A DNA stretch of 64,000 nucleotides from Deltaproteobacteria bacterium. Lineage in GTDB: Bacteria; Myxococcota_A; Polyangia; HGW-17; SLPX01. Below, in pieces: positions 1 to 64,000 of this stretch. The notes beneath the pieces are model-generated. The model was not told the DNA's origin. It searched no databases and worked only from the letters and a program-made list of their open reading frames with translations. How positions within the stretch are numbered: position 1 is the first letter of the stretch; each line of letters begins with the position of its first letter. The stretch lies in NCBI GenBank assembly GCA_021162935.1, contig JAGGXR010000157.1, positions 1-64,000 on the forward strand. Direction: 5' to 3'. The position numbers and the translations under genes are program-made.

Positions 1-5
1 CGGCG

Positions 6-1994
6 GTGACGGCGGGGTCGGCGGGGTCGGTCATTGCTGCGGGGGCTTTCCGCCTGGTGGCTTTTTGCCTGGTGGCTTTCGGCTCGCTGGCGCTCGGCGC
101 TGGCTGCAAGCACGACGGCGGTTCGGGGCCGTCGCTCAAGAATAGTCATCTGGAGGCGGGACCGGTTCTGTATCGGGACAACCGATTGGCCATCCAGGTG
201 ACGGTGACTGTGCAGGACGGCAACGGTTCTGCGATGGAAGGTCTGAAGGTGACGCTGCGCAGTTCAAGGCCCGGGATGGATACAGTGGTCGAGGCGGACG
301 GGCTGGTGACGGACTCAGCGGGCAAGGCGTTGTTTCATGTGACATCGAACAGCTTTGGCGAGGCGGACCTCACGGCGGATCTGCCCGATCGAGACGTGGA
401 ACTCGTGCCTGTTCGGGTCCAGTTCGTGTTGGTCGCGCAGATTGTTGTGTCGGGTCGGGTCGAATTGATGCCTTCGGTGGCCAGGGTGCCCTGCCAGGTG
501 GCGGTGGCGGATGCGGACGGCGCTTTGTCCGGGGTGGGCATTGCGGTTCGGTCCGAACGCTCAGGTGACACGGTGACTGCGGATGGGCGGTCCGATGCGT
601 CGGCCACGACCGATGGGCAGGGACAGGCGGCATTCGTGCTGTCTTCCAGTCACGAAGGCGCGGCGGACATGAGTCTGTCCGTTTCCGGCATCGACGGTTG
701 GATGCCGCTGGGAAGTCTGGCAGTGGCGGCTCCGAGCATCAGTGGCACGGTGCATCTGGTGCAGACGGAAGTCGATCTGAGGGCGCCGCGGGTCGGGCTG
801 CTGTATCTCGGTCTCGTCTCGTGGGATGCGGGATCGGTGGGTGATATTCGTGAATTGGTCTCGGCTCCGCTGGATTTCAGTTCGCAGCAGGAAGTGGGCT
901 ACGAGTTGGCGCTGCCTCTGTCCGTGCCCGATGGCGATCTGGTGCTGGTCGACGGTACGGACGTTCCTGCTGATTTCCGCGTGGCGCCGTATCTGTTGGT
1001 GGTCTACGACGACGTGGGGTCAGTTCAAGGCAAGATGGACGATGGGGATCTGGTCGTCGGCTTCCAGTCCGGTACGCCCGAGGTGATGTTTGCGGCCGGG
1101 ACGCTTCCTGCTTTGGATCAGGGCGAGATCGTGCACGGATACAACATGACGGATCTCATGCAGGGAAATGGCATTCCTGTGTTCTATCGGTGGGAGGACT
1201 GGGCGGACGCGATGGATTGCGGCGTCCAGATGGCGAGCGTCCTGACACCGACCATCCATGGGGCCGTGCATTTCGGTTCACAAGGACAGGATGGTTCGGT
1301 TTGGACGGTGGCTGCCGTCTTCATCCAGGCAGCAGCCTATCTGTCGGCCGAACAGTGGCTTTCGGCCAACACCGAGGTGCTGGCGTCCCAGACCGTCACG
1401 TACGCGTCGGGGCAACGGGTCCCGTTTTCGTTCGACCTAGCTGATTTGGCCGATGATTCTCACTATGATGATTGGGCGTGGCATCCTGGATACGCGACTC
1501 TCGATTGGTGTATGATCATCGCGTTCAAGGACAACAACGGAAACGGCAGGCCGGATCCGGGGCAGGGAGAGCCGATCGTCGGACCGGTTCAGCCCTGGGG
1601 AGCCGAGGGCCCCGTGTTGTGGTATGTGCATCCTGGCTACGACTGGCTCGTCGGGATCACGACGCCTGGGTTCCACGTCGGGTATAACCTGGCGGTGCTG
1701 CCATTTCAGGCCAGTATCAAGACCGTGGATGCAGGAGGGGGGCGCCTCGAATTGTCTCGACGCATTGGTGGTTTTGCCTCACAGCCGCATACGGGCGTGC
1801 ATTTCCGCGTGGAGCGGGACGGCATCACCATCATCCAAGGTGACGACCTGGCGAGCGATGCGACCGGGCGTTGGGTGACCACGTCCGCAGACCTGACGGG
1901 CGTCGCAGCGGACGACGTTTTGATTGTGACCGACGTGCTGCCTGACCCGTCATGGAAGGACTTTTCCGAGCCAGTGGGCTTCGAGGTTCCCTGA
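6..1994 (+). CDS. Lipoprotein with bacterial Ig-like (Big_1-type) domains
   Basis: Secreted or outer-membrane lipoprotein of unknown role. The first 35 residues form a hydrophobic signal ending in a lipobox-like LGAGC followed by KHDGG. Two Ig-like repeats of the invasin/Big_1 type follow, at about residues 55-140 and 150-235. Both carry the pattern of a beta sandwich with a 'TDSAGKA' or 'TTDGQGQA' turn. Residues 250-600 are beta-rich and unassigned; they include an acidic loop, DNNGNGRPDPGQGEP, resembling a calcium-binding or EF-type turn. The GTG at position 6 is only five bases from the window edge and the frame is open to the edge, so the true start may lie upstream. The stop is 4 bases before a possible TTG start of the kinase gene. 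Function cannot be assigned beyond surface adhesion or scaffolding by family analogy. Confidence 0.75.
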   Translation: MTAGSAGSVIAAGAFRLVAFCLVAFGSLALGAGCKHDGGSGPSLKNSHLEAGPVLYRDNRLAIQVTVTVQDGNGSAMEGLKVTLRSSRPGMDTVVEADGLVTDSAGKALFHVTSNSFGEADLTADLPDRDVELVPVRVQFVLVAQIVVSGRVELMPSVARVPCQVAVADADGALSGVGIAVRSERSGDTVTADGRSDASATTDGQGQAAFVLSSSHEGAADMSLSVSGIDGWMPLGSLAVAAPSISGTVHLVQTEVDLRAPRVGLLYLGLVSWDAGSVGDIRELVSAPLDFSSQQEVGYELALPLSVPDGDLVLVDGTDVPADFRVAPYLLVVYDDVGSVQGKMDDGDLVVGFQSGTPEVMFAAGTLPALDQGEIVHGYNMTDLMQGNGIPVFYRWEDWADAMDCGVQMASVLTPTIHGAVHFGSQGQDGSVWTVAAVFIQAAAYLSAEQWLSANTEVLASQTVTYASGQRVPFSFDLADLADDSHYDDWAWHPGYATLDWCMIIAFKDNNGNGRPDPGQGEPIVGPVQPWGAEGPVLWYVHPGYDWLVGITTPGFHVGYNLAVLPFQASIKTVDAGGGRLELSRRIGGFASQPHTGVHFRVERDGITIIQGDDLASDATGRWVTTSADLTGVAADDVLIVTDVLPDPSWKDFSEPVGFEVP

Positions 1995-2085
1995 CCAGTT
2001 GGATTCGAGGTTTCCTGAGAGGGCGCCACCCGAGATTTCGTGTGTTGGCGCAACCGTCGATGAGGCAAAAACATGGACAGATGGC

Positions 2086-3759
2086 ATGGGTAAGTCGAAG
2101 GCGAATCCAGCGGATTGTGGGGTCGGAGACCGGGTGGGCCGCTACCGGGTCGAGGACCGGCTGGGCAAGGGGGCCATGGGTGAGGTCTACCTATGCCACG
2201 ACGAGGGGTTGGGCAGGGACGTGGCGGTCAAGGTTCTGTCCGAGGCGCACCGGTACAACGCCGAATTGCGGGCGCGGTTCGTGCGTGAGGCGCGGGCTGT
2301 GGCTCGGATCACCCATCCGAACGTGGTGCAGATCTACCTGACGGACGAGCACGACGGGTTGCCCTACCTGGCTATGGAGTATCTCCGTGGCCGCGACTTG
2401 GGAAGTCTGCTCGCGGACAAGGGACCGTTGTCCGATGCGGAGGCGGTGGCCGTGGTGCGGCGGGCTGCCGAGGGCCTGCGGGCTGCTGCTGCGGTGGGTG
2501 TCGTGCATCGGGACGTGAAGCCGGCCAATATTCTGGTGACGGACGAAGGGGAGGTGAAGCTGACCGATTTCGGACTGGCCAAGACCATCAATGTGGATCC
2601 GGAATTGACGGCCACTGGTTTGATCGTGGGAACCCCGGACTACATTTCGCCCGAGCAGGCGCGTGGCGAGCAGGCGGACAGCCGGTCGGACATCTACAGC
2701 CTCGGTTGCACCCTGTACCATCTCATGGCCGGTCGGCCTCCGTTTCGAACGGACGATGGGCCGAATACGTATATGGCGATTCTGTCTCGCCACATCCACC
2801 AGGAGCGGCCGAATTTGGTCGAGGTGGTCGCTGGGAGTCATCCGGATGTTGCGGCTCTCGTGCAGCGGATGATGGCGACCCATCCGGATGATCGGCCGGA
2901 TTTCGACGGGCTCGTGTCCGAGTTGTCTTCGTTGGAGCGGGGCCTGGGCGGTGTGGTGCCACAGGTGTCTGGTCCGTCCAAGACCGATGGGCATCCCACG
3001 GTTCTGGATCGACCTTCGAGCAGCGGTGAGCGTGGCGACTACAGTGCTTCGGATCGGTCGGACTGGTCGGAGCGTCGCGCGGAAGCGCGTCCCCATACGC
3101 TGGTGGCTCGCACGGGCTTACCTGGTTGGTCGCTCGTATTGTCCGTGTTGAGCCTTGCGGTTTTTCTGGTCGGAGTCGGGCTCAGACTGTCGGGGGCTGC
3201 TCCTTCGCGAGCGCTGTCGCTCCATGGGAACGCTCCGGTTCTGCCTCCGCGATCCACAGATGCCGGGGTTTCTGGCCAGGGTGGGCACCAAGGGGTCGAG
3301 TTGGGGCCCGAGGTGCCCTGGAGCACCGTGTTCGTTTCGAGGCGAAACGGCCGAGGTGGCCTCTACGTGGCGGTGCGACCGGTGAGCATCCTGCAGTGGA
3401 AGCAGTTCGCGTCGCGCCGTGAAGGCAAAGGGAAAAACATGACGAAAGACGAACCGTCGTCGAATGCATTGCAGGAGAAAGACCCGAGAGCGTTGCTGCC
3501 GGTGACCGGTGTGACCTTTTTTCAGGCCCGGGCCTTTGCCAAGGCAAATGGAGCTCGGCTGCCCTCCCGGGCGGAATGGGATGCCATTCGGCGGACCAGG
3601 GGGTTGCTCTTTCCCGACCCGTCTCTTTGGGAATGGGTGTCGGGGGCGGCTGGACGCCGCCGGGCTTGGGTGATGCGACGGGATGGTTCTAGGAGGGAAA
3701 AGAAGGAGTATCGCGGGTACGGGAACGTGACCCTCCGGCTCGTGTGGGATGCGAAGTAG
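2086..3759 (+). CDS. Membrane Ser/Thr protein kinase with C-terminal FGE/sulfatase-modifying-like domain
   Basis: Hanks-type Ser/Thr kinase. From the ATG at 2086 (557 aa) the glycine loop is LGKGAMGEV (26-34), the ATP lysine is K49 in VAVKV, the catalytic loop is HRDVKPAN (141-148), the metal site is DFG (161-163) and the activation segment ends in SPEQ. A proline/serine-rich linker leads to one membrane span near residues 345-368. The region beyond it (about 415-557) resembles the formylglycine-generating-enzyme/SUMF1 fold, with LPVTGVTFFQARAFAKANG, RLPSRAEWD and WEWVSG. This gives a cytosolic kinase with an extracytoplasmic FGE-like sensor. An in-frame TTG at 1999 would add 29 residues that lack kinase homology, and neither start has a strong Shine-Dalgarno. 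The FGE part is short (about 140 residues), so it is probably a binding domain and not an active enzyme (inference). Confidence 0.88.
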   Translation: MGKSKANPADCGVGDRVGRYRVEDRLGKGAMGEVYLCHDEGLGRDVAVKVLSEAHRYNAELRARFVREARAVARITHPNVVQIYLTDEHDGLPYLAMEYLRGRDLGSLLADKGPLSDAEAVAVVRRAAEGLRAAAAVGVVHRDVKPANILVTDEGEVKLTDFGLAKTINVDPELTATGLIVGTPDYISPEQARGEQADSRSDIYSLGCTLYHLMAGRPPFRTDDGPNTYMAILSRHIHQERPNLVEVVAGSHPDVAALVQRMMATHPDDRPDFDGLVSELSSLERGLGGVVPQVSGPSKTDGHPTVLDRPSSSGERGDYSASDRSDWSERRAEARPHTLVARTGLPGWSLVLSVLSLAVFLVGVGLRLSGAAPSRALSLHGNAPVLPPRSTDAGVSGQGGHQGVELGPEVPWSTVFVSRRNGRGGLYVAVRPVSILQWKQFASRREGKGKNMTKDEPSSNALQEKDPRALLPVTGVTFFQARAFAKANGARLPSRAEWDAIRRTRGLLFPDPSLWEWVSGAAGRRRAWVMRRDGSRREKKEYRGYGNVTLRLVWDAK

Positions 3760-4240
3760 CCGATCGTTTCGTGGCAGGGAGGCGGCGATGCAGGCGAGAG
3801 CGCCTGCGTCTGGGAGGCGGTGTGTGTGTTCGTCCTGCCGATGGATTTGGCGTGACGTTGCGGATTTTCCGATGCAAAGGCACGGGATTTTCGCCGGAAC
3901 GCCGCTATGATTTTGCAAGCTTGCATCATTGCGAAAATAGTGCGTCTTTGACGTTGGAGCGTTGCACGGTTGGCTGGCGGCGTCGCAGAATCGGTGAGCT
4001 GCATAGCAGGATGGACCCGCGGCGCCGTGCGTTTGGTGGGCGGCGACGGTGCTGCACCCTTTTTTCTCGTGGGGCGCTCTAAACTTGATTGGGCCGTAGG
4101 TCCGTCCGGTTGGGCGGTGCCATTGGGCCGCGCCATTGGATGGTCTCGTTGAGCAGATCCGTTGGCGGGCGCCATCTGGACCGTCGCTTCTGGGTGGGGC
4201 AATCGGTCGATTCTTGTGTGATGTCGAGAGGTTTTTTCCT
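3760..4240. other. Intergenic stretch without recognised gene
   Basis: About 480 bases between the kinase and the CcdA-like gene. Reading frames here show no recognisable protein. A perfect 12-base palindrome, TGCAAGCTTGCA, lies at 3914-3925 in a locally AT-richer patch and could be an operator. From about 4085 to 4180 the sequence is internally repetitive (variants of 'GGGC..TGCCATTGG'). The last 15 bases carry the ribosome binding site of the next gene. Confidence 0.4.
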
Positions 4241-5443
4241 ATGCATTTGTCCGTACCCTTGATTTTTCTTGCCGGGATGGCAACGTTCCTGACGCCCTGC
4301 GTCCTGCCTCTGATTCCTATCTATGTGGGTTCCTTGGCCGGTTCGACCATCGAGGAGGCCGAAGAGAGCCTCGCTGGTCGTTGGCGTATGCTCAAAGGTG
4401 CATTGACGTTCGTCTTGGGGTTCACGGTCATTTTCGTGGCCCTTGGGTCGGCTTCCAGTTTGGTCGGGAAGGCCATGGTGTCCTATCGCCACGTTTTGAC
4501 TCAGGTCGGAGGCCTCGTGGTGTTCCTGTTCGGGCTCAAGATGCTCAAGATGCTCAATATCGGCATCTTGGACCGCGAGTTTCGTGTTGGCATGAACACG
4601 GGTACGGGTTTTTGGGGGAATCTGCTCTTCGGCATGGTGTTCGCCCTCGGCTGGACCCCCTGCATCGGTCCCGTGCTCGGCTCCGTGCTGACCTACACGG
4701 CGGGTACCACGAGTGACCCAATTAAGGGTGGACTGTACCTGCTGGCGTACGCCGTTGGGTTCGCCGTGCCGCTCTTAGCGGTGGCGCTGTTTTTGAGTGC
4801 CGCCAACACGGTCATGGATAAGCTCAAGCGGCACATGCACAAGGTCGAGGTCGTGGGCGGGGCGAGCCTGGTCATCGTCGGCCTGATGCTCCTGTTCGGC
4901 AATATTTCCCTGGGCGGCGGTGGCGGCAAAGCAGTGGCCTGCACCCCGGCGGGCAAGGCCTCGGTCCTGGAATTTAAGTCGGCCTCTTGTACGGTTTGTA
5001 AGGCCATGGATCCGGTCGTCGACCATCTCAAACATGACTGCCGGGGGCACCAGGTGGCCATCAAGCAGGTGGTCATCGAAGAAGGAAACAACCGGGCGCT
5101 TGCCAAGAAGTATCGAATTATCGGGTACCCCACCTTCATTTTCCTGAACAACAAAGGCGAGGTGGTTGCCCGTCTCGTGGGCAAGCAGCGTCTTCATGTG
5201 CTTCACCAGCACCTGACTCTGCTCACGGGCCAGACCTGTCCTGCCGTGGGGCGCGCTGGAGATGGCGGCGCCGGTGGAGGCGGTGGATCTTCGGGAGACG
5301 GGAGCGCCAGTGGCTCGGCCGGATCGAGCGCTTCGTCGTCGGCTCCCCATTTCGGCAACTCGGGGGAATCGGGTTCGGGAGCTGGAGATGGGGCTGGAAC
5401 CTGTGGCGGCGATGGGGTAGGCGCCTATTGCACCGGGCATTGA
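4241..5443 (+). CDS. CcdA/DsbD-type transmembrane electron carrier fused to a thioredoxin-like domain
   Basis: Moves reducing equivalents across the inner membrane to periplasmic thiol proteins. The CcdA core spans roughly residues 1-225 with about six membrane segments and the two conserved redox cysteines, C20 in LTPCVLPLIP and C141 in WTPCIGPVLG. A periplasmic thioredoxin-like domain follows with a CTVC redox motif (250-253) and a cis-proline loop GYPTF, so donor and partner are fused as in DsbD. The last 70 residues are a Gly/Ser-rich low-complexity tail that ends with two further cysteines near the C-terminus. The start at 4241 is chosen because GAGAGG at 4226-4231 gives a 9-base spacing and the signal/TM begins at once; the longer frame from 4136 adds 35 unlike residues. 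Confidence 0.88.
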   Translation: MHLSVPLIFLAGMATFLTPCVLPLIPIYVGSLAGSTIEEAEESLAGRWRMLKGALTFVLGFTVIFVALGSASSLVGKAMVSYRHVLTQVGGLVVFLFGLKMLKMLNIGILDREFRVGMNTGTGFWGNLLFGMVFALGWTPCIGPVLGSVLTYTAGTTSDPIKGGLYLLAYAVGFAVPLLAVALFLSAANTVMDKLKRHMHKVEVVGGASLVIVGLMLLFGNISLGGGGGKAVACTPAGKASVLEFKSASCTVCKAMDPVVDHLKHDCRGHQVAIKQVVIEEGNNRALAKKYRIIGYPTFIFLNNKGEVVARLVGKQRLHVLHQHLTLLTGQTCPAVGRAGDGGAGGGGGSSGDGSASGSAGSSASSSAPHFGNSGESGSGAGDGAGTCGGDGVGAYCTGH

Positions 5444-5646
5444 TTCGAGATGGCTTGGTTTCTGCCTGAATCCCTCCGCCGTCTTGCCACCCGTCCATCG
5501 TTTTCTTCGGATTGTTGATCTCTGTCATCATCGCGGTGGACGTGATCCAGCATTGGGCCTTGGCGCATCATCATGTATTTTGTGGTCTAGGATGACTGTG
5601 TGCGATATGGTGGTTTTGGACGTAGGCCGTCCGACAGGAGGATGTG

Positions 5647-8091
5647 ATGAAACTACGATTGCAAGATGCAAGCGGTTTGGGAGCGGCGCTCGTGGCCCTG
5701 GTTTCGTGGATGGCTCTTGGGGCCTGTGGACCGCATGCCGTGAGCGGCGGCGGCGATGGATCGGTTGGGGACGGATACACGGGCGACGGACACCACGGCG
5801 ACGGAGGCGTGATGGATGCGGGCCCCGAGTGCCACAGCAACGACGACTGCGACGGTGGGGTCTGTGTGTCGGGTTCCTGCTGCCCCACGGTGGAGCAGGT
5901 GTGCGGGAGCGCCTGCTGCGAGACGACCCAGGTGTGTTTCGGCAACGCCTGCGTGACGCCGGGCGGCATCTGCCACAGCACGGCAGACTGTGAAGAGGGC
6001 CAATACTGCGAGTTCGGACTGAATGACGAGGACGGCGGCGTGCCCGACGCCGGTCCCACTGATGGGTCCACCTGTCTGCGATCTGCACCGGCTGGCCGCT
6101 GCGTGGACCTGCCGCCCCGCTGCGATGCAGACGGCGGCGTGCCGGACGGCGGGCTGTGCATTCCGAATTGCGAGTACCACCCCTCAGCAGGGGGGCCACT
6201 CAGCGTGCGGACCAAGTGGTCCTGGAATCCGGACACGGTGGTCGAGTATCCAAATCGCACGGATGTGTGGGCCACGCCCGCGGTAGGTCGTTTCTACGAC
6301 ACGAACTGCGACGGGGTGGTGGACGATCTGGACCCGCCGAACATCATTTTCGTGTCGGCGGATGCCTTGGGGACCTGCTGCCAATGTACGGGCCAGACGC
6401 CGAGTCGATGTAAGACCGGCGTGCTGCGGGTGCTCGATGGGTTGACCGGCCAGGAGATCTGGTCGTTGCGTAGGGCCGAGGGCGGATCGGTGGGCTTTGC
6501 GGGCCTATCGGTGGCCCTGGGCGACGTGGACCGGGACGGTGCCATGGACATCGTGGCGGCCACGGGCGAGGGCAAGCTCGTGATCGTGGACGCCACGGGT
6601 ACGGTCACGGCGATCAGCGATCATGCCGTTCCTGCTTCGTCTGGGTCGTTCGGTTGGGGCGGTGGGATCGCCATTGCGGACATGGACGGAGACGGCTGGC
6701 CCGAGGTGGCCCTGGGCAACGTGGTTTTCACCACGGCGTCGCTGAGCCTGAATCAGATGTTTGCGGGGGATGCCGGGATCGGGCGAGCCTGGAATCAACC
6801 CTTGAGTCTCTTTGCCGATCTGGACGGCGCGGCCGACGGGCATATGGAACTTTTGGCCGGGAACACGGCGTACAAGACGGACGGAAGCCATCTGTGGTAC
6901 CGAAACGACCTGCACGATGGATTCGATGCGGTGGCGGACCTGGACGAGGACGGCAAGCCGGACGTGGTCCTGGTGGCGTCTGGCGAGGTGTATATTTTGG
7001 AGGGCCTTACGGGCCAGACCAAGCTTGGGCCGGTCACCTTGCCCGGGACCGGGTTCGGCGGGCCGCCCACGGTGGCGGATTTCGACGGAGACACTCATCC
7101 CGAGATCGGGGTGGCGCAGGCGAATTTCTACACGGTGCTCAAGCCGGACTTCAACCAAGACAGCCTGAACATCATGTGGAAGACGGCGAACCATGACCTG
7201 AGTTCGTCGGTGACCGGGTCGACGGTGTTCGACTTCGAGGGGGACCGAGCGGCCGAGGTGGTCTACAACGACGAGTGTTTTTTGTGGGTCTTCGACGGAA
7301 CCACGGGCAACGTGCGGTTCGCCGCGTTGACCACGTCGTTTACCGCCACCGAGTCGTCGCTTCTGGCGGACGTGGACGGGGACGGCCATGCCGAGATGGT
7401 GATGATCGCCAACGGCGCGGACCCGACTCAGTGGAAATGCAACATCGCGCCCTGGACCCAACCAGGGCCGAACGGGGTGCGGCCGGCCTGGGTGCCGCCT
7501 TCGTACGGGCCGGCCTATCGTGGAATCACGGTGTTCGGGGACACGGCGAACAGTTGGGTGGGCACCAGGACCCTGTGGAACGAGCACACGTATCACGTGA
7601 CGAATATCTGCGATCCACGGGACAGCGCCTGCGCCTCGACCGAGCCGTACGGGGCGATTCCGCAGCACGAAAAGACGAACTGGACCCAGTCGTGGCTGAA
7701 CAACTTCCGGCAGAACGTGCAGGACAAAGGACTGTTCAACGCGCCGGATGCCACGGTGACCCTGTTGGCGGATTGCATTGATCCGGTGAAGCTGCATGCG
7801 TACGTGCGAAACCTGGGCGCGGCGCTCCTGCCCAGCGGGGTGACGGTCGGGTTCTACGTGCGGGAGAACGGTCAGGATCGACTGCTGGACCAGGAGCAGA
7901 CGACCACGGCCCTGTTTCCTGGTCAGCTCGTCGAGGTGGTCTACGAGGCCCAGGCCCAGGACAACGTGGACGTGCACAGCACGTTCGTGGCCAAGATAGA
8001 AATCGATCCGCAGCACCCCACGTTCCACGAATGCCGGGACGACAACAACGATTCGGGTCCGGTCCTTCCCGACTGCGACGTGATCCAGTAG
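5647..8091 (+). CDS. FG-GAP/VCBS-repeat lipoprotein with cysteine-rich N-terminus
   Basis: Predicted surface lipoprotein of 814 aa. The signal ends in LGACGPH. A Gly/Asp-rich spacer follows, then a cysteine-rich section (about residues 60-175) with CxxxxDC and SCC pairs, and then at least seven FG-GAP/VCBS-like repeats. The repeats carry calcium-type DxDxDG loops such as DVDRDGAMD, DMDGDGWPE, DLDEDGKPD, DFDGDTHPE and DVDGDGHAE, which suggests a seven-bladed propeller. The C-terminal 200 residues form a beta domain. The ATG at 5647 is preferred over the adjoining GTG (5644) because AGGAGG at 5636-5641 then sits five bases away. Ligand and role are unknown; proteins of this build in the Myxococcota are often cell-surface components (family-level knowledge). 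Confidence 0.85.
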   Translation: MKLRLQDASGLGAALVALVSWMALGACGPHAVSGGGDGSVGDGYTGDGHHGDGGVMDAGPECHSNDDCDGGVCVSGSCCPTVEQVCGSACCETTQVCFGNACVTPGGICHSTADCEEGQYCEFGLNDEDGGVPDAGPTDGSTCLRSAPAGRCVDLPPRCDADGGVPDGGLCIPNCEYHPSAGGPLSVRTKWSWNPDTVVEYPNRTDVWATPAVGRFYDTNCDGVVDDLDPPNIIFVSADALGTCCQCTGQTPSRCKTGVLRVLDGLTGQEIWSLRRAEGGSVGFAGLSVALGDVDRDGAMDIVAATGEGKLVIVDATGTVTAISDHAVPASSGSFGWGGGIAIADMDGDGWPEVALGNVVFTTASLSLNQMFAGDAGIGRAWNQPLSLFADLDGAADGHMELLAGNTAYKTDGSHLWYRNDLHDGFDAVADLDEDGKPDVVLVASGEVYILEGLTGQTKLGPVTLPGTGFGGPPTVADFDGDTHPEIGVAQANFYTVLKPDFNQDSLNIMWKTANHDLSSSVTGSTVFDFEGDRAAEVVYNDECFLWVFDGTTGNVRFAALTTSFTATESSLLADVDGDGHAEMVMIANGADPTQWKCNIAPWTQPGPNGVRPAWVPPSYGPAYRGITVFGDTANSWVGTRTLWNEHTYHVTNICDPRDSACASTEPYGAIPQHEKTNWTQSWLNNFRQNVQDKGLFNAPDATVTLLADCIDPVKLHAYVRNLGAALLPSGVTVGFYVRENGQDRLLDQEQTTTALFPGQLVEVVYEAQAQDNVDVHSTFVAKIEIDPQHPTFHECRDDNNDSGPVLPDCDVIQ

Positions 8092-8347
8092 GGCTCGCCA
8101 AGATGGCTCTTGTCGGGTACGGGCCGGTCGTTTCATCCTGACGGTCCGGAATTGGCCCTGTGCGGTTGGTCTTTGTGCTGTTCTCCAAAAAACCCGTTTC
8201 TTTGCTCATGGGTCTGGGTTACACTTCTGCCATCGTGGCTTGGCCCGGTTGGCGTTCTGCCGGTTGCCCAGATGGATTTGGCGGCGGTTGGGAAGCCATC
8301 ATTTCGGCACAGGACCTGACTGAACATTGTGATTGGAGAATGTGACG

Positions 8348-9334
8348 GTGCGATTGCGATTCGTTCTTGGTCTCTCCCTGGCGTCCCTGTTATTCGCTCC
8401 GTTCGGACAGGGTCGGGCGGCGTCTGCTGGGCGGGATGCCAGAGCCGGTCATGGGCAAAGCAGCGGTTCGTCGGCTGCGCATCGTTCCGCCGGTGGTTCT
8501 GTATCCACGCCCCACGCTTCGGCAACGGCCGCTCGTCCGGCCGTCGCCCGCGTTTCCGTGGCCGGTGTGGCCCGACCGACTGGCCGCCCTGGTGGGGTGC
8601 GGCTCGTCTGTCCGCCGCGTCCCGCCGGTCGGCTGGCGGCGCGGAAGCTGGCTCGTCGTTTGTTCATGAAGGCGATTCGTCTGTATCGAACCGGAAGATT
8701 CGGCGAGGCGATGGACACATTCATCTGCACGAACGAAGTGCTGCCTGCGCCTCTGACCACTTACTGGGTGGGTCGGTCCGCCCAGGACGCCGGGCTCATT
8801 CAGCCGGCCTTGGATGCCTTCCGCCAGGTTCGTGAGCATCCTCCCGCCGCTGTGACGCGCAAGGAACTCGACAGGCGTATCTTTGCGTTGAAACAGCGTC
8901 TGGCCACGGCCCAGGCGGCCGCCAAAACGGCCCAGGGGACGAAGAACGGAAAGACGCACAAGGATGGGGCTGGCTCTGTCGGAAGAAGACGGTCTGTCCG
9001 GTCCACGATGAAGCTGGCGGCCTGGGTTCTGTGGGGCGTTTCGGCGGGGTTCGTGGCGGTGAGCGCCGCGGTGGGCGGGGTGGCCGCCTATGACCAACGT
9101 CGTTTGGAGCACCCTTCGGACGGCACCTGGTGGGACCCGGCTATGCAGCGGCGCTACGATCGGAGAAAGGCGCTCCTGGCGGTGACCTGGACATCCTTGG
9201 GGGTTGGGGTCTTGGCTGCGGCGGCGGGTACTGCCCTCTATTTTCTCGGACGCAAGCCGGAACGACAGACCAGCAGGGTCCTGATCGTCCCGACGCGGCA
9301 TGGGGTGATGACCTCGATGACGGTTCCATTTTGA
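8348..9334 (+). CDS. Secreted/membrane protein with TPR-like segment and two C-terminal membrane spans
   Basis: Unknown function, 328 aa. A signal peptide (RLRFVLGLSLASLLF) is followed by about 85 Ser/Ala/Pro-rich residues. A helical TPR-like block (about 100-190) contains 'YRTGRFGEAMDTF' and 'AGLIQPALDAFRQV'. A basic linker follows, then two hydrophobic segments near residues 223-245 and 272-295. This layout, periplasmic TPR then a two-span anchor, recurs in myxobacterial proteins of unknown role. The GTG at 8348 is chosen since GGAGA at 8335-8339 sits 8 bases upstream; GTG at 8342 and TTG at 8333 are alternatives. It stands about 70 bases ahead of the RCC1 lipoprotein gene and may be co-transcribed with it. 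Confidence 0.72.
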   Translation: MRLRFVLGLSLASLLFAPFGQGRAASAGRDARAGHGQSSGSSAAHRSAGGSVSTPHASATAARPAVARVSVAGVARPTGRPGGVRLVCPPRPAGRLAARKLARRLFMKAIRLYRTGRFGEAMDTFICTNEVLPAPLTTYWVGRSAQDAGLIQPALDAFRQVREHPPAAVTRKELDRRIFALKQRLATAQAAAKTAQGTKNGKTHKDGAGSVGRRRSVRSTMKLAAWVLWGVSAGFVAVSAAVGGVAAYDQRRLEHPSDGTWWDPAMQRRYDRRKALLAVTWTSLGVGVLAAAAGTALYFLGRKPERQTSRVLIVPTRHGVMTSMTVPF

Positions 9335-9406
9335 GTCGGATGTGAGGGCGCCGGTTCAGCCTGGGCATTGAGCGCGGACGAATGACGTAACGGACAAGAC
9401 GGAGCA

Positions 9407-11224
9407 ATGGATCAGACGGTGGATATGACGAAACGGCAGGATATCACAACGTGGATCTTGAGGCTTGGTTTTTTGTGGGCCATGCTTTCAATCATCGGTG
9501 CCTGCTCGGTGGACGTGCCCGAAGGCCTGTACCAGTGCGATCTGGACGGCCCCAGGGGGTGTCCGACCGGCTGGGTCTGTTCCCTGCGTCCCGATGATCA
9601 GGTGCCTCGTTGCTACAAGGAAATGCAACAGACCTGTGGCAACGCGCTTCGAGAAGCGGATGAGGAGTGCGATGGGACGGACCTTGGGGACAAGACCTGC
9701 GCCAACGGCCATGGCCATCTTTCCCAGGGCACGGCAATCTGTCGGAGCGATTGCACCATCGATTGGTCGGACTGCCACCAATGCGGCAATGGCCACATCG
9801 AGGGGGGCGAGGACTGCGATGGAGTGAATGTGGGTGGGGCGACCTGTCAGGAGGTGGCGCAGAAGCCCGATGGCGTCGTGACCTGCACGGCTGATTGCAC
9901 CTTCGATACGTCGGGCTGTTCGGCGTGCGGAGACGGCCTGGTCGAAGGGGCTGAGGACTGTGATGGGACCGAATTGAATGGTAAGAGTTGCATCGATTTG
10001 AACATGGATGGTGGCACCCTGGGGTGCAGCGATTCGTGCAGATTCGACCAGACGAATTGTTTCACCTGCGGCGACGGCGTCTGTTCGTCCGCGTTGGGAG
10101 AGACGCGTCAGACCTGCCCCGCCGAATGTGGATGGCAGGAGGCGGCCGCCGGTGGCTATCACACGTGTGGGCTGCGGGGCGACGGCCTGGCGCTCTGCTG
10201 GGGTTCGAACAGCAACGGCCAACTCGGAGACGGCACGACCACGAGTGAGGCGACGCCCGTGGTGGTCATCGATTTGCAGGGTGCTGTGCGCGTCCTGGCT
10301 GCCGGGAAGCAGCATACCTGTGCCGCGCTTGACGACGGGACCGTCTGGTGTTGGGGGGACAACGCGTCGGGTCAGCTCGGGAGTCCTGCGTCCGCCTTTA
10401 CCGAGACTGCGACGCCCGTTCAGGTCCCCGGGCTTTCTGGCGTCTCGGATGTGTCGGCTGGGGATGCGTTTTCTTGTGCCTTGGATGGCAACGGCGCGGT
10501 TTGGTGCTGGGGCGACAACATGCATGGAGAACTGGGCGACGGCACGGGGACGAGTAGCGCTTCTCCGGTCCAGGTGGTCCTTTCCGGATCGAACACGGCG
10601 ACGGATATTGCGGCTGGGCGACAGCATGTCTGTGCGGTGCAGTCTGACGGGGCGGTCTGGTGTTGGGGCGACAACAGTTCGGGCCAGCTCGGCGACGGCA
10701 CGCACAATCAATCGCTGACGCCGGTCCGGGTGACCGGTTTGAGTGATGCGACCGCTCTGTCCGTGGCGGCGGGTGAGGCCCATTCCTGTGCTTTGCTCGA
10801 CGACGGCCATGTGCGTTGCTGGGGCAGCAACAGTTCCGGGGAGCTGGGAGTGGGCAGTACGGTTCCCCAGACCGGGGTCGCTGTCACCCACCTGACGGGA
10901 CACATCGTGGACCTGTCCGTAGGCTGGTCTTTTTCCTGTGCTATGACCGATTTGGGTAGTGCCTGGTGTTGGGGATCGAACGGCAACGGCCGACTCGGCG
11001 CCGGTGAAGGCGTCGGTACGTCGAGTGCGACCCCGCTTGCGGTCCTGGTCATCGAAGATGGCACTTCGCTTTCCGCCGGAGGAACGCATGCCTGTGGCGT
11101 CCAATCGAATGGTATTATGTGGTGTTGGGGCGGCAACTCCGACGGACAGCTCGGCCAGGGAGCTACGAGCACGACGGACAGTGCAACGCCTGTCCGCGTC
11201 CTGGAACCTGCCGAAAACCACTGA
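9407..11224 (+). CDS. RCC1-repeat propeller lipoprotein with Myxococcus-type cysteine-rich repeats
   Basis: Predicted outer-surface lipoprotein, 605 aa, with signal and lipobox IIGAC. Residues 60-240 hold about four cysteine-rich repeats of the DUF4215/'Myxococcus cysteine-rich repeat' type, recognisable by CGNG...EDCDG and a closing 'C..DC'. Residues 245-605 hold seven RCC1 repeats (ALCWGSNSNGQLGDG, VWCWGDNASGQLG, VWCWGDNMHGELGDG, VWCWGDNSSGQLGDG, VRCWGSNSSGELGVG, AWCWGSNGNGRLG, MWCWGGNSDGQLG), enough for one complete seven-bladed propeller. Each blade begins with a conserved 'HxC' (YHTCGL, QHTCAA, AHSCAL). A GGAG sits just before the ATG. Binding partner unknown. The same cysteine repeat reappears in the protein at 61684-63462. 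Confidence 0.85.
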   Translation: MDQTVDMTKRQDITTWILRLGFLWAMLSIIGACSVDVPEGLYQCDLDGPRGCPTGWVCSLRPDDQVPRCYKEMQQTCGNALREADEECDGTDLGDKTCANGHGHLSQGTAICRSDCTIDWSDCHQCGNGHIEGGEDCDGVNVGGATCQEVAQKPDGVVTCTADCTFDTSGCSACGDGLVEGAEDCDGTELNGKSCIDLNMDGGTLGCSDSCRFDQTNCFTCGDGVCSSALGETRQTCPAECGWQEAAAGGYHTCGLRGDGLALCWGSNSNGQLGDGTTTSEATPVVVIDLQGAVRVLAAGKQHTCAALDDGTVWCWGDNASGQLGSPASAFTETATPVQVPGLSGVSDVSAGDAFSCALDGNGAVWCWGDNMHGELGDGTGTSSASPVQVVLSGSNTATDIAAGRQHVCAVQSDGAVWCWGDNSSGQLGDGTHNQSLTPVRVTGLSDATALSVAAGEAHSCALLDDGHVRCWGSNSSGELGVGSTVPQTGVAVTHLTGHIVDLSVGWSFSCAMTDLGSAWCWGSNGNGRLGAGEGVGTSSATPLAVLVIEDGTSLSAGGTHACGVQSNGIMWCWGGNSDGQLGQGATSTTDSATPVRVLEPAENH

Positions 11225-11298
11225 CCCGATGGACAGGGGGCGACAGGAGGTGGGAGCGAGTAGAGCGATTCACGAGATGCGCAGAGGCGGGGATGTTT

Positions 11299-11328
11299 CA
11301 CATGACGGCGGATCCGCTCGGTCATGTG
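11299..11328. terminator. Inverted repeat between convergent genes
   Basis: CACATGAC (11299-11306) pairs perfectly with GTCATGTG (11321-11328), and the loop contains the palindrome GCGGATCCGC. It lies between the stop of the RCC1 gene (+) and the stop of the small membrane gene (-), where a shared transcription end is expected. There is no U-tract, so it may be a Rho-type or mRNA-stabilising hairpin. Confidence 0.4.
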
Positions 11329-11341
11329 GATCGATACGTGA

Positions 11342-11506
11342 TCACGCGGTCAGCTTGTAAGCCAGCAAGATGCCTACGATGCCACCTACGATGGAGAGCC
11401 CGATGGACGCCATGGAAAACGTGCTGTCTCCGAACAGGGCGGGAACGTAGGCGCCTGCAAAGGAGCCTACGCCCATTCCAAACATGATGAGTGATTTTCG
11501 AGACAC
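11342..11506 (-). CDS. Small membrane protein (54 aa), GTG start
   Basis: Short gene read directly from the minus strand. The product starts MSRKSLIMFGMGVG and ends LLAYKLTA. It has two glycine-rich hydrophobic segments (about 6-25 and 32-50) separated by a short FGDSTF loop, so it is probably a two-span membrane protein. GGAAG lies about 7 bases before the GTG at 11506. It sits 31 bases downstream of the methyltransferase gene on the same strand, so the two very likely form an operon. Base composition of the pair is visibly less GC-rich than the neighbours. No family is recognised with certainty; the length and shape recall small XapX-like or glycine-zipper membrane proteins. Confidence 0.65.
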   Translation of the reverse strand: MSRKSLIMFGMGVGSFAGAYVPALFGDSTFSMASIGLSIVGGIVGILLAYKLTA

Positions 11507-11537
11507 GACATGCTTCCTACGTGGCAGCGAGTGAAGC

Positions 11538-12182
11538 CTATTTTTTCAACTCGGCCCAAAGGCCCGACCTGTCGTCGATGATGCGGAAGTTGGAGACGCC
11601 CGCCTCTTGGACGATTTTCCGCAGTTCATCCGGCTCTTGGTACGCCTTCGCGCCATCTTTGAGAGACCGGTCCCTCAAAGACCGCATTCTTTCCAATTCT
11701 GTTTCGGACACGTACCTTCCAAAACCGCCGCCGACGAAACCAATTCCCCCTTTCTTCAAGACACGGTGGATTTCTTTGAAGACCAGCACCCGATTTTCCC
11801 AGCAATGATAGGAGCCCCTACTGATGATCAAATCGGCAAATTCGTTTTCGAAAGGTATAGCCTGGGCATCGCCAAGCATGGGCGTCACTCTGTTGGCCAG
11901 TCCTTCCTGCTCGACATTCATTTTTGCGACTTCGTATATGGCCCGCACGGCTTCCAGTCCATATATTTTGAGATTCGAATGCCTGCAGAGTTCGATAGCA
12001 AAGCGGGCTGTGCCACAGCCGACGTCGACACAGATGCCATCCGTGATCGCATAGTCGTCCATGATTTGCCTGGCGGTAGCAACAATGGCCGGCATGAAAT
12101 TTTCTTGTACTTGCTTGTCGAAAAGCCTGGCCTTCGAAAGGTCCATGGCCTGGTAGTCAGCGGCTACTCGGTTGTCCGTCAT
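11538..12182 (-). CDS. Class I SAM-dependent methyltransferase
   Basis: Rossmann-fold methyltransferase, 214 aa. Motif I is VDVGCGTARFAIEL near residue 52. The motif II region has YGLEAVRAIYEVAK, motif post-II has LGDAQAIPF, motif IV has ADLIISRGSYHCW and motif VI has LKKGGIGFVGGG. It is closest in pattern to the UbiE/Methyltransf_11 group; the substrate is unknown. The start at 12182 follows AGGAGA (12191-12196) by 8 bases; a longer frame to 12344 adds 54 residues without homology. Its AT content is higher than in flanking genes, which suggests acquisition by transfer together with the small membrane gene downstream. Confidence 0.85.
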   Translation of the reverse strand: MTDNRVAADYQAMDLSKARLFDKQVQENFMPAIVATARQIMDDYAITDGICVDVGCGTARFAIELCRHSNLKIYGLEAVRAIYEVAKMNVEQEGLANRVTPMLGDAQAIPFENEFADLIISRGSYHCWENRVLVFKEIHRVLKKGGIGFVGGGFGRYVSETELERMRSLRDRSLKDGAKAYQEPDELRKIVQEAGVSNFRIIDDRSGLWAELKK

Positions 12183-12523
12183 GGGCTGGTCTCCTGGATG
12201 GGCAGCAGGGCTCTCGTCGCCCGAGAGCCGCATGAAATACGCTCTTCTTTTCGTATTTTGGTAACGCCACGAGTTGGAAGTTCTGTCAATGTGAATTGTG
12301 GCGATGATGCCAATGGATGGCGAAATGTTTGCGTATCTTTGCAAACTTTCTTAGACTCCGTCTGTGCCGTGAAATACGATGCCAAATGTCCCGTTCAGGC
12401 CGACAGGAACGTCCTGACGCAGAACAGGGGCGCGTCATACACAGACGTACGAAATCGGGGATTGCGCAAGCGAATCGCGCCCCGTCCAGTCTTCTCATTT
12501 CGTTATGTTCGGAGGTCAATGAC
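12183..12523. other. Divergent control region between methyltransferase and VWA lipoprotein
   Basis: About 340 bases, locally AT-rich near 12240-12350. On the minus strand a perfect TTGACA occurs about 100 bases upstream of the methyltransferase start (around 12284-12289), but the -10 expected 17-19 bases on is poor. GTTTGC (12327-12332) and GCAAAC (12341-12346) form a 6-base inverted repeat. On the plus side GGAGG at 12511-12515 is the ribosome site of the next gene. Confidence 0.35.
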
Positions 12524-15500
12524 ATGGAAGCCACAGCAGGTCCGACGAGAAGGGACAGGAGTCTTGTCCAACGCATCATGGAGTTGTTCAACGCACGCTG
12601 CGCGGCTGCCGTGCCCCTTGGTTTGGTGTTGACAGCGACGCTCGTTTTGGTCGTGGGCGTTGGGTGGCTTGCTTCCGGGTGCAATGGGAGCAAGGATGCG
12701 AATCAGTCGAATCATAACACGACCACGCGCAAGGTGCCCTTCGATACCTGGCGCGACCTTCGGCAGGCGATTCGGTCGAGTCCCGATCACCTCGTGGCCC
12801 GAGCGGACGATGTCGTGGCCCGCAAGGATCCGGAGGCCATCTTTGCCTTCGTCCGGGACGAGATTTCGGCGCGTCCCGTCCGTGCCGATGGCTTCGGGCC
12901 TGGCGAGGCCGTGGCCGTGCGCTGGGCTCCAGAGACGACGCTGCGGTATGGCGTTGGCACTCCTCGTGAGAAGGTGGAATTGCTTGCGGACTTGTATCGG
13001 CGGGCCGGATTCGATGCGGAGGTCTGGGCGGGGGCCAATGCTTTGACCCAGCAGCAGACCCGCGCCTGCTTCGCGCTCAAGCCCCGACCCGACTTTGCGC
13101 CATCGTCCGAAGACGTGGCGATCATGAAACAACTGCAATCGGAGTTGGGCGTGGACACGGCTTCTCGGTCTGTGAGCTTCGTGGACGAGGGCGGCGACGA
13201 CAGCAATGCTTTGGCTGAGAAGGTGCTTGCGATTTTGCCCCAGGGCCTCGAAGCGAAGAAGAGCGTGGACCTGTCGTCTTTTGATACGATGCTGCTGGTG
13301 CGGGTCATGGTGGATGGAAACGAGATCTTTGCCAATCCGTTGCCGCCGGACGCCGTGTTTGGTGAGAGTTACGCATCGGACAATTTGGGGCCTGCTCCGG
13401 ATCCGGTCACCGTGGACGATACGGTCCACGTGGAACTGTCCGTGGCCCGCAGCGACGATCCGAACAGCCCGAAGGTGCTGGTGCAAGGAGACTGGTCCCT
13501 TTCCGATCTCGTGGGCAGGCGTCTGCGGGTCGAGTTCGTGCCGGCCGTGGACCTGGACAGTCTGTCTGGGCTGACCATAGAATCGGTGCGTTCGTTCTTC
13601 GCGGTGTTGGCCCTGGACGCGCCTGGTGTGGAGCCCGCCGCCCTGGCGGAACAATCCGTGGCTGCTTCTTCTGCCATCACCCTATCTGGGCAGGAGGTGG
13701 CTGTGGACGATGCGGGCACGGTGTCGGTGGACGGGGTGCCCGTGGCGACCGGCGAACCGAATCCTGCGCTGTTGGCTCAGGTGGCTTCCATAGACGTGGA
13801 TGCGGATCCGGTTGCGTTTCCACGTGTCGTCCTACGGGCGGTGGCCAAGGACGATCAGGGCAACCTCGTGACCGGCCTCGGGGCGTCGGCGTTCCACGTG
13901 ACGGACGAGGAGCACGCCGGCAGTTTCGTGATGGAGCGCAATGCGTCTTCTGGGCCGCGGATCGTGATCCTCGTGGACCTGTCGGACAGCATCCCGCAGG
14001 CATTTCGAGACGACGTGGCGAACTATGCTCACGACCTGGCTGCTTCGATTTTGCAGCATCATCCCGATGCCATGTTTCGGGTGGCCGCCGTCGGTCTGGG
14101 AGCGGAATCGGCGGGCGACTTTACGGCCTCGCCGGACGAGGTCAAGACACAGGCCGCAGCGGCCAGCGGTGTGGGTTCGGACCTCTGGGCCGCCTTGAGC
14201 GCGGCCGACGACCTCGGGGGTACGGTGATCGTGTTCACCACTGACGGCGATGCGGACAGTCCCTCCACCGTCGATCAGAAGCTTAGGATCGAGCATGGTC
14301 CCCCCGTGGTCATGATTGGGGTGGGGACCGTGGTGCAGACCACCCTGGACGAGATGGCGAGCCTGTCGGGTGGTACCGTCACCACGGCTACGCAGCCGTC
14401 TGATGCCGCCGACGCGGCCAATGCCTTCCTGGACCAGAAGGCCGTGGATCCGTATGTCCTCGCCTACCGAGCCGGACAGCCCGGTGTGGCTCTGCACCAC
14501 GTGGTCGTCTCCACGTCCGACGGTCGTGTGGAGGGGCGCGCAACTTACACGATTCCCGCGTCTGACGCCAGGATCCCGACACCGGCCCTGATCGGTTTGT
14601 ACCTGACCATTCAGGTCGGGGCGACCACGGTGACGAGAACCCTAGCTGGCTACGACAAGGGGCTCGAGTCCACGCCCTCCGATGAGGATGCGACCGCAGT
14701 CGAAGAGATGATGTTCGGAACGACCCTGCTTTCCTTCGAAGGTTCCGATCCGACCATGTCGGCGATCCTGGACGATGCACTCGTCTCCAAGCTGCGCATC
14801 GAACCGTTGTGGGATGCGGCTGTTTCAGGCGACGTGGACCAGATTCGATCTGCGCTTACGAGTCCAATTCCGGCGGTGGTTCCCGCTCTCAACAGCATTG
14901 CGGTACACTTGGACAGCGAGGACGCCACGCAACCCATCTATGAAACCGGGCCACGGGTCGTGCTCTTCACCGAGCGACCGAAGTTCGATACCGGCATCGT
15001 TCGACGCATGGATATCCTGCCGCTGGGCGGATTCGCCACCTTGGCCGAGGATCCGAAGGTCGGATTCAGAAGGACGTTGGTGGCGACCGCGCGCTTTGCG
15101 GTCATGGAGCAGGCGCTCTTTGTCACGAGCACCATGTCCCTGCTTGCTGATGCCGACCTGGCTTTGTTGTCGCCCTATGACGACATCGGCGAGGTGGCGC
15201 CCGGCCTGGACTCGGCAGCCAAGGACCGATGGGGCCACGTCATGGACCCCTATTGGGACGAGTACCGGATCGTTCCCAAGACGGGGTCTCCCATGGCGTT
15301 TTACGCCGTCGACCCAGACACGGGGCGACTCATCGCCGTGCTGCCCGACGGAAGCGGTGGCGGGTCCGAGACGCAGGAGATGCAGGATCGCATCAACCGG
15401 GCCAGCCAGCTCATGGATCTCCTCGGGCTCCTGGCGAGCCTGACCGGCGGCGGCTTCGGGCTCGGTGGTTTCATTGCACTGCAGAAGGCGATCCTGAAAT

Positions 15501-15706
15501 CGATCCTGCGGGAGGCACTTGCGGTGACACTCCTGGACGGTACCGGGCTGCAGAAGGACCTGGAACAGAATGCCAAGGATGCTGCCTGCGACCTGGCCAA
15601 GGGAGGGCTTGGGGAGAAGTTTTCCAAGTTCAGTGACCTGAACGATGCGGATACCGCTGTCGGAGTGGCTGACGGCAAGGGGGGCCTGTTGAGTTGTCCC
15701 TGGTAG
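12524..15706 (+). CDS. Large lipoprotein-like protein with von Willebrand factor A domain
   Basis: 1060 aa. After a basic cytosolic stretch, one hydrophobic segment (28-52) ends in LASGC, a candidate lipobox or a signal anchor. Residues 60-190 are helical and show a segment 'REKVELLADLYRRAGFDAEVWAG' (split here as REKVELLADLYRRAG and FDAEVWAG) that resembles the core of transglutaminase-like domains but without a matching catalytic cysteine. A VWA domain lies at about 475-620 with the MIDAS DLSDS in ILVDLSDSIP and a later TTDGDADS. The rest (620-1060) is unassigned, with a hydrophobic Gly-rich stretch near 985-1015. The start at 12524 has GGAGG 8 bases upstream; an upstream extension from 12317 adds 69 unsupported residues. 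Probable role: periplasmic metal-dependent protein binding (inference). Confidence 0.8.
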   Translation: MEATAGPTRRDRSLVQRIMELFNARCAAAVPLGLVLTATLVLVVGVGWLASGCNGSKDANQSNHNTTTRKVPFDTWRDLRQAIRSSPDHLVARADDVVARKDPEAIFAFVRDEISARPVRADGFGPGEAVAVRWAPETTLRYGVGTPREKVELLADLYRRAGFDAEVWAGANALTQQQTRACFALKPRPDFAPSSEDVAIMKQLQSELGVDTASRSVSFVDEGGDDSNALAEKVLAILPQGLEAKKSVDLSSFDTMLLVRVMVDGNEIFANPLPPDAVFGESYASDNLGPAPDPVTVDDTVHVELSVARSDDPNSPKVLVQGDWSLSDLVGRRLRVEFVPAVDLDSLSGLTIESVRSFFAVLALDAPGVEPAALAEQSVAASSAITLSGQEVAVDDAGTVSVDGVPVATGEPNPALLAQVASIDVDADPVAFPRVVLRAVAKDDQGNLVTGLGASAFHVTDEEHAGSFVMERNASSGPRIVILVDLSDSIPQAFRDDVANYAHDLAASILQHHPDAMFRVAAVGLGAESAGDFTASPDEVKTQAAAASGVGSDLWAALSAADDLGGTVIVFTTDGDADSPSTVDQKLRIEHGPPVVMIGVGTVVQTTLDEMASLSGGTVTTATQPSDAADAANAFLDQKAVDPYVLAYRAGQPGVALHHVVVSTSDGRVEGRATYTIPASDARIPTPALIGLYLTIQVGATTVTRTLAGYDKGLESTPSDEDATAVEEMMFGTTLLSFEGSDPTMSAILDDALVSKLRIEPLWDAAVSGDVDQIRSALTSPIPAVVPALNSIAVHLDSEDATQPIYETGPRVVLFTERPKFDTGIVRRMDILPLGGFATLAEDPKVGFRRTLVATARFAVMEQALFVTSTMSLLADADLALLSPYDDIGEVAPGLDSAAKDRWGHVMDPYWDEYRIVPKTGSPMAFYAVDPDTGRLIAVLPDGSGGGSETQEMQDRINRASQLMDLLGLLASLTGGGFGLGGFIALQKAILKSILREALAVTLLDGTGLQKDLEQNAKDAACDLAKGGLGEKFSKFSDLNDADTAVGVADGKGGLLSCPW

Positions 15707-16013
15707 CCGGTTCTTTGTTTCTGATTGTTGACGGGCCGCAGCGGATGTACAAACAATCGTTGTGTCCCGGTGCCGCGAAGGACGTGGGTATGCACTTTGG
15801 TCGTCATGGCTTGGCGGAACGCAATGACCCTGCCGGTCCCTGCCGGGATCGTCACGGCGGAACGCTGTGACGTCGTGGCCTGGAGGCAACCGGGCGGGAG
15901 TCGGATGCGCCGAATGGAGAGAAGGAACGTTGTCCTTGCAGGGATTGCGCGGAGCGTGGCATCGGACGATGTCGCTGAGTGTGGTCGGGCAGGGGTGATG
16001 GGAGGAGTGCGCG
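15707..16013 (+). other. Leader region of glmS; no gene seen
   Basis: 307 bases between the VWA gene and glmS. No reading frame resembles a protein. TTGACG near 15728 could be a -35 box but has no good partner. I looked for the compact pseudoknot of a glmS ribozyme and did not recognise one by eye. A GGAGG-like site (GGGAGGAG at about 15999-16006) directly precedes the glmS start. Confidence 0.35.
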
Positions 16014-17846
16014 ATGTGTGGAATCGTGGGGTACAGCGGACATGAGGATTGCGTCGATCTGCTCGTGGACGGCCTGAGACGGCTCGAGTATCGGGGCTAT
16101 GATTCCGCCGGGGTCGCTGTGATGGGCCCCGACGGACAGGTGTCGGTGGTGCGTAGTCTGGGCAAGCTTTCCGTTCTTGCCAAGGACTTGGTGGGCAAGG
16201 ATCTGAAGGGGCATGTGGGTATCGGCCATACGAGGTGGGCGACCCACGGCGGTCCATCGGAGAGCAATGCGCATCCGCACAAAGTGGGGCGGGTGACGTT
16301 GGTTCACAATGGGATCGTGGAGAACCACCTGGAGCTCAAGGACGAGCTGACGGCCAAGGGGCGGCGGTTCCAATCCGAGACAGACACGGAGATCCTGGCC
16401 CATCTCATAGACGAGAAGCTCGAAGAGGGGGCGGAGCCGGTGGCCGCCATCCGGGCGGCCCTTGCAGAGGTGCGTGGAACCTGGGGCCTTGCGATGGTGA
16501 TAGAGGGCGTGACCGAAGCCGAGGGGCGCGTGTTCTGCGCCAAGAACAGTTCTCCGTTGATCGTGGGGCTCGGTGAGGAGGCGTCGCTCGTGGCGTCGGA
16601 CATCCCGGCTCTGCTCGTGCATACGAGGCGGATGATCTTTCTCGAAGACGGCGACGTGGCGGCCCTGGACGCTGATGGCGTGACGATTTGGGACGGAGAC
16701 GGTCACTCGGTGGAGCGGCCGGTCCGTAGCATCGACTGGAGCCCCATGATGGCGGAAAAGGAGGGCTTCAAGCATTTCATGCTCAAGGAGATCCACGAGC
16801 AGCCCCGGGCCGTCTCCGACACGTTGTTGGGGCGGATCCTCGTGGAGCACGGCGATGTGAATCTCAACGGGCTCAAATTGGATCCGAGTGAGTTGGGTCG
16901 TGTGTTCATCGTGGCCTGCGGCACGTCGTATCACGCCGGCCTCGTGGGCAAGTTCCTCATCGAACGCCTTGCCCGTATTCCGGTGGAAGTGGATCTGGGG
17001 TCAGAGTTCCGGTATCGCGATCCGCTTATCGGACCCGGAGACGTGATGGTGGCCATCAGCCAGTCCGGCGAAACGGCCGACACCCTGGCGGCCGTGCGGA
17101 CCGCCAAGGAAAAGGGGGCCACGGTGGTGGCCATTGCGAACGTGATCGATTCGCAGATTCCACGCACATCCGATGCCTGCATCTACACGCATGCGGGGCC
17201 GGAGATAGGCGTGGCGTCCACAAAAGCATTCACCACACAACTGGTTGCGCTCGTGTGCCTGGCCGTGTACCTTGGCCGGCGCAACGGGAGGCTCTCCGAT
17301 GCCCGTGGCAGGGAGTTGCTGCAAGGCCTGGCGCAGATCCCGGCGCAGATGCACCGCATCATAGAACGCGCTCCCGAACTGCAGGTGCTGGCGCGGCGTT
17401 ATGCGAACAAGTCGGACTTTCTGTACCTGGGCCGGGGCATCAACTATCCCATCGCTTTGGAGGGTGCACTGAAGCTCAAGGAGATTTCCTACATCCACGC
17501 GGAGGGCTATCCTGCCGGTGAGATGAAGCACGGCCCCATTGCGCTCATCGACGAGAACCTTCCCGTGGTGTCGCTCATGCCGTCCGGCCCCGGCTACGAC
17601 AAGATGCTGAACAACATCGAAGAGGTGCGGGCCAGGAACGGAATGGTGCTTGCCGTGGCCACGGAGGGAGATAAGCGCGTGGGCAGCCTGGCCGATGATC
17701 TGTTTCTGATTCCGGACGTCCTGCCCGAACTCCAACCTTTGCTCGCAGTGGTGCCCCTCCAGCTCCTGGCATACTACGTGGCCGACTACAAGGGGACCGA
17801 CGTGGACCAGCCTCGAAATCTGGCGAAGTCGGTGACCGTGGAGTAG
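16014..17846 (+). CDS. glmS: Glutamine-fructose-6-phosphate aminotransferase (isomerizing)
   Basis: Makes glucosamine-6-phosphate from fructose-6-phosphate and glutamine, the first step to UDP-GlcNAc for peptidoglycan and LPS. At 610 aa it has the usual length. The N-terminal glutaminase begins MCGIVGYSG, so the nucleophile Cys is exposed after Met removal; RLEYRGYDSAG, HTRWATHG and SNAHPH are canonical. Two SIS domains follow (ACGTSYHAG, QSGETADT, STKAFTTQL, KEISYIHAEGYPAGEMKHGP). The C-terminus DQPRNLAKSVTVE matches the conserved end of the family. The start overlaps the only ATG compatible with Cys at position 2. Confidence 0.98.
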   Translation: MCGIVGYSGHEDCVDLLVDGLRRLEYRGYDSAGVAVMGPDGQVSVVRSLGKLSVLAKDLVGKDLKGHVGIGHTRWATHGGPSESNAHPHKVGRVTLVHNGIVENHLELKDELTAKGRRFQSETDTEILAHLIDEKLEEGAEPVAAIRAALAEVRGTWGLAMVIEGVTEAEGRVFCAKNSSPLIVGLGEEASLVASDIPALLVHTRRMIFLEDGDVAALDADGVTIWDGDGHSVERPVRSIDWSPMMAEKEGFKHFMLKEIHEQPRAVSDTLLGRILVEHGDVNLNGLKLDPSELGRVFIVACGTSYHAGLVGKFLIERLARIPVEVDLGSEFRYRDPLIGPGDVMVAISQSGETADTLAAVRTAKEKGATVVAIANVIDSQIPRTSDACIYTHAGPEIGVASTKAFTTQLVALVCLAVYLGRRNGRLSDARGRELLQGLAQIPAQMHRIIERAPELQVLARRYANKSDFLYLGRGINYPIALEGALKLKEISYIHAEGYPAGEMKHGPIALIDENLPVVSLMPSGPGYDKMLNNIEEVRARNGMVLAVATEGDKRVGSLADDLFLIPDVLPELQPLLAVVPLQLLAYYVADYKGTDVDQPRNLAKSVTVE

Positions 17847-17883
17847 GGACTCGGTCTGTTTCAAGGATTCATCCACGGTCCAT

Positions 17884-17915
17884 CAGCGAGCTGCGTTCGT
17901 CGCCATGGCTCGCTG
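17884..17915. terminator. Hairpin between glmS and the convergent transporter genes
   Basis: CAGCGAGC (17884-17891) and GCTCGCTG (17908-17915) form an 8-base-pair stem with a 16-base loop in the 75-base gap between two convergent genes. There is no U-run, so its role as a terminator is inferred from position only. Confidence 0.35.
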
Positions 17916-17921
17916 GCGGTT

Positions 17922-18080
17922 TCAGGAAGGTTTGTCTGCGGGGCCGTCGCCGTTCGTTCGTTCATCCCGGTTCGTTCGGCTAAGGGACTCGGATCGGGCT
18001 GCCACGGCCAGTAGGATCAGGAACAGTCCCCAGGTGCAGCCCAGGGTGGCCACCATCATGATGATTGCAGAGACCGTCAT
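17922..18080 (-). CDS. Small subunit of an NSS-family amino acid importer (MetS-like), 52 aa
   Basis: Read directly from the minus strand. The product starts MTVSAIIMMVATLG, followed by CTWGLFLILLAVAARSE and a hydrophilic tail. One membrane span with 'SAIIMM...W' is the hallmark of the small subunit family (Pfam MetS, PF16951) that accompanies sodium:neurotransmitter-symporter carriers such as MetP of Corynebacterium. The ATG at 18080 overlaps the carrier stop in an ATGA (18077-18080), so translation is coupled. The charged tail (ESLSRTNRDERTNGDG) is longer than in the short family members. Length below usual gene-calling limits explains why such genes are missed. Confidence 0.8.
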   Translation of the reverse strand: MTVSAIIMMVATLGCTWGLFLILLAVAARSESLSRTNRDERTNGDGPADKPS

Positions 18081-19648
18081 GAGGACGCTCCTTCGTCACT
18101 GCTTGGTCGTTCGTCCGTGCGGCCCAGGGTGCTACGCCTGTAAAGCCATGTGGACAGAGCGATGAGCGCGATGAGCGCGATGCCCCACTGGACGATGCAG
18201 GTGCCCACCGAGAAGGTGGACAGAGGATTCCACCACTGGTGCGGAGCGTAGGTGGTGATGGATTGGTAGAACCACCAGCCGAGCAGGGCGACGAACTCCA
18301 CGGGGATGACGTAGCGCACCATGACGTCCAGCCATGGACCAACCCGCCAGTCGGCTCCTTCGGTGTTGATCCAATCCTTTCGAAAGTTTCGGTGGGAGAT
18401 GGCCGCCATGGCGAACAGCCCGCCGCTGACCAGGAGGCCCAGACCCCAGACCCAGTCCTGGTTTTCGAAGAAGCGCAGGCTCAGGGCGGATGGGAGGCCC
18501 ACGATGATGGTGGCGCCTGCCACTAGGGCGAGCGCCTTCTTGCGCGGCAGGCCCAGATCCTGAACGACCTGGGTAGCCATGGCCATCATGGCCAGCAATG
18601 ACGAAAACGAGGCGGCGGTCAGGGCGGCGAAGAACAGGGCGGCGAATAGGGCGCCTCCTGCGGGCATCCTGGCGAACAGGCGCGGTACCCAGATGAAGGC
18701 GAGCCCCGTGTTGTCGGATCCTGTGATGGCCATGGCTTGATCGGTGGATGTGGACAGGGCGAAGATGGCCGGCAGGATGGCCATGGCGGCCAGGATGGAG
18801 GCGGCGTTGTTGCCCACCGCCGTGATGGTGGAGTTGAGGGCCACGTCTTCGTTTTTTCGCGCATAGGCGCCGTAGGTCAGCATGAGCCCCCAACCGGCGC
18901 CCGTGGACCAGGCGGACTGACTCAGGGCGGCGAGCCACGTGTCCGCGCGCGCCAGCTTGGATCCGTCCACGTGGAACAGAAATTCGAGTCCGGTGATGCC
19001 TCCTGGAAGCGTGAGGCTGCGTATGGCGGCAGCCAAGAGGAGGACGAGGAGGAGGGGCACGAGCACCTTGCAGACGCGTTCCACCCCAGAGACAACTCCT
19101 CGAACGAGGATGAGGGCAGCACCCACGGCTGCGGTGACGTGGAATAACACGGCCCAAATGCTGCCGCCCGTCAGGGTGTGCCAGGCGGTCTGTGGGGCGC
19201 CGGACAGGGCATCGAATCGGGTGATGCTCGCCAGGAAGTACCAGGCGCTCCAGCCGGTCACCACCGAGTAATAGAACATGATGAACGAGGTCACCAGGGC
19301 AACGAAGGCGCCCATCCAGGCTCGACGTTTGCCGAGCACCGTGGCCAGGGCCGCCACAGGCCCCTTTCTGGTGGCCTTGCCCAGGCCGAATTCGATCATG
19401 AGGAGCGGAGCCGACCAGAACACGATGGCCAGGAGCCATGGAATCAGGAAGGCGCCTCCGCCGTTTCGGGCTGCAACCCGAGGGAAACGCCAGATGTTGC
19501 CGGCCCCGATGGCCATGCCCAGGGTGGCCATCACCAGGCCCCATCGGCTCGAAAATCGTTGGGTATGTCTTTGTGCCTGGGTGTGTCTTTGTGCCACGGT
19601 CTGTTCTCTTTGTTTCTTTGCAGCGATCCGGTTTGGTTCGCGGACCAC
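18077..19648 (-). CDS. Sodium-dependent NSS-family amino acid transporter (MetP-like)
   Basis: Inner-membrane carrier of the SNF/NSS (LeuT) family with about 11-12 spans. The first span carries the signature GMAIGAGNIWRFPRV and is followed by NGGGAFLIPW and PLLMIEFGLGK. FxxSTDQAM and FSSLLAMMA later in the chain fit TM7-8. Substrate is likely a neutral amino acid such as methionine or alanine, by analogy with MetP paired with MetS. The start is uncertain: GTG at 19648 has AAGGG five bases upstream. A TTG at 19705 gives a longer frame, but that TTG is part of a perfect TTGACA that looks like a -35 box. The gene is divergent from the pilin and coupled to the small subunit downstream. Confidence 0.88.
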   Translation of the reverse strand: MVREPNRIAAKKQREQTVAQRHTQAQRHTQRFSSRWGLVMATLGMAIGAGNIWRFPRVAARNGGGAFLIPWLLAIVFWSAPLLMIEFGLGKATRKGPVAALATVLGKRRAWMGAFVALVTSFIMFYYSVVTGWSAWYFLASITRFDALSGAPQTAWHTLTGGSIWAVLFHVTAAVGAALILVRGVVSGVERVCKVLVPLLLVLLLAAAIRSLTLPGGITGLEFLFHVDGSKLARADTWLAALSQSAWSTGAGWGLMLTYGAYARKNEDVALNSTITAVGNNAASILAAMAILPAIFALSTSTDQAMAITGSDNTGLAFIWVPRLFARMPAGGALFAALFFAALTAASFSSLLAMMAMATQVVQDLGLPRKKALALVAGATIIVGLPSALSLRFFENQDWVWGLGLLVSGGLFAMAAISHRNFRKDWINTEGADWRVGPWLDVMVRYVIPVEFVALLGWWFYQSITTYAPHQWWNPLSTFSVGTCIVQWGIALIALIALSTWLYRRSTLGRTDERPSSDEGASS

Positions 19649-19838
19649 GACGGCCCTTCGTGGTCCTGCATGGCGAGTGTTTTCTTCCAAAGGTGGTTCT
19701 GTCAAGCCGGATGGTTTGGTGGGGATCCGTTCTCGGATGGTTGACGACTTGGCGCAGGTGTGGCTTCATGATTCGAAGGTCGAGGGAGCATTGGGCGACT
19801 GAATCAACCGGCGGCTGGCAGGTTCCGTGATGCGAAGC

Positions 19839-19856
19839 ACAATCCAGTTGGATTGT
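19839..19856. promoter_or_regulatory. 18-base palindrome upstream of the pilin gene
   Basis: ACAATCCA and TGGATTGT are exact inverted copies around a GT centre. It lies 62 bases before the pilin ATG and about 190 bases from the divergent transporter start. The size and symmetry are those of a dimeric repressor or activator site; no regulator can be named. Confidence 0.45.
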
Positions 19857-19917
19857 CTGTCTGACATGGATGATGTGGTACTACTTTGTGTCTTGGATGG
19901 GCAAGGAGGCTCTAGAG

Positions 19918-20442
19918 ATGAGACGTCGAGCATCTGGTTTCACCCTGATCGAACTCATGATCGTGGTGGCCATCATCGCTATATTGGCGGCTGTGGCCAT
20001 TCCAGCCTTCGTCAAGTACCTGAGGCAGGCGAAAACCGCCGAGGCGCCGTTGAACCTCAAGAAGATATTTGACGCGTCGGTGCTCTACTTCGAGGAGGAA
20101 CACAGCAAACGGAGCGGCAGGGCCATCAAGGCGCGTTTCCCGAGGAGTGTCGGGATGACGCCGAGGAGGCGCTGCTGCAAGTATCCAGGCGGTCGCTGCA
20201 GGCGTGTCAATTGGGACAACATGACCTGGCGTGCGCTCAAGTTTGCCATCAATGACCCCCATTATTTTCAATATCGATTGGTGGCGGTCGGCAGAGGAAC
20301 GCGGGCCAAATTTACGGCTCGTGCTCAGGCCGATCTGGACTGTGACCGCAGGTTTTCCACATACGAACGGGCCGCCAGCGTGAGTAGTGACATGAAGGTC
20401 GTGGGCACTGGGGCCTTATACGTGAATCTGCCCATCGAGTAG
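19918..20442 (+). CDS. Type IV pilin-like / pseudopilin protein
   Basis: Prepilin with a very short leader (MRRRASG) cut before F, followed by the class III consensus FTLIELMIVVAIIAILA with Glu at mature position 5. It is 174 aa in total. The first hydrophobic helix continues into IPAFVKYLRQAKTAEA, then a globular part with several cysteines (CCKYPGGRC and a later C) and an overall high content of Arg/Lys, unusual for a major pilin. The start at 19918 follows AGGAGG (about 19903-19908) by roughly 9 bases; a frame from 19870 would bury the prepilin motif. No pilus assembly genes are nearby, so it may be an orphan minor pilin. It is divergent from the NSS transporter. Confidence 0.88.
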   Translation: MRRRASGFTLIELMIVVAIIAILAAVAIPAFVKYLRQAKTAEAPLNLKKIFDASVLYFEEEHSKRSGRAIKARFPRSVGMTPRRRCCKYPGGRCRRVNWDNMTWRALKFAINDPHYFQYRLVAVGRGTRAKFTARAQADLDCDRRFSTYERAASVSSDMKVVGTGALYVNLPIE

Positions 20443-20598
20443 GATGCGTGGTCGCTCAAGAGATGATTTTGTGTCCAAGGGAGTGAGTAGATGATGCCCG
20501 TTCGATGACGGATCCTCGCGCCTCCTTGGGCCCGGTTTCCCTCTTTTTGGACGTGCTTTTCTTTTAGTTCAATCCACTCGATGCCTGTTTCGCGATAC

Positions 20599-20628
20599 TT
20601 GCAAACAATATGAGGGCTGTGCTATTCG
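20599..20628 (+). promoter_or_regulatory. Possible sigma70-type promoter for the aminotransferase
   Basis: TTGCAA at 20599-20604 and TATTCG at 20623-20628 with an 18-base spacer; TGC just before the -10 gives an extended -10 element. It lies about 70 bases before the ilvE start. Both boxes are imperfect. Confidence 0.3.
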
Positions 20629-20697
20629 ACTAGGCAGGTTTGCTGGATGCGGTGGCCGGGTGGCCCGTTCGATGTTTATCATGCAAAGGAGTGGCTC

Positions 20698-21774
20698 ATG
20701 GATATCGAAGTGATCAAGGTTCCCGAAGGTCAGAGAAAACCAATTTCCAAAGATGACCTCAGTCTTGGTTTCGGTCGGTTGTTCACCGACCATATGTTCA
20801 CGATGAAGTATGCGCCGGACAAGGGTTGGCACGATGCGCGCATCGAACCCCATCATGCGTTGGAACTGGATCCGGCCTGCATGGTGCTTCATTACAGTCA
20901 GGAGGCGTTCGAGGGGCTCAAGGCCTATCACGGCCCGGACGGCGGTGTGTACCTGTTCCGGCACATGATGAACCTGCAGCGACTCAATCGATCCTGTCGG
21001 CGTCTGGTCATCCCCGAACTGCCTCTCGATTTTGTTTCCGATGCATTGAAGCAGCTTGTTTTGGTGGACAAGGAGTGGATTCCCCACACCGAGGGCTGTT
21101 CGCTCTATATTCGCCCGAACGTGATCGCGACGGACCCCTATCTCGGCGTGCGTCCCTCTGATACCTATCTTTTTTACATCATCATGAGTCCTGTGGCCGC
21201 TTACTATCCGGAAGGATTCAATCCGGTCAAGATCTGGGTCAGCGATGACTATGTGCGGGCTGCATTCGGTGGGGTCGGGGAGGCGAAGACGGGCGGAAAT
21301 TACGCCGCAGGCCTCAAGGCTCAGACAGAGGCCAAAAAGTCCGGATTCACCCAGGTCCTTTGGTTGGACGCCAAGGAGCGGAAGTACATCGAAGAGGTCG
21401 GGACCATGAATATCTTCTTCATCTTCGATGACGAGTTGGTGACCAGTCCTCTGACGGGCAGTATCCTGCCGGGCGTGACCCGGGATTCCGTTCTCAAGAT
21501 CGGCAAACATTGGGGAATGACGGTCAATGAGCGGATGATCAGCATCGACGAGGTGATGGAAGGCGCCAAGTCGGGCCGGCTCAAGGAATGCTTTGGGTCT
21601 GGGACCGCGGCCATCATTTCTCCGGTCAAAGCCATCAAATACAAAGATGAACTGGTAACCGTCGGAAACGGCGGCACTGGGCCAATCGCTCAGAAACTCT
21701 ACGATCATATTTTGGGGTTGCAGTTGGGCAAGGTGGCCGATCCCTTTGATTGGGTCGTTCGCCTGGATGCATGA
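20698..21774 (+). CDS. ilvE: Branched-chain amino acid aminotransferase
   Basis: PLP enzyme of fold type IV that interconverts Leu/Ile/Val and their 2-oxo acids with glutamate. At 358 aa it matches the long (eukaryotic-like, BCAT_beta) class. Visible motifs are LHYSQEAFEGLKAY, LYIRPNVIATDP, the PLP lysine K197 in AKTGGNYAAGL, the phosphate/cofactor segment EEVGTMNIFF and GSGTAAIISPV. The start at 20698 has AAGGAG (20686-20691) six bases upstream; the longer frame from 20647 adds 17 residues. The zinc-ribbon-like gene follows after 58 bases, probably in the same transcript. Confidence 0.95.
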   Translation: MDIEVIKVPEGQRKPISKDDLSLGFGRLFTDHMFTMKYAPDKGWHDARIEPHHALELDPACMVLHYSQEAFEGLKAYHGPDGGVYLFRHMMNLQRLNRSCRRLVIPELPLDFVSDALKQLVLVDKEWIPHTEGCSLYIRPNVIATDPYLGVRPSDTYLFYIIMSPVAAYYPEGFNPVKIWVSDDYVRAAFGGVGEAKTGGNYAAGLKAQTEAKKSGFTQVLWLDAKERKYIEEVGTMNIFFIFDDELVTSPLTGSILPGVTRDSVLKIGKHWGMTVNERMISIDEVMEGAKSGRLKECFGSGTAAIISPVKAIKYKDELVTVGNGGTGPIAQKLYDHILGLQLGKVADPFDWVVRLDA

Positions 21775-21832
21775 CGAACCGCCTCGTTGGCACTCTTGAT
21801 TGAGGTCGGCTGGCGGACAGGAGAGACAGACC

Positions 21833-22339
21833 ATGGCAAAAGAAGATATTCGCAAGGACGCGCTCAGGGTGCATAGCCCGGAGGCATCACATGATGCCGG
21901 TGTTTCGGTCGAGGACGATGTGGTCGTGATCGTGACCAAGCTCTTCTGCCCCAACGGCCACAATCTGGTGAATCAGGAGAGCCACAAGTTCGACGGATAC
22001 GGCGGCATCCGGTTGCTGGTCAGCGACGGGAAGGTTGAGGACGTAGTGGAACTGAGCCCCTTCCACGGTGACCTCACCAAGTACGGGCCTACCTTCGAGA
22101 CCGGGACGAAACTCTCCATCCGGTGTCCGGATTGCGGGGTGGAACTTCCTGTGTTGGCCAAGTGCGGCTGTGAATGGCATGGAGACCTCCGCAAGCTCTA
22201 TCTGACGGAGTCCATCGACGATGCCTATCTGGTGACCGTGTGTGACGTATGGGGATGCCCCAGGTCGCGGGTCATCGACGGAAACGAGATCCTGAGCGAG
22301 TTCCTGGAGGGCAACATTTTCGAGGAGGATCAGTCGTAG
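21833..22339 (+). CDS. Cysteine-rich, probably zinc-binding protein of unknown function
   Basis: 168 aa, soluble. It has paired metal-ligand motifs: CPNGHN near residue 40, CPDCG near 97, CGCEWHG near 110 and CDVWGCP near 140, enough for one or two zinc sites. The strands between them (VVVIVTKLF, GIRLLVSDG, VEDVVELSPFHG) suggest a compact beta domain. Start at 21833 after AGGAGAG. It sits 58 bases after ilvE, and its stop faces the stop of the DUF4340 gene across 72 bases. I do not recognise a named family. Confidence 0.75.
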   Translation: MAKEDIRKDALRVHSPEASHDAGVSVEDDVVVIVTKLFCPNGHNLVNQESHKFDGYGGIRLLVSDGKVEDVVELSPFHGDLTKYGPTFETGTKLSIRCPDCGVELPVLAKCGCEWHGDLRKLYLTESIDDAYLVTVCDVWGCPRSRVIDGNEILSEFLEGNIFEEDQS

Positions 22340-22411
22340 GGGGGGGAGCGTCCTTTTTCGATGAGCAGCGCCGAAAGGGAGGCGGCTGACTTCGATTGAC
22401 AGGAGGTCCGG

Positions 22412-24142
22412 CTAGCGTCGGCGCATGGGAGGTCGCCTGGCGATCTTCTTCCACTTGGACGATTCTTTGTAGATCTGCTTGAGGGGATACGAGCCCATGA
22501 TGAAGACGTTTCTGGATCCCTTGACCTGAACGTACCACTGGTTCTTCTTGGACTGGTTTCCCACGTGGATCTCACGCGTGCCGTGCTTCGTGCCGATGAA
22601 GACGATGCCGGTCGGCTTGTTCAGGCCAGTCTTTTTCGGATCGGTCGTATCGGCGTATTTGCGGGCTTTGAACCGATTCTTGAGCATCTTGACGACCCGC
22701 TCCACCATGGACGTGTTCAGGTCGAGCCCCTTGGGCTCCAGGACGGTCCACTTGCCTTTCATTTTCTTGAGATGGGTGACGCCGTTTGGGTGCCGAATCG
22801 TCAGCTCGGTCACGTCATCCGGGTTGACCGAGAGCACGGTCTTGTTGCGGAAATTGAGCACCTTCTTTTCCAACATGCGCATGCTGCTCTTCCGGATGAG
22901 GAATATCTGCTTCTTTCCCTGGAGCTTGACGTATACTTTCTTGTCCTTCGTGTTTTCTTTGCCGATGAGGAGCACGTAGACCTTGTAGTTTGGATCGGCG
23001 GCGAGTTTGTCCAATGCCGGAATTCCAGTCACGGCCTTCATCGGAGCCGTGGTGGCTGCGGTTTTGGCGGTGGTTGCGCCCGGGCGCGCCGCCGCATGCT
23101 TTGTGGCCGCGGCCTGACCCTTGGCCGCCTGTGCCGTCTTTGTGCCCTTGGTCTGAGCCGTCGATGTGGATCCTGCGCGTGGCTTGGATTTGTCTTTTGC
23201 AGCGCCTGCCGTGGGCTTCGGCGTACCCGTCTTTTTCTTGTAGATGACGACGATGCGTCGCTTGGGATGGTCGAGGCCCACCTGGTCCGGCTTCGCGTCA
23301 TCGGTGAATTCCTGCGCGCGCAGGGACGAGATTGCGGACGCAAGACGCCCCAGATCCATCTGATCGATGGAGTGGATGACCGGTGTGGACGCGGCAATGA
23401 TCCAGTTCTTGAACATCTTTTTGCTGTCGGTTTCGTCCGGGTTTCTGGTGACGGCCAGGAACGTTCCGTTGGTCGTGTCCTGGAGGTACATCGCTGCCTG
23501 GGCTTTGCGCTGTTCCTTGATGATGGTCGGATCTCGCCACTTGGAGAGTTCCTTTTTCAGAACGTACGACACGGAGCCGACGAGCTTCCAGACCGTGTTC
23601 GAATCGTGGGCGCGTATGGCCGTGTAGGTCTGCGATCGAGCGCCCATCTTCGTGGTGATGGTTTTTCCAATCACCATGTCGGCGAGCAGGTCGTTGCCCG
23701 CAAAGATCTTGAGCCTGGTACCGGATTTGTCGTCCACGTGGAGGTCTGCGAAATCGGATGGGGTCTTGGTGATGACCTCCCAGAACTCGAGCCGGTCGAG
23801 GCGTGACAGCAGGGACCGGATGCTGCTCTTGTTGGCTGGATAGGAGATGGGCTTGACCAGCACCCATGTGCCTACGTCGTTCTTTTTGTCACTGACCGCC
23901 GTCCGTTTCAAGGTCACCGACTTGTCGTGTTTGGTGATTTCGAGTCGGTCGATCTTCTTGCGAAGAGGGGATTTCCACGTTCGTCGCGCCTTTGGATCCG
24001 TGGGGGGCTTCACCTTCAGCTTGGGAAATGGGTAGGGCTCCGTGGATCGACGCACCCCGCGTTCGCCCCTGTTGACGAGGACCAGAGCAACGGCCGCGAC
24101 CATTGCCACCAGTCCAAGCACCACAATCACCTTCTTGTCCAT
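22412..24142 (-). CDS. DUF4340-domain protein of an ABC-type gliding/exporter-like operon
   Basis: Last gene of a four-gene operon. From ATG 24142 (GGAGG just upstream) the product is about 576 aa with a single N-terminal membrane anchor (VIVVLGLVAMVAAVALVLV) and a long extracytoplasmic part. The DUF4340-like core shows 'ITKHDKSVTLKRT', 'GTWVLVKPISYPAN' and 'LDRLEFWEVI' early, and a second similar unit near residues 440-540 ('VLSVNPDDVTELTIRHPNG', 'GKWTVLEP'). Between them is an Ala/Lys/Thr-rich low-complexity linker (about 305-370). DUF4340 genes commonly follow GldG-like genes outside Bacteroidetes, so a shared complex is likely. Substrate unknown. Confidence 0.82.
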   Translation of the reverse strand: MDKKVIVVLGLVAMVAAVALVLVNRGERGVRRSTEPYPFPKLKVKPPTDPKARRTWKSPLRKKIDRLEITKHDKSVTLKRTAVSDKKNDVGTWVLVKPISYPANKSSIRSLLSRLDRLEFWEVITKTPSDFADLHVDDKSGTRLKIFAGNDLLADMVIGKTITTKMGARSQTYTAIRAHDSNTVWKLVGSVSYVLKKELSKWRDPTIIKEQRKAQAAMYLQDTTNGTFLAVTRNPDETDSKKMFKNWIIAASTPVIHSIDQMDLGRLASAISSLRAQEFTDDAKPDQVGLDHPKRRIVVIYKKKTGTPKPTAGAAKDKSKPRAGSTSTAQTKGTKTAQAAKGQAAATKHAAARPGATTAKTAATTAPMKAVTGIPALDKLAADPNYKVYVLLIGKENTKDKKVYVKLQGKKQIFLIRKSSMRMLEKKVLNFRNKTVLSVNPDDVTELTIRHPNGVTHLKKMKGKWTVLEPKGLDLNTSMVERVVKMLKNRFKARKYADTTDPKKTGLNKPTGIVFIGTKHGTREIHVGNQSKKNQWYVQVKGSRNVFIMGSYPLKQIYKESSKWKKIARRPPMRRR

Positions 24143-24205
24143 GACAGCCTCCGTTCGTCGTGTCTTCACATCGTCCACCTGGATTCGAGGCGAGGAAAGG
24201 GGACG

Positions 24206-25843
24206 TTAGAGTTCCGTTTTTTTTCGTCGCATTTTTCTCGTGGCCAACAGGACGAATCCAGCCAGGATGACCAGGAAGGGTAGACCGACCATGTTCGCTA
24301 ACTTGATGGCCAGGATCTTGGCCCTGCTGTCGGGCAGGGTGAGACTGCGATCCTGGGCCATCTTGTTTCTGAGTTTGACCAGAGTTTCGTCCTGGGCGAG
24401 CCAGTCCATCACGTTTTGGATGAAGACGCGGTTCGGCATCATCTGGCGGGTCAGCCACAGCATGTCCGCGTCTGCGATGACCACGATGCGTGCGGTTCCT
24501 TTGCTGTGTTTTACAGCAAGTTTCGCGGTGCCGGTTGCGTCTTTGGTGTTCGCCGATGCAGCGAGGCTCGGCAGCGATCCTTCGACGGCGACGCCCAGGA
24601 GATAGGCCTTTAGCTTCGTGTCCTCCGAGGGGCGAGGCTTGCTCTGGATGCTGAAGATGAACGGAGGTTTTTGGACCCATGCTTTTGAACTGGTCACCAT
24701 TAAGGGCAAGATGTGGAAGGGTTTGCCTTTGCCCTTGCCGAGGTAGGTCTGCTTCACCGAAAGGGTGGACGCCAGGAACGGGGTGACGGTGCCCCTCATG
24801 CCCGGAACCCGGATGGCCGGGATGGCCGGGTGGAAGATGACTCGTCGTCCCACGGGAAAGATCTGGAGCTTGTGATCCATGACGATATCCTGATTGATGG
24901 TGACACCCCAGGTTTTGAGCAGGTCTTCCAGACCGGAATGCCCGCCTACGAAAATGGGAGGCATGCGGTTCTTCTGCATCATCATCATGGGCCGTTGGCG
25001 TTTCGTGAGCCCATCGATCATAAAGAGAGCAGACTTGCCCTTCATGATGAAGTCGTTGATGAGCTTCTCTTCTTTTTTCGTATAGGGACGGTTCGGTGTG
25101 GCCACCAGCAGGATGTCCGCGTTGTCCGGCAGAGACGTCTTGCCCGCGGTCGGATACATCTGCACTTCGTACTGGGTGAAGAGTGCTTGGAGGAACTGTT
25201 TGATCTTGTCCTGCTGCTGTATGGGGAAGGCGCCGTGGCCGGTCAGGACGAGCACTTTCTTGCGCCGTACCGTGAGTCGTTTGATCCGTTCACTGAGCAG
25301 GTATTCGATGTTCCGTTCGATGCCGGGGAAGATCTGCGGCAGCACCTCGACCTGTTCGGATTTGCCCGGCGCTGTGTACGACAGGACGATGCCGAAGGTG
25401 ATGGTGCGTGCTTCGAGGGCATGGGCGGCCTTGGCCCGCGCAACGAAGGCCTTGATCCCGTATCGCTCGGCTTCTTTCTTATATTCGTCTTTCAGTTCGG
25501 GGTGGATGACCTCCCACTTGAAATTGCCGTTGGAGGCGTTCTTGTATTCGTCCAGGAGGTCTTCGATGTACTGAGCCGTTTCACGGTAGCCCGGCAGTAA
25601 TTTCTCGGAGACGAAGACCTTGACGTGGAGTGGCCGTGGCAAAGACTTGATGAGCTTTTTGCTCGATGCGGACAGCGTGTACAGATTGTCTTCGGTCAGG
25701 TCGCCTCTGCTGTAGACCCGGGCGGAAATTACGTTGACGAGGACGAGCCCTACCACCACCAGGACGGCGAACAGGATGGCATTGACGCCAATGGTTCGTT
25801 TGCGGCTCGCCGTGCTCTTCTGTGTCTTGTTGTGCGCGGTCAT
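24206..25843 (-). CDS. GldG-like auxiliary protein of ABC transporter
   Basis: 545 aa, family ABC_transp_aux/GldG. An N-terminal membrane span (residues 18-42) is followed by a periplasmic region starting RGDLTEDNLYTLSASS, the diagnostic segment of the family. Next come LHVKVFVSEKLLPGY, a YIEDLLDEYK helix, and KKVLVLTGHGAFP from the central Rossmann-like domain. A second membrane span lies near the C-terminus (PFLVILAGFVLLATRK) before a basic end RKMRRKKTEL. It starts three bases after the permease stop, so it is co-translated. In gliding Bacteroidetes GldG works with GldA/GldF; here the locus probably forms an exporter of unknown cargo. Confidence 0.88.
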   Translation of the reverse strand: MTAHNKTQKSTASRKRTIGVNAILFAVLVVVGLVLVNVISARVYSRGDLTEDNLYTLSASSKKLIKSLPRPLHVKVFVSEKLLPGYRETAQYIEDLLDEYKNASNGNFKWEVIHPELKDEYKKEAERYGIKAFVARAKAAHALEARTITFGIVLSYTAPGKSEQVEVLPQIFPGIERNIEYLLSERIKRLTVRRKKVLVLTGHGAFPIQQQDKIKQFLQALFTQYEVQMYPTAGKTSLPDNADILLVATPNRPYTKKEEKLINDFIMKGKSALFMIDGLTKRQRPMMMMQKNRMPPIFVGGHSGLEDLLKTWGVTINQDIVMDHKLQIFPVGRRVIFHPAIPAIRVPGMRGTVTPFLASTLSVKQTYLGKGKGKPFHILPLMVTSSKAWVQKPPFIFSIQSKPRPSEDTKLKAYLLGVAVEGSLPSLAASANTKDATGTAKLAVKHSKGTARIVVIADADMLWLTRQMMPNRVFIQNVMDWLAQDETLVKLRNKMAQDRSLTLPDSRAKILAIKLANMVGLPFLVILAGFVLLATRKMRRKKTEL

Positions 25844-25846
25844 GGC

Positions 25847-26569
25847 TTACCTCCACCTCCTGCTTTCAAGGGACTGAACAGCCAAAAGGAGGCTTGCTCC
25901 AATGATCGACAGATAATAGATGAAGTCCCGGGTATCCAAGACTCCTTTGGAGATGTTCTTCATGTGGGTGCCCAGTGCCAGGTACTGGAAGAACCCCACG
26001 AGCGAGGAGGGCAGCCACATCAGGGTCTGAGGGTTGCCCAGTTCCCACAGCATCAGGCAGGAAAAGGCACCGATGATGAATGCAAGGAACTGGGATTTGG
26101 TCCAGCTCGACGTCATCAGGCCGATGGCGAGCGTGCAGGCGCCCATGAAGAGGAGCCCGAGGTAGCCACCCACGGTGACGCCCCAGTCCAGGTTGCCCAT
26201 GGCGGCAATTGTGATGGGGTAGGCGAGCGAGAGCACGAGAGCTGCTGTCAGGACGGTCAAGGCGGCCAGATACTTTCCGAGCACCACGGCCCAGTCCGTC
26301 AGGGGCATGGACAGGAGCAGGCTCATGGTGCCCCTGCCCTTTTCTTCGCTGATGAGGTGCATGGTCAGGGCAGGCCCCACGAAACTCAAGATCCATGGAG
26401 AAAATGCGAAGAAGGGCCGCATGTTCGCCTCGGGCTGCGCCGCCTCGAGGATCAGGTTCAAGCCTTTCCAGCCCATGTAAAACAACAAGATGACAATGGC
26501 GGCATAGGCCACCGGTGAGTAGAAGTACTCACCCAATTCCCGTTTGTAGATGGTCCAGGTCTTGCTCAT
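25847..26569 (-). CDS. ABC-2 type permease (GldF-like)
   Basis: 240-aa inner-membrane permease with six predicted spans, typical ABC2_membrane length. The cytosolic N-terminus MSKTWTIYKRELGEYFYSPVAY (start MSKTWTIYKREL) matches the 'KREl..yF.sp' element common to GldF/NosY-type permeases. The first extracellular part and SEEKGRGTMSLLLSMPLT correspond to the conserved coupling loop. It lies 61 bases after the ATPase gene and 3 bases before the GldG-like gene. Confidence 0.9.
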   Translation of the reverse strand: MSKTWTIYKRELGEYFYSPVAYAAIVILLFYMGWKGLNLILEAAQPEANMRPFFAFSPWILSFVGPALTMHLISEEKGRGTMSLLLSMPLTDWAVVLGKYLAALTVLTAALVLSLAYPITIAAMGNLDWGVTVGGYLGLLFMGACTLAIGLMTSSWTKSQFLAFIIGAFSCLMLWELGNPQTLMWLPSSLVGFFQYLALGTHMKNISKGVLDTRDFIYYLSIIGASLLLAVQSLESRRWR

Positions 26570-26630
26570 GGTTCGGTCTCCCTGTTCGGGTTCCCAGGTT
26601 CGTCACACAAAGGGGCGAACGTCCAATGGT

Positions 26631-27821
26631 TCAGGCCGCAGCTCCAATTTCTACGGCGTCGCCTACGGTCATGGTCCGGAAAATATCTTCGAGGCTCGTG
26701 ATGCTGCGTTCCACCGCCACGAGCGACATGCCCGCGGATTGGACCACGCTCAGAAGTTTCGGTTGGCCTGGGTCTTTGCCCTTGCGGCAGACCACCTTGG
26801 CCAGAAGATTTCCATTGTGTCGGGTCACCTCGACGGAAGCCACGCCGGCCACGGATCGGGCGGGCACTGCAAAATCATCCGCCTCCTTGCCGTTCGGATT
26901 CATTTCGAACCGATACATGGCCTGGCCGTTTCGGTCGATGACGTCCTGTGGACGGCCGTCTTCGAGGATTTTTCCATGGTCGATGATCACGATGCGATCG
27001 CAGACCGCCTCGACCTCGGCCAGGATGTGCGTGCTCACGAGTAGAGTCTTGTCCTTTCCCAGGGCCTTGATCAGATTCCGAACGTCAGCGATCTGGTTCG
27101 GATCCAGACCGGTCCATGGTTCGTCCATAATCAGGATAGATGGATCGTGGACCATGGCCTGAGCGAGGCCGACGCGTTGGCGGTATCCTTTCGAAAGCTC
27201 GCCGATGGGACGGCCGAGCACGGACGTCAGACCCGTCAATTCGCAGGTCTCCTTGATACGCCGCTTTCGATCCTTTTTTGGAACGTCCCGGACCTCGGCC
27301 ACGAATTGGAGGAATTCGAGCACGCTCATGGCCGGATACACGGGAGTGTCTTCAGGTAGATACCCGATGGAGCGCCGGACCGCCATGGACTCGGTCAACG
27401 TGTCGTGTCCGGCGATTTTGGCTCGTCCTCCGGTGGGAGCCAGGAGACAGGTGAGCATTTTCATGGTCGTGCTCTTGCCCGCCCCGTTGGGCCCCAGGAT
27501 CCCCACCACCTCGCCCCTGCGGACCTGGAAGCTGATGTGGTCCACCGCGTCGATGGGGCCATAGGCCTTGTGGAGGTCCTGTACGTCGATGAGGACCTCG
27601 TCCGTACCGACGTGGTCGTGCTTGGCCAGGTCTTTCACCGGTGTGGCCCCCACGTCCTTGTCGGCCGGGCTGGATGTCTTGTCTTTTTTGGATCCTTCGG
27701 CGGCGCCAGCCTCTTGGGCCTTTGATTCCTCGGCCTTCGACCCTTCGGTTTTTTGTTGCGTGCCTTTGGATTCTACCTGTGCTTCATCCGTCGGTTGATT
27801 CTTCTCGTCGTTTTTGCTCAT
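26631..27821 (-). CDS. ABC transporter ATP-binding protein with acidic N-terminal extension
   Basis: 396 aa. Residues 1-75 are an unusual Lys/Glu/Ala-rich low-complexity extension; the nucleotide-binding domain follows. Walker A is GPNGAGKST, Q-loop LTCLLAPTGG, signature LSKGYRQRVGLA, Walker B ILIMDEPWTGLDP and switch histidine in VSTHIL. The domain ends with the usual ABC-2 C-terminal regulatory region (about 100 residues). The start at 27821 is preferred because it opens the hydrophilic MSKNDEKN; a frame to 28061 would run through the promoter. First gene of the minus-strand operon with permease, GldG-like and DUF4340 proteins. Confidence 0.9.
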   Translation of the reverse strand: MSKNDEKNQPTDEAQVESKGTQQKTEGSKAEESKAQEAGAAEGSKKDKTSSPADKDVGATPVKDLAKHDHVGTDEVLIDVQDLHKAYGPIDAVDHISFQVRRGEVVGILGPNGAGKSTTMKMLTCLLAPTGGRAKIAGHDTLTESMAVRRSIGYLPEDTPVYPAMSVLEFLQFVAEVRDVPKKDRKRRIKETCELTGLTSVLGRPIGELSKGYRQRVGLAQAMVHDPSILIMDEPWTGLDPNQIADVRNLIKALGKDKTLLVSTHILAEVEAVCDRIVIIDHGKILEDGRPQDVIDRNGQAMYRFEMNPNGKEADDFAVPARSVAGVASVEVTRHNGNLLAKVVCRKGKDPGQPKLLSVVQSAGMSLVAVERSITSLEDIFRTMTVGDAVEIGAAA

Positions 27822-27862
27822 GTCGACACCTGTTTGAAGTAAAATCTCCCACGGAACAACGG

Positions 27863-27898
27863 ACTCGCCGCATTCATTCCCCAAAAAAAGCGGCGAGT
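27863..27898 (-). promoter_or_regulatory. Hairpin in the leader of the ABC operon
   Basis: Nine-base perfect arms ACTCGCCGC (27863-27871) and GCGGCGAGT (27890-27898) with an 18-base loop that contains a run of seven T on the transcribed strand. It lies between the proposed promoter and the ATPase start, about 42 bases before the ATG, so it could influence mRNA stability or translation. Confidence 0.4.
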
Positions 27899-27939
27899 GT
27901 TCGTCCCTTCGTCGAATGGACGCTTTTGCCGTGGTCGTT

Positions 27940-27968
27940 GCTATAATGATGGGCCTTGGTTCTGTCAA
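27940..27968 (-). promoter_or_regulatory. Sigma70-type promoter of the ABC operon
   Basis: On the minus strand TTGACA (plus 27963-27968) is followed after exactly 17 bases by TATAGC (plus 27940-27945). The predicted start is near 27933, giving a leader of about 110 bases that includes the hairpin at 27863-27898. Confidence 0.55.
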
Positions 27969-28024
27969 GTGATGCATCTCGTCACGTTGATTTGAGTTGT
28001 GCCAAAGACGCGCTGTGCTTGACA

Positions 28025-28041
28025 TTGTCCATCCAGGACAA
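28025..28041. promoter_or_regulatory. Operator-like inverted repeat between ABC operon and gap
   Basis: TTGTCC-ATCCA-GGACAA, two 6-base arms around 5 bases, directly after a TTGACA (28019-28024). A second inverted repeat, AAAGCGA/TCGCTTT, lies at about 28077-28095, and GGCTA-GGTA-TAGCC at 28161-28174. TTGACG at 28141-28146 could be the -35 of gap, with TAGGTA 17 bases on. Confidence 0.35.
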
Positions 28042-28229
28042 CGACCATATTGCAGGGCCATGAAGCGCGGTCGATAAAGCGATGGTTTCGCTTTAAGAAA
28101 CGGGGGGGGCTCACGCGATGTGTTCAGCTTCGCTTTCGCCTTGACGACGTGTCATGCAGCGGCTAGGTATAGCCAAGCGAAAAAAGGTGGAGGATTCGCC
28201 CCACGTCAGACGAAAGCGAGGTATGGACC

Positions 28230-29240
28230 ATGACTCGAATAGCAATCAACGGTTTCGGTAGGATTGGTCGTTCCCTTTTGAGGCTGGCTGCGAACGATCC
28301 GGATTTGGACATCGTGGCTGTGAACGACCTGATGGACCCCAACACGGCCATGCATCTGTTCAAGTACGACTCAGTGCATCGCAAGTTTTTGGATGCCTCC
28401 CTGGAAGGAAACATGATCCTGGCCGGCAGGCAGAAGGTGCGGCTCGTCAAGGAGCCAGACCCCACCAAACTGCCCTGGAACGAACTGGGTGTGGATGTCG
28501 TGGTGGAGAGCACCGGTCGATTCCGTAAGAGGACCGATGCGGCGCAGCATCTGACTGCTGGTGCCAAGCGGGTCGTCATCAGTGCGCCGGCAGACGGCAA
28601 GGACCAGGCTGACGGAACGTTCGTTCGAGGCGTGAACTTCGATGACTATGACCCGGAAAAGCACAAGGTGGTCTCGAATGCATCCTGCACTACGAATTGT
28701 CTGGCTCCTGTGGTCAAGGTGCTTCACGATACGTTTCATATCGAGCATGCACTGATGACCACAACGCATTCCTATACGAACGACCAGAAGATATTGGACT
28801 TTCCACACAAGGATCTGAGGCGGGCCAGGGCTGCTGCCGTGTCGATGATTCCAACCACCACAGGGGCCGCTCGGGCCATTGGTTTGGTGATTCCGGATCT
28901 GAACGGAAAAATCGACGGCCTGGCGATTCGTGTGCCGACACCGAACGTATCCATCGTGGACCTGGTTGCCCACGTGGAGAAGGCCCCTTCGGGAGACGAC
29001 GAAGTGATCCAGGCGCTCAAGGCAGCGGCTGACGGCCCCATGAAGGATGTGTTGGGCGTCGAGGAACTGCCGCTGGTGTCGGTGGATTTCATGGGAGACG
29101 TTCGGTCCTCCATCGTGGACGCCCAGAGCACGAGGACCAAGGGCAATTTGGTCAAGGTGCTGTCCTGGTACGACAACGAGATGGGATATTCCATGCGTGT
29201 GTTGGATCTGGCGAGGCATATGGCGGCCGTGGGTCTGTAG
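28230..29240 (+). CDS. gap: Glyceraldehyde-3-phosphate dehydrogenase, type I
   Basis: Glycolytic enzyme, oxidises G3P to 1,3-bisphosphoglycerate with NAD. 336 aa, usual length. The N-terminal dinucleotide fold is RIAINGFGRIGRS; the residue pair ND in AVNDL marks NAD preference. The catalytic Cys is C153 in SNASCTTNC. Downstream TTTHSYTNDQ, the RRARAAA loop, IPTTTGAARA and WYDNEMGYS are all canonical. It is the first gene of a glycolytic run: pgk follows after 114 bases and tpiA after pgk. Confidence 0.97.
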   Translation: MTRIAINGFGRIGRSLLRLAANDPDLDIVAVNDLMDPNTAMHLFKYDSVHRKFLDASLEGNMILAGRQKVRLVKEPDPTKLPWNELGVDVVVESTGRFRKRTDAAQHLTAGAKRVVISAPADGKDQADGTFVRGVNFDDYDPEKHKVVSNASCTTNCLAPVVKVLHDTFHIEHALMTTTHSYTNDQKILDFPHKDLRRARAAAVSMIPTTTGAARAIGLVIPDLNGKIDGLAIRVPTPNVSIVDLVAHVEKAPSGDDEVIQALKAAADGPMKDVLGVEELPLVSVDFMGDVRSSIVDAQSTRTKGNLVKVLSWYDNEMGYSMRVLDLARHMAAVGL

Positions 29241-29354
29241 GGCTGGGATTTACAGGAGACAGACGATAGATTGCCGGGGCGGGAGTGCCTCGTTCGTTTC
29301 TCGAGCGGGTGACTTTGCGTAGCCCTTTGAATGTGTTCATGGCGGGAGGAAATC

Positions 29355-30545
29355 ATGCTTGAGAACATCCGTCGGCTCGATGATTTGCCCGTCGAGGGGC
29401 GACGTGTTTTTTGTCGACTCGACCTCAATGTGCCGCTTCGCGACGGCAAGGTGGGGGATGAGACCCGCATTCGAGCGGCTTTGCCCACGATTCGGTACCT
29501 CATCGATATGGGCGCGCGGGTCGTGGTGGCCTCTCATCTTGGCCGGCCGAAGGGCAAAGTGGTCGAGAGCCTGACGTTAGAGCCTGTGGCGGCGATCCTG
29601 GCTGAATTGCTCGACCAGGACGTGGCGTTCATTCCGGAAACCGTCGGGGATACCGCGACCAAGGTGGTGTCGGATCTTCGTTCAGGCGGTATCGCCGTGT
29701 TGGAGAACCTTCGGTTCAATGTGGGCGAAACGAAGAATGATGCGGATTTTTCGAAGCAGCTTGCGGCGCTGGCCGACGTCTATGTAAACGACGCCTTTGG
29801 GACGGCACATCGAGCACATGCTTCGACGGTGGGAATGGTGAGCTTGGTTGCTGACAGGGGCGCTGGTCGGCTCATGTTCAAAGAACTGGAGTTCTTTGGA
29901 CGGCTGCTTCAGGAGCCGGAGCGACCCTTTGTAGCCGTCCTGGGCGGGGCGAAAGTTTCTGACAAGATTGGAGTGCTCAAGAGCCTGCTGAATCGGGTGG
30001 ACCGTCTCCTCATTGGAGGAGCCATGGCAAACACGTTCCTGGCCGCCAAAGGAGCCGCCATGGGTGCGTCTCTCGTGGAGCGCGACAAACTGGTCGTCGC
30101 TCGTGAGTTGCTCGCTGCCGCCGAGGCTAGAGATGTGGGGATCCTGCTTCCTCAAGATCTGGTCGTTGGTGCGGATCCTGATGCTGTCAGTGGTCGAACC
30201 GTTGCTTGGGACGAGGTTCCGGGCGACGCCATGGCGCTCGACATCGGTCCGGCGACCGTGGACGCCTTCGGGGCCGTGGTGACTGGGGCGAGAACTCTGT
30301 TTTGGAATGGCCCCATGGGGGTCTTCGAAAATGATGCCTTTGCCGTCGGAACGACCGAGATCGCGCGGCTCGTGGCTGATAGCGATGCGCTGTCGGTCGT
30401 GGGAGGCGGCGATTCGGTGGCGGCCATCAACAAGGCCCAGGTGGCGGATAGGATTTCGCACATTTCGACGGGCGGCGGCGCTTCGTTGGAGATGATGGAA
30501 GGAAAGACGCTGCCCGGCGTTGCCGCCTTGATGGACCAGATTTGA
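29355..30545 (+). CDS. pgk: Phosphoglycerate kinase
   Basis: Transfers phosphate from 1,3-bisphosphoglycerate to ADP. 396 aa. Conserved elements are [13 protein letters not shown] near the N-terminus, [72 protein letters not shown] and the C-terminal [11 protein letters not shown] with [15 protein letters not shown]. The start at 29355 has GGAGG five to six bases upstream; an eight-residue extension from 29331 is unlikely. Confidence 0.97.
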
Positions 30546-30836
30546 TGGAGGAGACGCCGTTGGTGGACGTTGTTTTTTGAAGACGAAACCATGGAGGCGA
30601 ATTCGGGATCGTGTCGAAGACACGTTGTGCGAAGCCGAGGCTGCATGACGGACGCATATGACACGTGACCATCATATTCCTTGATCCCTGGGCCATAAAG
30701 TGGCAAAAAGGCGCGGTTCTGTCACGTGGCGGCCCCAAGGTCCATATCGACGGGCCTGAGTGTCCTTTCGGCAAGAATACGGCTTCTGGATCGATGCCGG
30801 TGGAACATTTTTGTTTGCAATCGAGAGGTGCAGACC

Positions 30837-31619
30837 ATGACGACACGGCGAATTTTCGTATGTGGAAATTGGAAGCTCCACAAGACCGTGGCCGAGTCCG
30901 TCGAATTGGCCCGGGCGGTTCGTGAGGCGGCCGAAACCGTTGGAGACGCTCCCGTGGACGTGGGCATCGCGCCAGTTTTCGTTTCTCTGCATCCGGTGGC
31001 GCAGGTGCTTGCAGGCGGATCGGTGGCCCTGGCGGCTCAAAATGGGTACTGGGAGCCCGAAGGGGCGTTTACGGGCGAGATTTCGTTTTCGCTGATTCGC
31101 GACGTTGGGTGCACCCATGTCATTCTCGGACACTCGGAACGTCGGCATGTGTTTGGTGAAACCGAAGAGGAGATCGCCCGCAAGGTTCGCGCTGCTTTGG
31201 ATGCCGATTTGAAAGTCATTTTCTGTATCGGCGAGATGCTCGACGAGCGAGAGCGTGGCGAGGCGCAGACCGTGGTTCATCGTCAGGTGACCTCTGGCCT
31301 CGAAGGGTTGACGGCAGCTCAGATGGATCGCGTCGTGTTGGCCTATGAGCCTGTTTGGGCCATCGGCACGGGCAAGACGGCCACAACGGATCAGGCGCAA
31401 GAGATGCATGCGTTCATTCGCTCCATCTTGAAGGAATCATTCGGATCGGACCTGGCCAACCAGGTCGTGATTCAGTACGGAGGAAGTGTCAAACCATCCA
31501 ACGCGGCAGAGCTTCTGTCGCAGCCCGACGTGGATGGGGCGTTGGTTGGGGGCGCGGCCCTCAAGACCGACAGTTTTGCTGCCATTATAGAGGCGGCGGT
31601 GAACGTTGCCCGGAATTGA
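30837..31619 (+). CDS. tpiA: Triosephosphate isomerase
   Basis: Interconverts dihydroxyacetone phosphate and G3P. 260 aa. Catalytic residues are visible: N11/K13 in GNWKLHK, His in LGHSERRH, Glu in AYEPVWAIGTGK, and the phosphate loop IQYGGSVKPSN with GALVGGAAL. The start at 30837 follows GAGAGG; a longer frame from 30726 adds 37 residues. The 291-base gap after pgk holds a small perfect hairpin (CGTGTC-GAA-GACACG, about 30611-30625) and an inverted CACGTGAC/GTCACGTG pair (30662-30669, 30721-30728), so tpiA may also have its own promoter. Confidence 0.96.
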   Translation: MTTRRIFVCGNWKLHKTVAESVELARAVREAAETVGDAPVDVGIAPVFVSLHPVAQVLAGGSVALAAQNGYWEPEGAFTGEISFSLIRDVGCTHVILGHSERRHVFGETEEEIARKVRAALDADLKVIFCIGEMLDERERGEAQTVVHRQVTSGLEGLTAAQMDRVVLAYEPVWAIGTGKTATTDQAQEMHAFIRSILKESFGSDLANQVVIQYGGSVKPSNAAELLSQPDVDGALVGGAALKTDSFAAIIEAAVNVARN

Positions 31620-31649
31620 CCGCGGGGTCGACTGGTACAAGAGGAGATC

Positions 31650-32372
31650 ATGGCCTGGATTTTTGCTGTTATCAAGGTACTACACATCATTGTGTCCCTG
31701 TTCCTGATCCTCGTGGTGTTGCTACAGGCAGGAAAGGGTGGTGGAATGGGCGCTGCATTCGGTGGGGCGGGCCAGGCGGTGTTCGGCGGCCGGGGAGCCG
31801 GCACGTTTCTGAGCAAGCTGACCTGGGTCATGGCGTTTGTTTTCATGGCCACCTCGGCTTCGCTGGCCTGGCGATCGAGCCAGCGCGGGAGTTCCGCTTT
31901 GAAAGGAATGTCGAAGCCGGTGAGCCCTGAAAAGCTCTTGTTGCAGGAAAGCGGTGGCACGGGAACGAGCGACGCAACGGCCCAGCAGGGCACGGGTGAT
32001 GCGACCGGTCAGAGCAGAACCACCAGCGACGCAACGGGGCAACCAGCAGGGATGGCTGGCAGCGCGGGCACGACTGGACAGCCGGCTCGGCCGGTCGGCA
32101 TGACGCCGGTCATGGCACCCGCTGGACAGACCACGGGCCCGCAAGGCGCCGCGATGGGACCGCAGCCACGTGCTGCCCAACCGATGGCGGCTCGAATACG
32201 TCCCGTGGCCATGGCTCCAGCAGCCAAGGCTGCCTCTGCCATGGCTCCTCGTGCACCGGCAGCGCGTCCTCGTGCCGCTCGGCCTCGTAGCGCCATGGCA
32301 GCGGCCAGACCTGCCATGGCAGCCGTCAGGCCCGCAGCGATGGCTCCCGCCAGACCAGCAGCTCGACCGTAG
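31650..32372 (+). CDS. secG: Protein-export membrane protein SecG with long Ala/Pro/Arg-rich tail
   Basis: SecYEG subunit assisting preprotein translocation. The first 75 residues are a standard SecG: span VLHIIVSLFLILVVLLQ, the conserved loop GKGGGMGAAFGGAGQAVFGG and a second span FLSKLTWVMAFVFMATS. Typical SecG proteins end near residue 75-120; here about 150 more residues follow, first Ser/Thr/Gly-rich, then built of Ala-Pro-Arg-Met repeats (for example RPRAARPRSAMAAARPAM). The tail is positively charged and would be in the periplasm or cytoplasm depending on topology. The gene lies 30 bases after tpiA, an arrangement common in bacteria. Confidence 0.93.
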   Translation: MAWIFAVIKVLHIIVSLFLILVVLLQAGKGGGMGAAFGGAGQAVFGGRGAGTFLSKLTWVMAFVFMATSASLAWRSSQRGSSALKGMSKPVSPEKLLLQESGGTGTSDATAQQGTGDATGQSRTTSDATGQPAGMAGSAGTTGQPARPVGMTPVMAPAGQTTGPQGAAMGPQPRAAQPMAARIRPVAMAPAAKAASAMAPRAPAARPRAARPRSAMAAARPAMAAVRPAAMAPARPAARP

Positions 32373-32461
32373 CGTTTCGATGGTGACGGTTACGCCGTCT
32401 TTTCGCCGCTTTTCATGGCTCTTTCGGGGCCGGATGTGGACAGAATTCGATGGGGTGCATC

Positions 32462-33346
32462 ATGGGTGACGTGCATTTTTGGAAGGTGCAGGGAACGGGT
32501 AACGACTTCGTGCTGTTCGAATCGTCCGAGGTGCCCGACGCCGTATCCGACTGGGCCAGAAGGCTCTGTCATCGACGACTCGGTGTGGGGGCCGACGGGC
32601 TTTTGTTCGTCCTGCCTGCTCAAGACGATGATGCTTCGATTCGGATGCGGATTTTTAACGTGGATGGCAGCGAGGCGGAGATGTGTGGCAACGGGCTGCG
32701 TTGTGTGGCCCTGCATGGCTGGGCCCGCCGGGGACTTCCCCGGGAGTTTGTGGTCCAGACGGAGGCCGGACTCAAGTCCTGTTTCGTGATGGAGGGAAGC
32801 GAGGGAGACAGCGGTGTCGTACGCATTTCAATGGGGAAACCCGAGTTGGACAGGTCGCTGATTCCCGTCCAAGGGCAGGGGCGCTGCGTGGCCGAATCCA
32901 TGTCTGTCGAGGGGCGTTCTTTTGCCGTGACGGCCGTTTCCATTGGGAATCCCCATGCCCTCGTGTTCGTGGATTCGGATGAAGACCTGCTTGAACTCGC
33001 GCGGACCTTTGGCCCTGCGTTCGAGCATCATCGGGATTTTCCCATGCGGACGAACGTATCCTTCGTTCGTGCGTCCGGGGCCAACCAGTTCGACGCCGTT
33101 GTTTGGGAACGGGGCTGCGGGGTAACGGCCGCTTGTGGGACGGGGGCCTGCGCCATTGGAGTGGCTGCCTGCTTGGAGGATAGAGCCCGGCCCGCGGTTC
33201 CGTTGTCCATCGGATTGCCTGGTGGAACCTTGCGTGTTCAGGTGGCTGCTGACCTGTCGGACGTGATGCTCGAAGGGCCGGCGGAGGTGAGTTTTGCAGG
33301 TTTCGTGGATCCAGACCGGTTGCCCGAACCCCGATGGATGCCCTAA
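32462..33346 (+). CDS. dapF: Diaminopimelate epimerase
   Basis: Converts LL- to meso-diaminopimelate for lysine and peptidoglycan. 294 aa. The N-terminus WKVQGTGNDFVLFE is diagnostic, and both catalytic cysteines are present: one in MCGNGLRC, the other in ACGTGACA. NPHALVF and WERGCG are also conserved. An ATG at 32450 would add four residues; 32462 is chosen by alignment with the family start. Its stop is only 13 bases from the convergent hydrolase stop. Confidence 0.95.
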   Translation: MGDVHFWKVQGTGNDFVLFESSEVPDAVSDWARRLCHRRLGVGADGLLFVLPAQDDDASIRMRIFNVDGSEAEMCGNGLRCVALHGWARRGLPREFVVQTEAGLKSCFVMEGSEGDSGVVRISMGKPELDRSLIPVQGQGRCVAESMSVEGRSFAVTAVSIGNPHALVFVDSDEDLLELARTFGPAFEHHRDFPMRTNVSFVRASGANQFDAVVWERGCGVTAACGTGACAIGVAACLEDRARPAVPLSIGLPGGTLRVQVAADLSDVMLEGPAEVSFAGFVDPDRLPEPRWMP

Positions 33347-33359
33347 GTCTTCTTTCTGA

Positions 33360-34262
33360 TCAGGGTTCGTATCCTTCGGTGGTCGTCGTCGATGCATCGG
33401 AGGAGTTCAAGATGCTCTTGGCGAGTCGATCGATGTGGATAGCGAGCTGGCGGGGGCGCTCTTCAGGGACGAAGTGGCCACAGTCCGAGATGGTCCTCAG
33501 GTCCGAATTGGGGAAGTCGGTGGCGAGACGCTCCGCCCAGATGAGAGGGAAGAACGCGTCATCGAGCGCCCAGACCACGAGCACCGGCTTGGTGAACCGA
33601 TAGAATTCGTTGGCGATTTCCCGAGTCTGCACGTTGGACAGACTTCGGACCATATTTTGGAGTCGCTGTCGGCCCGTTGCGGAGAGCTGATAGGGCCTGA
33701 TGTATTCATCAATTTGGTTTGGCCCCAGGCTGCCCGGGTGTTTCACGCCGCGGCGGAATCCTCGTTGGGAGTATGCGAGTTTCTTGGCGAGACCGAGTCG
33801 GAAGAAGGCGCCGAATCCCCTGCCCATGCTGGCTGCTCCTCGCAAGGTTCTGATGACACCCACGGGCCAGTTGTCGTAACAGGCAGAGTCTACGAGCGCG
33901 AGTCCCGATACGAGACTTTCATGCCGGAGCGCCAGATACTGGGCGACCCCGCCTCCGATATCGTGTCCCACCACCAGGATGCGGCGCAGCTCGAGTTTCC
34001 TGCAGAGATTGGCAATCGCTGTGGCCTGGGCTGCGAGGTCGAAGCGCTCATCGCTCGAGCAAACAGTATCGCCCATTCCAACGAGGTCCGGGGCGATGCA
34101 ACGCCACGTGTTCGACAGTTCTTTGATGACTTTGCGCCACAGGTAACAGGATGTGGGCATTCCGTGCAGCAGGACGATGGCCTGATTCTGGCGGGGCCCT
34201 TCGTCGTAACAGGCGAATTTGATGTCTCCCACCTCGACGTAGCGTTTGGTGTATGAGCTCAT
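33360..34262 (-). CDS. Alpha/beta hydrolase, haloalkane dehalogenase/epoxide hydrolase-like
   Basis: 300-aa soluble enzyme. The oxyanion segment HGMPTSCYLWR closely resembles the HGNPTSSYLWR of haloalkane dehalogenases. The nucleophile elbow is GHDIGGG with Asp as nucleophile; where dehalogenases have a halide-binding Trp after the Asp, this protein has Ile. The acid is in WALDDAFFP and the histidine in CGHFVPEERP. Asp nucleophile with no Trp argues for an epoxide-hydrolase or related activity, so the substrate stays open. The start at 34262 follows GAGGACAAAGAA; a frame to 34346 is less likely. It is divergent from the small tail-anchored gene. Confidence 0.85.
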   Translation of the reverse strand: MSSYTKRYVEVGDIKFACYDEGPRQNQAIVLLHGMPTSCYLWRKVIKELSNTWRCIAPDLVGMGDTVCSSDERFDLAAQATAIANLCRKLELRRILVVGHDIGGGVAQYLALRHESLVSGLALVDSACYDNWPVGVIRTLRGAASMGRGFGAFFRLGLAKKLAYSQRGFRRGVKHPGSLGPNQIDEYIRPYQLSATGRQRLQNMVRSLSNVQTREIANEFYRFTKPVLVVWALDDAFFPLIWAERLATDFPNSDLRTISDCGHFVPEERPRQLAIHIDRLAKSILNSSDASTTTTEGYEP

Positions 34263-34407
34263 TTCTTTGTCCTCGATGGCGGCCGGGACGGGCGGCCGCC
34301 TGGTCGCGGTCTTGCCGTAACGTCGATCCGCCGAGGACCGTACCAAATCTGGACGAATCGAACCACAACAATTGACAATCGAGGCACAGCATGGCTAGGG
34401 TCAATGC

Positions 34408-34818
34408 ATGAGTGATGGTGAGGTAAAGCGTGGCGTTGCGGAGGGCCTGTCGTCAGGTGACGAGGCTGGTCGCCCCGCCGGTCAGGGAGACGATTTTGCC
34501 GGAGGGAATTTGGTTTCTGACGCGAGAGAATTGCTCGACGAGGCACAGATTGCTTTCGGCTATGGAGATTTTCGTCAGGCTCGTGCCCTGGCCAAGAAGG
34601 TGGTGGAGATGGGCAGGCGAGGCGGCGGCTTGGGCGGGGACAGCCTGCATGAGTCGGAGGGATCCGATGATGGGGGCGATGGAGAATTCGGAAGCACCCC
34701 GTGGCGCGAGGCTGAGGGGCTGTTGATGCAAATGGCACCTGACCGGGTGGCCATCGGCGTGGGGATTGCTTGCCTGGTCGCCATTTTCGTTCTTGCATGG
34801 ACGTACCTGGGGCGGTAG
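34408..34818 (+). CDS. Small protein with TPR-like helix pair and C-terminal membrane anchor
   Basis: 136 aa, unknown. The N-terminal 35 residues are disordered and acidic. A helical segment 'LLDEAQIAFGYGDFRQARAL' (about 41-60) resembles one TPR hairpin. A Gly/Asp-rich linker leads to a single C-terminal hydrophobic segment (VAIGVGIACLVAIFVLAWTYL) ending almost at the stop, so the protein is probably tail-anchored with the N-terminus in the cytoplasm. It is divergent from the hydrolase, and 200 bases separate it from the HEAT gene. Confidence 0.6.
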   Translation: MSDGEVKRGVAEGLSSGDEAGRPAGQGDDFAGGNLVSDARELLDEAQIAFGYGDFRQARALAKKVVEMGRRGGGLGGDSLHESEGSDDGGDGEFGSTPWREAEGLLMQMAPDRVAIGVGIACLVAIFVLAWTYLGR

Positions 34819-35018
34819 GTCCGAGCGTATCGGATCCCTTGACTCCTTTGGTGAGATCCAGTATTTGAACAGGACGTATCCACGATGTCACGTCAGGGCC
34901 CTTGTTGTGTTGGCGTGCATCGACGGCGGCCGATTGGTTTCTTTCCGTTGGTGCCCTTGCGTGGAAGACGTTTGTCTTTGTTCCGAGCGGGGTGCTGCAG
35001 CGTTTTGAGGAGCGTACC

Positions 35019-35825
35019 ATGAAGAGGGCGACAAGCCTTGGAATCCTGATGGTCGTGGTTTTGGTTGGGGGGACGACCCGGGCGTCCGGCCGGAGCGTCG
35101 AGGCCTTGGCGACTGACCTGGCCGGCGGAGACATGAGCAAGGCCATGGCTGCTGCTCACGTTCTGGGCAAGATCCAGACTTCTCAGGCCACGGATGTGTT
35201 GATGGAGACGTTGTTGTTGGGTGTTCCCCCCAAGTTGTCCGTGGCCCTCATCCACGCACTGTCCGGGCGGTCGAAAGCATTCGATATCCTCGTGCACGCC
35301 TGCGGGAATCGAGAGGCATCGGTTCGAGCGGCTGCTCTGGAGATCCTTGGAAGCATCCAGGACCAGAAGACCGAGTTACGCACCTATGGCCTGGCCATGG
35401 ATGCCTTGTCCGATGGGGCGTCTGCGGTTCGAGCCGCTGGTGCGAGGTTACTCGTTTTCTTGAAAAAACGCAGCATGGGTGGGATTCGGGCCACCAAAGC
35501 CGAGGAGAAATTGCTCCGGTTGCTTCTTCTCCGCAAGGACCAACTTGCGGCCAAGATTGGGCTGTCCGCGCTTGGAGGGGCAAGAACCGCACGGTTCCTT
35601 GCCGTGCATATGGAGGAACTCCCCCCTCGGATCGTGACGACCATCTACGGCGCTTTGCTGAAACGGCCGGATTTTGGTCCGGAACCGGTACGTTTTTGGG
35701 TGGTGAAGGTGCTGTCGGGAATGACCGGGCCGGAGGCCATCGCCGCGGTCATGGAGTACGTGGCCGGCCATCAGGGGGGTAAGTCGGCATCGGTCCTGCT
35801 TGCTCGAAAGGTGGCTGAACGGTAA
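35019..35825 (+). CDS. Secreted HEAT-repeat protein
   Basis: 268 aa. Signal peptide KRATSLGILMVVVLVGGTTRASG, then five to six HEAT/PBS-lyase-like helical repeats ('AAAHVLGKIQTSQATDVLMETL', here AAAHVLGKIQTSQ and TDVLMETL; 'VRAAALEILGSIQ'; 'VRAAGARLLVFLKK'). A scaffold role in the periplasm is inferred. Start at 35019 with GAGGAG about 7 bases upstream. First of four closely spaced genes (gaps of 35, 54 and 6 bases) that encode HEAT, PQQ+HEAT, AgmX-like and cyclic-nucleotide-binding proteins. Confidence 0.75.
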   Translation: MKRATSLGILMVVVLVGGTTRASGRSVEALATDLAGGDMSKAMAAAHVLGKIQTSQATDVLMETLLLGVPPKLSVALIHALSGRSKAFDILVHACGNREASVRAAALEILGSIQDQKTELRTYGLAMDALSDGASAVRAAGARLLVFLKKRSMGGIRATKAEEKLLRLLLLRKDQLAAKIGLSALGGARTARFLAVHMEELPPRIVTTIYGALLKRPDFGPEPVRFWVVKVLSGMTGPEAIAAVMEYVAGHQGGKSASVLLARKVAER

Positions 35826-35860
35826 GGCGCGTTCGCGTGTGACAGATGTGGGAGGCAGTG

Positions 35861-37777
35861 ATGTTCCTTGTCGATCGAATCCATCGATACTCGTTCCGAC
35901 CGGCGGTTTTTGCCACGGCCGTCCTGGCTTCGTTCTGGACGGCTTGTGGGCAGAAGCCGTTTTCTCCGCACCGGCTGGACAGCACCGGAGGCGATGTTTC
36001 CGGGTTTCTGCGGGGGCTTGGGACCATTGCGAGACATCCGGTGAACCGCACGAGGCATCCCATGGCGTTTCTGGCCGTGACGAGCCCGGACGGCATCGCT
36101 GCCGTGGACATGGAAGCGGGCAAGGTCGTTTGGCGACAGCCTGTGTCCGATCGCGATTCTCGGTTGGTCGTGGGCAGGCGCAACGTCTATTACGTGTCGA
36201 AAAGTCCAGTGGCGCTCGTGGCGCTGGATGTGACAACCGGCCGTCGTCGCTGGAAGCGGCCCCTAGGTGTCGTCAAGGGGCGTGGTGTCTATGGAATGGC
36301 GGCTGACGGGGATCGGGTCTACGTCGTGATCGGTCAGACGGGAACGTTCGTACCCGGCAAGTGGAGTTCGTACGTCGAGGCATGGGATGGCGGCGACGGT
36401 TCTCTGCGGTGGCGCCGAGAAGCTCCCGGCCGGTTGGGCGCGCCGTCCGCTGCGGGCGGATACGTCTTTTTCCCGTATCGACAGCAGTACCTGTCCGTGC
36501 TCGACGCTGGGTCGGGCAAGGAGGTCCTTCGGGTTCGGACTCGGAAGGAATACGTGACCTTCGTTCGCGTGCTGCCCGAAGGGGTGTATTTCGGTGGCAA
36601 CAGTGGGGCGTTCAAGCTGAACGCCCGTGCCGCCACGGGTCTGCCGGAAAAGGCGGATTTTTTGCGTCTGGACCTGTCTCGGGCCGGCAAGTCGGCTGGG
36701 CTGCTTTCGTCGGGGCGACAAACGGGCACGATGCGGATCGCCTATTATTGGGACGGATATGAGCCCGTGATGTTTCGGTACACGGCCTACGATCGGAACA
36801 TGCTCCTGTGGAGGGGCGGTAGGGGCCGGTCCTTTGCGAAGCATCGGGCAGTCCTTGAGTACTTTCGGTATTTTTTTGGATTCGACACGGAAAGCGGAAT
36901 GCTCAAGTGGGTCCATATCGAGCCCGAGCAGGACGTGTTGAGTTCTGCAGACGTGGGGACCGCGCTTCTTTATGCGACCAAGGATGGCCAGATCGTTTCC
37001 GTGGATCCTGAAACGGGAGACGTGCTGTGGCGTATGAAGACCGGGCTTTCGCTCGTCGGGGCCACGTTCGATGCGGAAGGATTCAGTGTAACGGGGAGGC
37101 GGGTTTCGGCGCAAAATCTGGTGGATGTGCTCAAGAGGATCGTGTTCGATCCCGATAGGCGCCTTTCAGTCGCCAAGCTTTTCGCATTGACGCAATTGAG
37201 AAATCTCAAGGGAACAGAGGTCACCCAGATCCTTTTGCATATCCTGTCGGACCGGAAGTTGCCGCTGTCCGTACGCCTGAAAGCGGAACAGGTCCTGGTC
37301 GAACGGGTGAGCCCCGAGTCGGTGCCTCTATTGCTGGCGGTGCTGCATCACCATTTCGATTACGTGACTGGTGAGAGGGCCATGGCAGTGGGGCCGGTGG
37401 CGATGGCGCTCGGCAAGATGAAGGTCACCAAGGCGGTCAAGGCGCTTTCGGAGCACCTGACGGATGCCTCGACGCCGCTTTCCACCGTGCGAAAGATCGT
37501 CACGGCCATGGCCAAGATTGGCGGGCGCTCGGTGGTGGATGTGTTTCGGCAGTTCCTGCTGGACTATCGGGCGGATGCTGCTTTTAAGCGCTCGCTGGAC
37601 GTGTTGTTTCGAGTGGTCGATGTCCTTTCCACTCAGGGCGGGGTGGCGGAACGCCAGCTTTTGGCGTTCGTGGCCGAAGATCCATATAGCCTGCCTCAGC
37701 TTCGTAATTACATTGGAGAGAAGCTCTCCGTGCATGCATCCGCGGGCGTCGACTCGACGCACAAGCGGCATAGATAG
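35861..37777 (+). CDS. PQQ-like propeller lipoprotein with C-terminal HEAT repeats
   Basis: 638 aa. The signal ends in SFWTACGQK, a probable lipobox. Residues 65-420 carry PQQ-type beta-propeller repeats: 'VDMEAGKVVWRQPV', 'LDVTTGRRRWKRPL', 'WDGGDGSLRWRRE', 'LDAGSGKEVLRV', 'FDTESGMLKWVHI' and 'VDPETGDVLWRMKT', i.e. six or more blades. Residues 425-625 are HEAT-like helices (VRLKAEQVLVERV, AMAVGPVAMALGKMKV, VRKIVTAMAKIGG). No quinone-binding residues can be claimed, so it is more likely a BamB-like structural propeller. The ATG at 35861 has GGAGG just upstream; ATG 35846 is an alternative. It shares HEAT repeats with the gene before it. Confidence 0.8.
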   Translation: MFLVDRIHRYSFRPAVFATAVLASFWTACGQKPFSPHRLDSTGGDVSGFLRGLGTIARHPVNRTRHPMAFLAVTSPDGIAAVDMEAGKVVWRQPVSDRDSRLVVGRRNVYYVSKSPVALVALDVTTGRRRWKRPLGVVKGRGVYGMAADGDRVYVVIGQTGTFVPGKWSSYVEAWDGGDGSLRWRREAPGRLGAPSAAGGYVFFPYRQQYLSVLDAGSGKEVLRVRTRKEYVTFVRVLPEGVYFGGNSGAFKLNARAATGLPEKADFLRLDLSRAGKSAGLLSSGRQTGTMRIAYYWDGYEPVMFRYTAYDRNMLLWRGGRGRSFAKHRAVLEYFRYFFGFDTESGMLKWVHIEPEQDVLSSADVGTALLYATKDGQIVSVDPETGDVLWRMKTGLSLVGATFDAEGFSVTGRRVSAQNLVDVLKRIVFDPDRRLSVAKLFALTQLRNLKGTEVTQILLHILSDRKLPLSVRLKAEQVLVERVSPESVPLLLAVLHHHFDYVTGERAMAVGPVAMALGKMKVTKAVKALSEHLTDASTPLSTVRKIVTAMAKIGGRSVVDVFRQFLLDYRADAAFKRSLDVLFRVVDVLSTQGGVAERQLLAFVAEDPYSLPQLRNYIGEKLSVHASAGVDSTHKRHR

Positions 37778-37831
37778 CAGAAGTTCAATGGGGAATCGTT
37801 GTAGGGGTTTTGCCAAGTGAAGGAAGTGAAA

Positions 37832-38422
37832 ATGGTCATGAGACGAATTGCTGTAGTGGGAGTCCTGTGGTCCCTGGTTCTTGGGGGCTGCTCTCAGCAG
37901 AACGACAAGGAACTCAAAACGGTCAAAAGCCGTTATGAGAAGGTCACCAAGGACTATCAAGGCTGTCAGGATCGTATCGTACAGCTTCAGGATCGGAGCG
38001 TGAAGCTGGAGAGTGCCCTCAAGAAGATCCGCGCACAACCCTGCGAACTCGAATTGGACCCGGTGACATTGGAAGTGAAGGCGCGGCCGAATGCGGTCGT
38101 TCATTCCGGTGCCAGGCCGGCGTCTGGGCCTCCTCTGAACCTGGCCAAGGTGAAGACGAAGGTTCGTTCCGTTCGTCCGACACTCAAGACATGTTACGAG
38201 GAAGCGGCGAAGCGCGACAAGGTTCTGGGGAGCAAGGCGCAAAAGGTTACGTTGAAGTTTACTATTTACAATTCGGGTAAGGTGGGAAACATTAGAGTGC
38301 TCCCATACGTCGGGGGAGGTTTCGTGCCCTGTGTGAAGCGAGCTCTCGGTTCCTGGAAGTTCGAGAAGTTCGGCGGATATCCGAAGAGCTTCATGCAACG
38401 GATCCAGTTGACTCCCAAGTAG
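37832..38422 (+). CDS. Lipoprotein with coiled coil and AgmX/TonB-like C-terminal domain
   Basis: 196 aa. Lipobox LVLGGCSQQ, then a helical, likely coiled-coil stretch (KELKTVKSRYEKVTKDYQG ... LQDRSVKLESALKKI). The C-terminal 90 residues match the AgmX/PglI C-terminal pattern: VRPTLKTCYEEAAKRD, TLKFTIYNSGKVGNIRVL, VPCVKRALGSWKFEKF. This domain is TonB-like and in myxobacteria is linked to motility and envelope proteins (family knowledge). AGGA at 37821-37824 serves the ATG at 37832; ATG 37838 and GTG 37817 are alternatives. The next gene begins six bases after its stop. Confidence 0.82.
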   Translation: MVMRRIAVVGVLWSLVLGGCSQQNDKELKTVKSRYEKVTKDYQGCQDRIVQLQDRSVKLESALKKIRAQPCELELDPVTLEVKARPNAVVHSGARPASGPPLNLAKVKTKVRSVRPTLKTCYEEAAKRDKVLGSKAQKVTLKFTIYNSGKVGNIRVLPYVGGGFVPCVKRALGSWKFEKFGGYPKSFMQRIQLTPK

Positions 38423-38428
38423 GCGGCA

Positions 38429-41413
38429 ATGGCTGATTCCTCTAAGAAGCTGACGAAGAGACAACTCAAGAAGATCATCAAAGCGCAGGAATCGATCCTC
38501 AAGAAGGAACCTGGCAGTTTGGTGGCTCGTCTGAGGTTGGCCGGTGCCTTTCAGGAAATGGGCAAGGTCGCAGAAGCTCTCGATCAGTATCACAGTGTTG
38601 CGGAGGCCTATCGAGAGGAGGGAAAACAGGTCCGAGTGACGGCCGTGTGTCGGAGTATCCTGGAGTTCGCTCCGAAGGACGAGGTTGCTTTGGCCATGCT
38701 CGAGGCCGTGGAACTGCGGCCTACCGTTCGGGAGAAGGAGCGGTTGATCCCCGAGGAATTGCGAGAAGAGGACGATGCCGTCAGCGAATCCGATTCGAGC
38801 GAGTCCGAGTCGGACCAGATCGAACTGATCGAAGACGATACTGCGGCTTCGGGTCCGTCTTTGGGCGGAGGACAGAGCGACGTGGTTCCGTCGGAAGATG
38901 GAGGTGCCTTGGTGCCTCCTCATGGTCAAGGCATCAAGTCTGTGCCGCCGCTCCCCCAGAGACCTCCTGGAAGGGGGCCTGTGCCGCCGCCTCCCGAGAG
39001 ACATCCTGGAAGGCCTGTACCGCCGCCTCCCGAGAGACATCCTGGAAGGCCTGTGCCGCCGCCTCCCGAGAGACATCCTGAAGAAAGGGGGCCTGTGCCG
39101 CCGCCCGACAAGAGAGGCGGTCAGTCCAAAGAGACAGGTGCTCCGTCGAGTGCTCAACCTGGTCCGGTGCACAGGCCCAGCGCGGCCCGCCCGCCAATCC
39201 GGGACACCAAGAAATTAGTGTCAGGTGGGAAGGCGGGACCTGAGGCCAGCCCCAGGAAGGATGTTGCTTTGCCTGGTGAGACCGGGGTGCAGGCCAAGGA
39301 CGCCAAGAAACTCGTTTCACGCGGGAAGGGACGGGGCGGAGACCGAAAGGCCAAAGGCCTGGCTGCCGCTGTGCAAAAGGCCGTCGAGTCGGAGGGGGTG
39401 TCGTTCGGGGCTGGCGGTGCACCGTCAGGATCGAGCAGCGCATCTGAGGCTGGACCGAGCATCAACCCCGCCGCCCGGAGCACCATGCTGGGACGGGTTG
39501 CCGTGGTCAAGCGCGCCGTGCGTCGGTCTGCTCGGCCCTCTGGCGCGTTCGGGGAAAAGACGCCCATCAGACCTGTCGGTGCCTCTTCTGAGCCGGACGG
39601 CGCGATGGATGACACAAAGACCCCGTCTCGGGAGATTCCCGAAGCGGTGATGAGGCGTGCCTCGTCTCCGGACCTGAATGCCGTTCAGTCCAAAGTCGTT
39701 GCAGAGCCTGGAGAGCCCACGCTCGATCGTGACTCCGGAGGACCTGACGAACTCGAAGAGCCCACGCTCGAACGGCCATCTGGTGACCAGGGGGAGCCTA
39801 CGGTGGAGCGGCCAGCTGGTGATCAGGGGGAGCCCACGGTGGAGCGGCCATCTGGTGACCAGGGTGCCTCGTCGGGGCCTGAGGGGCGTGATGAGTCCCT
39901 CGATGGGAGGGTGACGGCGGTCCGCAAGGACCAAGAGCACCGGGATGGCGGACCGAAACGAGATGCTGCTGTGCTTCGACACCGACCTCCGCTGCCGACA
40001 GGAGCGCGCAAGACGGTTCGAAGCTATCCCATGAAGGATCCATTGGGGGTTCCGCCGATGACGGAGCAGACCGAGGAACTGACCGCTGACGGCGTTCCTC
40101 CCGAGATTCGCAGTGGTGGCGACGAACCGGCGGAGGCCTCGCGTGATCAGCGAGGTGCCGAGGCTGTGGATTCGTCTGGGAAACCGGAAAAGGTCGGGCG
40201 CAGCGGGGAACCTCGGTCGGTGCGACGGACGAGCCCGAGCTTGGCCAATTTGAGACAGATTTTTGACGCTCCCGATGGGACCATCGAAAATGTTCTTTTG
40301 GACGACGATGAAGAGGCAACCTTTGCTGCCATGGAGAGCAGTCTGGGTCGGTCACGAAAGACGGTCATGGGGTTGGGAGGCCTTTCTGACCTGAAGACGT
40401 CGAGCAAGAAGAGTTCAAAGCGGAAGTCGGCTTCCTCCAAAGCAAGTGAGGGGGAGGGGCGCACCGGAGGGACATCGGACCGTGCGTCGTCAGGAGTTCG
40501 TGCCTCGTCAGACAAGAAGGGGTCTCAATCGCCTGGTGCGGAAGCCGGGACGGGAGACGTTTCCGAGTTGGCGGTGGCGTTGGAAAATGTGGCGTTGTTC
40601 GATTCGCTTCCAAAGGATGCGCTCGACTACGTGCGTTCGAGGCTCGTACGCCGGTCGATGAAGGCCGGAGACGTGGTGGTCAAGGAGGGGGATCCTGGCA
40701 ATGCCCTGTTCGTGTTGCTCCATGGCCGGGTTGTGGTGGAGAAGCAGAGTCATGGGGACGGAAACGTGTCCGTGGCCGAATTGGGCCCAGGGAGTTTTTT
40801 CGGTGAGTTTGCCCTTCTGAGTGACCGCAAACGTCATGCCACGGTGCGGGCCGTGACCGACTGCGAGGTTATCGAGATCGCCAGAAAGGTCATCGGGCGC
40901 TTGGCCAAGTCGCACAAGGACGTCGCCCGGGCGCTGCGGAAGTTCTATCGTCATCGGCTGTTGGATACACTCTCCAAGGCGACTCCGTTTTTCGAGAAGT
41001 TGGGCGACAGCGAGCGCAAGGCATTGACGAACAGACTCCGATTCAAGCGTTTTGGGCCGGGAGATGCGATCATCCGTGAAGGAGAAGAAGGCGGCGGCTT
41101 CTATCTGATTTTGGTCGGTGAGGTGACGGTGACGAAAAACACGGCATCGGGGACGAAGGAGTTGGCTCGTCTGGGCGAGGGATCCTTCTTTGGTGAGATG
41201 TCGTTGATGAAGGGAAGGCCCGCCATGGCCACGGTCAGCGCTGCCGTTCCCACTGAAGTCGTGGAAGTGGGAGCCCAAGATTTCTATAAGGTTGTCGCCG
41301 ACTATCCGCAGATCTGGGAGGAAATGGACCGCGAGGTCCGGATGCGCGAACTGGCCAATCATGCCTTGTTGGCTGGAGGTCCCTATTCAGACGAGGCTCG
41401 TTCGGTGGTGTGA
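38429..41413 (+). CDS. Dual cyclic-nucleotide-binding-domain protein with TPR head and long disordered linker
   Basis: 994 aa, soluble. Residues 1-95 form TPR-like helices (SLVARLRLAGAFQEMGK, AEALDQYHSVAEAYREEGKQ). Residues 95-705 are low-complexity and strongly charged, with two tandem-repeat blocks (Pro-rich, Glu/Pro-rich). Two CRP-type cNMP-binding domains end the protein: the first near 725-835 with GDPGNALFVLLHGRV and PGSFFGEFALLSDRKRHATV, the second near 845-970 with GEEGGGFYLILVGEV and GSFFGEMSLMKGRPAMATV. The phosphate-binding cassette has FGE but R is found only in the 'KRHA' and 'RPAMA' positions, so nucleotide binding is plausible for both. No DNA-binding or enzyme domain is present, so it may be a scaffold or sensor. 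Last gene of the run from 35019. Confidence 0.85.
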   Translation: MADSSKKLTKRQLKKIIKAQESILKKEPGSLVARLRLAGAFQEMGKVAEALDQYHSVAEAYREEGKQVRVTAVCRSILEFAPKDEVALAMLEAVELRPTVREKERLIPEELREEDDAVSESDSSESESDQIELIEDDTAASGPSLGGGQSDVVPSEDGGALVPPHGQGIKSVPPLPQRPPGRGPVPPPPERHPGRPVPPPPERHPGRPVPPPPERHPEERGPVPPPDKRGGQSKETGAPSSAQPGPVHRPSAARPPIRDTKKLVSGGKAGPEASPRKDVALPGETGVQAKDAKKLVSRGKGRGGDRKAKGLAAAVQKAVESEGVSFGAGGAPSGSSSASEAGPSINPAARSTMLGRVAVVKRAVRRSARPSGAFGEKTPIRPVGASSEPDGAMDDTKTPSREIPEAVMRRASSPDLNAVQSKVVAEPGEPTLDRDSGGPDELEEPTLERPSGDQGEPTVERPAGDQGEPTVERPSGDQGASSGPEGRDESLDGRVTAVRKDQEHRDGGPKRDAAVLRHRPPLPTGARKTVRSYPMKDPLGVPPMTEQTEELTADGVPPEIRSGGDEPAEASRDQRGAEAVDSSGKPEKVGRSGEPRSVRRTSPSLANLRQIFDAPDGTIENVLLDDDEEATFAAMESSLGRSRKTVMGLGGLSDLKTSSKKSSKRKSASSKASEGEGRTGGTSDRASSGVRASSDKKGSQSPGAEAGTGDVSELAVALENVALFDSLPKDALDYVRSRLVRRSMKAGDVVVKEGDPGNALFVLLHGRVVVEKQSHGDGNVSVAELGPGSFFGEFALLSDRKRHATVRAVTDCEVIEIARKVIGRLAKSHKDVARALRKFYRHRLLDTLSKATPFFEKLGDSERKALTNRLRFKRFGPGDAIIREGEEGGGFYLILVGEVTVTKNTASGTKELARLGEGSFFGEMSLMKGRPAMATVSAAVPTEVVEVGAQDFYKVVADYPQIWEEMDREVRMRELANHALLAGGPYSDEARSVV
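38981..39088 (+). repeat. 36-base in-frame tandem repeat (three copies)
   Basis: Three copies encoding VPPPPERHPGRP inside the cNMP-binding protein, preceded by a diverged copy at about 38942-38980. Near-identical nucleotide sequence means recent expansion. Confidence 0.85.
39758..39865 (+). repeat. 36-base in-frame tandem repeat (three copies)
   Basis: Units 39758-39793, 39794-39829 and 39830-39865 encode EPT[LV]ERP[SA]GDQG in the linker of the cNMP-binding protein. It is a second, unrelated repeat of the same 12-residue length. Confidence 0.85.
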
Positions 41414-41417
41414 TGTC

Positions 41418-41457
41418 GTGTTCGTGCAGGGGCGACTGGAAGGCGCTGCACGAACAC
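41418..41457. terminator. Perfect 12-base inverted repeat between convergent genes
   Basis: GTGTTCGTGCAG (41418-41429) pairs with CTGCACGAACAC (41446-41457) around a 16-base loop, five bases after the stop of the cNMP-binding protein gene and 26 bases beyond the stop of the lipoprotein gene on the other strand. It probably ends or protects transcripts from both sides. No U-run. Confidence 0.55.
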
Positions 41458-41482
41458 AGGCAGCGCCTGCAATCCGTTCCGA

Positions 41483-42031
41483 TCAACGAATGAGATCAAC
41501 GGGGCGCGGATAGGGCGGCAGAGGATTGCCGTCGTCCACCACTCCGTCACCTCGTCTGTCATCGTCACTTGCATTCGAAGAGCCGTTCGCCCGCACTGCA
41601 CTCACTTGCCGGAATTCGTGGTTCCCCATCCGTTTATCGGGATTCGAGTTGGCATGTTCCATATAGGGCGTGGCGGTCTGGAGTGGCCAACGGCCGGTGG
41701 AAACCCACGTGGTCAGTTCTTCGAGACGATCGACGCAGAGTTGATGGCCATCGATGAAGAGGAGCCCGAGATGGGTGTTCTTGCCGATGGCTGCGAGCAC
41801 CACGTCACCATTCATGGTCCAATCCGGTTGCGTCAGGAGGTCGAAGCAACCAGGGAGGTCTTCTGCGACTTGGTTCGGGGCGACGATGTGGGGCACCTGG
41901 GAGGATGCACTGTACGCCGAGGTCGAAACATCCGTCTGACCTGGGTCCTGGCTGCACGCCGCCAGAGCCATGGCCGCGACGATGGATGCGACCGTAAACA
42001 TGGCTCCGATGTGTCTAGTTGCGCGAAGCAT
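41483..42031 (-). CDS. Small lipoprotein overlapping the sigma54 regulator gene
   Basis: 182 aa. The signal ends in ALAACSQDPG. The mature part holds 'LPGCFDLLTQPDWTMNG', 'LAAIGKNTHLGLLFIDGHQL' and a charged, disordered C-terminus (SNASDDDRRGDGVVDDG). AAGGAG sits 8 bases before the ATG at 42031. The start codon lies inside the end of the regulator gene (17-base overlap, different frame), so the two are translationally coupled. No family is recognised. The tight coupling suggests that the regulator and lipoprotein act in one pathway. Confidence 0.72.
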   Translation of the reverse strand: MLRATRHIGAMFTVASIVAAMALAACSQDPGQTDVSTSAYSASSQVPHIVAPNQVAEDLPGCFDLLTQPDWTMNGDVVLAAIGKNTHLGLLFIDGHQLCVDRLEELTTWVSTGRWPLQTATPYMEHANSNPDKRMGNHEFRQVSAVRANGSSNASDDDRRGDGVVDDGNPLPPYPRPVDLIR

Positions 42032-45000
42032 GGGATTCTCCTTTCGACTCAAATGCCGTGCTGTTGACGGACAGTCCGTGTTCCTTGACGAGCTGGCTCA
42101 GCCGAGGTCGTTTCATTCCAAGAACTTTGGCCGCTTGGGTGATATTCCCCTGGCTGGCATCCAGGGCTCGAACGATGCATTCTCGTTCGATGATTTTTTT
42201 CATGGCTTTCAGAGACAGCCCTTCGTCGAGGAGGTGTCGATAGGTGCTACCGAAGATGTCGGTGGGGTGGGCTGTGGCTGGTGCATTTGCGTCGGCACCG
42301 TCCTCGTTGGATAGCGCGGACGTTGGCAGTTCGGGATGGGAATGTCCAGCCAGGACGTTTTCCAGTTTCGGGGAGCGTTCCGTCGGTGTTTGCACGGAGC
42401 GGCCGGACGAGAGGAACTGCGATACGAGCGAAGCGGTGATTTCCGAGCCATCTGCGAACACCCACGCAGATCGAAGGACGTTTTCCAGCTCTCGGACGTT
42501 TCCTGGCCAGCCGTGAGTCATGAGTAGGTTGCCGGCTTCTTCGGTCAGATGTTTTGGCTGGACGCCGTCCGTTCTGGCCAGGTGGTCCAGGATATGCTTG
42601 GCAAGGATCAAGACGTCCTGCCCACGAGCCCTGAGGGGAGGCAACTCCACCTGGATGCCCTTGAGACGGTAGTAGAGGTCCTCTCGGAAGGTCCCTGCCT
42701 GCACCATGGCGTCGAGATTCCTGTTGGTGGCGCAGACGATGCGGACGTTCACGTTGATGGACTGAGTGCCGCCGACACGTTCAAACGTCCGTTCCTGCAG
42801 GACTCGAAGGAGCGCCACCTGGGTTCTTGGAGAGATGTCACCGATTTCGTCGAGGAAGATGGTGCCTCCATCGGCCACTTCGAATCGTCCCTTCTTGGTG
42901 CGGAGTGCGCCGGTGAAGGCCCCTCGCTCGTGGCCGAACAGCTCACTGAGCAGGAGTGTTTCCACGAGAGCTGCGCAGTTGACCTTGACGAGAGGCATGT
43001 CGTGTCGCGTGCTGAGATCGTGGATGGCTTCTGCAGCAAGTTCCTTGCCCGTGCCGCTTTCTCCCGTGAGCAGAACCGTTGTCTCACTTGCCGCGATTCG
43101 TTCGAGGGCCTTGAGAGTTTGCTGGAAAACGGGATGAGCGCCAATCATATTCGTGATAGCTGGTGCGCTGTCGTTGCGATTCTTTTTGATGTTCGTGGGA
43201 ACGAAACGGTCAGATGACTGCGTCGTTCGTTTCGGGGCCGACAGGAACGAGGAGCGTTTGTCTTCCAAGAGGCTGAGATACGGGTTTCGGCAGGACACTG
43301 ATGGATATTGCTTCATCATGGAGGGCGGCACTGTGGCGCGAATGGAGGCTTCCACTTCCCGGGCCTGCCGTCTCCAGTGGGTGGAAGCGGGTTGATCGCC
43401 CAGGGCGGCATGTGCCTCGCTCATGCGGGCCATGGTCTTCCACTGGCCATCGGGATCGAGCGATTCCTCGAATTGGTCAAGGGCCTGCCCTAGGATGTCG
43501 AGTGCTTCCTTTGGTGTCCTGGGCAGCTTCTGTTCCGCCATGGTGAGGAGGAGTCGCCCTTTTAGTTTTGGAGATTCCGTTTTCGGGAGCTGAGCCAGGA
43601 TGTCCATCGCATCGGTCTGGTTCCCCATCCGGGCTTCGATACGGGCCAACTCGATGCCGACGGTCGTCTCGTCTTCGGGCCGAGACTGTTTTCTGGCGAG
43701 CTGGCGGACTTTGACGAGGTCGCGTTTGCTCTGCATGAGGAGGCCGTCTTCGGCTTTGAGACGGGCGTCCAGGAAATCCAAGAAAAACAGGGCCGTAGAA
43801 TTGGCCGCCCGGGACAGGAGAAATCGTGCCTGGCTTGTCATGGCCTTGGACTGTTCCGTGTCACCCAATTCGAGGTAGAGATCGCCCAGGTCCACGGTCA
43901 CCCATGCCATGAGGCCTTGGTTTGCAAGACGTTGGAAGTTCCTGACCGACTCATGGTACCAAAAGAGCGCTTTTCGGTAGTCTCGTCGCCAATGGGCCAG
44001 GACCGCCAGGTTCTGCTGGCAGAACGCCTGGTGTCTCCGGTCTCCGGTTCGTTCCGCCATCTCCAATGCTTCCGCATAGAGAGTCGCCGCAGCCTCCTGA
44101 TCGCCGCCTCGTAGTTTGATGATCCCGAGGTTCACGAGGCTGCGGATTTCGGATTCCGATCGTCCTCGCTGTCGAGCATCTTCGATGGCATGCTCGAACA
44201 TGTGAGCCGCAGAGGAGAGGTCTCCCCGACTGGCATGGAGTTTGCCTCGGACCAGCAGAAGATCGGCCAGACCAGCGTTGTCCTCGTCGAGGTCTTCGGC
44301 TTTGTCCAGAAAATGAGCCGCATTTTCATGGCGGCCTTCGGTCAGGGCCACTTCCGCCAGGTCGATGAGAACTTCGGCTCGTTCACGAATGGCGTCGGAC
44401 GGCAGGACGCGCAGCGCCTCGTCGAGGTGTCGGCGTGCATCGGCCGTTCGGCCCAGCAGGCGGCAGAGCCTGCCCGCGTGTCTGCTGAAGGAAGGCAGGT
44501 CTTCCAATTTGAGTTCGCGTTCCAGGACGTCCAAGCCGGCTTGGTAGTCACCGCGCCGTTCATCGAGCATGGCCGCACGCTGCGCCAGGGTCTTGGTGAA
44601 CTCCGTCGTGCGTTGGGTGCGTCGTCCGGCCCCCACGACGATGGCTTCGGTTCGGTGACAGAGTTCGGCCGCCTCGTGAACGTCACCCGCTGCGTCTAGG
44701 AGTTCGACGGCCTCGAGTACCAGGGACAGCAGTTCGTCCAGGTCATGGGATTCATCCCAAGCCTGAATGAGATGCCTGGCGGCAGCGGGCACGTTTCCTT
44801 CGGCGTTGAGGTACTCACCGATTCGAAAGTGCCAGGAGCGAAGGAGTTCTGGCATCACAGTGGACGCCAGGGCGGTGCGGTCTTCAGAGCTACGGAAGTC
44901 GATTTGGATTTCGCCTTCGAGAACTGTGTGGGTCATCAATCCGCTGGAAAGAAGTTCTTCGATGGCGATTCCGATTTGGCCAGCGGAGACGCCCGAGAGT

Positions 45001-45950
45001 TCCGTGAGTCGACGCACGCCGATGGGACGATTCGTTGCAGCGCAGCACACGGCGACTTCGCGCGCTTGGTTCGAGAGTCGTTGGAATCGCTGGCGGACGA
45101 GGCCGTCGGCGTCGGGCGTGCCCCAGGTCAGCAGGGCCTCGATGAGTCGTGGGCGACCACCGGTCAGACGGGCTACTCGATGAGCCACGTCATCGCGTCG
45201 AAGGAGGTCTGCAACGCCGTTGGCGGGCAGAGGTCGAATTTCCAGGGCATGGGCGGCCAGATTCCCTGTCCAGAAGGGCCTGTCTTCTATGGAATCGCTT
45301 CTCCAGGATAGCAGGAGCATACCCGGAAAGGCTTTATCGTGGATAGGATCAGCGGTCAGCCCGTCGGCAGGAGCGAGCCTATGGGCAAGCTCCTCGATGA
45401 GGGCGATCGTGTCCGAACTCGTGTGATGCAGATTCGAAACCAGGACGATCGGAGGACGGATGCTGGCCACCTTGGCCAGATGCTCCGACAGGATTGCAAT
45501 GAGTGCGGCGTGGCGGTCCTGGTTTTCGTCGGCAGCTTTCCCCGGGGCCATGGCCGCCAGGATGCGGTTGGCGGCAAAGCGTGCCTCACGGGAGACCAGG
45601 GACGGGTTGAACTCGTCGATGTAGCTCGCTGCCTGTTCTAGGAGTGCTTCGAGGGGGCGGGAGGGTCGTTGGAATCGATGGCACTGGGTTGCGAATACCC
45701 CGATGCCTTCGAGCTTGGATTGGCGCCGGAATTCTTCCAGCACCAGGCTTTTGCCGACTCCCTTGGGGCCCAAGACCAGGACCACGGTTCCGTGGTTCTT
45801 GCCATGGGTCTCATAGAGATCCCGCAGGGCCGTGAGTTCCCCCTGCCTCCCGGCCGAACCAAGTTTGAGGTTGGCGCCATCGTCCGTTAGGGGCGCGATG
45901 TCGCTCGACCAATGTTGGTTGACCACCATGTCGTTTGGAATTTTCACCAT
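42015..45950 (-). CDS. Giant sigma54-dependent regulator with STAND-type ATPase, TPR array and Fis-type HTH
   Basis: 1311 aa. The N-terminus (about 35-330) is an AAA/STAND-like ATPase with Walker A GPKGVGKSLV. A winged-helix-like region and then a long TPR array (about 400-880, with pairs such as 'ALEMAERTGDRRHQAFCQQN') follow. Residues 930-1170 form a sigma54 activator AAA+ domain: GESGTGKELAA, the sigma54-contact loop GAFTGA, Walker B GGTIFLDEIGD, the R-finger region FREDLYYRLKG and GWPGNVRELENVL. The C-terminus is a Fis-type HTH (NITQAAKVLGMKRPRLSQLV). GAFTGA is intact, so sigma54 activation is expected. The N-terminal half resembles MalT/AfsR-like or PknK-like sensors that bind a signal via TPRs. 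It probably controls the lipoprotein gene or distant sigma54 promoters. Confidence 0.9.
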   Translation of the reverse strand: MVKIPNDMVVNQHWSSDIAPLTDDGANLKLGSAGRQGELTALRDLYETHGKNHGTVVLVLGPKGVGKSLVLEEFRRQSKLEGIGVFATQCHRFQRPSRPLEALLEQAASYIDEFNPSLVSREARFAANRILAAMAPGKAADENQDRHAALIAILSEHLAKVASIRPPIVLVSNLHHTSSDTIALIEELAHRLAPADGLTADPIHDKAFPGMLLLSWRSDSIEDRPFWTGNLAAHALEIRPLPANGVADLLRRDDVAHRVARLTGGRPRLIEALLTWGTPDADGLVRQRFQRLSNQAREVAVCCAATNRPIGVRRLTELSGVSAGQIGIAIEELLSSGLMTHTVLEGEIQIDFRSSEDRTALASTVMPELLRSWHFRIGEYLNAEGNVPAAARHLIQAWDESHDLDELLSLVLEAVELLDAAGDVHEAAELCHRTEAIVVGAGRRTQRTTEFTKTLAQRAAMLDERRGDYQAGLDVLERELKLEDLPSFSRHAGRLCRLLGRTADARRHLDEALRVLPSDAIRERAEVLIDLAEVALTEGRHENAAHFLDKAEDLDEDNAGLADLLLVRGKLHASRGDLSSAAHMFEHAIEDARQRGRSESEIRSLVNLGIIKLRGGDQEAAATLYAEALEMAERTGDRRHQAFCQQNLAVLAHWRRDYRKALFWYHESVRNFQRLANQGLMAWVTVDLGDLYLELGDTEQSKAMTSQARFLLSRAANSTALFFLDFLDARLKAEDGLLMQSKRDLVKVRQLARKQSRPEDETTVGIELARIEARMGNQTDAMDILAQLPKTESPKLKGRLLLTMAEQKLPRTPKEALDILGQALDQFEESLDPDGQWKTMARMSEAHAALGDQPASTHWRRQAREVEASIRATVPPSMMKQYPSVSCRNPYLSLLEDKRSSFLSAPKRTTQSSDRFVPTNIKKNRNDSAPAITNMIGAHPVFQQTLKALERIAASETTVLLTGESGTGKELAAEAIHDLSTRHDMPLVKVNCAALVETLLLSELFGHERGAFTGALRTKKGRFEVADGGTIFLDEIGDISPRTQVALLRVLQERTFERVGGTQSINVNVRIVCATNRNLDAMVQAGTFREDLYYRLKGIQVELPPLRARGQDVLILAKHILDHLARTDGVQPKHLTEEAGNLLMTHGWPGNVRELENVLRSAWVFADGSEITASLVSQFLSSGRSVQTPTERSPKLENVLAGHSHPELPTSALSNEDGADANAPATAHPTDIFGSTYRHLLDEGLSLKAMKKIIERECIVRALDASQGNITQAAKVLGMKRPRLSQLVKEHGLSVNSTAFESKGESHASRN

Positions 45951-46011
45951 GTCGTCTCACTCTCGTGTGGGTCACGAAGTGGACTCGGATGAGTTCACGG
46001 CGTAGATGGGC

Positions 46012-46027
46012 TGCAAGTTTCGATCCA
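46012..46027 (-). promoter_or_regulatory. Possible sigma54 (-24/-12) promoter of the regulator gene
   Basis: Minus-strand TGGATCGAAACTTGCA keeps the GG and GC dinucleotides with the required ten bases between them; the -12 box TTGCA is perfect but the -24 box TGGATC departs from TGGCAC. It lies about 60 bases before the start of a sigma54 activator, so self-control is conceivable. Confidence 0.3.
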
Positions 46028-46271
46028 CGTTTTACTGTCGACTGGGTTCCCTGCACGTTTCTTAAATAGATTGAAAAATCAACTGGTTGAATGAAGAGTT
46101 CCTGGGCGGATCGCCTCGTTTTTTCGAGGTGCTGTGTCAAAAAATTGACGACGCAGGTGCAAGAACTTCATGAAGAGTGACACGGATGTCGCGGTACGTA
46201 CGCGGCCCACGGGACATGGACCGGGAACGGAAAGTCTCCATTTTTCCCCCAATGCCGCAGGTTGTCGGGCT

Positions 46272-46353
46272 GGGAGCAGTGAGCCGACAGGTTCACGCTC
46301 CGTTCTGCGAGAGGCCGGGGGGCAATTCCCCCCAGCCTACTCACTGCAGTGAG
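46272..46353. other. Three consecutive hairpins in the 450-base gap before the regulator gene
   Basis: The gap 45951-46402 has no gene. Within it lie: GGAGC(A)GTGA paired with TCACGCTCC (about 46272-46302); GGC-C-GGGGGG / CCCCCC-A-GCC with loop CAATT (46313-46337); and the perfect palindrome CTCACTGCAGTGAG (46340-46353). They are nearly contiguous, about 50-130 bases downstream of the MshEN gene stop on the minus strand. They may form a transcription end for that gene or a structured RNA. No U-tract follows on either strand. Confidence 0.45.
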
Positions 46354-46402
46354 AGCATTCGGCTGTGGAGGCAGTGGGGAATGACCGATTCAGCTTGAAT
46401 CG

Positions 46403-48067
46403 TCAGGTGGAGCTTTGGCGGCGATCCAAGAGGATGCGTTCGTAGGCGCTTTCAGCGTGCACCACGAGCTCGGCGACCTCGTCCTGTGGAACCTGGCCTC
46501 CCGAGCCACAGAGGACGGCAACCACTCGGTTTCTCAAAAGGACGGGGAAGACCGATAGGATGGTATTCGATGGGGAGAGCGCCTTGGCCACCAATCGGTC
46601 GGCCGGCCGGTTGCCGAGCGGTCCCTGGTAGGGGCAACGGCCCGTCACGACCTGGGTCAGGATCGACTCCTCGTCGAGGGCGATGCGGATCTGCTCTCGG
46701 GCAATTTTTTCGGGCAGAGGGCCCCCTCTTAGATTTTTCAGGACGAGTCGGTGCTGCTGTGTCACCAGGTACATGGCCACGTCGCAGAAGGTGTTCAGGT
46801 ATTTTACGAGCGCGGTGCCCACCTGGTCGCGCTTGTTGGTGGACGAAAGCTCCTTGGATGCAAGGTCGTATTCACGTGAACGTCGGGCAAGACGCGGTTG
46901 CGAGGCCACGGCGGGAGCGCGCCAAGCGCTTTCCTGCCGTCGTCCCGCAGTTTCGGTGGTGGATTGGGCTGCCCCTGTTGCTGGCACCGTTTCGTGAGCC
47001 TGACGGCCCGGCTGGCCGGGGGCCGGGCGGCGTGCTGGCTTCCCGTGGCCCGAGATGGCGGGCAATCCAAGCAGCGTATTCTTCTTTTTGCCGAATTTGA
47101 GGGCCTCGGCTGCCTGTCCTGAAGGGGGCTTCCAAGGTTTGGGACCTTGGGCCGCCCATTTCCCAGTCTTTGCTGCCTTGGCGCTTTGTTGGGGCACCCC
47201 GACCGTCTGTTGTGTCGCGCCTTCCTGCAACGCGGAAACCGGTCCGCTTGCAAGCCTGGACGATGTCGTTGTCCGAGGCTTTGGGCTCTTGACCTTGGTC
47301 AGGGGCACGATGGGTTCATCGGCCGCCCCCAGAGAGCTCGATGGTCGACGTTTTGGTCTGGGTCTCTTGACCTTGGTCAGGAGCACGACGTCCTCGGCGT
47401 TCATGTCCGTCGCAAAGGACTGCCGTCCTGCCGATGGTGGTGGTCCTGCCGATGGTGGTGGTCCTGCCGATGGTGGCGGTCCCGCCGATGGTGGTGGCCC
47501 TGCCGATGGTGGCGGTCCCGCCGATGGTGGTGGTCCCGCCGATATTGGAGGCCCTGCCGCAAGCAACGTGGCCTCTGTCCCAGGGACGGGGGCCCCTGAG
47601 GCTACCGGGTTCCACAGGGTTTCTGCAACGGCTGGGTCTGTGTCCCCGTAGAGCCGTGTCACGGCTCGCTCCACTGCAGTCGTTTCCGCGACGGATCGGA
47701 CCACGTAGAGATTCGTTCGGTCCACCAAGGTGTTGAGAGCCTCGATGTCAGCGGGGTTCCCCATAGCCAGGACGAGGTGGCCCTCGGGGTCGAGTCGAAC
47801 CGGAACTATGTGAAAGGCTTTCGCCAGATCGGCTGGGACCAGTCCGCGGATCTGGCCGGGCACACGCTGTAATTCCGGTTCAGTAATTTTCGGGATCAGG
47901 AGTTTGCGTCGGAACAGGTCCACGAGACGCTTTTCGTCCACGAGACCTTTGTGGACGAGATAGGCATGGAAAGGCAACCCGGCCCGTTTGGCGTCCGACT
48001 CGGCGTTGGCGATCTGTCGTTGACTCAACAGACCTGCCTCGATGAGCATCAAGTTGAAGGCTTCCAT
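46403..48067 (-). CDS. MshEN (type II secretion ATPase N-terminal)-domain protein with GAF-like C-terminus
   Basis: 554 aa, soluble. Residues 1-140 match the MshEN/GspE N-terminal fold: 'LMLIEAGLLSQRQIANAESDA', split as LMLIEAGLLSQRQI and ANAESDAKRAG; HAYLVHKGLVDEKRLVDL; IPVRLDPEGHLVLAMGNP in slightly altered form; ADIEALNTLVDR. MshEN domains bind c-di-GMP in several ATPases (family knowledge). No secretion-ATPase domain follows; there is a Pro/Ala-rich linker with seven GPP[PI]SA repeats and K/R-rich segments. The C-terminal 150 residues (YDLASKELSST... VFPVLLRNRVVAVLCGSG) look like a GAF-type sensor. A free-standing c-di-GMP sensor or adaptor is the best inference. The ATG at 48067 lacks a strong ribosome site. 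Confidence 0.78.
   Translation of the reverse strand: MEAFNLMLIEAGLLSQRQIANAESDAKRAGLPFHAYLVHKGLVDEKRLVDLFRRKLLIPKITEPELQRVPGQIRGLVPADLAKAFHIVPVRLDPEGHLVLAMGNPADIEALNTLVDRTNLYVVRSVAETTAVERAVTRLYGDTDPAVAETLWNPVASGAPVPGTEATLLAAGPPISAGPPPSAGPPPSAGPPPSAGPPPSAGPPPSAGPPPSAGRQSFATDMNAEDVVLLTKVKRPRPKRRPSSSLGAADEPIVPLTKVKSPKPRTTTSSRLASGPVSALQEGATQQTVGVPQQSAKAAKTGKWAAQGPKPWKPPSGQAAEALKFGKKKNTLLGLPAISGHGKPARRPAPGQPGRQAHETVPATGAAQSTTETAGRRQESAWRAPAVASQPRLARRSREYDLASKELSSTNKRDQVGTALVKYLNTFCDVAMYLVTQQHRLVLKNLRGGPLPEKIAREQIRIALDEESILTQVVTGRCPYQGPLGNRPADRLVAKALSPSNTILSVFPVLLRNRVVAVLCGSGGQVPQDEVAELVVHAESAYERILLDRRQSST
47429..47554 (-). repeat. 18-base in-frame tandem repeat, seven copies
   Basis: Seven 18-base units in the MshEN gene encode six GPPPSA and one GPPISA. 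Copies differ only at a few third positions. The units are contiguous with no spacers. Confidence 0.9.
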
Positions 48068-48192
48068 GTCAGCCGTTTTGCCTTTCGACTCATAGCGAAC
48101 GTTGTATCCCAGCTATTTGCGCCAATTTTGTCAGCTTTGGCCAGGTTGACCTTTGTGTCAAGTGCAACCAACCAATCCCACGTTCGATCACC

Positions 48193-48238
48193 TTCTGTCC
48201 TTGCCAAAGTGACGGTTCTGCCCTTGTCAACGTGACGG
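48193..48238. repeat. 23-base tandem direct repeat in the promoter region of the MshEN gene
   Basis: Two adjacent copies, TTCTG[T/C]CCTTG[C/T]CAA[A/C]GTGACGG, at 48193-48215 and 48216-48238, differ at three positions. Related TTGACA/CAAAGG-type words recur on the minus strand at about 48143-48168. It lies between the UvrA-like gene and the MshEN gene, both on the minus strand, about 130 bases upstream of the MshEN start. It looks like a multi-site regulator target. Confidence 0.5.
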
Positions 48239-48298
48239 CCTTCTCTTTGCGAGTGCAGTCAGGGAAGGGGCGTTCGGGATGGTCGTTGTCCAGCGTCG

Positions 48299-51200
48299 CT
48301 ACGATGGCGATGCAAAGGGGATGCGCTGGGCCAGGAATCGTCCGGTGGTGGTGCCGGATTGTGCGATTTCGTGTGGCGCGCCACTGGCGACGAGGCGTCC
48401 TCCGTCTGCGCCTGCCTCGGGGCCCAGGTCTAGAACGTGGTCGGCCGCGACGATGAGGTCGAGGTTGTGTTCGATGACCACGACCGTGTTGCCGGCGTCC
48501 ACGAGTCGGTGCAGGGTGGCGATGAGTTGACGGACGTCGGCCATGTGGAGGCCGGTGGTGGGCTCGTCCAACAAGTAGATGACGTTGCTGCCTGGTCGAT
48601 AGAGTTCGGTGGCAAGTCGGATGCGCTGGGCCTCGCCGCCAGACAGGGTTGGGCTCGGTTGGCCCAGCTTCAGGTAGCCCAGATCCAGGTTGGCCAGGAG
48701 TTGGAGGGGGCGCCGGATTTTCGGGATGGCGCTGAAGAGTTCCAGTGCCTCGTCCACGGTAGCGTCCAGGATGTCCGCCATGTTCTTGCCTCGGTATCGA
48801 ACCGAGAGGGTGTCCTGTTCGTATCTCGTTTCGCCGCAGGCCTCGCAGGGGACGAGCACGTCGGGCAGGAGCTTCATTTCGACCTTGATGCGGCCGCGCC
48901 CCTTGCAGGTTTCACAGCGCCCGCCTGAAACATTGAAGCTGAAACGCGATGGTTTGAAACCACGAATCCTGGCTTCCGGTCGGGCTGCCATGAGCTGGCG
49001 AATCTCGTCGAAGAAGCCCACGTAGGTCGCTGGGATGGAGCGGGACGTGCGGCCGATGGGAGCCTGGTCCACGACGCGGACGGCACGGATCGTTTCGTCG
49101 ATCGCGATGCCTCGGGCGAGGTGTTCCGGCACTGGGTCGCCGCGGAGTTTGGCGCCGAGCGCCGGCCCAAGCACGCCCAGGACGAGACTGGACTTCCCCG
49201 AGCCGCTCACGCCAGTGACGCAATTGATGGCCCCCATGAGGAATTCTGCATCCAGGTTCGCCAGGTTATGGAGGCGGGCACCCAGGATTCGGATCCTGGC
49301 TCGTTGGTCGCCCCGTTTCGCCAGGGGGCGGCCGTCGGATTCGGCGGAAGGTTTGTGGCTTTGTTGCGGTCGTCTGGATCGATCTGTTTGTGCACTGACC
49401 CTGCGTCCGTCCCGTTCGGCAGGAATCGGGGAGTTTGCCGCCAGGCGTCTCAGTTCGCGTCCGGTGACGGATGCCTCACTGGCCAGCAAGTCGGCCACCG
49501 TGCCCTGGACCACGAGCCTGCCACCCTTCGTGCCAGCTCCCGGTCCGAGATCAAGGACGTGATCCGCTGCTCGGATCACCTGGTCGTCGTGTTCCACTAC
49601 GAGGACGCTGCAGCCTCGATCCTTGAGTGAGCTGAAGGCGTCGATGAGGCGCTTCGTGTCCCTGGGATGGAGACCCACCGTGGGTTCGTCCAGGATGTAG
49701 GCGGCGCCTCGGAGCGCCGACCCGAGCTGCGCGGCCAGTCGCAGCCGTTGGGCTTCGCCGGTGCTCAGGGTGGGCGTCCGTCGGTCCAGGGTCAGGTATC
49801 CGAGTCCAAGGCGATTCATGGCTTCGAGTCGGCTCGATACTTCTTCGAGGATCTCGATGGCCCGAGTCGGAATGGGCTCGTTTTCGAATACTCCCTCCCG
49901 CAGCAGCCGTCGGAAGCGTTCGGCGGCCTCGGCTGCGTTCCAGGCAAGCATTTCCGGGAGACTGATGCCCTCGATGAACATGGCCCTCGCCTCGGGGCGT
50001 AGCCTCGACCCGCCACAGTCGGGACAGACGGTGGGCTGAGATCCGAGTTCGTGTCCGGCAATGGTGCCCAGACCGTCGCAGGTCGCACATGCGCCGCGCG
50101 GGCTGTTGAAGGAGAGCAGGAGGGGGTCGGGAGCTTCGAATCCTCGATGGCACCTGGGACAGGTGCGATGGCTGCTGAGCACCAAATCGTCGTTGGTTCT
50201 CTCGCGATTCAGGATGAGGACCGTGCCCGAGCCGAGGTCCAGGGCCTGTTCTACCAGGGACATCAGGCTTTCGCCGTCCGTCTCCGGTGTGACGGCGCCG
50301 CAAACGGCGTCCAGATCGTGTTCGCGGTAGCGGGACAGATCCGGTGGTTTGGCCAGGTCGTGGAAGACTCCGTCTGCGCGAATGGTTTTGATGCCGGCCC
50401 GCCGAAGGCGGAAAATGAGGGGGCGATGGTGTCCCTTTCTGGCCCGCAGCACCGGAGCAGCCAAGAGAATGCTTTTCGACCGGCTTTGTTCCAGGACCTT
50501 GAGGTGCACCTGGGATGTGGTGGCTTCCTGGACCGGAAGGTTGCAGCGAGGACAGTACTGGACGCCGAAACGCGCCACCAGGAGTCGTAGGTAATGAGCC
50601 ACCTCGGTCACCGTGGCCACCGTGGATCGCGGTCCGCCTGCCGCCAGCTTGCGCGAAACCGCGATGGTGGGAGGCAACCCGGAGAGGCGTTCCACGTGGG
50701 GCCGGGGCAGCGGGCGGATTACGTGACGGACGTAGGCGGCCTGGGTCTCCAGGTAGCGGCGCTGTCCTTCTGCGAAGAGGATGTCGAAGGCCAGGGTGGA
50801 TTTTCCCGATCCGCTGATTCCGGTGATGGCCACGATGGCCCCTCGTGGAATATCGAGATTCAGGTTGTCCAGATTGTGCTCCATGGCGCCGCGGAGTTCG
50901 ATCACCGGATTGTTGCCCTCCAGACCCGAAGCAACGGCGACGGCTCGGTATGCTGCAGCGGTCTCCGCCGCCTGTGCAATGGTGACGCGCTCTCTTGATT
51001 GCCAAGCCAACGCAGGCGTCTCATCGTTGCCGTTGGTCGCAGTCTGCGGTGCCCCCATCCAGTCGATCAGGGCCATACCCGTGGCGGTTTGTCCCCTTGC
51101 TGCAAGTTCTTGTGGGCTGCCCTGGTCCACGAGTCGTCCCCCCTCGGTTCCTCCCCCAGGGCCCAGGTCGATCACGTGGTCACAGTGGCTGACGAGTTCC

Positions 51201-54200
51201 ATGTCGTGGTCCACGAGGATGACCGAGACGCCTTGGCCCACGAGCCGGCGCAGGAGCCCGACGATTCGTGATACGTCCATGGGATGGAGACCCACGCTCG
51301 GTTCGTCCAGGAGCACGAGGCTTCCTGGAGCCAGGTCTTTGAGGGCTCTGGCGAGTTTGATTCGTTGCGCCTCACCAGCGGACAGGGTCGTCAGACGTTG
51401 TCCCAGCGCGAGGTATCCGAGACCAACCTCCTGCAAAATGGACAGCTTTCTGCAGACGGCTCTGTGTTCGGAAAAGGTCTGCGCGGCCTGGTCTACCGTG
51501 AGGTCCAGGATTTGGGCCATGTTCAGGCCTTTGTAGGGGACCTCCAGGACCACCGGTGCGTAGCGTGTGCCTCCGCAGTCGGGGCAGGGAACCGCCACGT
51601 CGGGCAGAAACTGCATCTCTACCACCTCCACGCCGGATCCGTGGCAATGTTTGCAGCCGCCCAGGGGCGAATTGAACGAGAACCACGAGGGACTGAGACC
51701 AAGCCGTTTCGCCTCGGGTTGACGCGCCATGACCCTGCGGATCGGATCGAGGATTCCGAGGAATGTTGCCGGATTGGACCGGGAACTCCGTGACGGCGGA
51801 TCCTGATCCACGAACAGGACGCCAGTCACCTGGTCGGCCCCGAGGATTCGATCGATGCTTCGCTCAGGGACGCTGGTGCCCTGGTTCATGCGCTCGTGAC
51901 TCGCGTCGTCCATTGCATCGTGCATTGCATCGCGCGTCCCGTCGTGGCTCGCATCGCGCGTTGCATCGTGTGCCAGGTTGTCGTAGAGCACGTCTCGAAT
52001 GAGGGTGGATTTTCCCGATCCGGAGACCCCGGTAACGGCCACGAGTCGGCCCAATGGAAAATGGACCGTGAGGTTTGCGAGGTTGTGTTTCCTGGCTCCT
52101 TGCACGGTCAGGGTCGCCTGAGAGGTCGTTCGGCCCATTTTGGACGCTGACGATTCAGCGACTGTCTCAGTCTGCGTCCGAAACCGTCCATCGGACGACC
52201 GTATTTCATCAATGGCTTGTCCTGTATTGGACAGCCGGTTTTTTCGGGCCAGCCACTGTGCCACGAAGGGGCCGGTCACGGATTCTGCGTTCGTGATGAG
52301 GCCGAGCGGCGGTCCTTGGTAGAGGATTCGTCCGCCCATTCCGCCGCCGCCTGGTCCGAGTTCCACCACGTGGTGCGCCCGGCGCAGAACCTCCGGGTGG
52401 TGTTCGGTGACCACCACCGTGTTGCCCTCGGCGCAGAGTCGTTCCAGAACGTCACATAGGGCAGGTACGTCGTGACTGTGGAGTCCCACCGTGGGCTCGT
52501 CCAGGATGTAGAGCGCTCCAGCCATCCTGGTGCCCAGGCCCCGTGCAAGGTGCACCCGAGAAAGTTCGCCGCCCGACAGGGTGCGACCGCGTCGATCCAC
52601 CTGGAGGTGGCCGAGGCCCAGTTTTTCAAGGGTTTCCAGGCGTCCCGTCAGGTCGTCCAGCAGGGCTGCGACGGCCTCGTCAGGTTCTCGTCCATCGGAC
52701 GCACCCTTCTTCTTTCGTCCGTTCGTCGAAGCTTGAGCGGCCGATGCAGCCCCATGACGCTGCTCGTCCAGAGTCAGCTTCAGTTCGGACACGGTCATGG
52801 CGGTCCATTGGGCGAAGCTGCGCCTCCATAGTTCGTACGCTCTTGGTTCTGGGCCGAGTCGGACCCCGCTGCATTGTGGGCAGGGGGCCCTGCGGCGGTA
52901 TCGAGACAGGAAGATGCGAGCCTTCACGTCGTGGCGGAAGCTTTCGATGTATTCCATCAGGCCGGATACGCCCTCCCATCGAGGACCACCCGAGAGTACG
53001 AATTCCTGTTCCTGAGCATCGAGATCGCGAAAGGGGCGGTCCTGGTCGATCTCCCGCTTGAGACAGGCGGCCTCCATACGCCGCTGCCATCGCCTCGTGA
53101 TGCGGGCCTGAAACGGACGGATGGCGCCTTCGGCAAGGCTTTTCGTTGGATCCGGCACGACTTTACTTCGATCCATTTCAAGAATGTACCCATAGCCTCC
53201 GCATTCGGGACAGGCGCCCAGCGGGCTTTCGGCCGAGAAGGTATAGGGCGTCGGTTGTGGATATTCGGTGCCGCAGACAGGGCAATGGCGGGCCCGCCGG
53301 AGGGGCAGGCGCCGGCCCGACTCTGTGATGGCCCAGGCTCGCTGGTTTCCAGCGAGCCAAGCGCCTTCGATGGCCTCCCCAAGACGGTCCCGGTTCTTTT
53401 CGTTGACGAGCACGCGGTCCTGGATGACCTCGACCCGCCCAATGGCGAGCCATGCGCTGCTTGCGCCCGGATCGTCGAGGTGCCGCACCTGCCGTTTCAG
53501 GGCTGCTGTCCTGCCGTCGCCTGACTCGTTCGTGCGGCTGGCTTTGCTGTTCGTGGTGCCGGCTTTCGCGTTCGTGGTGCCTGGTTTGCCGTTTTTGCGA
53601 CCAGGCAGGCGCTTCTTCCTTGTCTTGCGTCTCGTCTCACCAGATTGTCTATCCGTCTCACCAGATTGTCTATCCGTCTCACCAGATTGTCTATCCGTCT
53701 CACCAGATTGTCTATCCGTCTCACCAGATTGTCTATCCGTCTCACCGGGTTGCCTGTCCGTTTCGTCGACCGGCCGCTCCGGCCCAGCGCCATCCTCTGT
53801 CTGGAGAGTGCCGACGATTCCTCTGGAATAGCCGGCGGCAGTGAGACCATCGAGGACCATGGCCAGGCTCTCTTCGTCTCGAACCGGCACATCGAAGGTG
53901 ACGAGGACGCGCTCTCCATCGGCGTCGCGCAAGAGCTGTTCAGTCGTCCTTCGGCCGCCCTGCGGCAGCACTTGGGCGCCGCATCGGTCGCATTTCCGGA
54001 TCCCTTCGCGCGCAAAGAGCATCTGGAGGGAAAAGGACCCCTCGATGAGGTCGAGTACCGTGACCCGTCCCGTTCGGATCCGGCCCTCGTGGGTCACGGA
54101 GATGGCCGGCGGGATCCGATCGACCCGACGCACGTTGGGTCGCGGTAGCCGTTCCAGGAACTGGCGGGCGTAGGTGCTGAAGGTCTCGGCGTAGAGTCTT

Positions 54201-54484
54201 TGCCCCTCGGCGTAGAGCGTTTCGAGGGCAAGGGAACTCTTGCCTGCTCCAGACGGTCCGGTGATCACCGTGAGGCGATTGATGGGAATGTCGAGATCCA
54301 GATCCACGAGGTTATTCTGTGACGCTCCGCGGATTGCGATGGTCAGGTTCGAATTTTCGATTTCGGCAGACCCGTCAGGCTGGAGGGTCCCAGACTTTTT
54401 CTTGGTCTTTCTCGTCGCCTTGTTCTTCATGTTGGTTTTCGTCACAACGCCTGCTCGTGCTTTGGATCCGTTGGATTTTATCAC
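48299..54484 (-). CDS. uvrA: Tandem double-UvrA protein, four ABC ATPase modules (about 2061 aa)
   Basis: DNA-damage recognition ATPase of nucleotide excision repair, but twice the usual length (UvrA is about 940 aa). Four Walker A motifs are visible: GPSGAGKSSL (about 75), GVSGSGKSTL (816), GISGSGKSTL (1220) and GVSGSGKSSL (1755). Four signatures are GGELSRVHLAR, SAGEAQRIKLAR, STGEAQRLRLAA and SGGEAQRIRLATE. Walker B segments ILDEPTVGLH or LLDEPxxGLH follow. Zinc-type CxxC pairs occur in each half (CDRCG, CPVCG/CPECGG, CKHCHG/CPDCGG, CPRCN, CATCDG/CPDCGG, CETCKG/CEACG). Order 1-2-3-4 equals UvrA+UvrA. The first half carries a repeat-rich Lys/Arg insertion. GTG 54484 (AGGA five bases upstream) is the preferred start; ATG 54430 is an alternative. 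It could serve repair alone or a UvrA2-like role. Confidence 0.92.
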   Translation of the reverse strand: MIKSNGSKARAGVVTKTNMKNKATRKTKKKSGTLQPDGSAEIENSNLTIAIRGASQNNLVDLDLDIPINRLTVITGPSGAGKSSLALETLYAEGQRLYAETFSTYARQFLERLPRPNVRRVDRIPPAISVTHEGRIRTGRVTVLDLIEGSFSLQMLFAREGIRKCDRCGAQVLPQGGRRTTEQLLRDADGERVLVTFDVPVRDEESLAMVLDGLTAAGYSRGIVGTLQTEDGAGPERPVDETDRQPGETDRQSGETDRQSGETDRQSGETDRQSGETDRQSGETRRKTRKKRLPGRKNGKPGTTNAKAGTTNSKASRTNESGDGRTAALKRQVRHLDDPGASSAWLAIGRVEVIQDRVLVNEKNRDRLGEAIEGAWLAGNQRAWAITESGRRLPLRRARHCPVCGTEYPQPTPYTFSAESPLGACPECGGYGYILEMDRSKVVPDPTKSLAEGAIRPFQARITRRWQRRMEAACLKREIDQDRPFRDLDAQEQEFVLSGGPRWEGVSGLMEYIESFRHDVKARIFLSRYRRRAPCPQCSGVRLGPEPRAYELWRRSFAQWTAMTVSELKLTLDEQRHGAASAAQASTNGRKKKGASDGREPDEAVAALLDDLTGRLETLEKLGLGHLQVDRRGRTLSGGELSRVHLARGLGTRMAGALYILDEPTVGLHSHDVPALCDVLERLCAEGNTVVVTEHHPEVLRRAHHVVELGPGGGGMGGRILYQGPPLGLITNAESVTGPFVAQWLARKNRLSNTGQAIDEIRSSDGRFRTQTETVAESSASKMGRTTSQATLTVQGARKHNLANLTVHFPLGRLVAVTGVSGSGKSTLIRDVLYDNLAHDATRDASHDGTRDAMHDAMDDASHERMNQGTSVPERSIDRILGADQVTGVLFVDQDPPSRSSRSNPATFLGILDPIRRVMARQPEAKRLGLSPSWFSFNSPLGGCKHCHGSGVEVVEMQFLPDVAVPCPDCGGTRYAPVVLEVPYKGLNMAQILDLTVDQAAQTFSEHRAVCRKLSILQEVGLGYLALGQRLTTLSAGEAQRIKLARALKDLAPGSLVLLDEPSVGLHPMDVSRIVGLLRRLVGQGVSVILVDHDMELVSHCDHVIDLGPGGGTEGGRLVDQGSPQELAARGQTATGMALIDWMGAPQTATNGNDETPALAWQSRERVTIAQAAETAAAYRAVAVASGLEGNNPVIELRGAMEHNLDNLNLDIPRGAIVAITGISGSGKSTLAFDILFAEGQRRYLETQAAYVRHVIRPLPRPHVERLSGLPPTIAVSRKLAAGGPRSTVATVTEVAHYLRLLVARFGVQYCPRCNLPVQEATTSQVHLKVLEQSRSKSILLAAPVLRARKGHHRPLIFRLRRAGIKTIRADGVFHDLAKPPDLSRYREHDLDAVCGAVTPETDGESLMSLVEQALDLGSGTVLILNRERTNDDLVLSSHRTCPRCHRGFEAPDPLLLSFNSPRGACATCDGLGTIAGHELGSQPTVCPDCGGSRLRPEARAMFIEGISLPEMLAWNAAEAAERFRRLLREGVFENEPIPTRAIEILEEVSSRLEAMNRLGLGYLTLDRRTPTLSTGEAQRLRLAAQLGSALRGAAYILDEPTVGLHPRDTKRLIDAFSSLKDRGCSVLVVEHDDQVIRAADHVLDLGPGAGTKGGRLVVQGTVADLLASEASVTGRELRRLAANSPIPAERDGRRVSAQTDRSRRPQQSHKPSAESDGRPLAKRGDQRARIRILGARLHNLANLDAEFLMGAINCVTGVSGSGKSSLVLGVLGPALGAKLRGDPVPEHLARGIAIDETIRAVRVVDQAPIGRTSRSIPATYVGFFDEIRQLMAARPEARIRGFKPSRFSFNVSGGRCETCKGRGRIKVEMKLLPDVLVPCEACGETRYEQDTLSVRYRGKNMADILDATVDEALELFSAIPKIRRPLQLLANLDLGYLKLGQPSPTLSGGEAQRIRLATELYRPGSNVIYLLDEPTTGLHMADVRQLIATLHRLVDAGNTVVVIEHNLDLIVAADHVLDLGPEAGADGGRLVASGAPHEIAQSGTTTGRFLAQRIPFASPS
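51887..51970 (-). repeat. 12-base degenerate tandem repeat inside the double-UvrA gene
   Basis: Seven contiguous 12-base units encode HDAT-RDAS-HDGT-RDAM-HDAM-DDAS-HERM just after the second Walker A. The His/Asp-rich segment is not part of any UvrA consensus and appears to be a recent insertion. Confidence 0.8.
53634..53759 (-). repeat. 21-base tandem repeat, five identical units plus one diverged
   Basis: Five exact copies (53634-53738) and a sixth altered copy (53739-53759) encode the heptapeptide DRQSGET (last copy DRQPGET) in the first half of the double-UvrA protein. They are followed by a basic segment RRKTRKKRLPGRKNGK. Identity of the units at the DNA level indicates an unstable, recently expanded array. 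Confidence 0.93.
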
Positions 54485-54982
54485 TTTAGTCCTGATCGAC
54501 GGCAGCGCAACAGATCTGAGAAGACAGTATCGTTTTGGTTGCACCGCGGTAGCCCGTGTTCGACACCCATTGCTGGTGTGATGCAGTAAGTGATTGATTT
54601 CTTTAAAGGTGCGACGTCGCGTTCGATCCAGACCACCATTGGCTGCACCCAATGATTCCAATGGGTTCGGTTTCAAGTGTCGAACGTGGGGGTAGGACTC
54701 GATGAGGAGGGCTTCGCTACGGCCGATTTTCCGGGAAGGACCCTACAGGTTCTTCGGACCATGACAGGCCTTCGTCGCCGGTCTTCCAGGCCTTTTTGCC
54801 TGTGTCACTCGGCGGGTACGTCCTGTCGAACCGGCATCTGCGCTGCGTTCTCCCCATACTACGTGGCGATGGCACTGAGTGAGGTGCAGGCCTCGGTCGG
54901 TCCAACGTGCGGTTCATTGATCGTCTCGGCTTGGATGAGTCAGGTGGCAGAGGTGTTTGCTCAGGTTGGTCGTTCGGTCATC
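54485..54982. other. Intergenic stretch before the double-UvrA gene
   Basis: About 500 bases with no convincing gene. GTTCGACAC (54558-54566) and GTGTCGAAC (54677-54685) are perfect inverted 9-base words 110 bases apart. ATTGG-CTGCAC-CCAAT near 54640-54655 is another short inverted repeat. I saw no LexA-type box of the E. coli or Bacillus kind. The far end holds the 3' flank of the peptidase gene with a weak CAGGC/GCCTG stem near 54788-54804. Confidence 0.4.
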
Positions 54983-56434
54983 TCAGGGGGCGGCTGGCGC
55001 AGGCAGGGAAGCTGGTTGCCGGGGCTGGTTGTGGGCTGGACGAGGGAGCGTTTGTTTCGAGGGGGCCCGTTTCGAATGACGCGGTGCAGATGTGTGCTTC
55101 GTGGCTCGAACGGGCGCGGCTCGGTTGTCTGGTTTCGAGGTCCTCTTTGCGCTCGTGCTGTCCGGAGCATGCGCGGGCCTACGGGTTGCGACTGGACTCG
55201 GTTTGCCTTTCGGTGCTTTTGCCGCCGCAGATATCGAGGCTTTTGTTGCGGATTCTTCTCGATGCGCCTTTGGGCTGCTGTTTCGAACCGCGCTGTGCCC
55301 AACGGGCCGGGTAGGCAGGATGCCTTCGCCCACCGTGTTCCTGCTTTTCGGCGTGCGGGTGCCGGTGGATCCTTGTTTTCCGGCCCAGCGACGATGCCGT
55401 CTTTTGGCCCACCTCGGGAGACGTCCTTCTTTCGCCCATCCAGTCCGGAAGTCATGACGTGCGTTCCTCGAATAGATGGCGGGTTCGCCTGGCGAGCTGT
55501 AGTCTACCCAAAAGCCGTTCTTGGGGCGGACATCCAGGTGGATATGGTAGGAATTCGGGTAGTAGCCCACGCCGATTTTGTAGGCATGGGCCAGGAAGTA
55601 ATGGACGAGTTCCTTGTTGGAGATGCCGTCTAGGGAGAAATCCACGGCGTGGCCCGTGATGTGTTTGGAGCCTTTCATGGCGCAGAATTGTCTCGGGCGG
55701 TAACCGCTGAAAATGGTGACCTGGGGCTGGCCGAAGTGGATCCAGGCTTGGTAGATGAGCACGGCCAGGCGCCAGTGGATGGGCAGAGATTCGCCCGTGC
55801 GATGGGATCGAAGGAGGTGCGTGAAGGCGGCCAGGGCCTGCGGACGGATGCGTCCTTTGGGATCGTAGAGATGCAGGGCGATCAGTTCGTGGCTGTGGAT
55901 GTTGTAGACCGGCATCGGCGGATAGGTCATCGAGACTCGTTTTCTGGAGGCCTTTCGCCTTTTTTTGTGGAGTCGCATCGCCTTTTCGTCGGGGTGACTG
56001 TTGCGACGCTGGTGTCGTCTCTGTGCCTGGTGGCGGGTGGCCTGTGCTCGGGCTCGAGTTCGGGAGCCCTTGTGGCGCGTTCCGGATCGACGGACGGCTC
56101 GGTGATGGACAGTGGTATATCGAGGGTTCTTGTGCCGAGCAGTTCCGCGATGGATCACCGTGTGACGGTTTCGGTGGCGCTGCGTGCGGGCCAACTTGAC
56201 ATGACGCGCATGGCTTCTGTGGAGTCTTCCAGTGGCCCTGGTTCCTTGGTGGGTTCGCCTGTTGGACCGTGCTGTCGTGGCTCGGGTTCGTCGTCGGTGG
56301 TGGCGGCCTGTGATGCTGCGCGGCTTTTTTGGGTGGCCTCTGTGATGAATGCTGGCAAGATGGCGGCTGCGGGCCGTTCGTGGGCTCGGAGATCCGAGCA
56401 GGAACAGAGCAACAACGACGTGGATGACGGTCAT
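54983..56434 (-). CDS. Secreted peptidase of the M15/DUF882 (YcbK-like) type with basic tails
   Basis: 483 aa. Signal peptide TVIHVVVALFLLGSPSP, then about 150 residues very rich in Arg and His. The catalytic domain (about 170-330) starts VYNIHSHELIALHLYD. It carries the zinc motif SKHITGHAVDFSL (His...Asp) and the second ligand in YHIHLDVRP, with FSGYRPR in between, the layout of YcbK/Peptidase_M15_2 proteins that act on peptidoglycan peptides. The last 140 residues are Lys/Ala/Pro/Arg-rich and disordered. The highly basic flanks are not part of the family and may bind polyanions or cell wall. GGGAGG lies before the ATG at 56434. Confidence 0.82.
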   Translation of the reverse strand: MTVIHVVVALFLLGSPSPRTARSRHLASIHHRGHPKKPRSITGRHHRRRTRATTARSNRRTHQGTRATGRLHRSHARHVKLARTQRHRNRHTVIHRGTARHKNPRYTTVHHRAVRRSGTRHKGSRTRARAQATRHQAQRRHQRRNSHPDEKAMRLHKKRRKASRKRVSMTYPPMPVYNIHSHELIALHLYDPKGRIRPQALAAFTHLLRSHRTGESLPIHWRLAVLIYQAWIHFGQPQVTIFSGYRPRQFCAMKGSKHITGHAVDFSLDGISNKELVHYFLAHAYKIGVGYYPNSYHIHLDVRPKNGFWVDYSSPGEPAIYSRNARHDFRTGWAKEGRLPRWAKRRHRRWAGKQGSTGTRTPKSRNTVGEGILPTRPVGHSAVRNSSPKAHREESATKASISAAAKAPKGKPSPVATRRPAHAPDSTSAKRTSKPDNRAAPVRATKHTSAPRHSKRAPSKQTLPRPAHNQPRQPASLPAPAAP

Positions 56435-56654
56435 GGATGCCTCCCAGGCTCTGTGGCCCAGTCATGTGTGACAGTATCGTCCTCTTTCGATTGTTGACCG
56501 GTCTGGGATCTTGTCAATTTTTCGGGCTGTCCAGGCGCATCGAAGGGCTGTCCAGGCGCGTCGCTGGAAATGGAGGTGCCTGGTCACGAAGGACGGCTGT
56601 GGGAGTGTGAATCAAATTTGGATGCTGTCGGAGAAGGGCGATACGGCGGCCACG

Positions 56655-57011
56655 TCAGCCCGGACTGGGGATCCGACTCTTGCTTTGTGTTTGTCCCAGG
56701 AAGTGGGCCAAAAGGGCCCTGTCCTCATTGGACAACCTGGTGAACTGCACGGCGAAGTGCCGAAATCGTCCTTCGTCGCGGGTTCTGACCGTGACGGCCT
56801 GGGCCGAGATGAGCGTGTTCGAACCTGGAAGGGCGAACTGGATGCTCACAGGGCGCGGTCGCCCGAGGAGGATGCCGCTCGGGGCGGTCAAGGCCATGCC
56901 TTTGTCCGATATGTCGGTGGATTGGCAGAGCACGAGTTTGCGGTTGATGTAGTTTTTTACGGCGACGACGGTTGGAACCCTTGGACTGATGCGTCTATCC
57001 TGGCGTATCAT
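56655..57011 (-). CDS. PilZ-domain protein (probable c-di-GMP receptor)
   Basis: 118 aa, a single PilZ domain. The N-terminal arginines in QDRRISPRVP match the RxxxR binding signature, and TDISDKGMAL matches the D/NxSxxG box. The remaining strands (VSIQFALPG, AQAVTVRTRDEGRFRHFAVQF) complete the barrel. It should bind c-di-GMP. It has its own well-formed promoter upstream (57089-57117). Confidence 0.88.
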   Translation of the reverse strand: MIRQDRRISPRVPTVVAVKNYINRKLVLCQSTDISDKGMALTAPSGILLGRPRPVSIQFALPGSNTLISAQAVTVRTRDEGRFRHFAVQFTRLSNEDRALLAHFLGQTQSKSRIPSPG

Positions 57012-57088
57012 GGCAACAGATCCGTTCTCCTGGCCTTGTTGCTCAGCGGCCGAAGCCGTTGAGCTCGTTGAGGTGCTTTATGTATCCA

Positions 57089-57117
57089 ACTATACTACAT
57101 GTCCGCACATGAGTCAA
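57089..57117 (-). promoter_or_regulatory. Strong sigma70-type promoter of the PilZ gene
   Basis: Minus-strand TTGACT (plus 57112-57117), 17-base spacer, TATAGT (plus 57089-57094): five of six matches in each box. The spacer contains CATGT-CCGC-ACATG, a small inverted repeat that could be an operator. The predicted start is near 57082, 70 bases before the ATG. Confidence 0.6.
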
Positions 57118-57221
57118 ACTTTGCTCCACCTGCACCAAGTTCTGCTCCTATTCGGTTCACCTCCACCTTCGGCCGAGACAGGGGAGGGGCGCGGGGATGC
57201 CTCGGTCGGATGGTGTCTTCG

Positions 57222-57246
57222 CCTGCCATCGTGTCGCGATGGCAGG
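57222..57246. terminator. Ten-base-pair hairpin downstream of the CxxC gene
   Basis: CCTGCCATCG-TGTCG-CGATGGCAGG, perfect arms, about 70 bases beyond the stop of the small gene at 57315-57539. No U-tract; terminator or stabiliser by position. The rest of 57012-57314 is the PilZ promoter region and unassigned sequence. Confidence 0.4.
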
Positions 57247-57314
57247 TTAGGAGCGTGGGCCGTTTCGTCTCGGCTTCGATGAATCAGGTGGCGGTGTGAG
57301 GAGGGAGAAAGGGA

Positions 57315-57539
57315 TCAGGGATGGTGGTGGGACGAGGCCTTCAGTCGAACCTGCGGGTAGAGAGCTGCTGCGCAGTGCATGCACAGGCCATGGCTGAGGT
57401 GCTCCCTCATGAGCTGAAGGAAGCGAATCGGCACGGGGATCCAGCGCCCGGTCTGCGTTTTCACACGACCACAGGATGCACAGACCGTGATGAGGCGATC
57501 CTGGATGTCGAGTTTTTCTTTTTGGATGGGTTGTGGCAT
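57315..57539 (-). CDS. Small CxxC...CxxC protein (74 aa) of the response-regulator-tail type
   Basis: A 74-residue product. ITVCASCGRVKTQTGRWIP, then LMREHLSHGLCMHCAAALYP, reproduces a motif normally found at the C-terminus of PAS/GGDEF or receiver proteins (CxxCxxxRxxxGxWxPxexYL...SHGxCpxCxxxxYP). Here it stands alone with only about 20 residues in front. Four cysteines plus His can bind zinc. The ATG at 57539 was chosen over an upstream in-frame ATG because homology begins soon after it. It is divergent from the ExbB gene. Confidence 0.72.
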   Translation of the reverse strand: MPQPIQKEKLDIQDRLITVCASCGRVKTQTGRWIPVPIRFLQLMREHLSHGLCMHCAAALYPQVRLKASSHHHP

Positions 57540-57682
57540 GGTGGTTTCTGCCTTTCTTATGAGGTAGCTGCGTCCCAAGGGCCCGATCCGTATTTTTGCA
57601 TTTTTCCTCTTCCTTCATCTCATAAGTGCCGTAAGAAGGCAAAAAAGGGGCATTTTTTTTGTGGACGATGCACGAGGGTGAA

Positions 57683-57711
57683 TTGACAGTCGTGTCGGCC
57701 GCTGCTACCAA
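57683..57711 (+). promoter_or_regulatory. Sigma70-type promoter of the ExbB/ExbD operon
   Basis: TTGACA at 57683-57688, 17-base spacer, TACCAA at 57706-57711, with TGC before it as an extended -10. The start lies 31 bases upstream of the ATG at 57742. Confidence 0.45.
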
Positions 57712-57741
57712 GCTAGGACATATGGAGGATGGAGACTGCCT

Positions 57742-58512
57742 ATGATCGAGTCTGCATATAGTTTTTTGAGCAAGGGCGGCGTGTTGATGTGGCCGATCCT
57801 GGGCGCGTCCGTGCTTGCGCTTGCTCTGTTCCTGGAGCGTCTTTGGAGCCTACGGGCGGCGAACGTGGTGCCTCCTCGTTTCGTGGCTCGGATCAAGTCA
57901 TTGCTTCGTCAACGACAGATCGACGGCGCACGGGTTTTGTGCCAGGAAAACGAATCCGTGGTGGCCAGGGTCGCAGAGGTGGCTCTGGATCGGTGGACCC
58001 GCGGGGTGGATGTTCGCGAGGGGGTTGAGGAACGCGGTCGCCTCGAATCGTCCCGGTTGGACCGTTTTTTGGAAGCTCTTGGGGTCATTGCGGCCATTGA
58101 GCCACTCATGGGTCTGCTTGGAACGGTCATGGGGATGATCAAGGTCTTTCATAATGTGAGCAAGCGGGCGACCGAGGCCGGCGTGGACGTGGGCCTGCTC
58201 GCAAGCGGTATCTGGGAGGCTCTGATCACCACGGCCTTTGGGCTCGCCATCGCCATTCCGGTCTTCATCGGGTACAAATATCTCATTTCGCGCGTGGATC
58301 GATTCATTTTGGATCTCGAAGAGGGTTCCACTGAACTCGTCGATGTTCTCGAAGAGATTGGTCCGGCTGGCGCATCGAGCAGAACGCATGACGCTCGTGG
58401 ATCCGAGACGACGGGAGGTGCGGACAACGTTTCTGCAGGGGCTGAGGCCAGTGAAGAGTCTGCGGCTGCCTCGTCCGGGGGGGCGGCGACCGACGGAGGA
58501 CGGAGCACGTGA
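57742..58512 (+). CDS. MotA/TolQ/ExbB-family proton channel protein
   Basis: 256 aa, inner membrane. Three spans: KGGVLMWPILGASVLALALF (14-33), then a cytosolic loop (EERGRLESSRLDRFLEAL), and two spans in the conserved core IEPLMGLLGTVMGMIKVF and LLASGIWEALITTAFGLAIAIP. Works with the ExbD partner as a stator energised by proton flow. The C-terminal 50 residues are Ser/Ala/Gly-rich and disordered, longer than usual. The stop overlaps the ExbD start by four bases (GTGA, 58509-58512). Partners could be the TonB-like AgmX domain proteins, but linkage is only inferred. Confidence 0.92.
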   Translation: MIESAYSFLSKGGVLMWPILGASVLALALFLERLWSLRAANVVPPRFVARIKSLLRQRQIDGARVLCQENESVVARVAEVALDRWTRGVDVREGVEERGRLESSRLDRFLEALGVIAAIEPLMGLLGTVMGMIKVFHNVSKRATEAGVDVGLLASGIWEALITTAFGLAIAIPVFIGYKYLISRVDRFILDLEEGSTELVDVLEEIGPAGASSRTHDARGSETTGGADNVSAGAEASEESAAASSGGAATDGGRST

Positions 58513-58931
58513 ACTTCAGACGGGACAGATTCGTCAGAAGACGTTCGTCTAGCGCTGTTTTGGACATCACGCCGCTCATCGATGTCGTTTTTTTGCTGCT
58601 GATCTTTTTTCTCCTGACAGCGACTTTCGTGACGAATCCGTCGATTCCGGTCAATCTTCCTACGGCCTCGGCAGATCTGTCGAAGCGGGTACATCGAGAC
58701 CTTCAGGTGACGGTTCGCAGCACTGGAGAGATTGAGTTTCAAGGGAAGGTCGTCGAAGACCCGAGCGAACTCCTGCTTCGTTTTGAAAAGGCCGTGAAGG
58801 AGAACCATTCGGCCAAGCTTCTCATTCGAGCTGACAGCAGGGCGGTCGTGGGGAAGATGGTCGAGGTCATGAACGTGGCGCAGAAGGCTGGTTTGCATCG
58901 GTTTGGCCTCGCCACTCGCATCAAGGAATAG
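58509..58931 (+). CDS. ExbD/TolR-family biopolymer transport protein
   Basis: 140 aa. One N-terminal span preceded by LDITPLIDVVFLLLIFFLL with the conserved Asp residue (LIDVVF) that carries protons. The periplasmic part is short, VTVRSTGEIEFQG, SAKLLIRADSRAVVGKMVEVMNVAQKAGL, matching the ExbD core. The GTG start at 58509 is inside the stop of the ExbB gene, so the two subunits are translationally coupled. The gene ends immediately upstream of a decayed gene fragment. Confidence 0.93.
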   Translation: MNFRRDRFVRRRSSSAVLDITPLIDVVFLLLIFFLLTATFVTNPSIPVNLPTASADLSKRVHRDLQVTVRSTGEIEFQGKVVEDPSELLLRFEKAVKENHSAKLLIRADSRAVVGKMVEVMNVAQKAGLHRFGLATRIKE

Positions 58932-58943
58932 GGCCTCGGTGGA

Positions 58944-59061
58944 TGGTTTTGCTTGTCTGGTACGGAGGAAATCCTCGAGAGCGTGAAGCAGTTCAAAGAT
59001 CAAAGACGTTGAGAGGGATGCGTTGGTCGCAAAGGCGACCGCCATCTGCGCGAAGAAGAAA
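58944..59061 (+). pseudogene. Decayed 3' fragment of a paralogue of the Lys-rich lipoprotein
   Basis: With one frameshift near 58996 this stretch translates as WFCLSGTEEILESVKQF and KDVERDALVAKATAICAKKK. The same region of the gene at 59441-60337 is KFCGFQMRGILKYVKQF and KDAELDPLVAKATAICTKAKK. DNA identity is strongest over 59023-59061 (GGTCGCAAAGGCGACC against GGTTGCCAAGGCGACC). The body of the gene is missing, and the fragment begins 13 bases after the ExbD stop. So this locus once held a second copy, or duplication with loss has occurred. Confidence 0.7.
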
Positions 59062-59386
59062 ATGGCGTGTTCTCGTTGCCTATTCGATGACGAGGGGGAA
59101 ACGAGCGGCCTGGCAGATGGAGCAAGAAAGTCTGGATTTTTGCTTCCGGATTCGGTATGCACACAAAAGGCTGTAAAAGTGAGTTTCAGTGTCGTGGGGT
59201 GGTCGTGGGGTGGTCGTGCGGTGTTTGGGTGGGCTTGAGGGAAATGGATGGATGGCTTGATGTGTCCCGGCGGATGGGGCCCGTGAGGTGTGGCTTGAGA
59301 GTTCGTCAGGAAAATACGACTGTGTTGGGCTGGACCCGGGGAAGGAAGCGGAAGGTCCCTCCGTATACCATGCGAGTGTCATGTAG

Positions 59387-59412
59387 GTCGGCCACTGGGG
59401 CCGACATTTTTT
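59387..59412 (+). terminator. Intrinsic-terminator hairpin in the leader of the Lys-rich lipoprotein
   Basis: GTCGGCC-ACTGG-GGCCGAC (59387-59405) followed by A and six T (59407-59412): the classical stem plus U-tract, plus-strand orientation. Its end is only 29 bases before the ATG at 59441, which leaves no room for a promoter between. It may end the ExbB/ExbD transcript or act as an attenuator for the lipoprotein gene. Confidence 0.7.
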
Positions 59413-59440
59413 GGACGTCATAGCAACAAGGAGGATGGAG

Positions 59441-60337
59441 ATGCGTAAGCAGGTGAGACTGATGGTTTTGTTGGCCGCTGTCAGTGCCATGGCAGCAACC
59501 GCTTTGGTGGGGTGCAAGGACAAGCCGAGCTGTAAATTGCTCTACAAGCGGTACAACAAGTGTGAAAAGGACTTTCCTATGAAGGAGAAGGCCTTCCTCA
59601 AATTGTGCAAGAAGATGAAGGAGAAGTCTCCCGCGGTCAAGGAAGAGCTCAAATGCTCGGTCAAGAAGAACTGCGATGCGTTCAAGAAGTGCCTCAAGGG
59701 TGCAAAAAAGAAGGCTGCGGCGGCGAGGATCACCAAGGAGATCGACAAGGCTCTGGCATCCAAGAAGTACGGCGATGCCCTTTCCACTTGCAAGTACAGC
59801 AAGAAGAACCTTACTGACGACTTGAAGAAGAAGTGCGCCGACTTGAGTGCCTCTGCGTACAAGGAATTTCTTGCCAAGGCGACGGCAGGTCGGGATGCGG
59901 GTAAGAAGAAGGATTGGAAGGTGTGCAGCACCCTGAAGGATGCGGCCAAGGCGATCAACAAGACGGCGGAAGCCGAGGCCATTTGCAATGAGTGGGACAT
60001 GGCCGATAGTATTCAGAAGACGCTGGCCAAGACGGCGGCGGCTCTGAAGAAGGCCAAGGTTCCGTTGCCTTATGAGTGCGATTGGACGGCCAAGAAGTTG
60101 GCCAAGATCAAGACCCCTTCGCCTTGGGTCAAGAAGCAGACCAAGTTGGTGGTGGATGCCTGTTACGTGAAAGTGGCCAAGAAGTATCTGGCGCAGCACC
60201 TGGCTGCCAGATACAAGTTCTGCGGCTTCCAGATGCGCGGCATCCTTAAGTATGTGAAGCAGTTTGGCGTCAAGGATGCCGAACTGGATCCGTTGGTTGC
60301 CAAGGCGACCGCCATCTGCACGAAGGCGAAGAAGTAA
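59441..60337 (+). CDS. Lysine- and cysteine-rich lipoprotein
   Basis: 298 aa. Signal ending ALVGCKDKP (lipobox). The mature protein is extremely rich in Lys and has a regular set of cysteines (SCKLLYKRYNKCEKDF, LKLCKKMKEK, LKCSVKKNCDAFKKCLK, STCKYSKKN, KKKCADL, KVCSTLKD, AICNEWD, YECDWT, DACYVKV, KFCGFQ, AICTKAKK), which suggests several short helical, disulphide-linked units. GGAGG is 9-10 bases before the ATG. A decayed paralogue tail lies upstream, and a terminator-like hairpin immediately precedes the ribosome site. Function unknown; it may bind anionic surfaces. Confidence 0.78.
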   Translation: MRKQVRLMVLLAAVSAMAATALVGCKDKPSCKLLYKRYNKCEKDFPMKEKAFLKLCKKMKEKSPAVKEELKCSVKKNCDAFKKCLKGAKKKAAAARITKEIDKALASKKYGDALSTCKYSKKNLTDDLKKKCADLSASAYKEFLAKATAGRDAGKKKDWKVCSTLKDAAKAINKTAEAEAICNEWDMADSIQKTLAKTAAALKKAKVPLPYECDWTAKKLAKIKTPSPWVKKQTKLVVDACYVKVAKKYLAQHLAARYKFCGFQMRGILKYVKQFGVKDAELDPLVAKATAICTKAKK

Positions 60338-60646
60338 CCACTTTTCGTCGGAAGCTTTTCTTTCGTCCTCCCTTTCTGCATCACAAGATTCATTCTCCAT
60401 CCATGTCGGTGATGGCTCATGCCTTCTTTCGGTCGGTCGAGGCCTGAACGGCCCACGTCCGTCTCGACGCCGCTTTTGTCTCGTTCTCATCACGGCCAGG
60501 GGCGGCGCTCGCAGGGATTGGACGTTTGCTCCGTGCAGGGGGCCCGCGCGGGTGCCGCCTGAGAAGCACATGGGGTGTCGGTGTCAAGGAACAAAATCTC
60601 TTGACCATGGCCTTTTCTCGAAGGATTCTTTTGTGGGAGGTGAGAC
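60338..60646 (+). other. Intergenic stretch before the transglutaminase-like gene
   Basis: About 309 bases without a gene. TTGACC near 60600 with GATTCT 17 bases later is a poor promoter candidate. GGGAGG just before 60647 is the next ribosome site. No clear hairpin was seen. Confidence 0.3.
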
Positions 60647-61342
60647 ATGACGGAGAATTCCGAGCGATGGCTGGCCGGAAGTCCTCGCTGTGACATCGAC
60701 AATCCCGCCCTGCGCGAACGGGCCTTTTCCCTGATTCATGAGGAGGATGACTCCCGCGAGCGCGCCCTGGCGGTGTTTCGCTTTATTCGCGACGACTTCC
60801 CCTTTGGCTTGGGCCTTCAGCACGACAAGGCCTCCGATGTGTTGGCTCGGGGCAAGGGGGACTGCTGCATCACTGCCAACCTTCAGGCGGCTCTGCTCAA
60901 GGTGCTGGGCGTACCCTCGCGGATGCGGGTGACCATCGTGCGTGGGGAGGCGCTCTATGCGCTGATCCCAGGGTGGATGCACCTTGGAATGCCCAAGGAG
61001 GTGGGCCACTGCTGGCCCGAGTGCCAGCTTGATGGTAAGTGGATCGCCTGTGAGGCCCTGCTGGATCCGCCCCTGGTGCGAGGGATGCGTCGAGTCGGAG
61101 TCATCGGTGCGGATGCGCTGCCCACCCTGGATTGGGATGGGGAGACCGACCTGATCCTCTTTGGCGATTACGTCATCGAGGATCTCGGGCCTTTCCCCCA
61201 CATCGACGCGGGCATGGCCTACATCGAGGAGCACGGCTTAGCGCACCGTATGTCCCTTCCCTCGGTCACCATGGAGCGCCTATTCGGCTGGGCCATGTAC
61301 GATCTCATGGACATCCACATTCGCCACTTGCGCGAGGGGTGA
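60647..61342 (+). CDS. Transglutaminase-like cysteine protease-fold protein
   Basis: 231 aa, soluble. The transglutaminase core is visible: nucleophile C73 in ARGKGDCCITANLQAALLKVLGVPSR, the His in KEVGHCWPECQLDGKW (about 120) and the acid in EALLDPP. The long C-terminal part (DWDGETDLILFGDYVIEDLGP) is not assigned. Such domains act as peptidases or amide-forming enzymes; no substrate can be named. Starts at ATG 60647 with GGGAGG about 7-8 bases upstream. No signal peptide, so cytosolic. Confidence 0.82.
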   Translation: MTENSERWLAGSPRCDIDNPALRERAFSLIHEEDDSRERALAVFRFIRDDFPFGLGLQHDKASDVLARGKGDCCITANLQAALLKVLGVPSRMRVTIVRGEALYALIPGWMHLGMPKEVGHCWPECQLDGKWIACEALLDPPLVRGMRRVGVIGADALPTLDWDGETDLILFGDYVIEDLGPFPHIDAGMAYIEEHGLAHRMSLPSVTMERLFGWAMYDLMDIHIRHLREG

Positions 61343-61381
61343 TCGTCAAATCTGCTCCTTGGGCGCTGGGCTCCTGGCGGC

Positions 61382-61576
61382 TCATGGGCCCTGGGGCGAG
61401 CAGTCGAGGAATTCGACCGTCACCTGGCCGCAATCATCCCCGTTGACGTTGCATTTGGACTCATAGGCCCGTAGACGTGCGTCCTTGGCAAAGTGCTGCA
61501 CGACGCCCGCAATGAGCCCGGACCAGATGTGGAGGAAATCGATCGAACGGATGGACCGTGCACAGCAGTGCCTGAT
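61382..61576 (-). pseudogene. Truncated gene remnant, V4R/hydrocarbon-binding-like C-terminus
   Basis: A minus-strand frame ending at TGA 61382-61384 reads IRHCCARSIRSIDFLHIWSG, then LIAGVVQHFAKDARLRAYES, then KCNVNGDDCGQVTVEFLD. The pattern 'GLI.GV...F......E.KC...GDD.C...V' is that of V4R/4VR-like small-molecule-binding domains. No ATG, GTG or TTG occurs upstream in the frame before a stop near 61660, so only the 3' end of a gene remains. The rest of 61343-61683 is a terminator and short flanks. Confidence 0.55.
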
Positions 61577-61642
61577 GTTTGGCGAAAAGTGGTCCGTGCG
61601 GGGGAAAAGGAAATGAGTTGATTCAGAGAAGGGAAGAAGATT

Positions 61643-61671
61643 GGGCTGGATGAGTCCTGCTCATCCAGCCC
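61643..61671 (-). terminator. Strong hairpin terminator of the Cys-rich lipoprotein gene
   Basis: GGGCTGGATGAG-TCCTG-CTCATCCAGCCC, 12 perfect base pairs, 13 bases beyond the stop at 61684 (minus strand), followed on that strand by a pyrimidine-rich AATCTTCTTCCCTTCTCT. Confidence 0.7.
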
Positions 61672-61683
61672 ATAGTGGATGTA

Positions 61684-63462
61684 TCAGTCGGTGCAGCCCG
61701 TTTCGACGAAACCGTCGCAGGTGCCGTTGCAGGCCAGCGTGCCGCCGCTGTGGCCGAGGGACGTGCATGTTGCTGTTCCGAGGTCTGTTCCGTCGCAGGT
61801 CTCGGCGCCATCGATCACGTTGTTGCCGCAGGGGGCACAGCCTTCAGGTGGGCAGGCACAGAAGCCAAGCCTGGTCGGAGACGTGTCCAGCGTACTGCCA
61901 GGCGTGGCACCAGGTATCGTGAGGGCGGAATAGGTGGTGCATTCGTAACTCGCGGGCAGGCCGGCATGCAGCGTGTGGCACGAGTCGGTCGCGTTCGTGT
62001 CGCAGAGCGGCAGGCAGCGAGTGGTGCCGGTTCCGGCGCCGAAGATGTCCTCTTCAAGACACCAACTCCCCTCTGGGCAGGTGTCGTTTGTAGCGTCGCA
62101 TTCCTCGTAGATTGCCTTGTTTGGTGTGGCGGCACCCGTGTAGCACACACCGATGAGCGAGCCGAACGTTGTGCCGAAGTTTTGAAAGGAAACCACGACG
62201 CAGTGTTCGCCGGTCGGGCAATCGGCGTTGTCGAGAATCTTCTTGCCCGTCAGCAGGTCACAAGTGTCCAGGCCATTGGTGGAATCGGTGGCCGTGGTGG
62301 GCGTGCAAATCGCGATATCAGACCAGCGGTAACCGATCATATCGTCGTCGGTCGTGGTGCTGGGGTCGTCGTAGTCGTAGATGACCGACTGGGGGAAGCA
62401 GTTATAGCCCGTGGGGCAGGTGTCCGTCTTGTTGTTGTTGTAAATGGCCTGCCAGTCGCACAGGTCCATGCACTTGTTGTCGCTGCCGCAGAGGCCGTCT
62501 TCGCAGAGTTTGTAGTCGCCGTCTCTGGGCTGATTGGTGACATCGATGTGGTCGGCCTGATCGCAGTCCTGGCCGTTGGTCTGGGAGCCGTTTTCCGTGC
62601 AGATACCCATCTGGTCCTTGGCCAATCCAAGGGGGAAGCAGTATCCAGCGCCGCCGCCAGGAACCTGACAGGGGCCGTTCATCGTGTCGCCGGCGACTTG
62701 ACCACTTGCAGTTGCGCCGCCGCACCAAGCAAAGTAGCACAGGTTGCCGATTTGCGATTCACAGTACTCGTTGTAGTAGCAGTCGTCCGTGCTGGTGCAT
62801 TCCATGACGCACAGAGGTATCGAGAAGACAGTGGAGTTACAGACGGTTTCGGTGCCGAAGGCATCGGGGCAGCAGTCGCCTGCCTTGGTCGGGTCGCACT
62901 GCTCGAAGTAGTTGGCCGTGCAGTTGGTTGAGTTGTGGCAGTTGGCGTCGCACGTGCCACTGGCGTCGCCGTTGACGGCGGTGCAGCCGGTGGGCAGGTT
63001 GGAAGCGTCGGTGCCGCAGTCACAGTCCTCGGATCCTTCCCGGATGCCGTTGCCACAGGTGGCAATGGCATGGCAGGTCGCATCGCAATTGGCATCCGTC
63101 CCGCCATTGATGGCGGTGCAGCCGTTCGGGAGGTTGTCGGCGTCGGTGCCACAGTCACACTCTTCATTGCCTGTGACCTGGCCGTCGCCGCAGACGGCGG
63201 GGATGATGCAGTGCGACGTGTCGAAGTGACAGGTGCTGTCGCACTGGAGAATGCCGCCGGTGCCACCCTGGTCGACACAGGTTTGATTGTTGAGATTTGC
63301 GCCATCGCAGTCTTCGCCTTGATCGATCTTGCCGTTGCCGCACATGGTCTGTGTGTTATTGTTGCCACCGTTGTCATCGTCGCTGCACCCGGCGGGGAGG
63401 CCCAGAAATAGGGCGAGACCCAGTCCGAGGGTCAGCATTGCGAGGGTTCTTTTGCCTGACAT
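61684..63462 (-). CDS. Cysteine-rich-repeat lipoprotein (DUF4215-type)
   Basis: 592 aa. Signal and lipobox GLPAGCSDDD. N-terminal cysteine-rich repeats of the Myxococcus/DUF4215 kind (MCGNGKIDQGEDCDG, VCGDGQVTGNEECDCG, TCGNGIREGSEDCDCG), a central region with many paired cysteines (CCPDAFG, CTSTDDCYYNEYCES), and a final repeat CGNNVIDGAETCDG near the C-terminus. The type is shared with the RCC1 lipoprotein at 9407-11224. Likely disulphide-rich and outer-surface exposed. AAGGAG lies nine bases before the ATG at 63462. Confidence 0.85.
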   Translation of the reverse strand: MSGKRTLAMLTLGLGLALFLGLPAGCSDDDNGGNNNTQTMCGNGKIDQGEDCDGANLNNQTCVDQGGTGGILQCDSTCHFDTSHCIIPAVCGDGQVTGNEECDCGTDADNLPNGCTAINGGTDANCDATCHAIATCGNGIREGSEDCDCGTDASNLPTGCTAVNGDASGTCDANCHNSTNCTANYFEQCDPTKAGDCCPDAFGTETVCNSTVFSIPLCVMECTSTDDCYYNEYCESQIGNLCYFAWCGGATASGQVAGDTMNGPCQVPGGGAGYCFPLGLAKDQMGICTENGSQTNGQDCDQADHIDVTNQPRDGDYKLCEDGLCGSDNKCMDLCDWQAIYNNNKTDTCPTGYNCFPQSVIYDYDDPSTTTDDDMIGYRWSDIAICTPTTATDSTNGLDTCDLLTGKKILDNADCPTGEHCVVVSFQNFGTTFGSLIGVCYTGAATPNKAIYEECDATNDTCPEGSWCLEEDIFGAGTGTTRCLPLCDTNATDSCHTLHAGLPASYECTTYSALTIPGATPGSTLDTSPTRLGFCACPPEGCAPCGNNVIDGAETCDGTDLGTATCTSLGHSGGTLACNGTCDGFVETGCTD

Positions 63463-63536
63463 GTTACACCACTCCTTTGTTTATTGGCCTGCGAGAGGCC
63501 CCATTTAGGGTTTGGTACTTCCTTACTTCTAGGCGG

Positions 63537-63566
63537 GCAATACCACAGCCCAATTACGTTAATCAA
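63537..63566 (-). promoter_or_regulatory. Possible promoter of the Cys-rich lipoprotein gene
   Basis: Minus-strand TTGATT (plus 63561-63566), 18-base spacer, TATTGC (plus 63537-63542), with TGG before the -10. The leader of about 70 bases carries a hairpin GGCCT-GCGAG-AGGCC (about 63487-63501). Confidence 0.4.
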
Positions 63567-63725
63567 GTCTCTTTTTTTCGGCTTGGCTCCCAGCGGGATG
63601 GTGACCACGCCGTGCAAGGAGCTTTGAGCTTCCTGCCTCATTCTTCGTAAAAGACCATACCACGGGGCAAAATCGAAGTTCAAGGACAAAAAATACAGGG
63701 CAAGGTCTGCGGTCGTTGTTTGCTG

Positions 63726-63754
63726 TTGAATCGCAGAAAGAGTCGGGGTATGGA
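63726..63754 (+). promoter_or_regulatory. Possible promoter of queA
   Basis: TTGAAT at 63726-63731, 17-base spacer, TATGGA at 63749-63754. Weak -10. Nothing else was recognised in the 382-base gap 63463-63844 apart from the promoter of the divergent gene. Confidence 0.25.
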
Positions 63755-63844
63755 CTCTGTTTCGTTTACGAAATTGGTCGTGTCGCGAGATTGGACAGCG
63801 ATTGGCGCGCGGGGAACACGGTATCGGGAAACAGGTCGATAGGC

Positions 63845-64000
63845 ATGCATGAATGGAGTCCATCGGATTTTGACTACCACCTTCCGCGGGAACGGATCGC
63901 CCAGGATCCGTCGGTTCCGCGAGACGCGAGTCGCCTCCTCGTGGTGCAGCGTGGGGGGGCACCACCTCAGTCTGACTTTTTTGACCAGCGGGCCTACGAG
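63845..64000 (+). CDS. queA: S-adenosylmethionine:tRNA ribosyltransferase-isomerase, 5' end only
   Basis: The last 156 bases of the window translate as MHEWSPSDFDYHLPRERIAQ, then DPSVPRDASRLLVVQR and GGAPPQSDFFDQRAYE. SDFDY.LP...IAQ.P...RDASRLL is the diagnostic start of QueA, which makes epoxyqueuosine in tRNA from preQ1 and SAM. The gene runs off the right edge. The ribosome site is weak (AGG before ATG 63845). Confidence 0.9.
   Translation, partial: MHEWSPSDFDYHLPRERIAQDPSVPRDASRLLVVQRGGAPPQSDFFDQRAYE

Follow-up and report, generated by a model that had tools for sequence, protein, structure and literature searches.

Two genes, one for a HEAT-repeat protein and one for a lipoprotein in which a beta-propeller is joined to HEAT repeats, constitute an obligate gene pair in Polyangia (Myxococcota), to which genes for an AgmX-type lipoprotein and a cyclic nucleotide-binding (CNB) protein are added in a lineage-dependent manner. 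In the window (i.e. the whole stretch of 64,000 nucleotides analysed here) the four genes form a forward-strand run that is a real gene module, whose function we infer, and very likely a single operon. The most plausible reading of the pair is a periplasmic scaffold anchored in the outer membrane, which most likely organises or assembles components of the outer membrane or the surface and is not catalytic.

Organisation and conservation of the gene run

The coordinates and strand assigned to the four open reading frames (HEAT, propeller+HEAT, AgmX and CNB) by the first-pass annotation were confirmed in the window sequence, as were the intergenic gaps of 35, 54 and 6 bases. Co-transcription, which had been deemed probable, is very likely, and the neighbourhood is conserved. 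A search for separate promoters recovered no sigma-70-like site within any of the three gaps, and terminator-like sites in the run were no commoner than in shuffled sequences (none internal beyond chance); a run split by internal promoters or terminators was hence ruled out, as no match in the gaps rose above chance.

The HEAT gene was located directly upstream of the propeller+HEAT gene in 66 of 71 distinct polyangial loci, the remaining five being second copies of tandem pairs, one truncated locus and one frameshifted locus. The two genes overlap by 1 or 4 bases in most cases (29/41 pairs), reach up to three copies per genome and are retained together even where every other neighbour has changed; in many families they stand alone. 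At some thirty distinct loci the pair is joined by AgmX, CNB or both with the order unchanged, both additions being present in families f1, f2, f5, f13, f15, f16, f18, f21 and others. Family f4 carries HEAT-propeller-CNB without AgmX, some f6/f7 loci possess AgmX with no adjacent CNB, and in one genome (G017) the CNB gene lies, together with a ferredoxin gene, apart from the pair. CNB orthologues (found by searching with the dual-CNB part of the window's protein) adjoin propeller+HEAT in nearly every genome in which the contig continues. The neighbourhood survey thus bore out the grouping of the genes: as the order of the run is kept over many Polyangia families (more than ten) at 20-55% protein identity, its conservation is more than chance. 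Genes upstream of the operon in family f6, guessed from their sizes to encode type II secretion, were assigned by Pfam to FG-GAP and PEGA proteins, and the guess was discarded.

The HEAT protein and the propeller+HEAT lipoprotein

The first gene (35019..35825, forward strand; GAGG-type ribosome site ahead of its ATG) encodes a HEAT-repeat protein of 268 aa (Pfam HEAT_2, E 3.5e-10) with a signal-like N-terminal sequence and no lipobox, predicted to be soluble and periplasmic. An alignment of 12 relatives revealed a conserved L-x-x-R-x-D-F-G-P region. The repeat had been described as the same in the first two proteins, which holds for its type, but their HEAT parts share no detectable sequence similarity, and an origin of the HEAT protein as a duplicate of its neighbour's HEAT part was on that ground ruled out.

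The second gene (35861..37777, forward strand) encodes a lipoprotein of 638 aa (Pfam PQQ_2, 1e-17; HEAT_2, 1.1e-7), with an outer-membrane type lipoprotein signal and a lipobox Cys29 that is nearly invariant among relatives. Its AF2 model (mean pLDDT 87.9, pTM 0.84) places an N-terminal PQQ/BamB-like beta-propeller of about 7 blades (a visual count on the model's list of strands) before a C-terminal HEAT solenoid (residues about 420-630). The model thereby has the propeller-plus-solenoid architecture of membrane-coat (protocoatomer) proteins, and resembles the planctomycete membrane-coat-like proteins, in which an N-terminal beta-propeller is followed by a C-terminal alpha-solenoid (PMC2799638). 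Unlike these, it is a lipoprotein, its solenoid is made of HEAT repeats and it has no sequence link to them; full-length fold similarity to clathrin, COPI and IFT chains was low (TM mostly 0.15-0.2).

The AgmX-type lipoprotein and the CNB protein

The third gene (37832..38422, forward strand) encodes a lipoprotein of 196 aa that narrowly passes the NCBIfam model for the AgmX/PglI C-terminal domain (NF033768; 40.3 bits, cut-off 40). It has an invariant lipobox Cys20 (in the alignment of relatives), a coiled-coil-like helix of 44 residues (25-68) and a TonB-CTD-like domain in which two cysteines (C121 and C167) are invariant. The AF2 model (pLDDT 74) had TonB C-terminal domains as its top PDB folds (E about 4e-3, prob 1.0), whereas Pfam TonB_C remained under its cut-off (14.6 vs 24.6 bits). 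The designation 'TonB-like' is hence upheld for how the C-terminal domain folds, and falls for the anchor, since the lipobox stands in place of the TonB-type inner-membrane anchor that couples to ExbBD, and the protein has no other hydrophobic segment. With AgmX/PglI proteins it shares the C-Y...C...W pattern, the TonB-CTD fold with its conserved Cys pair and the C-terminal domain above cut-off; it differs from them in being a short lipoprotein with one coiled coil. AgmX itself carries further domains, which are missing here.

The fourth gene (38429..41413, forward strand) encodes a protein of 994 aa with a weak N-terminal TPR_19 match (Pfam, E 0.0033), a linker of 600 aa (residues about 110-710) rich in P, G, S, A, R, E and D, and two cNMP-binding domains (PF00027; 1.4e-44, 150.4 bits), the nearest PDB relatives of which include the PKG and PKA regulatory domains. 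No hydrophobic segment was found in it, and the product is inferred to be cytosolic. The long disordered linker noted in the first pass is present here, but is not conserved, since complete relatives have open reading frames of 441-994 aa. The first domain (CNB1) keeps the pocket Arg (FGEFALLSDRKRHATV) as well as the Glu, whereas the second (CNB2) has lost the Arg (FGEMSLMKGRPAMATV). Within a motif table of 22 sequences, the phosphate-binding Glu and Arg of CNB1 were found in 19 of the 21 that cover the site (the window's included), and the CNB2 Arg was absent from all. Two other TPR-dual-CNB proteins of the same genome likewise combine one complete and one degenerate domain. The tandem CNB pair and the CNB1 pocket are those of PKA/PKG regulatory domains, while the very long disordered linker and a family-specific His after the CNB1 Arg set the protein apart both from these and from its same-genome paralogues, which have other residues at that position; in view of this His, its ligand may differ. 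No kinase is encoded in the run; class III nucleotide cyclases are encoded in the genome. The localisations proposed in the first pass (export of the gene 1 product, lipoproteins from genes 2 and 3, a cytosolic product of gene 4) stand as predictions from the protein sequences.

Proposed role of the operon

Starting from what was directly observed (gene content, order, overlaps, predicted folds and pocket residues), we reason that the core of the operon would be a periplasmic scaffold of two proteins. The lipid of the propeller+HEAT lipoprotein would hold it in the outer membrane, where its beta-propeller and alpha-solenoid could serve as docking surfaces, and the soluble HEAT protein, probably coupled to it translationally in most relatives, may bind it in a fixed ratio. 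The AgmX-type lipoprotein, which would contribute its coiled coil and TonB-CTD-like domain with the conserved Cys pair, is a likely adaptor between the scaffold and another envelope partner. On the cytosolic side, CNB1 could bind a cyclic nucleotide and CNB2 would be a degenerate structural domain, while the TPR and linker may recruit a cytosolic partner; the CNB protein would thus provide a cAMP-type input in the lineages that keep it. Judged from sequences and models, an operon with such a scaffold core, an AgmX adaptor and a cAMP-type CNB input has about an even chance of being the right description. Unlikely is a bolder version, namely a Polyangia-wide outer-membrane scaffold controlled by a cytosolic cyclic-nucleotide sensor and wired to MglA in one family, i.e. 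a transenvelope system unlike those of Myxococcus.

The HEAT/propeller module, with its spread over many families, mostly overlapping codons and as many as three copies in a genome, probably has an important role, and no paper in the literature searched describes it. The same searches found no description of the four-gene run. The operon (including, in many lineages, the cyclic-nucleotide sensor) provides a defined gene set for envelope organisation in myxobacterial relatives, and lets one ask whether cAMP acts on their envelope.

All four products had been envisaged as a single envelope-spanning assembly, and we considered one signalling/assembly complex in which the cytosolic CNB protein contacts the HEAT, propeller and AgmX proteins via a putative inner-membrane protein. 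Such a complex would agree with the tight operon and the order of all four genes, conserved in many families, and with AgmX-type domains being part of periplasm-spanning gliding complexes; in family f4, moreover, the operon has as its back-to-back neighbour mglBA, the switch that sets polarity in a known transenvelope motor. However, a sequence scan found that none of the four proteins spans the inner membrane to link the CNB sensor with the periplasmic proteins, and since that sensor is predicted to be cytosolic, a single four-protein complex is unsupported. An upstream 136-aa tail-anchored ORF (34408-34818), tried as an inner-membrane bridge, was rejected because none of 40 loci carried a relative. 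Loci with the pair alone or without AgmX are common and, as many families carry the pair alone, the four products do not obligately form a single machine. The single assembly was thus not borne out, and we regard it as unlikely.

The same family f4 raises the possibility that the CNB protein is an effector of MglA-type polarity or motility, and the periplasmic proteins components of an envelope complex that serves gliding or type IV pili. Divergent mglB-mglA genes (8.9e-102 for MglA and 1.7e-52 for MglB against structures) lie directly upstream of HEAT-propeller-CNB in all six f4 loci with enough sequence, and a gliding gene gave the AgmX/PglI domain its name. However, mglBA, the gliding-related association observed at the operon, is confined to this family; in the other families seen the polarity module is unlinked to the run, and lapA/lapB-like or housekeeping genes surround the operon. 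The window's own genome has mglA on another contig, with no genes of the run there. We accordingly give this motility reading little credence.

Similarly improbable is that the propeller+HEAT lipoprotein, partnered by the HEAT protein, serves the BAM machinery as a lineage-specific accessory akin to BamB. BamB, likewise a PQQ-type propeller on a lipoprotein, is the top PDB fold and a leading family match for the propeller, and the outer-membrane type signal would suit such a role; yet the score against the BamB model (TIGR03300) was 49.7 bits, far under the cut-off of 285.2, and a match to gene 2 was present in 46 of 59 relatives and absent from 13. The BamB propeller has 8 blades and no further domain, in contrast to the about 7 blades, C-terminal HEAT solenoid and coupled HEAT partner found here. 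Identity with BamB itself was rejected on this low score and on the presence elsewhere in the genome of a better, full-length candidate (G000:C159; 134.7 vs 30.8 bits for gene 2), which is likewise below the BamB cut-off.

Although the genes upstream of the operon in relatives are for the most part housekeeping, in several cases metabolic, ones (NadD, NamZ), so that the clustering may be partly locational, and the downstream ones vary (e.g., transketolase, a tRNA-modification fusion), mere co-location of functionally unrelated genes through slow rearrangement is very unlikely in view of the divergence over which the order is kept, the overlapping stop and start codons and the persistence of the pair among changed neighbours.

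Convergent neighbours downstream

Beyond the putative scaffold operon, an 8-bp perfect inverted repeat read from the sequence (GGCGCTGC-N10-GCAGCGCC; 41442..41467), which has no T run, lies between convergent genes and is a possible two-way transcription end. On the reverse strand follow a small lipoprotein gene (41483..42034) and, overlapped by it at the 3' end, a gene for a STAND-type (AAA_16 + TPR) sigma54-dependent activator of 1311 aa (42015..45950; Pfam Sigma54_activat 8.5e-72, AAA_16 9.1e-19, TPR_12 and HTH_8). A sigma54 promoter before the HEAT gene, as a target of this activator, was tried and dropped: the upstream gap held no pattern match, and matches throughout the window were no commoner than in shuffles. 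In many relatives an orthologue of the activator likewise converges on the operon, and together with the lipoprotein the activator is a second, linked but separable cassette, also without description. Relatives of the small lipoprotein are found at the corresponding position in about ten lineages; its [N/D]P-x-P motif, present here in one clear copy (GNPLPPYP), occurs in 2-4 copies in most of them, and the protein appears as a fast-evolving companion coupled to the convergent regulator.

Organization and conservation of the gene run

The four open reading frames were confirmed on the forward strand where the first-pass annotation had placed them, with intergenic gaps of 35, 54 and 6 bases. Domain searches assigned HEAT_2 to gene 1 (35019-35825), PQQ_2 and HEAT_2 to gene 2 (35861-37777; hereafter propeller/HEAT), the AgmX/PglI C-terminal domain to gene 3 (37832-38422; 40.3 bits, cut-off 40), and an N-terminal TPR plus two cNMP_binding domains to gene 4 (38429-41413; hereafter CNB). 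A signal-like sequence opens gene 1; lipoboxes are present in genes 2 and 3, their cysteine being nearly invariant and invariant, respectively, across relatives; and no hydrophobic segment was found in gene 4. No promoter-like sites were found within the gaps of the run, and terminator-like sites did not exceed those of shuffled sequences; an 8-bp inverted repeat (41442-41467) separates the run from the convergent downstream gene. The assembly containing the window comprises 5.13 Mb in 168 contigs.

The surroundings of the relatives' loci were scored with family HMMs built for this analysis, and the neighbourhood survey proposed in the first-pass annotation proved positive: of 71 distinct loci, 66 have the HEAT gene immediately 5' of propeller/HEAT, and 29 of 41 pairs share a 1- or 4-base overlap. 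We read the exceptions as second members of tandem pairs (L064, L071, L077), a truncation (L070) and a frameshift (L100). The first three loci, which belong to family f8, carry tandem duplicates of the propeller/HEAT gene behind a single HEAT gene. Of the 59 relatives, 46 encode propeller/HEAT (33 of 42 when good genomes are counted), and a profile search over a 237-genome sample of the phylum returned 30 positive genomes, all from one class. The named relatives recovered with the propeller/HEAT protein are Myxococcota MAGs, including Kofleriaceae (assigned to Polyangia in the NCBI taxonomy) and Polyangium sp.; one relative (G225, a single contig of 10,327,335 bases) holds three copies.

AgmX follows downstream in 18 of the 59 loci with room for it and CNB in 16 of 54 (one or both in about thirty distinct loci once shorter loci are counted). 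Within the taxonomic order of the window, families f1 and f2 keep HEAT - propeller/HEAT - AgmX - CNB, and f3 and f4 keep HEAT - propeller/HEAT - CNB. The pair stands without AgmX or CNB in f8, f11, f14, f17, f22 and f23, with a PEGA-domain protein kinase near several. At its most complete, in several families, the run reads kinase - MXAN_5187-type - NamZ - NadD - DUF2520 - f3 - HEAT - propeller/HEAT - ferredoxin - AgmX - CNB, where f3 denotes a gene (exported product of about 180 aa, of no family) and not the family of that label. CNB orthologues, recovered by a separate genome search, adjoin propeller/HEAT in nearly all genomes; in G010 the two are parted by a contig end, and in G017 CNB sits next to the ferredoxin gene, separate from the pair. 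The pair is conserved as such, and the longer operon is conserved in a subset of families.

The thioredoxin-like [2Fe-2S] ferredoxin gene lies between propeller/HEAT and AgmX in many relatives, at L044, L048, L050, L055, L063, L065 and other loci; it is an odd partner for exported proteins, and at L127 stands beside CNB, away from the pair. In family f15 (L055, L063, L065), lapA-like and lapB-like genes follow CNB.

Structural features and inferred function

The AF2 model of propeller/HEAT was good (pLDDT 87.9, pTM 0.84), with about seven blades (residues 68 to 404) followed by a helical solenoid (420 to 630). The top solved folds for the propeller part were BamB and PQQ enzymes, and no solved protein matched propeller and solenoid jointly by sequence. 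On score the protein does not qualify as BamB, and a better candidate is encoded elsewhere in the genome. The propeller-then-solenoid arrangement is the one by which membrane coats are defined and which has been reported in planctomycetes (PMC2799638), but comparison with the folds of coat proteins scored too low for a relation to be claimed. The gene 1 protein is conserved along its length, has designed alphaRep and other HEAT proteins as nearest matches, and does not resemble the HEAT portion of gene 2 in sequence.

In the AgmX-type protein, a 44-residue helix is joined by a domain for which TonB C-terminal domains rank first among solved folds. In PKA-type domains, an arginine of the cyclic nucleotide-binding site touches the phosphate. 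This residue is kept in the first CNB domain of most relatives (FGEFALL-x-D-x-[RK]-R-H-A-[ST]-[VI]); at the same position the second domain has alanine in almost all relatives and arginine in none. Two further TPR-dual-CNB proteins in the window's genome likewise pair a complete domain with a degenerate one but lack the histidine that follows the arginine, and class III nucleotide cyclases are encoded there too. The length of the long linker of gene 4 is not conserved among relatives.

We reason that the products would form a periplasmic scaffold, anchored in the outer membrane and joined by an adaptor lipoprotein, receiving cytosolic cyclic-nucleotide input where CNB is present. Because the pair also stands by itself and none of the run's proteins spans the inner membrane, the four-part envelope-spanning complex envisaged earlier becomes a minority reading. 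The domains are of known kinds; a literature search, with most subscription papers outside it, returned no description of the gene run, and as far as can be told the propeller-solenoid lipoprotein with its coupled HEAT partner, and their combination with AgmX and CNB, are undescribed.

In family f4, which belongs to the same order as the window, mglB and mglA (matches to the solved MglB and MglA proteins at 1.7e-52 and 8.9e-102, respectively) diverge from HEAT, back to back with HEAT - propeller/HEAT - CNB, in each of the six loci whose sequence extends far enough (L049, L053, L054, L056, L060, L061). The window's genome carries mglBA on a different contig, among unrelated genes. The arrangement is suggestive of a link between the operon and cell polarity, albeit not a general one.

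A separable activator-lipoprotein cassette and other features

Downstream of and convergent to the run, the reverse strand encodes a STAND-type sigma54 activator (42015-45950) followed by a small lipoprotein (41483-42034) with two cysteines and [N/D]P-x-P. Activator orthologues lie in convergent orientation beside the operon in several families, whereas three genomes have them at a separate place, and wherever the 3' flank was readable the small lipoprotein gene came next (the window, L079, L080, L081, L085, L088, L091, L101, L130, L132, L134), the two genes sharing overlapping codons in several cases. This fast-evolving lipoprotein has diverged almost wholly, keeping the two cysteines and repeats of [N/D]P-[L/M/V/I/T]-P (e.g., four copies each of DSNPLPA, NDPMPADG, SSNPMPG or DDPVPING; also DPTPQPN). 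None of the family models searched matches it as such, and within 2.49 million residues of locus ORFs, this gene accounts for nearly all ORFs that carry [ND]P[MLV]P at least twice. As the two genes also occur together away from the operon, we consider them a separable, undescribed cassette and a separate lead.

Elsewhere in the window, putative ExbB/TolQ-like and ExbD/TolR-like genes (57742-58931) lie 16 kb 3' of the run, ORFs at 24206-27821 resemble, by the look of their translations, a GldF/GldG-type ABC transporter set, and a prepilin-like protein (19870-20442) carries the segment GFTLIELMIVVAIIAILAAVAIPAF.

Follow-up and report, generated by a model that had tools for sequence, protein, structure and literature searches.

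In Escherichia coli, the rplL-rpoB junction carries a partial terminator between genes read from one promoter. Intrinsic terminators have also been mapped in E. coli 5′ UTRs by 3′-end sequencing, for example that of ispU, which has a 6-bp stem and eight U (PMC7815308). The locus described here lies in a window of 64,000 nucleotides (the whole stretch analysed, from contig JAGGXR010000157.1 of a Deltaproteobacteria bacterium), in which all features named below are on the + strand. A terminator hairpin at 59387-59405 has a stem of 7 bp (6 G-C), with the arms GTCGGCC (59387-59393) and GGCCGAC (59399-59405) and a loop of 5, ACTGG (59394-59398), and is followed by a single A (59406) and the U-tract T6 (59407-59412). 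Two features of intrinsic terminators are thus found, a stable G+C-rich hairpin and a U-tract right behind the stem. The ΔG of the stem is −12.7 kcal/mol and that of the local fold 59380-59412 is −14.1, compared with a shuffle mean of −6.4 (z −3.7), and one in 200 shuffles folded as well. The first-pass annotation had reported a hairpin and U-tract just before a start codon, and the sequence confirms this, with a gap of 28 nt between T6 and the ATG at 59441.

A 509-nt spacer holds the terminator, close to its downstream end. Upstream of the spacer are exbB (MotA/TolQ/ExbB; 57742-58512; Pfam PF01618, E 6e-27) and exbD (ExbD/TolR; GTG start; 58509-58931; Pfam PF02472, E 2.8e-27). Downstream is a gene for a Lys/Cys-rich lipoprotein of 298 amino acids (59441-60337), the sole copy found in the genome, with the Shine-Dalgarno sequence AGGAGG at 59429-59434, a good ribosome site and a good coding signal. 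The lipoprotein had no Pfam match at E ≤ 0.1, and relatives were found in 12 of 58 other genomes, the named records being Deltaproteobacteria/Myxococcota MAGs; with these as nearest named relatives and an assembly of 168 contigs, the genome probably belongs to an uncultured lineage. The next gene, transglutaminase-like (60647-61342; Pfam PF01841, E 2.1e-14), has its own promoter candidate, TTGACC at 60601 with a −10 at 60624 (score 12.8). In all ten relatives having both, exbB and the lipoprotein relative are on separate contigs (the exbB match of G001 being weak, E 2.5e-22), and an operon of the two units is thus not established, although the relatives' contigs are short and an adjacency could therefore go unseen. 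In genome G006 (contig 76, 23677-24803; L015/L020) two lipoprotein family members are direct neighbours, and tandem copies thus exist elsewhere in the family. In L003, L004 and L005 (genomes G011, G009 and G008) the Lys-rich lipoprotein gene is immediately preceded by a tRNA-like sequence, with CTT (Lys) at the anticodon position as read by eye.

Base rates of terminator-like sites were obtained from 115 stretches covering 1.82 of the 5.13 Mb of the genome, window included, with a simple gene caller of our own (which, to give one instance, put the start of exbD at 58560, not 58509). On both strands of the whole window there is one site with ΔG ≤ −12 and T ≥ 6, the terminator itself, versus 0.5 in shuffles, and in 64 kb the motif by itself is therefore no rarity; a looser scan gave 5 terminator-like sites where 4.3 were expected. 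With the same strict thresholds, only one of 1041 regions ≤100 nt upstream of starts in the 1.82 Mb has a site, again that of the window (shuffle mean 0.13, 15 rounds). At weaker thresholds (ΔG ≤ −10, T ≥ 5) the excess near starts hinges on the control chosen, six sites within 100 nt of starts being found versus 1.7 in shuffles but also six in mirrored sequence. Intergenic sites in the sampled genome (ΔG ≤ −12, T ≥ 6) numbered 13 compared with 4 in the mirrored control, and in spacers between same-strand genes (ΔG ≤ −10, T ≥ 5) there were 14 on the sense strand versus 3 on the antisense strand. Two of 19 intergenic sites (ΔG ≤ −10, T ≥ 6) are directly behind tRNA genes, tRNA-Leu in L043 and tRNA-Phe in L156, which together with the 13 versus 4 suggests that such elements are real terminators in this genome. 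Even at looser thresholds (ΔG ≤ −8, T ≥ 5), only 3 of the 22 tRNA genes in the sample have such a site downstream, so intrinsic termination is not the rule, and intrinsic terminators look to be present in the genome, yet sparse. Three others of the 19, strong terminators (L123 17035-17052, L073 10783-10809, L076 10708-10733), lie 66-118 nt past a predicted start with a promoter-like score of 13.1-16.7; no tRNA or Rfam match was found at these sites, which are candidate unannotated small RNAs or leaders.

Promoters were scored with a sigma70-type matrix trained on this genome with the window excluded. Genome promoters are of the TTGACA-N17-TATAAT type, TTGACA-N16-18-TA occurring in 27 of 380 divergent upstream regions versus 2.3 in shuffles, and the best match per random 510-nt window has a median of 6.9, a 75th percentile of 9.0 and a 99th percentile of 14.9. 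The promoter-like site of exbB, TTGACA-N17-TACCAA (57683-57711), scores 16.9. The best candidates in the spacer, 8.5 (59076), 8.4 (59133) and 7.9 (59295), are at background level, and a crude sigma54 pattern gave a single GG-N10-GC match at about 59096. No sigma70-type promoter fits behind the hairpin (start at about 59413-59436), where the best candidate scores 0.1 against the median of 6.9. This agrees with the first-pass annotation, which saw no room for a promoter past the hairpin, and any RNA initiated at a recognisable promoter therefore has to run through it. Since the matrix also gives 38 % of 360 divergent genes a score under 8.5, the absence of a promoter before the lipoprotein gene is weak evidence. 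Some of the relatives' lipoprotein genes have clear promoter-like sites.

We give an even chance to the site being an ordinary intrinsic terminator in the spacer that separates exbBD from the lipoprotein gene, which is unrelated to them. RNA polymerase that had initiated upstream, from the strong promoter-like site of exbB or a weak one within the spacer, would make the stem, pause on U6 and mostly release. This release would shield the lipoprotein gene from exbBD transcription, and the gene would be expressed by the read-through fraction or from an unrecognised promoter, not recognisable as sigma70-type. The terminator is predicted to be active and probably works; we infer termination itself, its efficiency and the start site of the lipoprotein mRNA. 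Regulated switching is not needed to account for the site. The strong local fold, the flush U-tract and the position of the only such site upstream of 1041 starts argue for an ordinary terminator, as does the predicted formation of the stem in transcripts begun inside exbD (probability 0.99 for starts at 58509 and 58700). The excess of intergenic sites over the mirrored control, the sense-strand bias and the separate contigs of exbB and the lipoprotein gene in relatives point the same way. Against it stand the distance of 455 nt from the exbD stop, which is late for exbBD, the equal number of mirrored sites near starts, the few tRNA genes with such a site, and the lack of any lipoprotein promoter beyond background (best 8.5) despite its good ribosome site and good coding signal; were termination complete and no promoter present past the hairpin, the gene would be silent. 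A site with ΔG ≤ −10 and T ≥ 6 is also absent behind exbD in all eight relatives with a readable exbD, a count that omits L174 (no exbD recognised), L182 (truncated), L183 (a distant paralogue from the window's own genome) and the other exbB matches, and an ancestral exbBD terminator was therefore rejected. Weaker sites (T ≥ 5) were found 38 nt (L171), 299 nt (L176) and 493 nt (L177) past the exbD stop. An origin as a dispersed repeat was also rejected, the hairpin and T pattern having one exact match in the genome and, at ≤3 mismatches, 10 matches (two of them the terminator site, one per strand) versus 5 in the backward control.

An unlikely explanation, though one to be taken seriously, is that a chance hairpin happens to precede a U-rich stretch and causes little or no termination, the lipoprotein mRNA simply carrying it in its 5′ leader. 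The 0.5 sites expected per shuffled 64-kb window are consistent with this, as are the intragenic sites (17 in the real sequence versus 12 mirrored at ΔG ≤ −10, T ≥ 6) and the family relative in G001, which keeps T8 and a CAAGGAGGA site before its ATG without an adjoining G+C hairpin. The low expectation among the 1041 upstream regions, however, speaks for more than chance, and so do the single base between stem and T6 and the local z value.

It is distinctly unlikely that the terminator is the 3′ end of a small RNA made from the spacer, starting for example at about 59330 or 59168. Some intergenic terminators of the genome do end noncoding RNA genes, as behind the tRNA genes of L043 and L156, and the weak promoter-like sites at 59133 and 59295 could serve such a transcript, but both score below the 75th percentile of random windows. 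Neither candidate RNA is more stably folded than its shuffles (z 0.5 for 59330-59412, 1.8 for 59168-59412), there is no Rfam match, and the spacer was not found in the one family relative. A small RNA ending at the terminator, as the first-pass annotation proposed, may exist, but the spacer offers only background promoters and the folds are at shuffle level.

The first part of the spacer is what remains of a duplicated lipoprotein gene. The relic, the frameshifted 3′ end of a lost copy, spans 58947-59061, and its aligned core (58971-59061) has its counterpart about 1270 nucleotides away, at the 3′ end of the intact lipoprotein gene (60242-60337). When the spacer was compared with the whole genome, the only significant other match was the end of the lipoprotein gene (60254-60325; 78 % identical, E 1.6e-8); beyond it there was one match of 24 bases (E 0.65). 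In a local alignment with its own gene, 69 of 89 bases of the relic are identical (score 86), compared with 55 of 86 for the relative in G001, 56 of 92 for G008 and 52 of 62 for G002; identity with G002 is higher than with the own gene, but the match is shorter and scores 39. An inserted base and a stop disrupt the relic, whose two frames give ILESVKQF and KDVERDALVAKATAICAKKK; at these places the intact gene has ILKYVKQF-GV-KDAELDPLVAKATAICTKAKK, and the Phe-Cys codons at 58947-58952 have the same spacing to Ile-Leu in the alignment as the invariant Phe-Cys of the family. A terminator inherited from the lost duplicate was considered and rejected, since no terminator matching that of the window was found behind the intact gene, nor did pairwise alignment, read by eye, give convincing similarity beyond its stop.

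The inverted repeat GGTCGC-AAAG-GCGACC, proposed in the first-pass annotation as an element competing for base pairing, does exist, at 59025-59040 (one base before the position first reported), but it lies inside the relic and is former coding sequence. Its counterpart in the intact gene, GGTTGC-CAAG-GCGACC (60295-60310), encodes Val-Ala-Lys-Ala-Thr and also forms a hairpin (fold −9.8, versus −7.0 for the relic, of which a slightly shorter piece was folded). Where a long leader holds two suggestive inverted repeats, these may thus turn out to be an ordinary terminator and what is left of a duplicated gene, and a search for relics should precede any inference of regulation from such a leader; beyond this locus the significance is small.

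Attenuation, in which an alternative fold or translation of the leader would switch the terminator and control the lipoprotein gene, is highly unlikely. The layout fits, as had been pointed out from the sequence, and RNAs folded from the artificial 5′ ends 58932 and 59168 do pair against the terminator (the stem then forms with probability 0.002 and 0.13). Of 1000 shuffled spacers, however, 791 equalled or bettered the strongest duplex of the spacer with the terminator (−23.8), which is chance level, and the stem probability was 0.93-0.996 for RNAs from 58985, 59043, 59111, 59270, 59330 and 59360, and 0.996, 0.99 and 0.55 for starts in exbD at 58509, 58700 and 58900. With shuffled upstream sequence, values under 0.01 were reached by 1 of 30 leaders begun at 58932, and values under 0.15 by 15 % of 60 begun at 59168. 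The 58932 exception is explained by 58932-58942 (GGCCTCGGTGG), right past the exbD stop, which can form 11 pairs with the terminator at 59392-59402; this pairing is lost once the transcript takes in more of exbD. The repeat proposed as competitor belongs to the gene relic, and the upstream open reading frames at 58943, 59023 and 59157 (59157-59423, crossing the hairpin) have negative hexamer coding scores. No Rfam family was found in the leader at gathering scores, with only chance-level matches below them, and no match to the spacer was found in the one other genome of the family.

The family leaders were read at 19 of 22 homologue loci, the window's own included (omitted were L007, for which no start was found, L019 and L022). 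A terminator-like site close to the start was found in only one of the 18 others, that of a distant family member in G003, whose promoter-like site, hairpin, T7 and ATG do resemble the layout in the window and speak for attenuation. There (L013 1373-1489), TTGACA-N17-TAACGT (15.1) is followed by CATGCC-N8-GGCATG and a T7 ending 14 nt before the ATG; the distance from stem to ATG is 21 nt, compared with 35 nt in the window. Of the remaining leaders, that of G001 has, 98 nt ahead of its start, a 9-bp hairpin whose T-tract is weak, and L004 has a weak one at 255 nt. Regulated attenuation, one of the two readings offered in the first-pass annotation, is not supported.

A promoter inside the terminator, from which the lipoprotein mRNA would start at about 59413-59436 so that the terminator served the upstream unit alone, is barely plausible. 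It would account for finding a terminator immediately ahead of a gene whose ribosome site is good, and promoter types outside the matrix are conceivable, but the near-zero score of the best sigma70-type candidate argues against it, as does the finding that, among the 150 top-scoring promoter candidates, 94 % are over 30 nt ahead of the start. Scarcely credible at all is a conditional terminator sensing exbD translation through the 11-pair match, in which ribosomes finishing exbD would cover 58932-58942 and let the terminator form, and in their absence 58932-58942 could disarm it and turn the lipoprotein gene on.

The putative ordinary terminator that we favour resembles known intrinsic (rho-independent) terminators in its G+C-rich 7-bp hairpin, single intervening base and U-tract, and differs from them in standing 28 nt before a same-strand start codon. 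Like the partial terminator of rplL-rpoB, it would lower rather than abolish downstream expression; unlike there, no operon of exbBD with the lipoprotein gene is established, and read-through is here a proposal. In position it is like the E. coli ispU 5′ UTR terminator, which is a similar hairpin ahead of a start codon with a mapped 3′ end, its counterpart in the window being a prediction from the DNA (PMC7815308).
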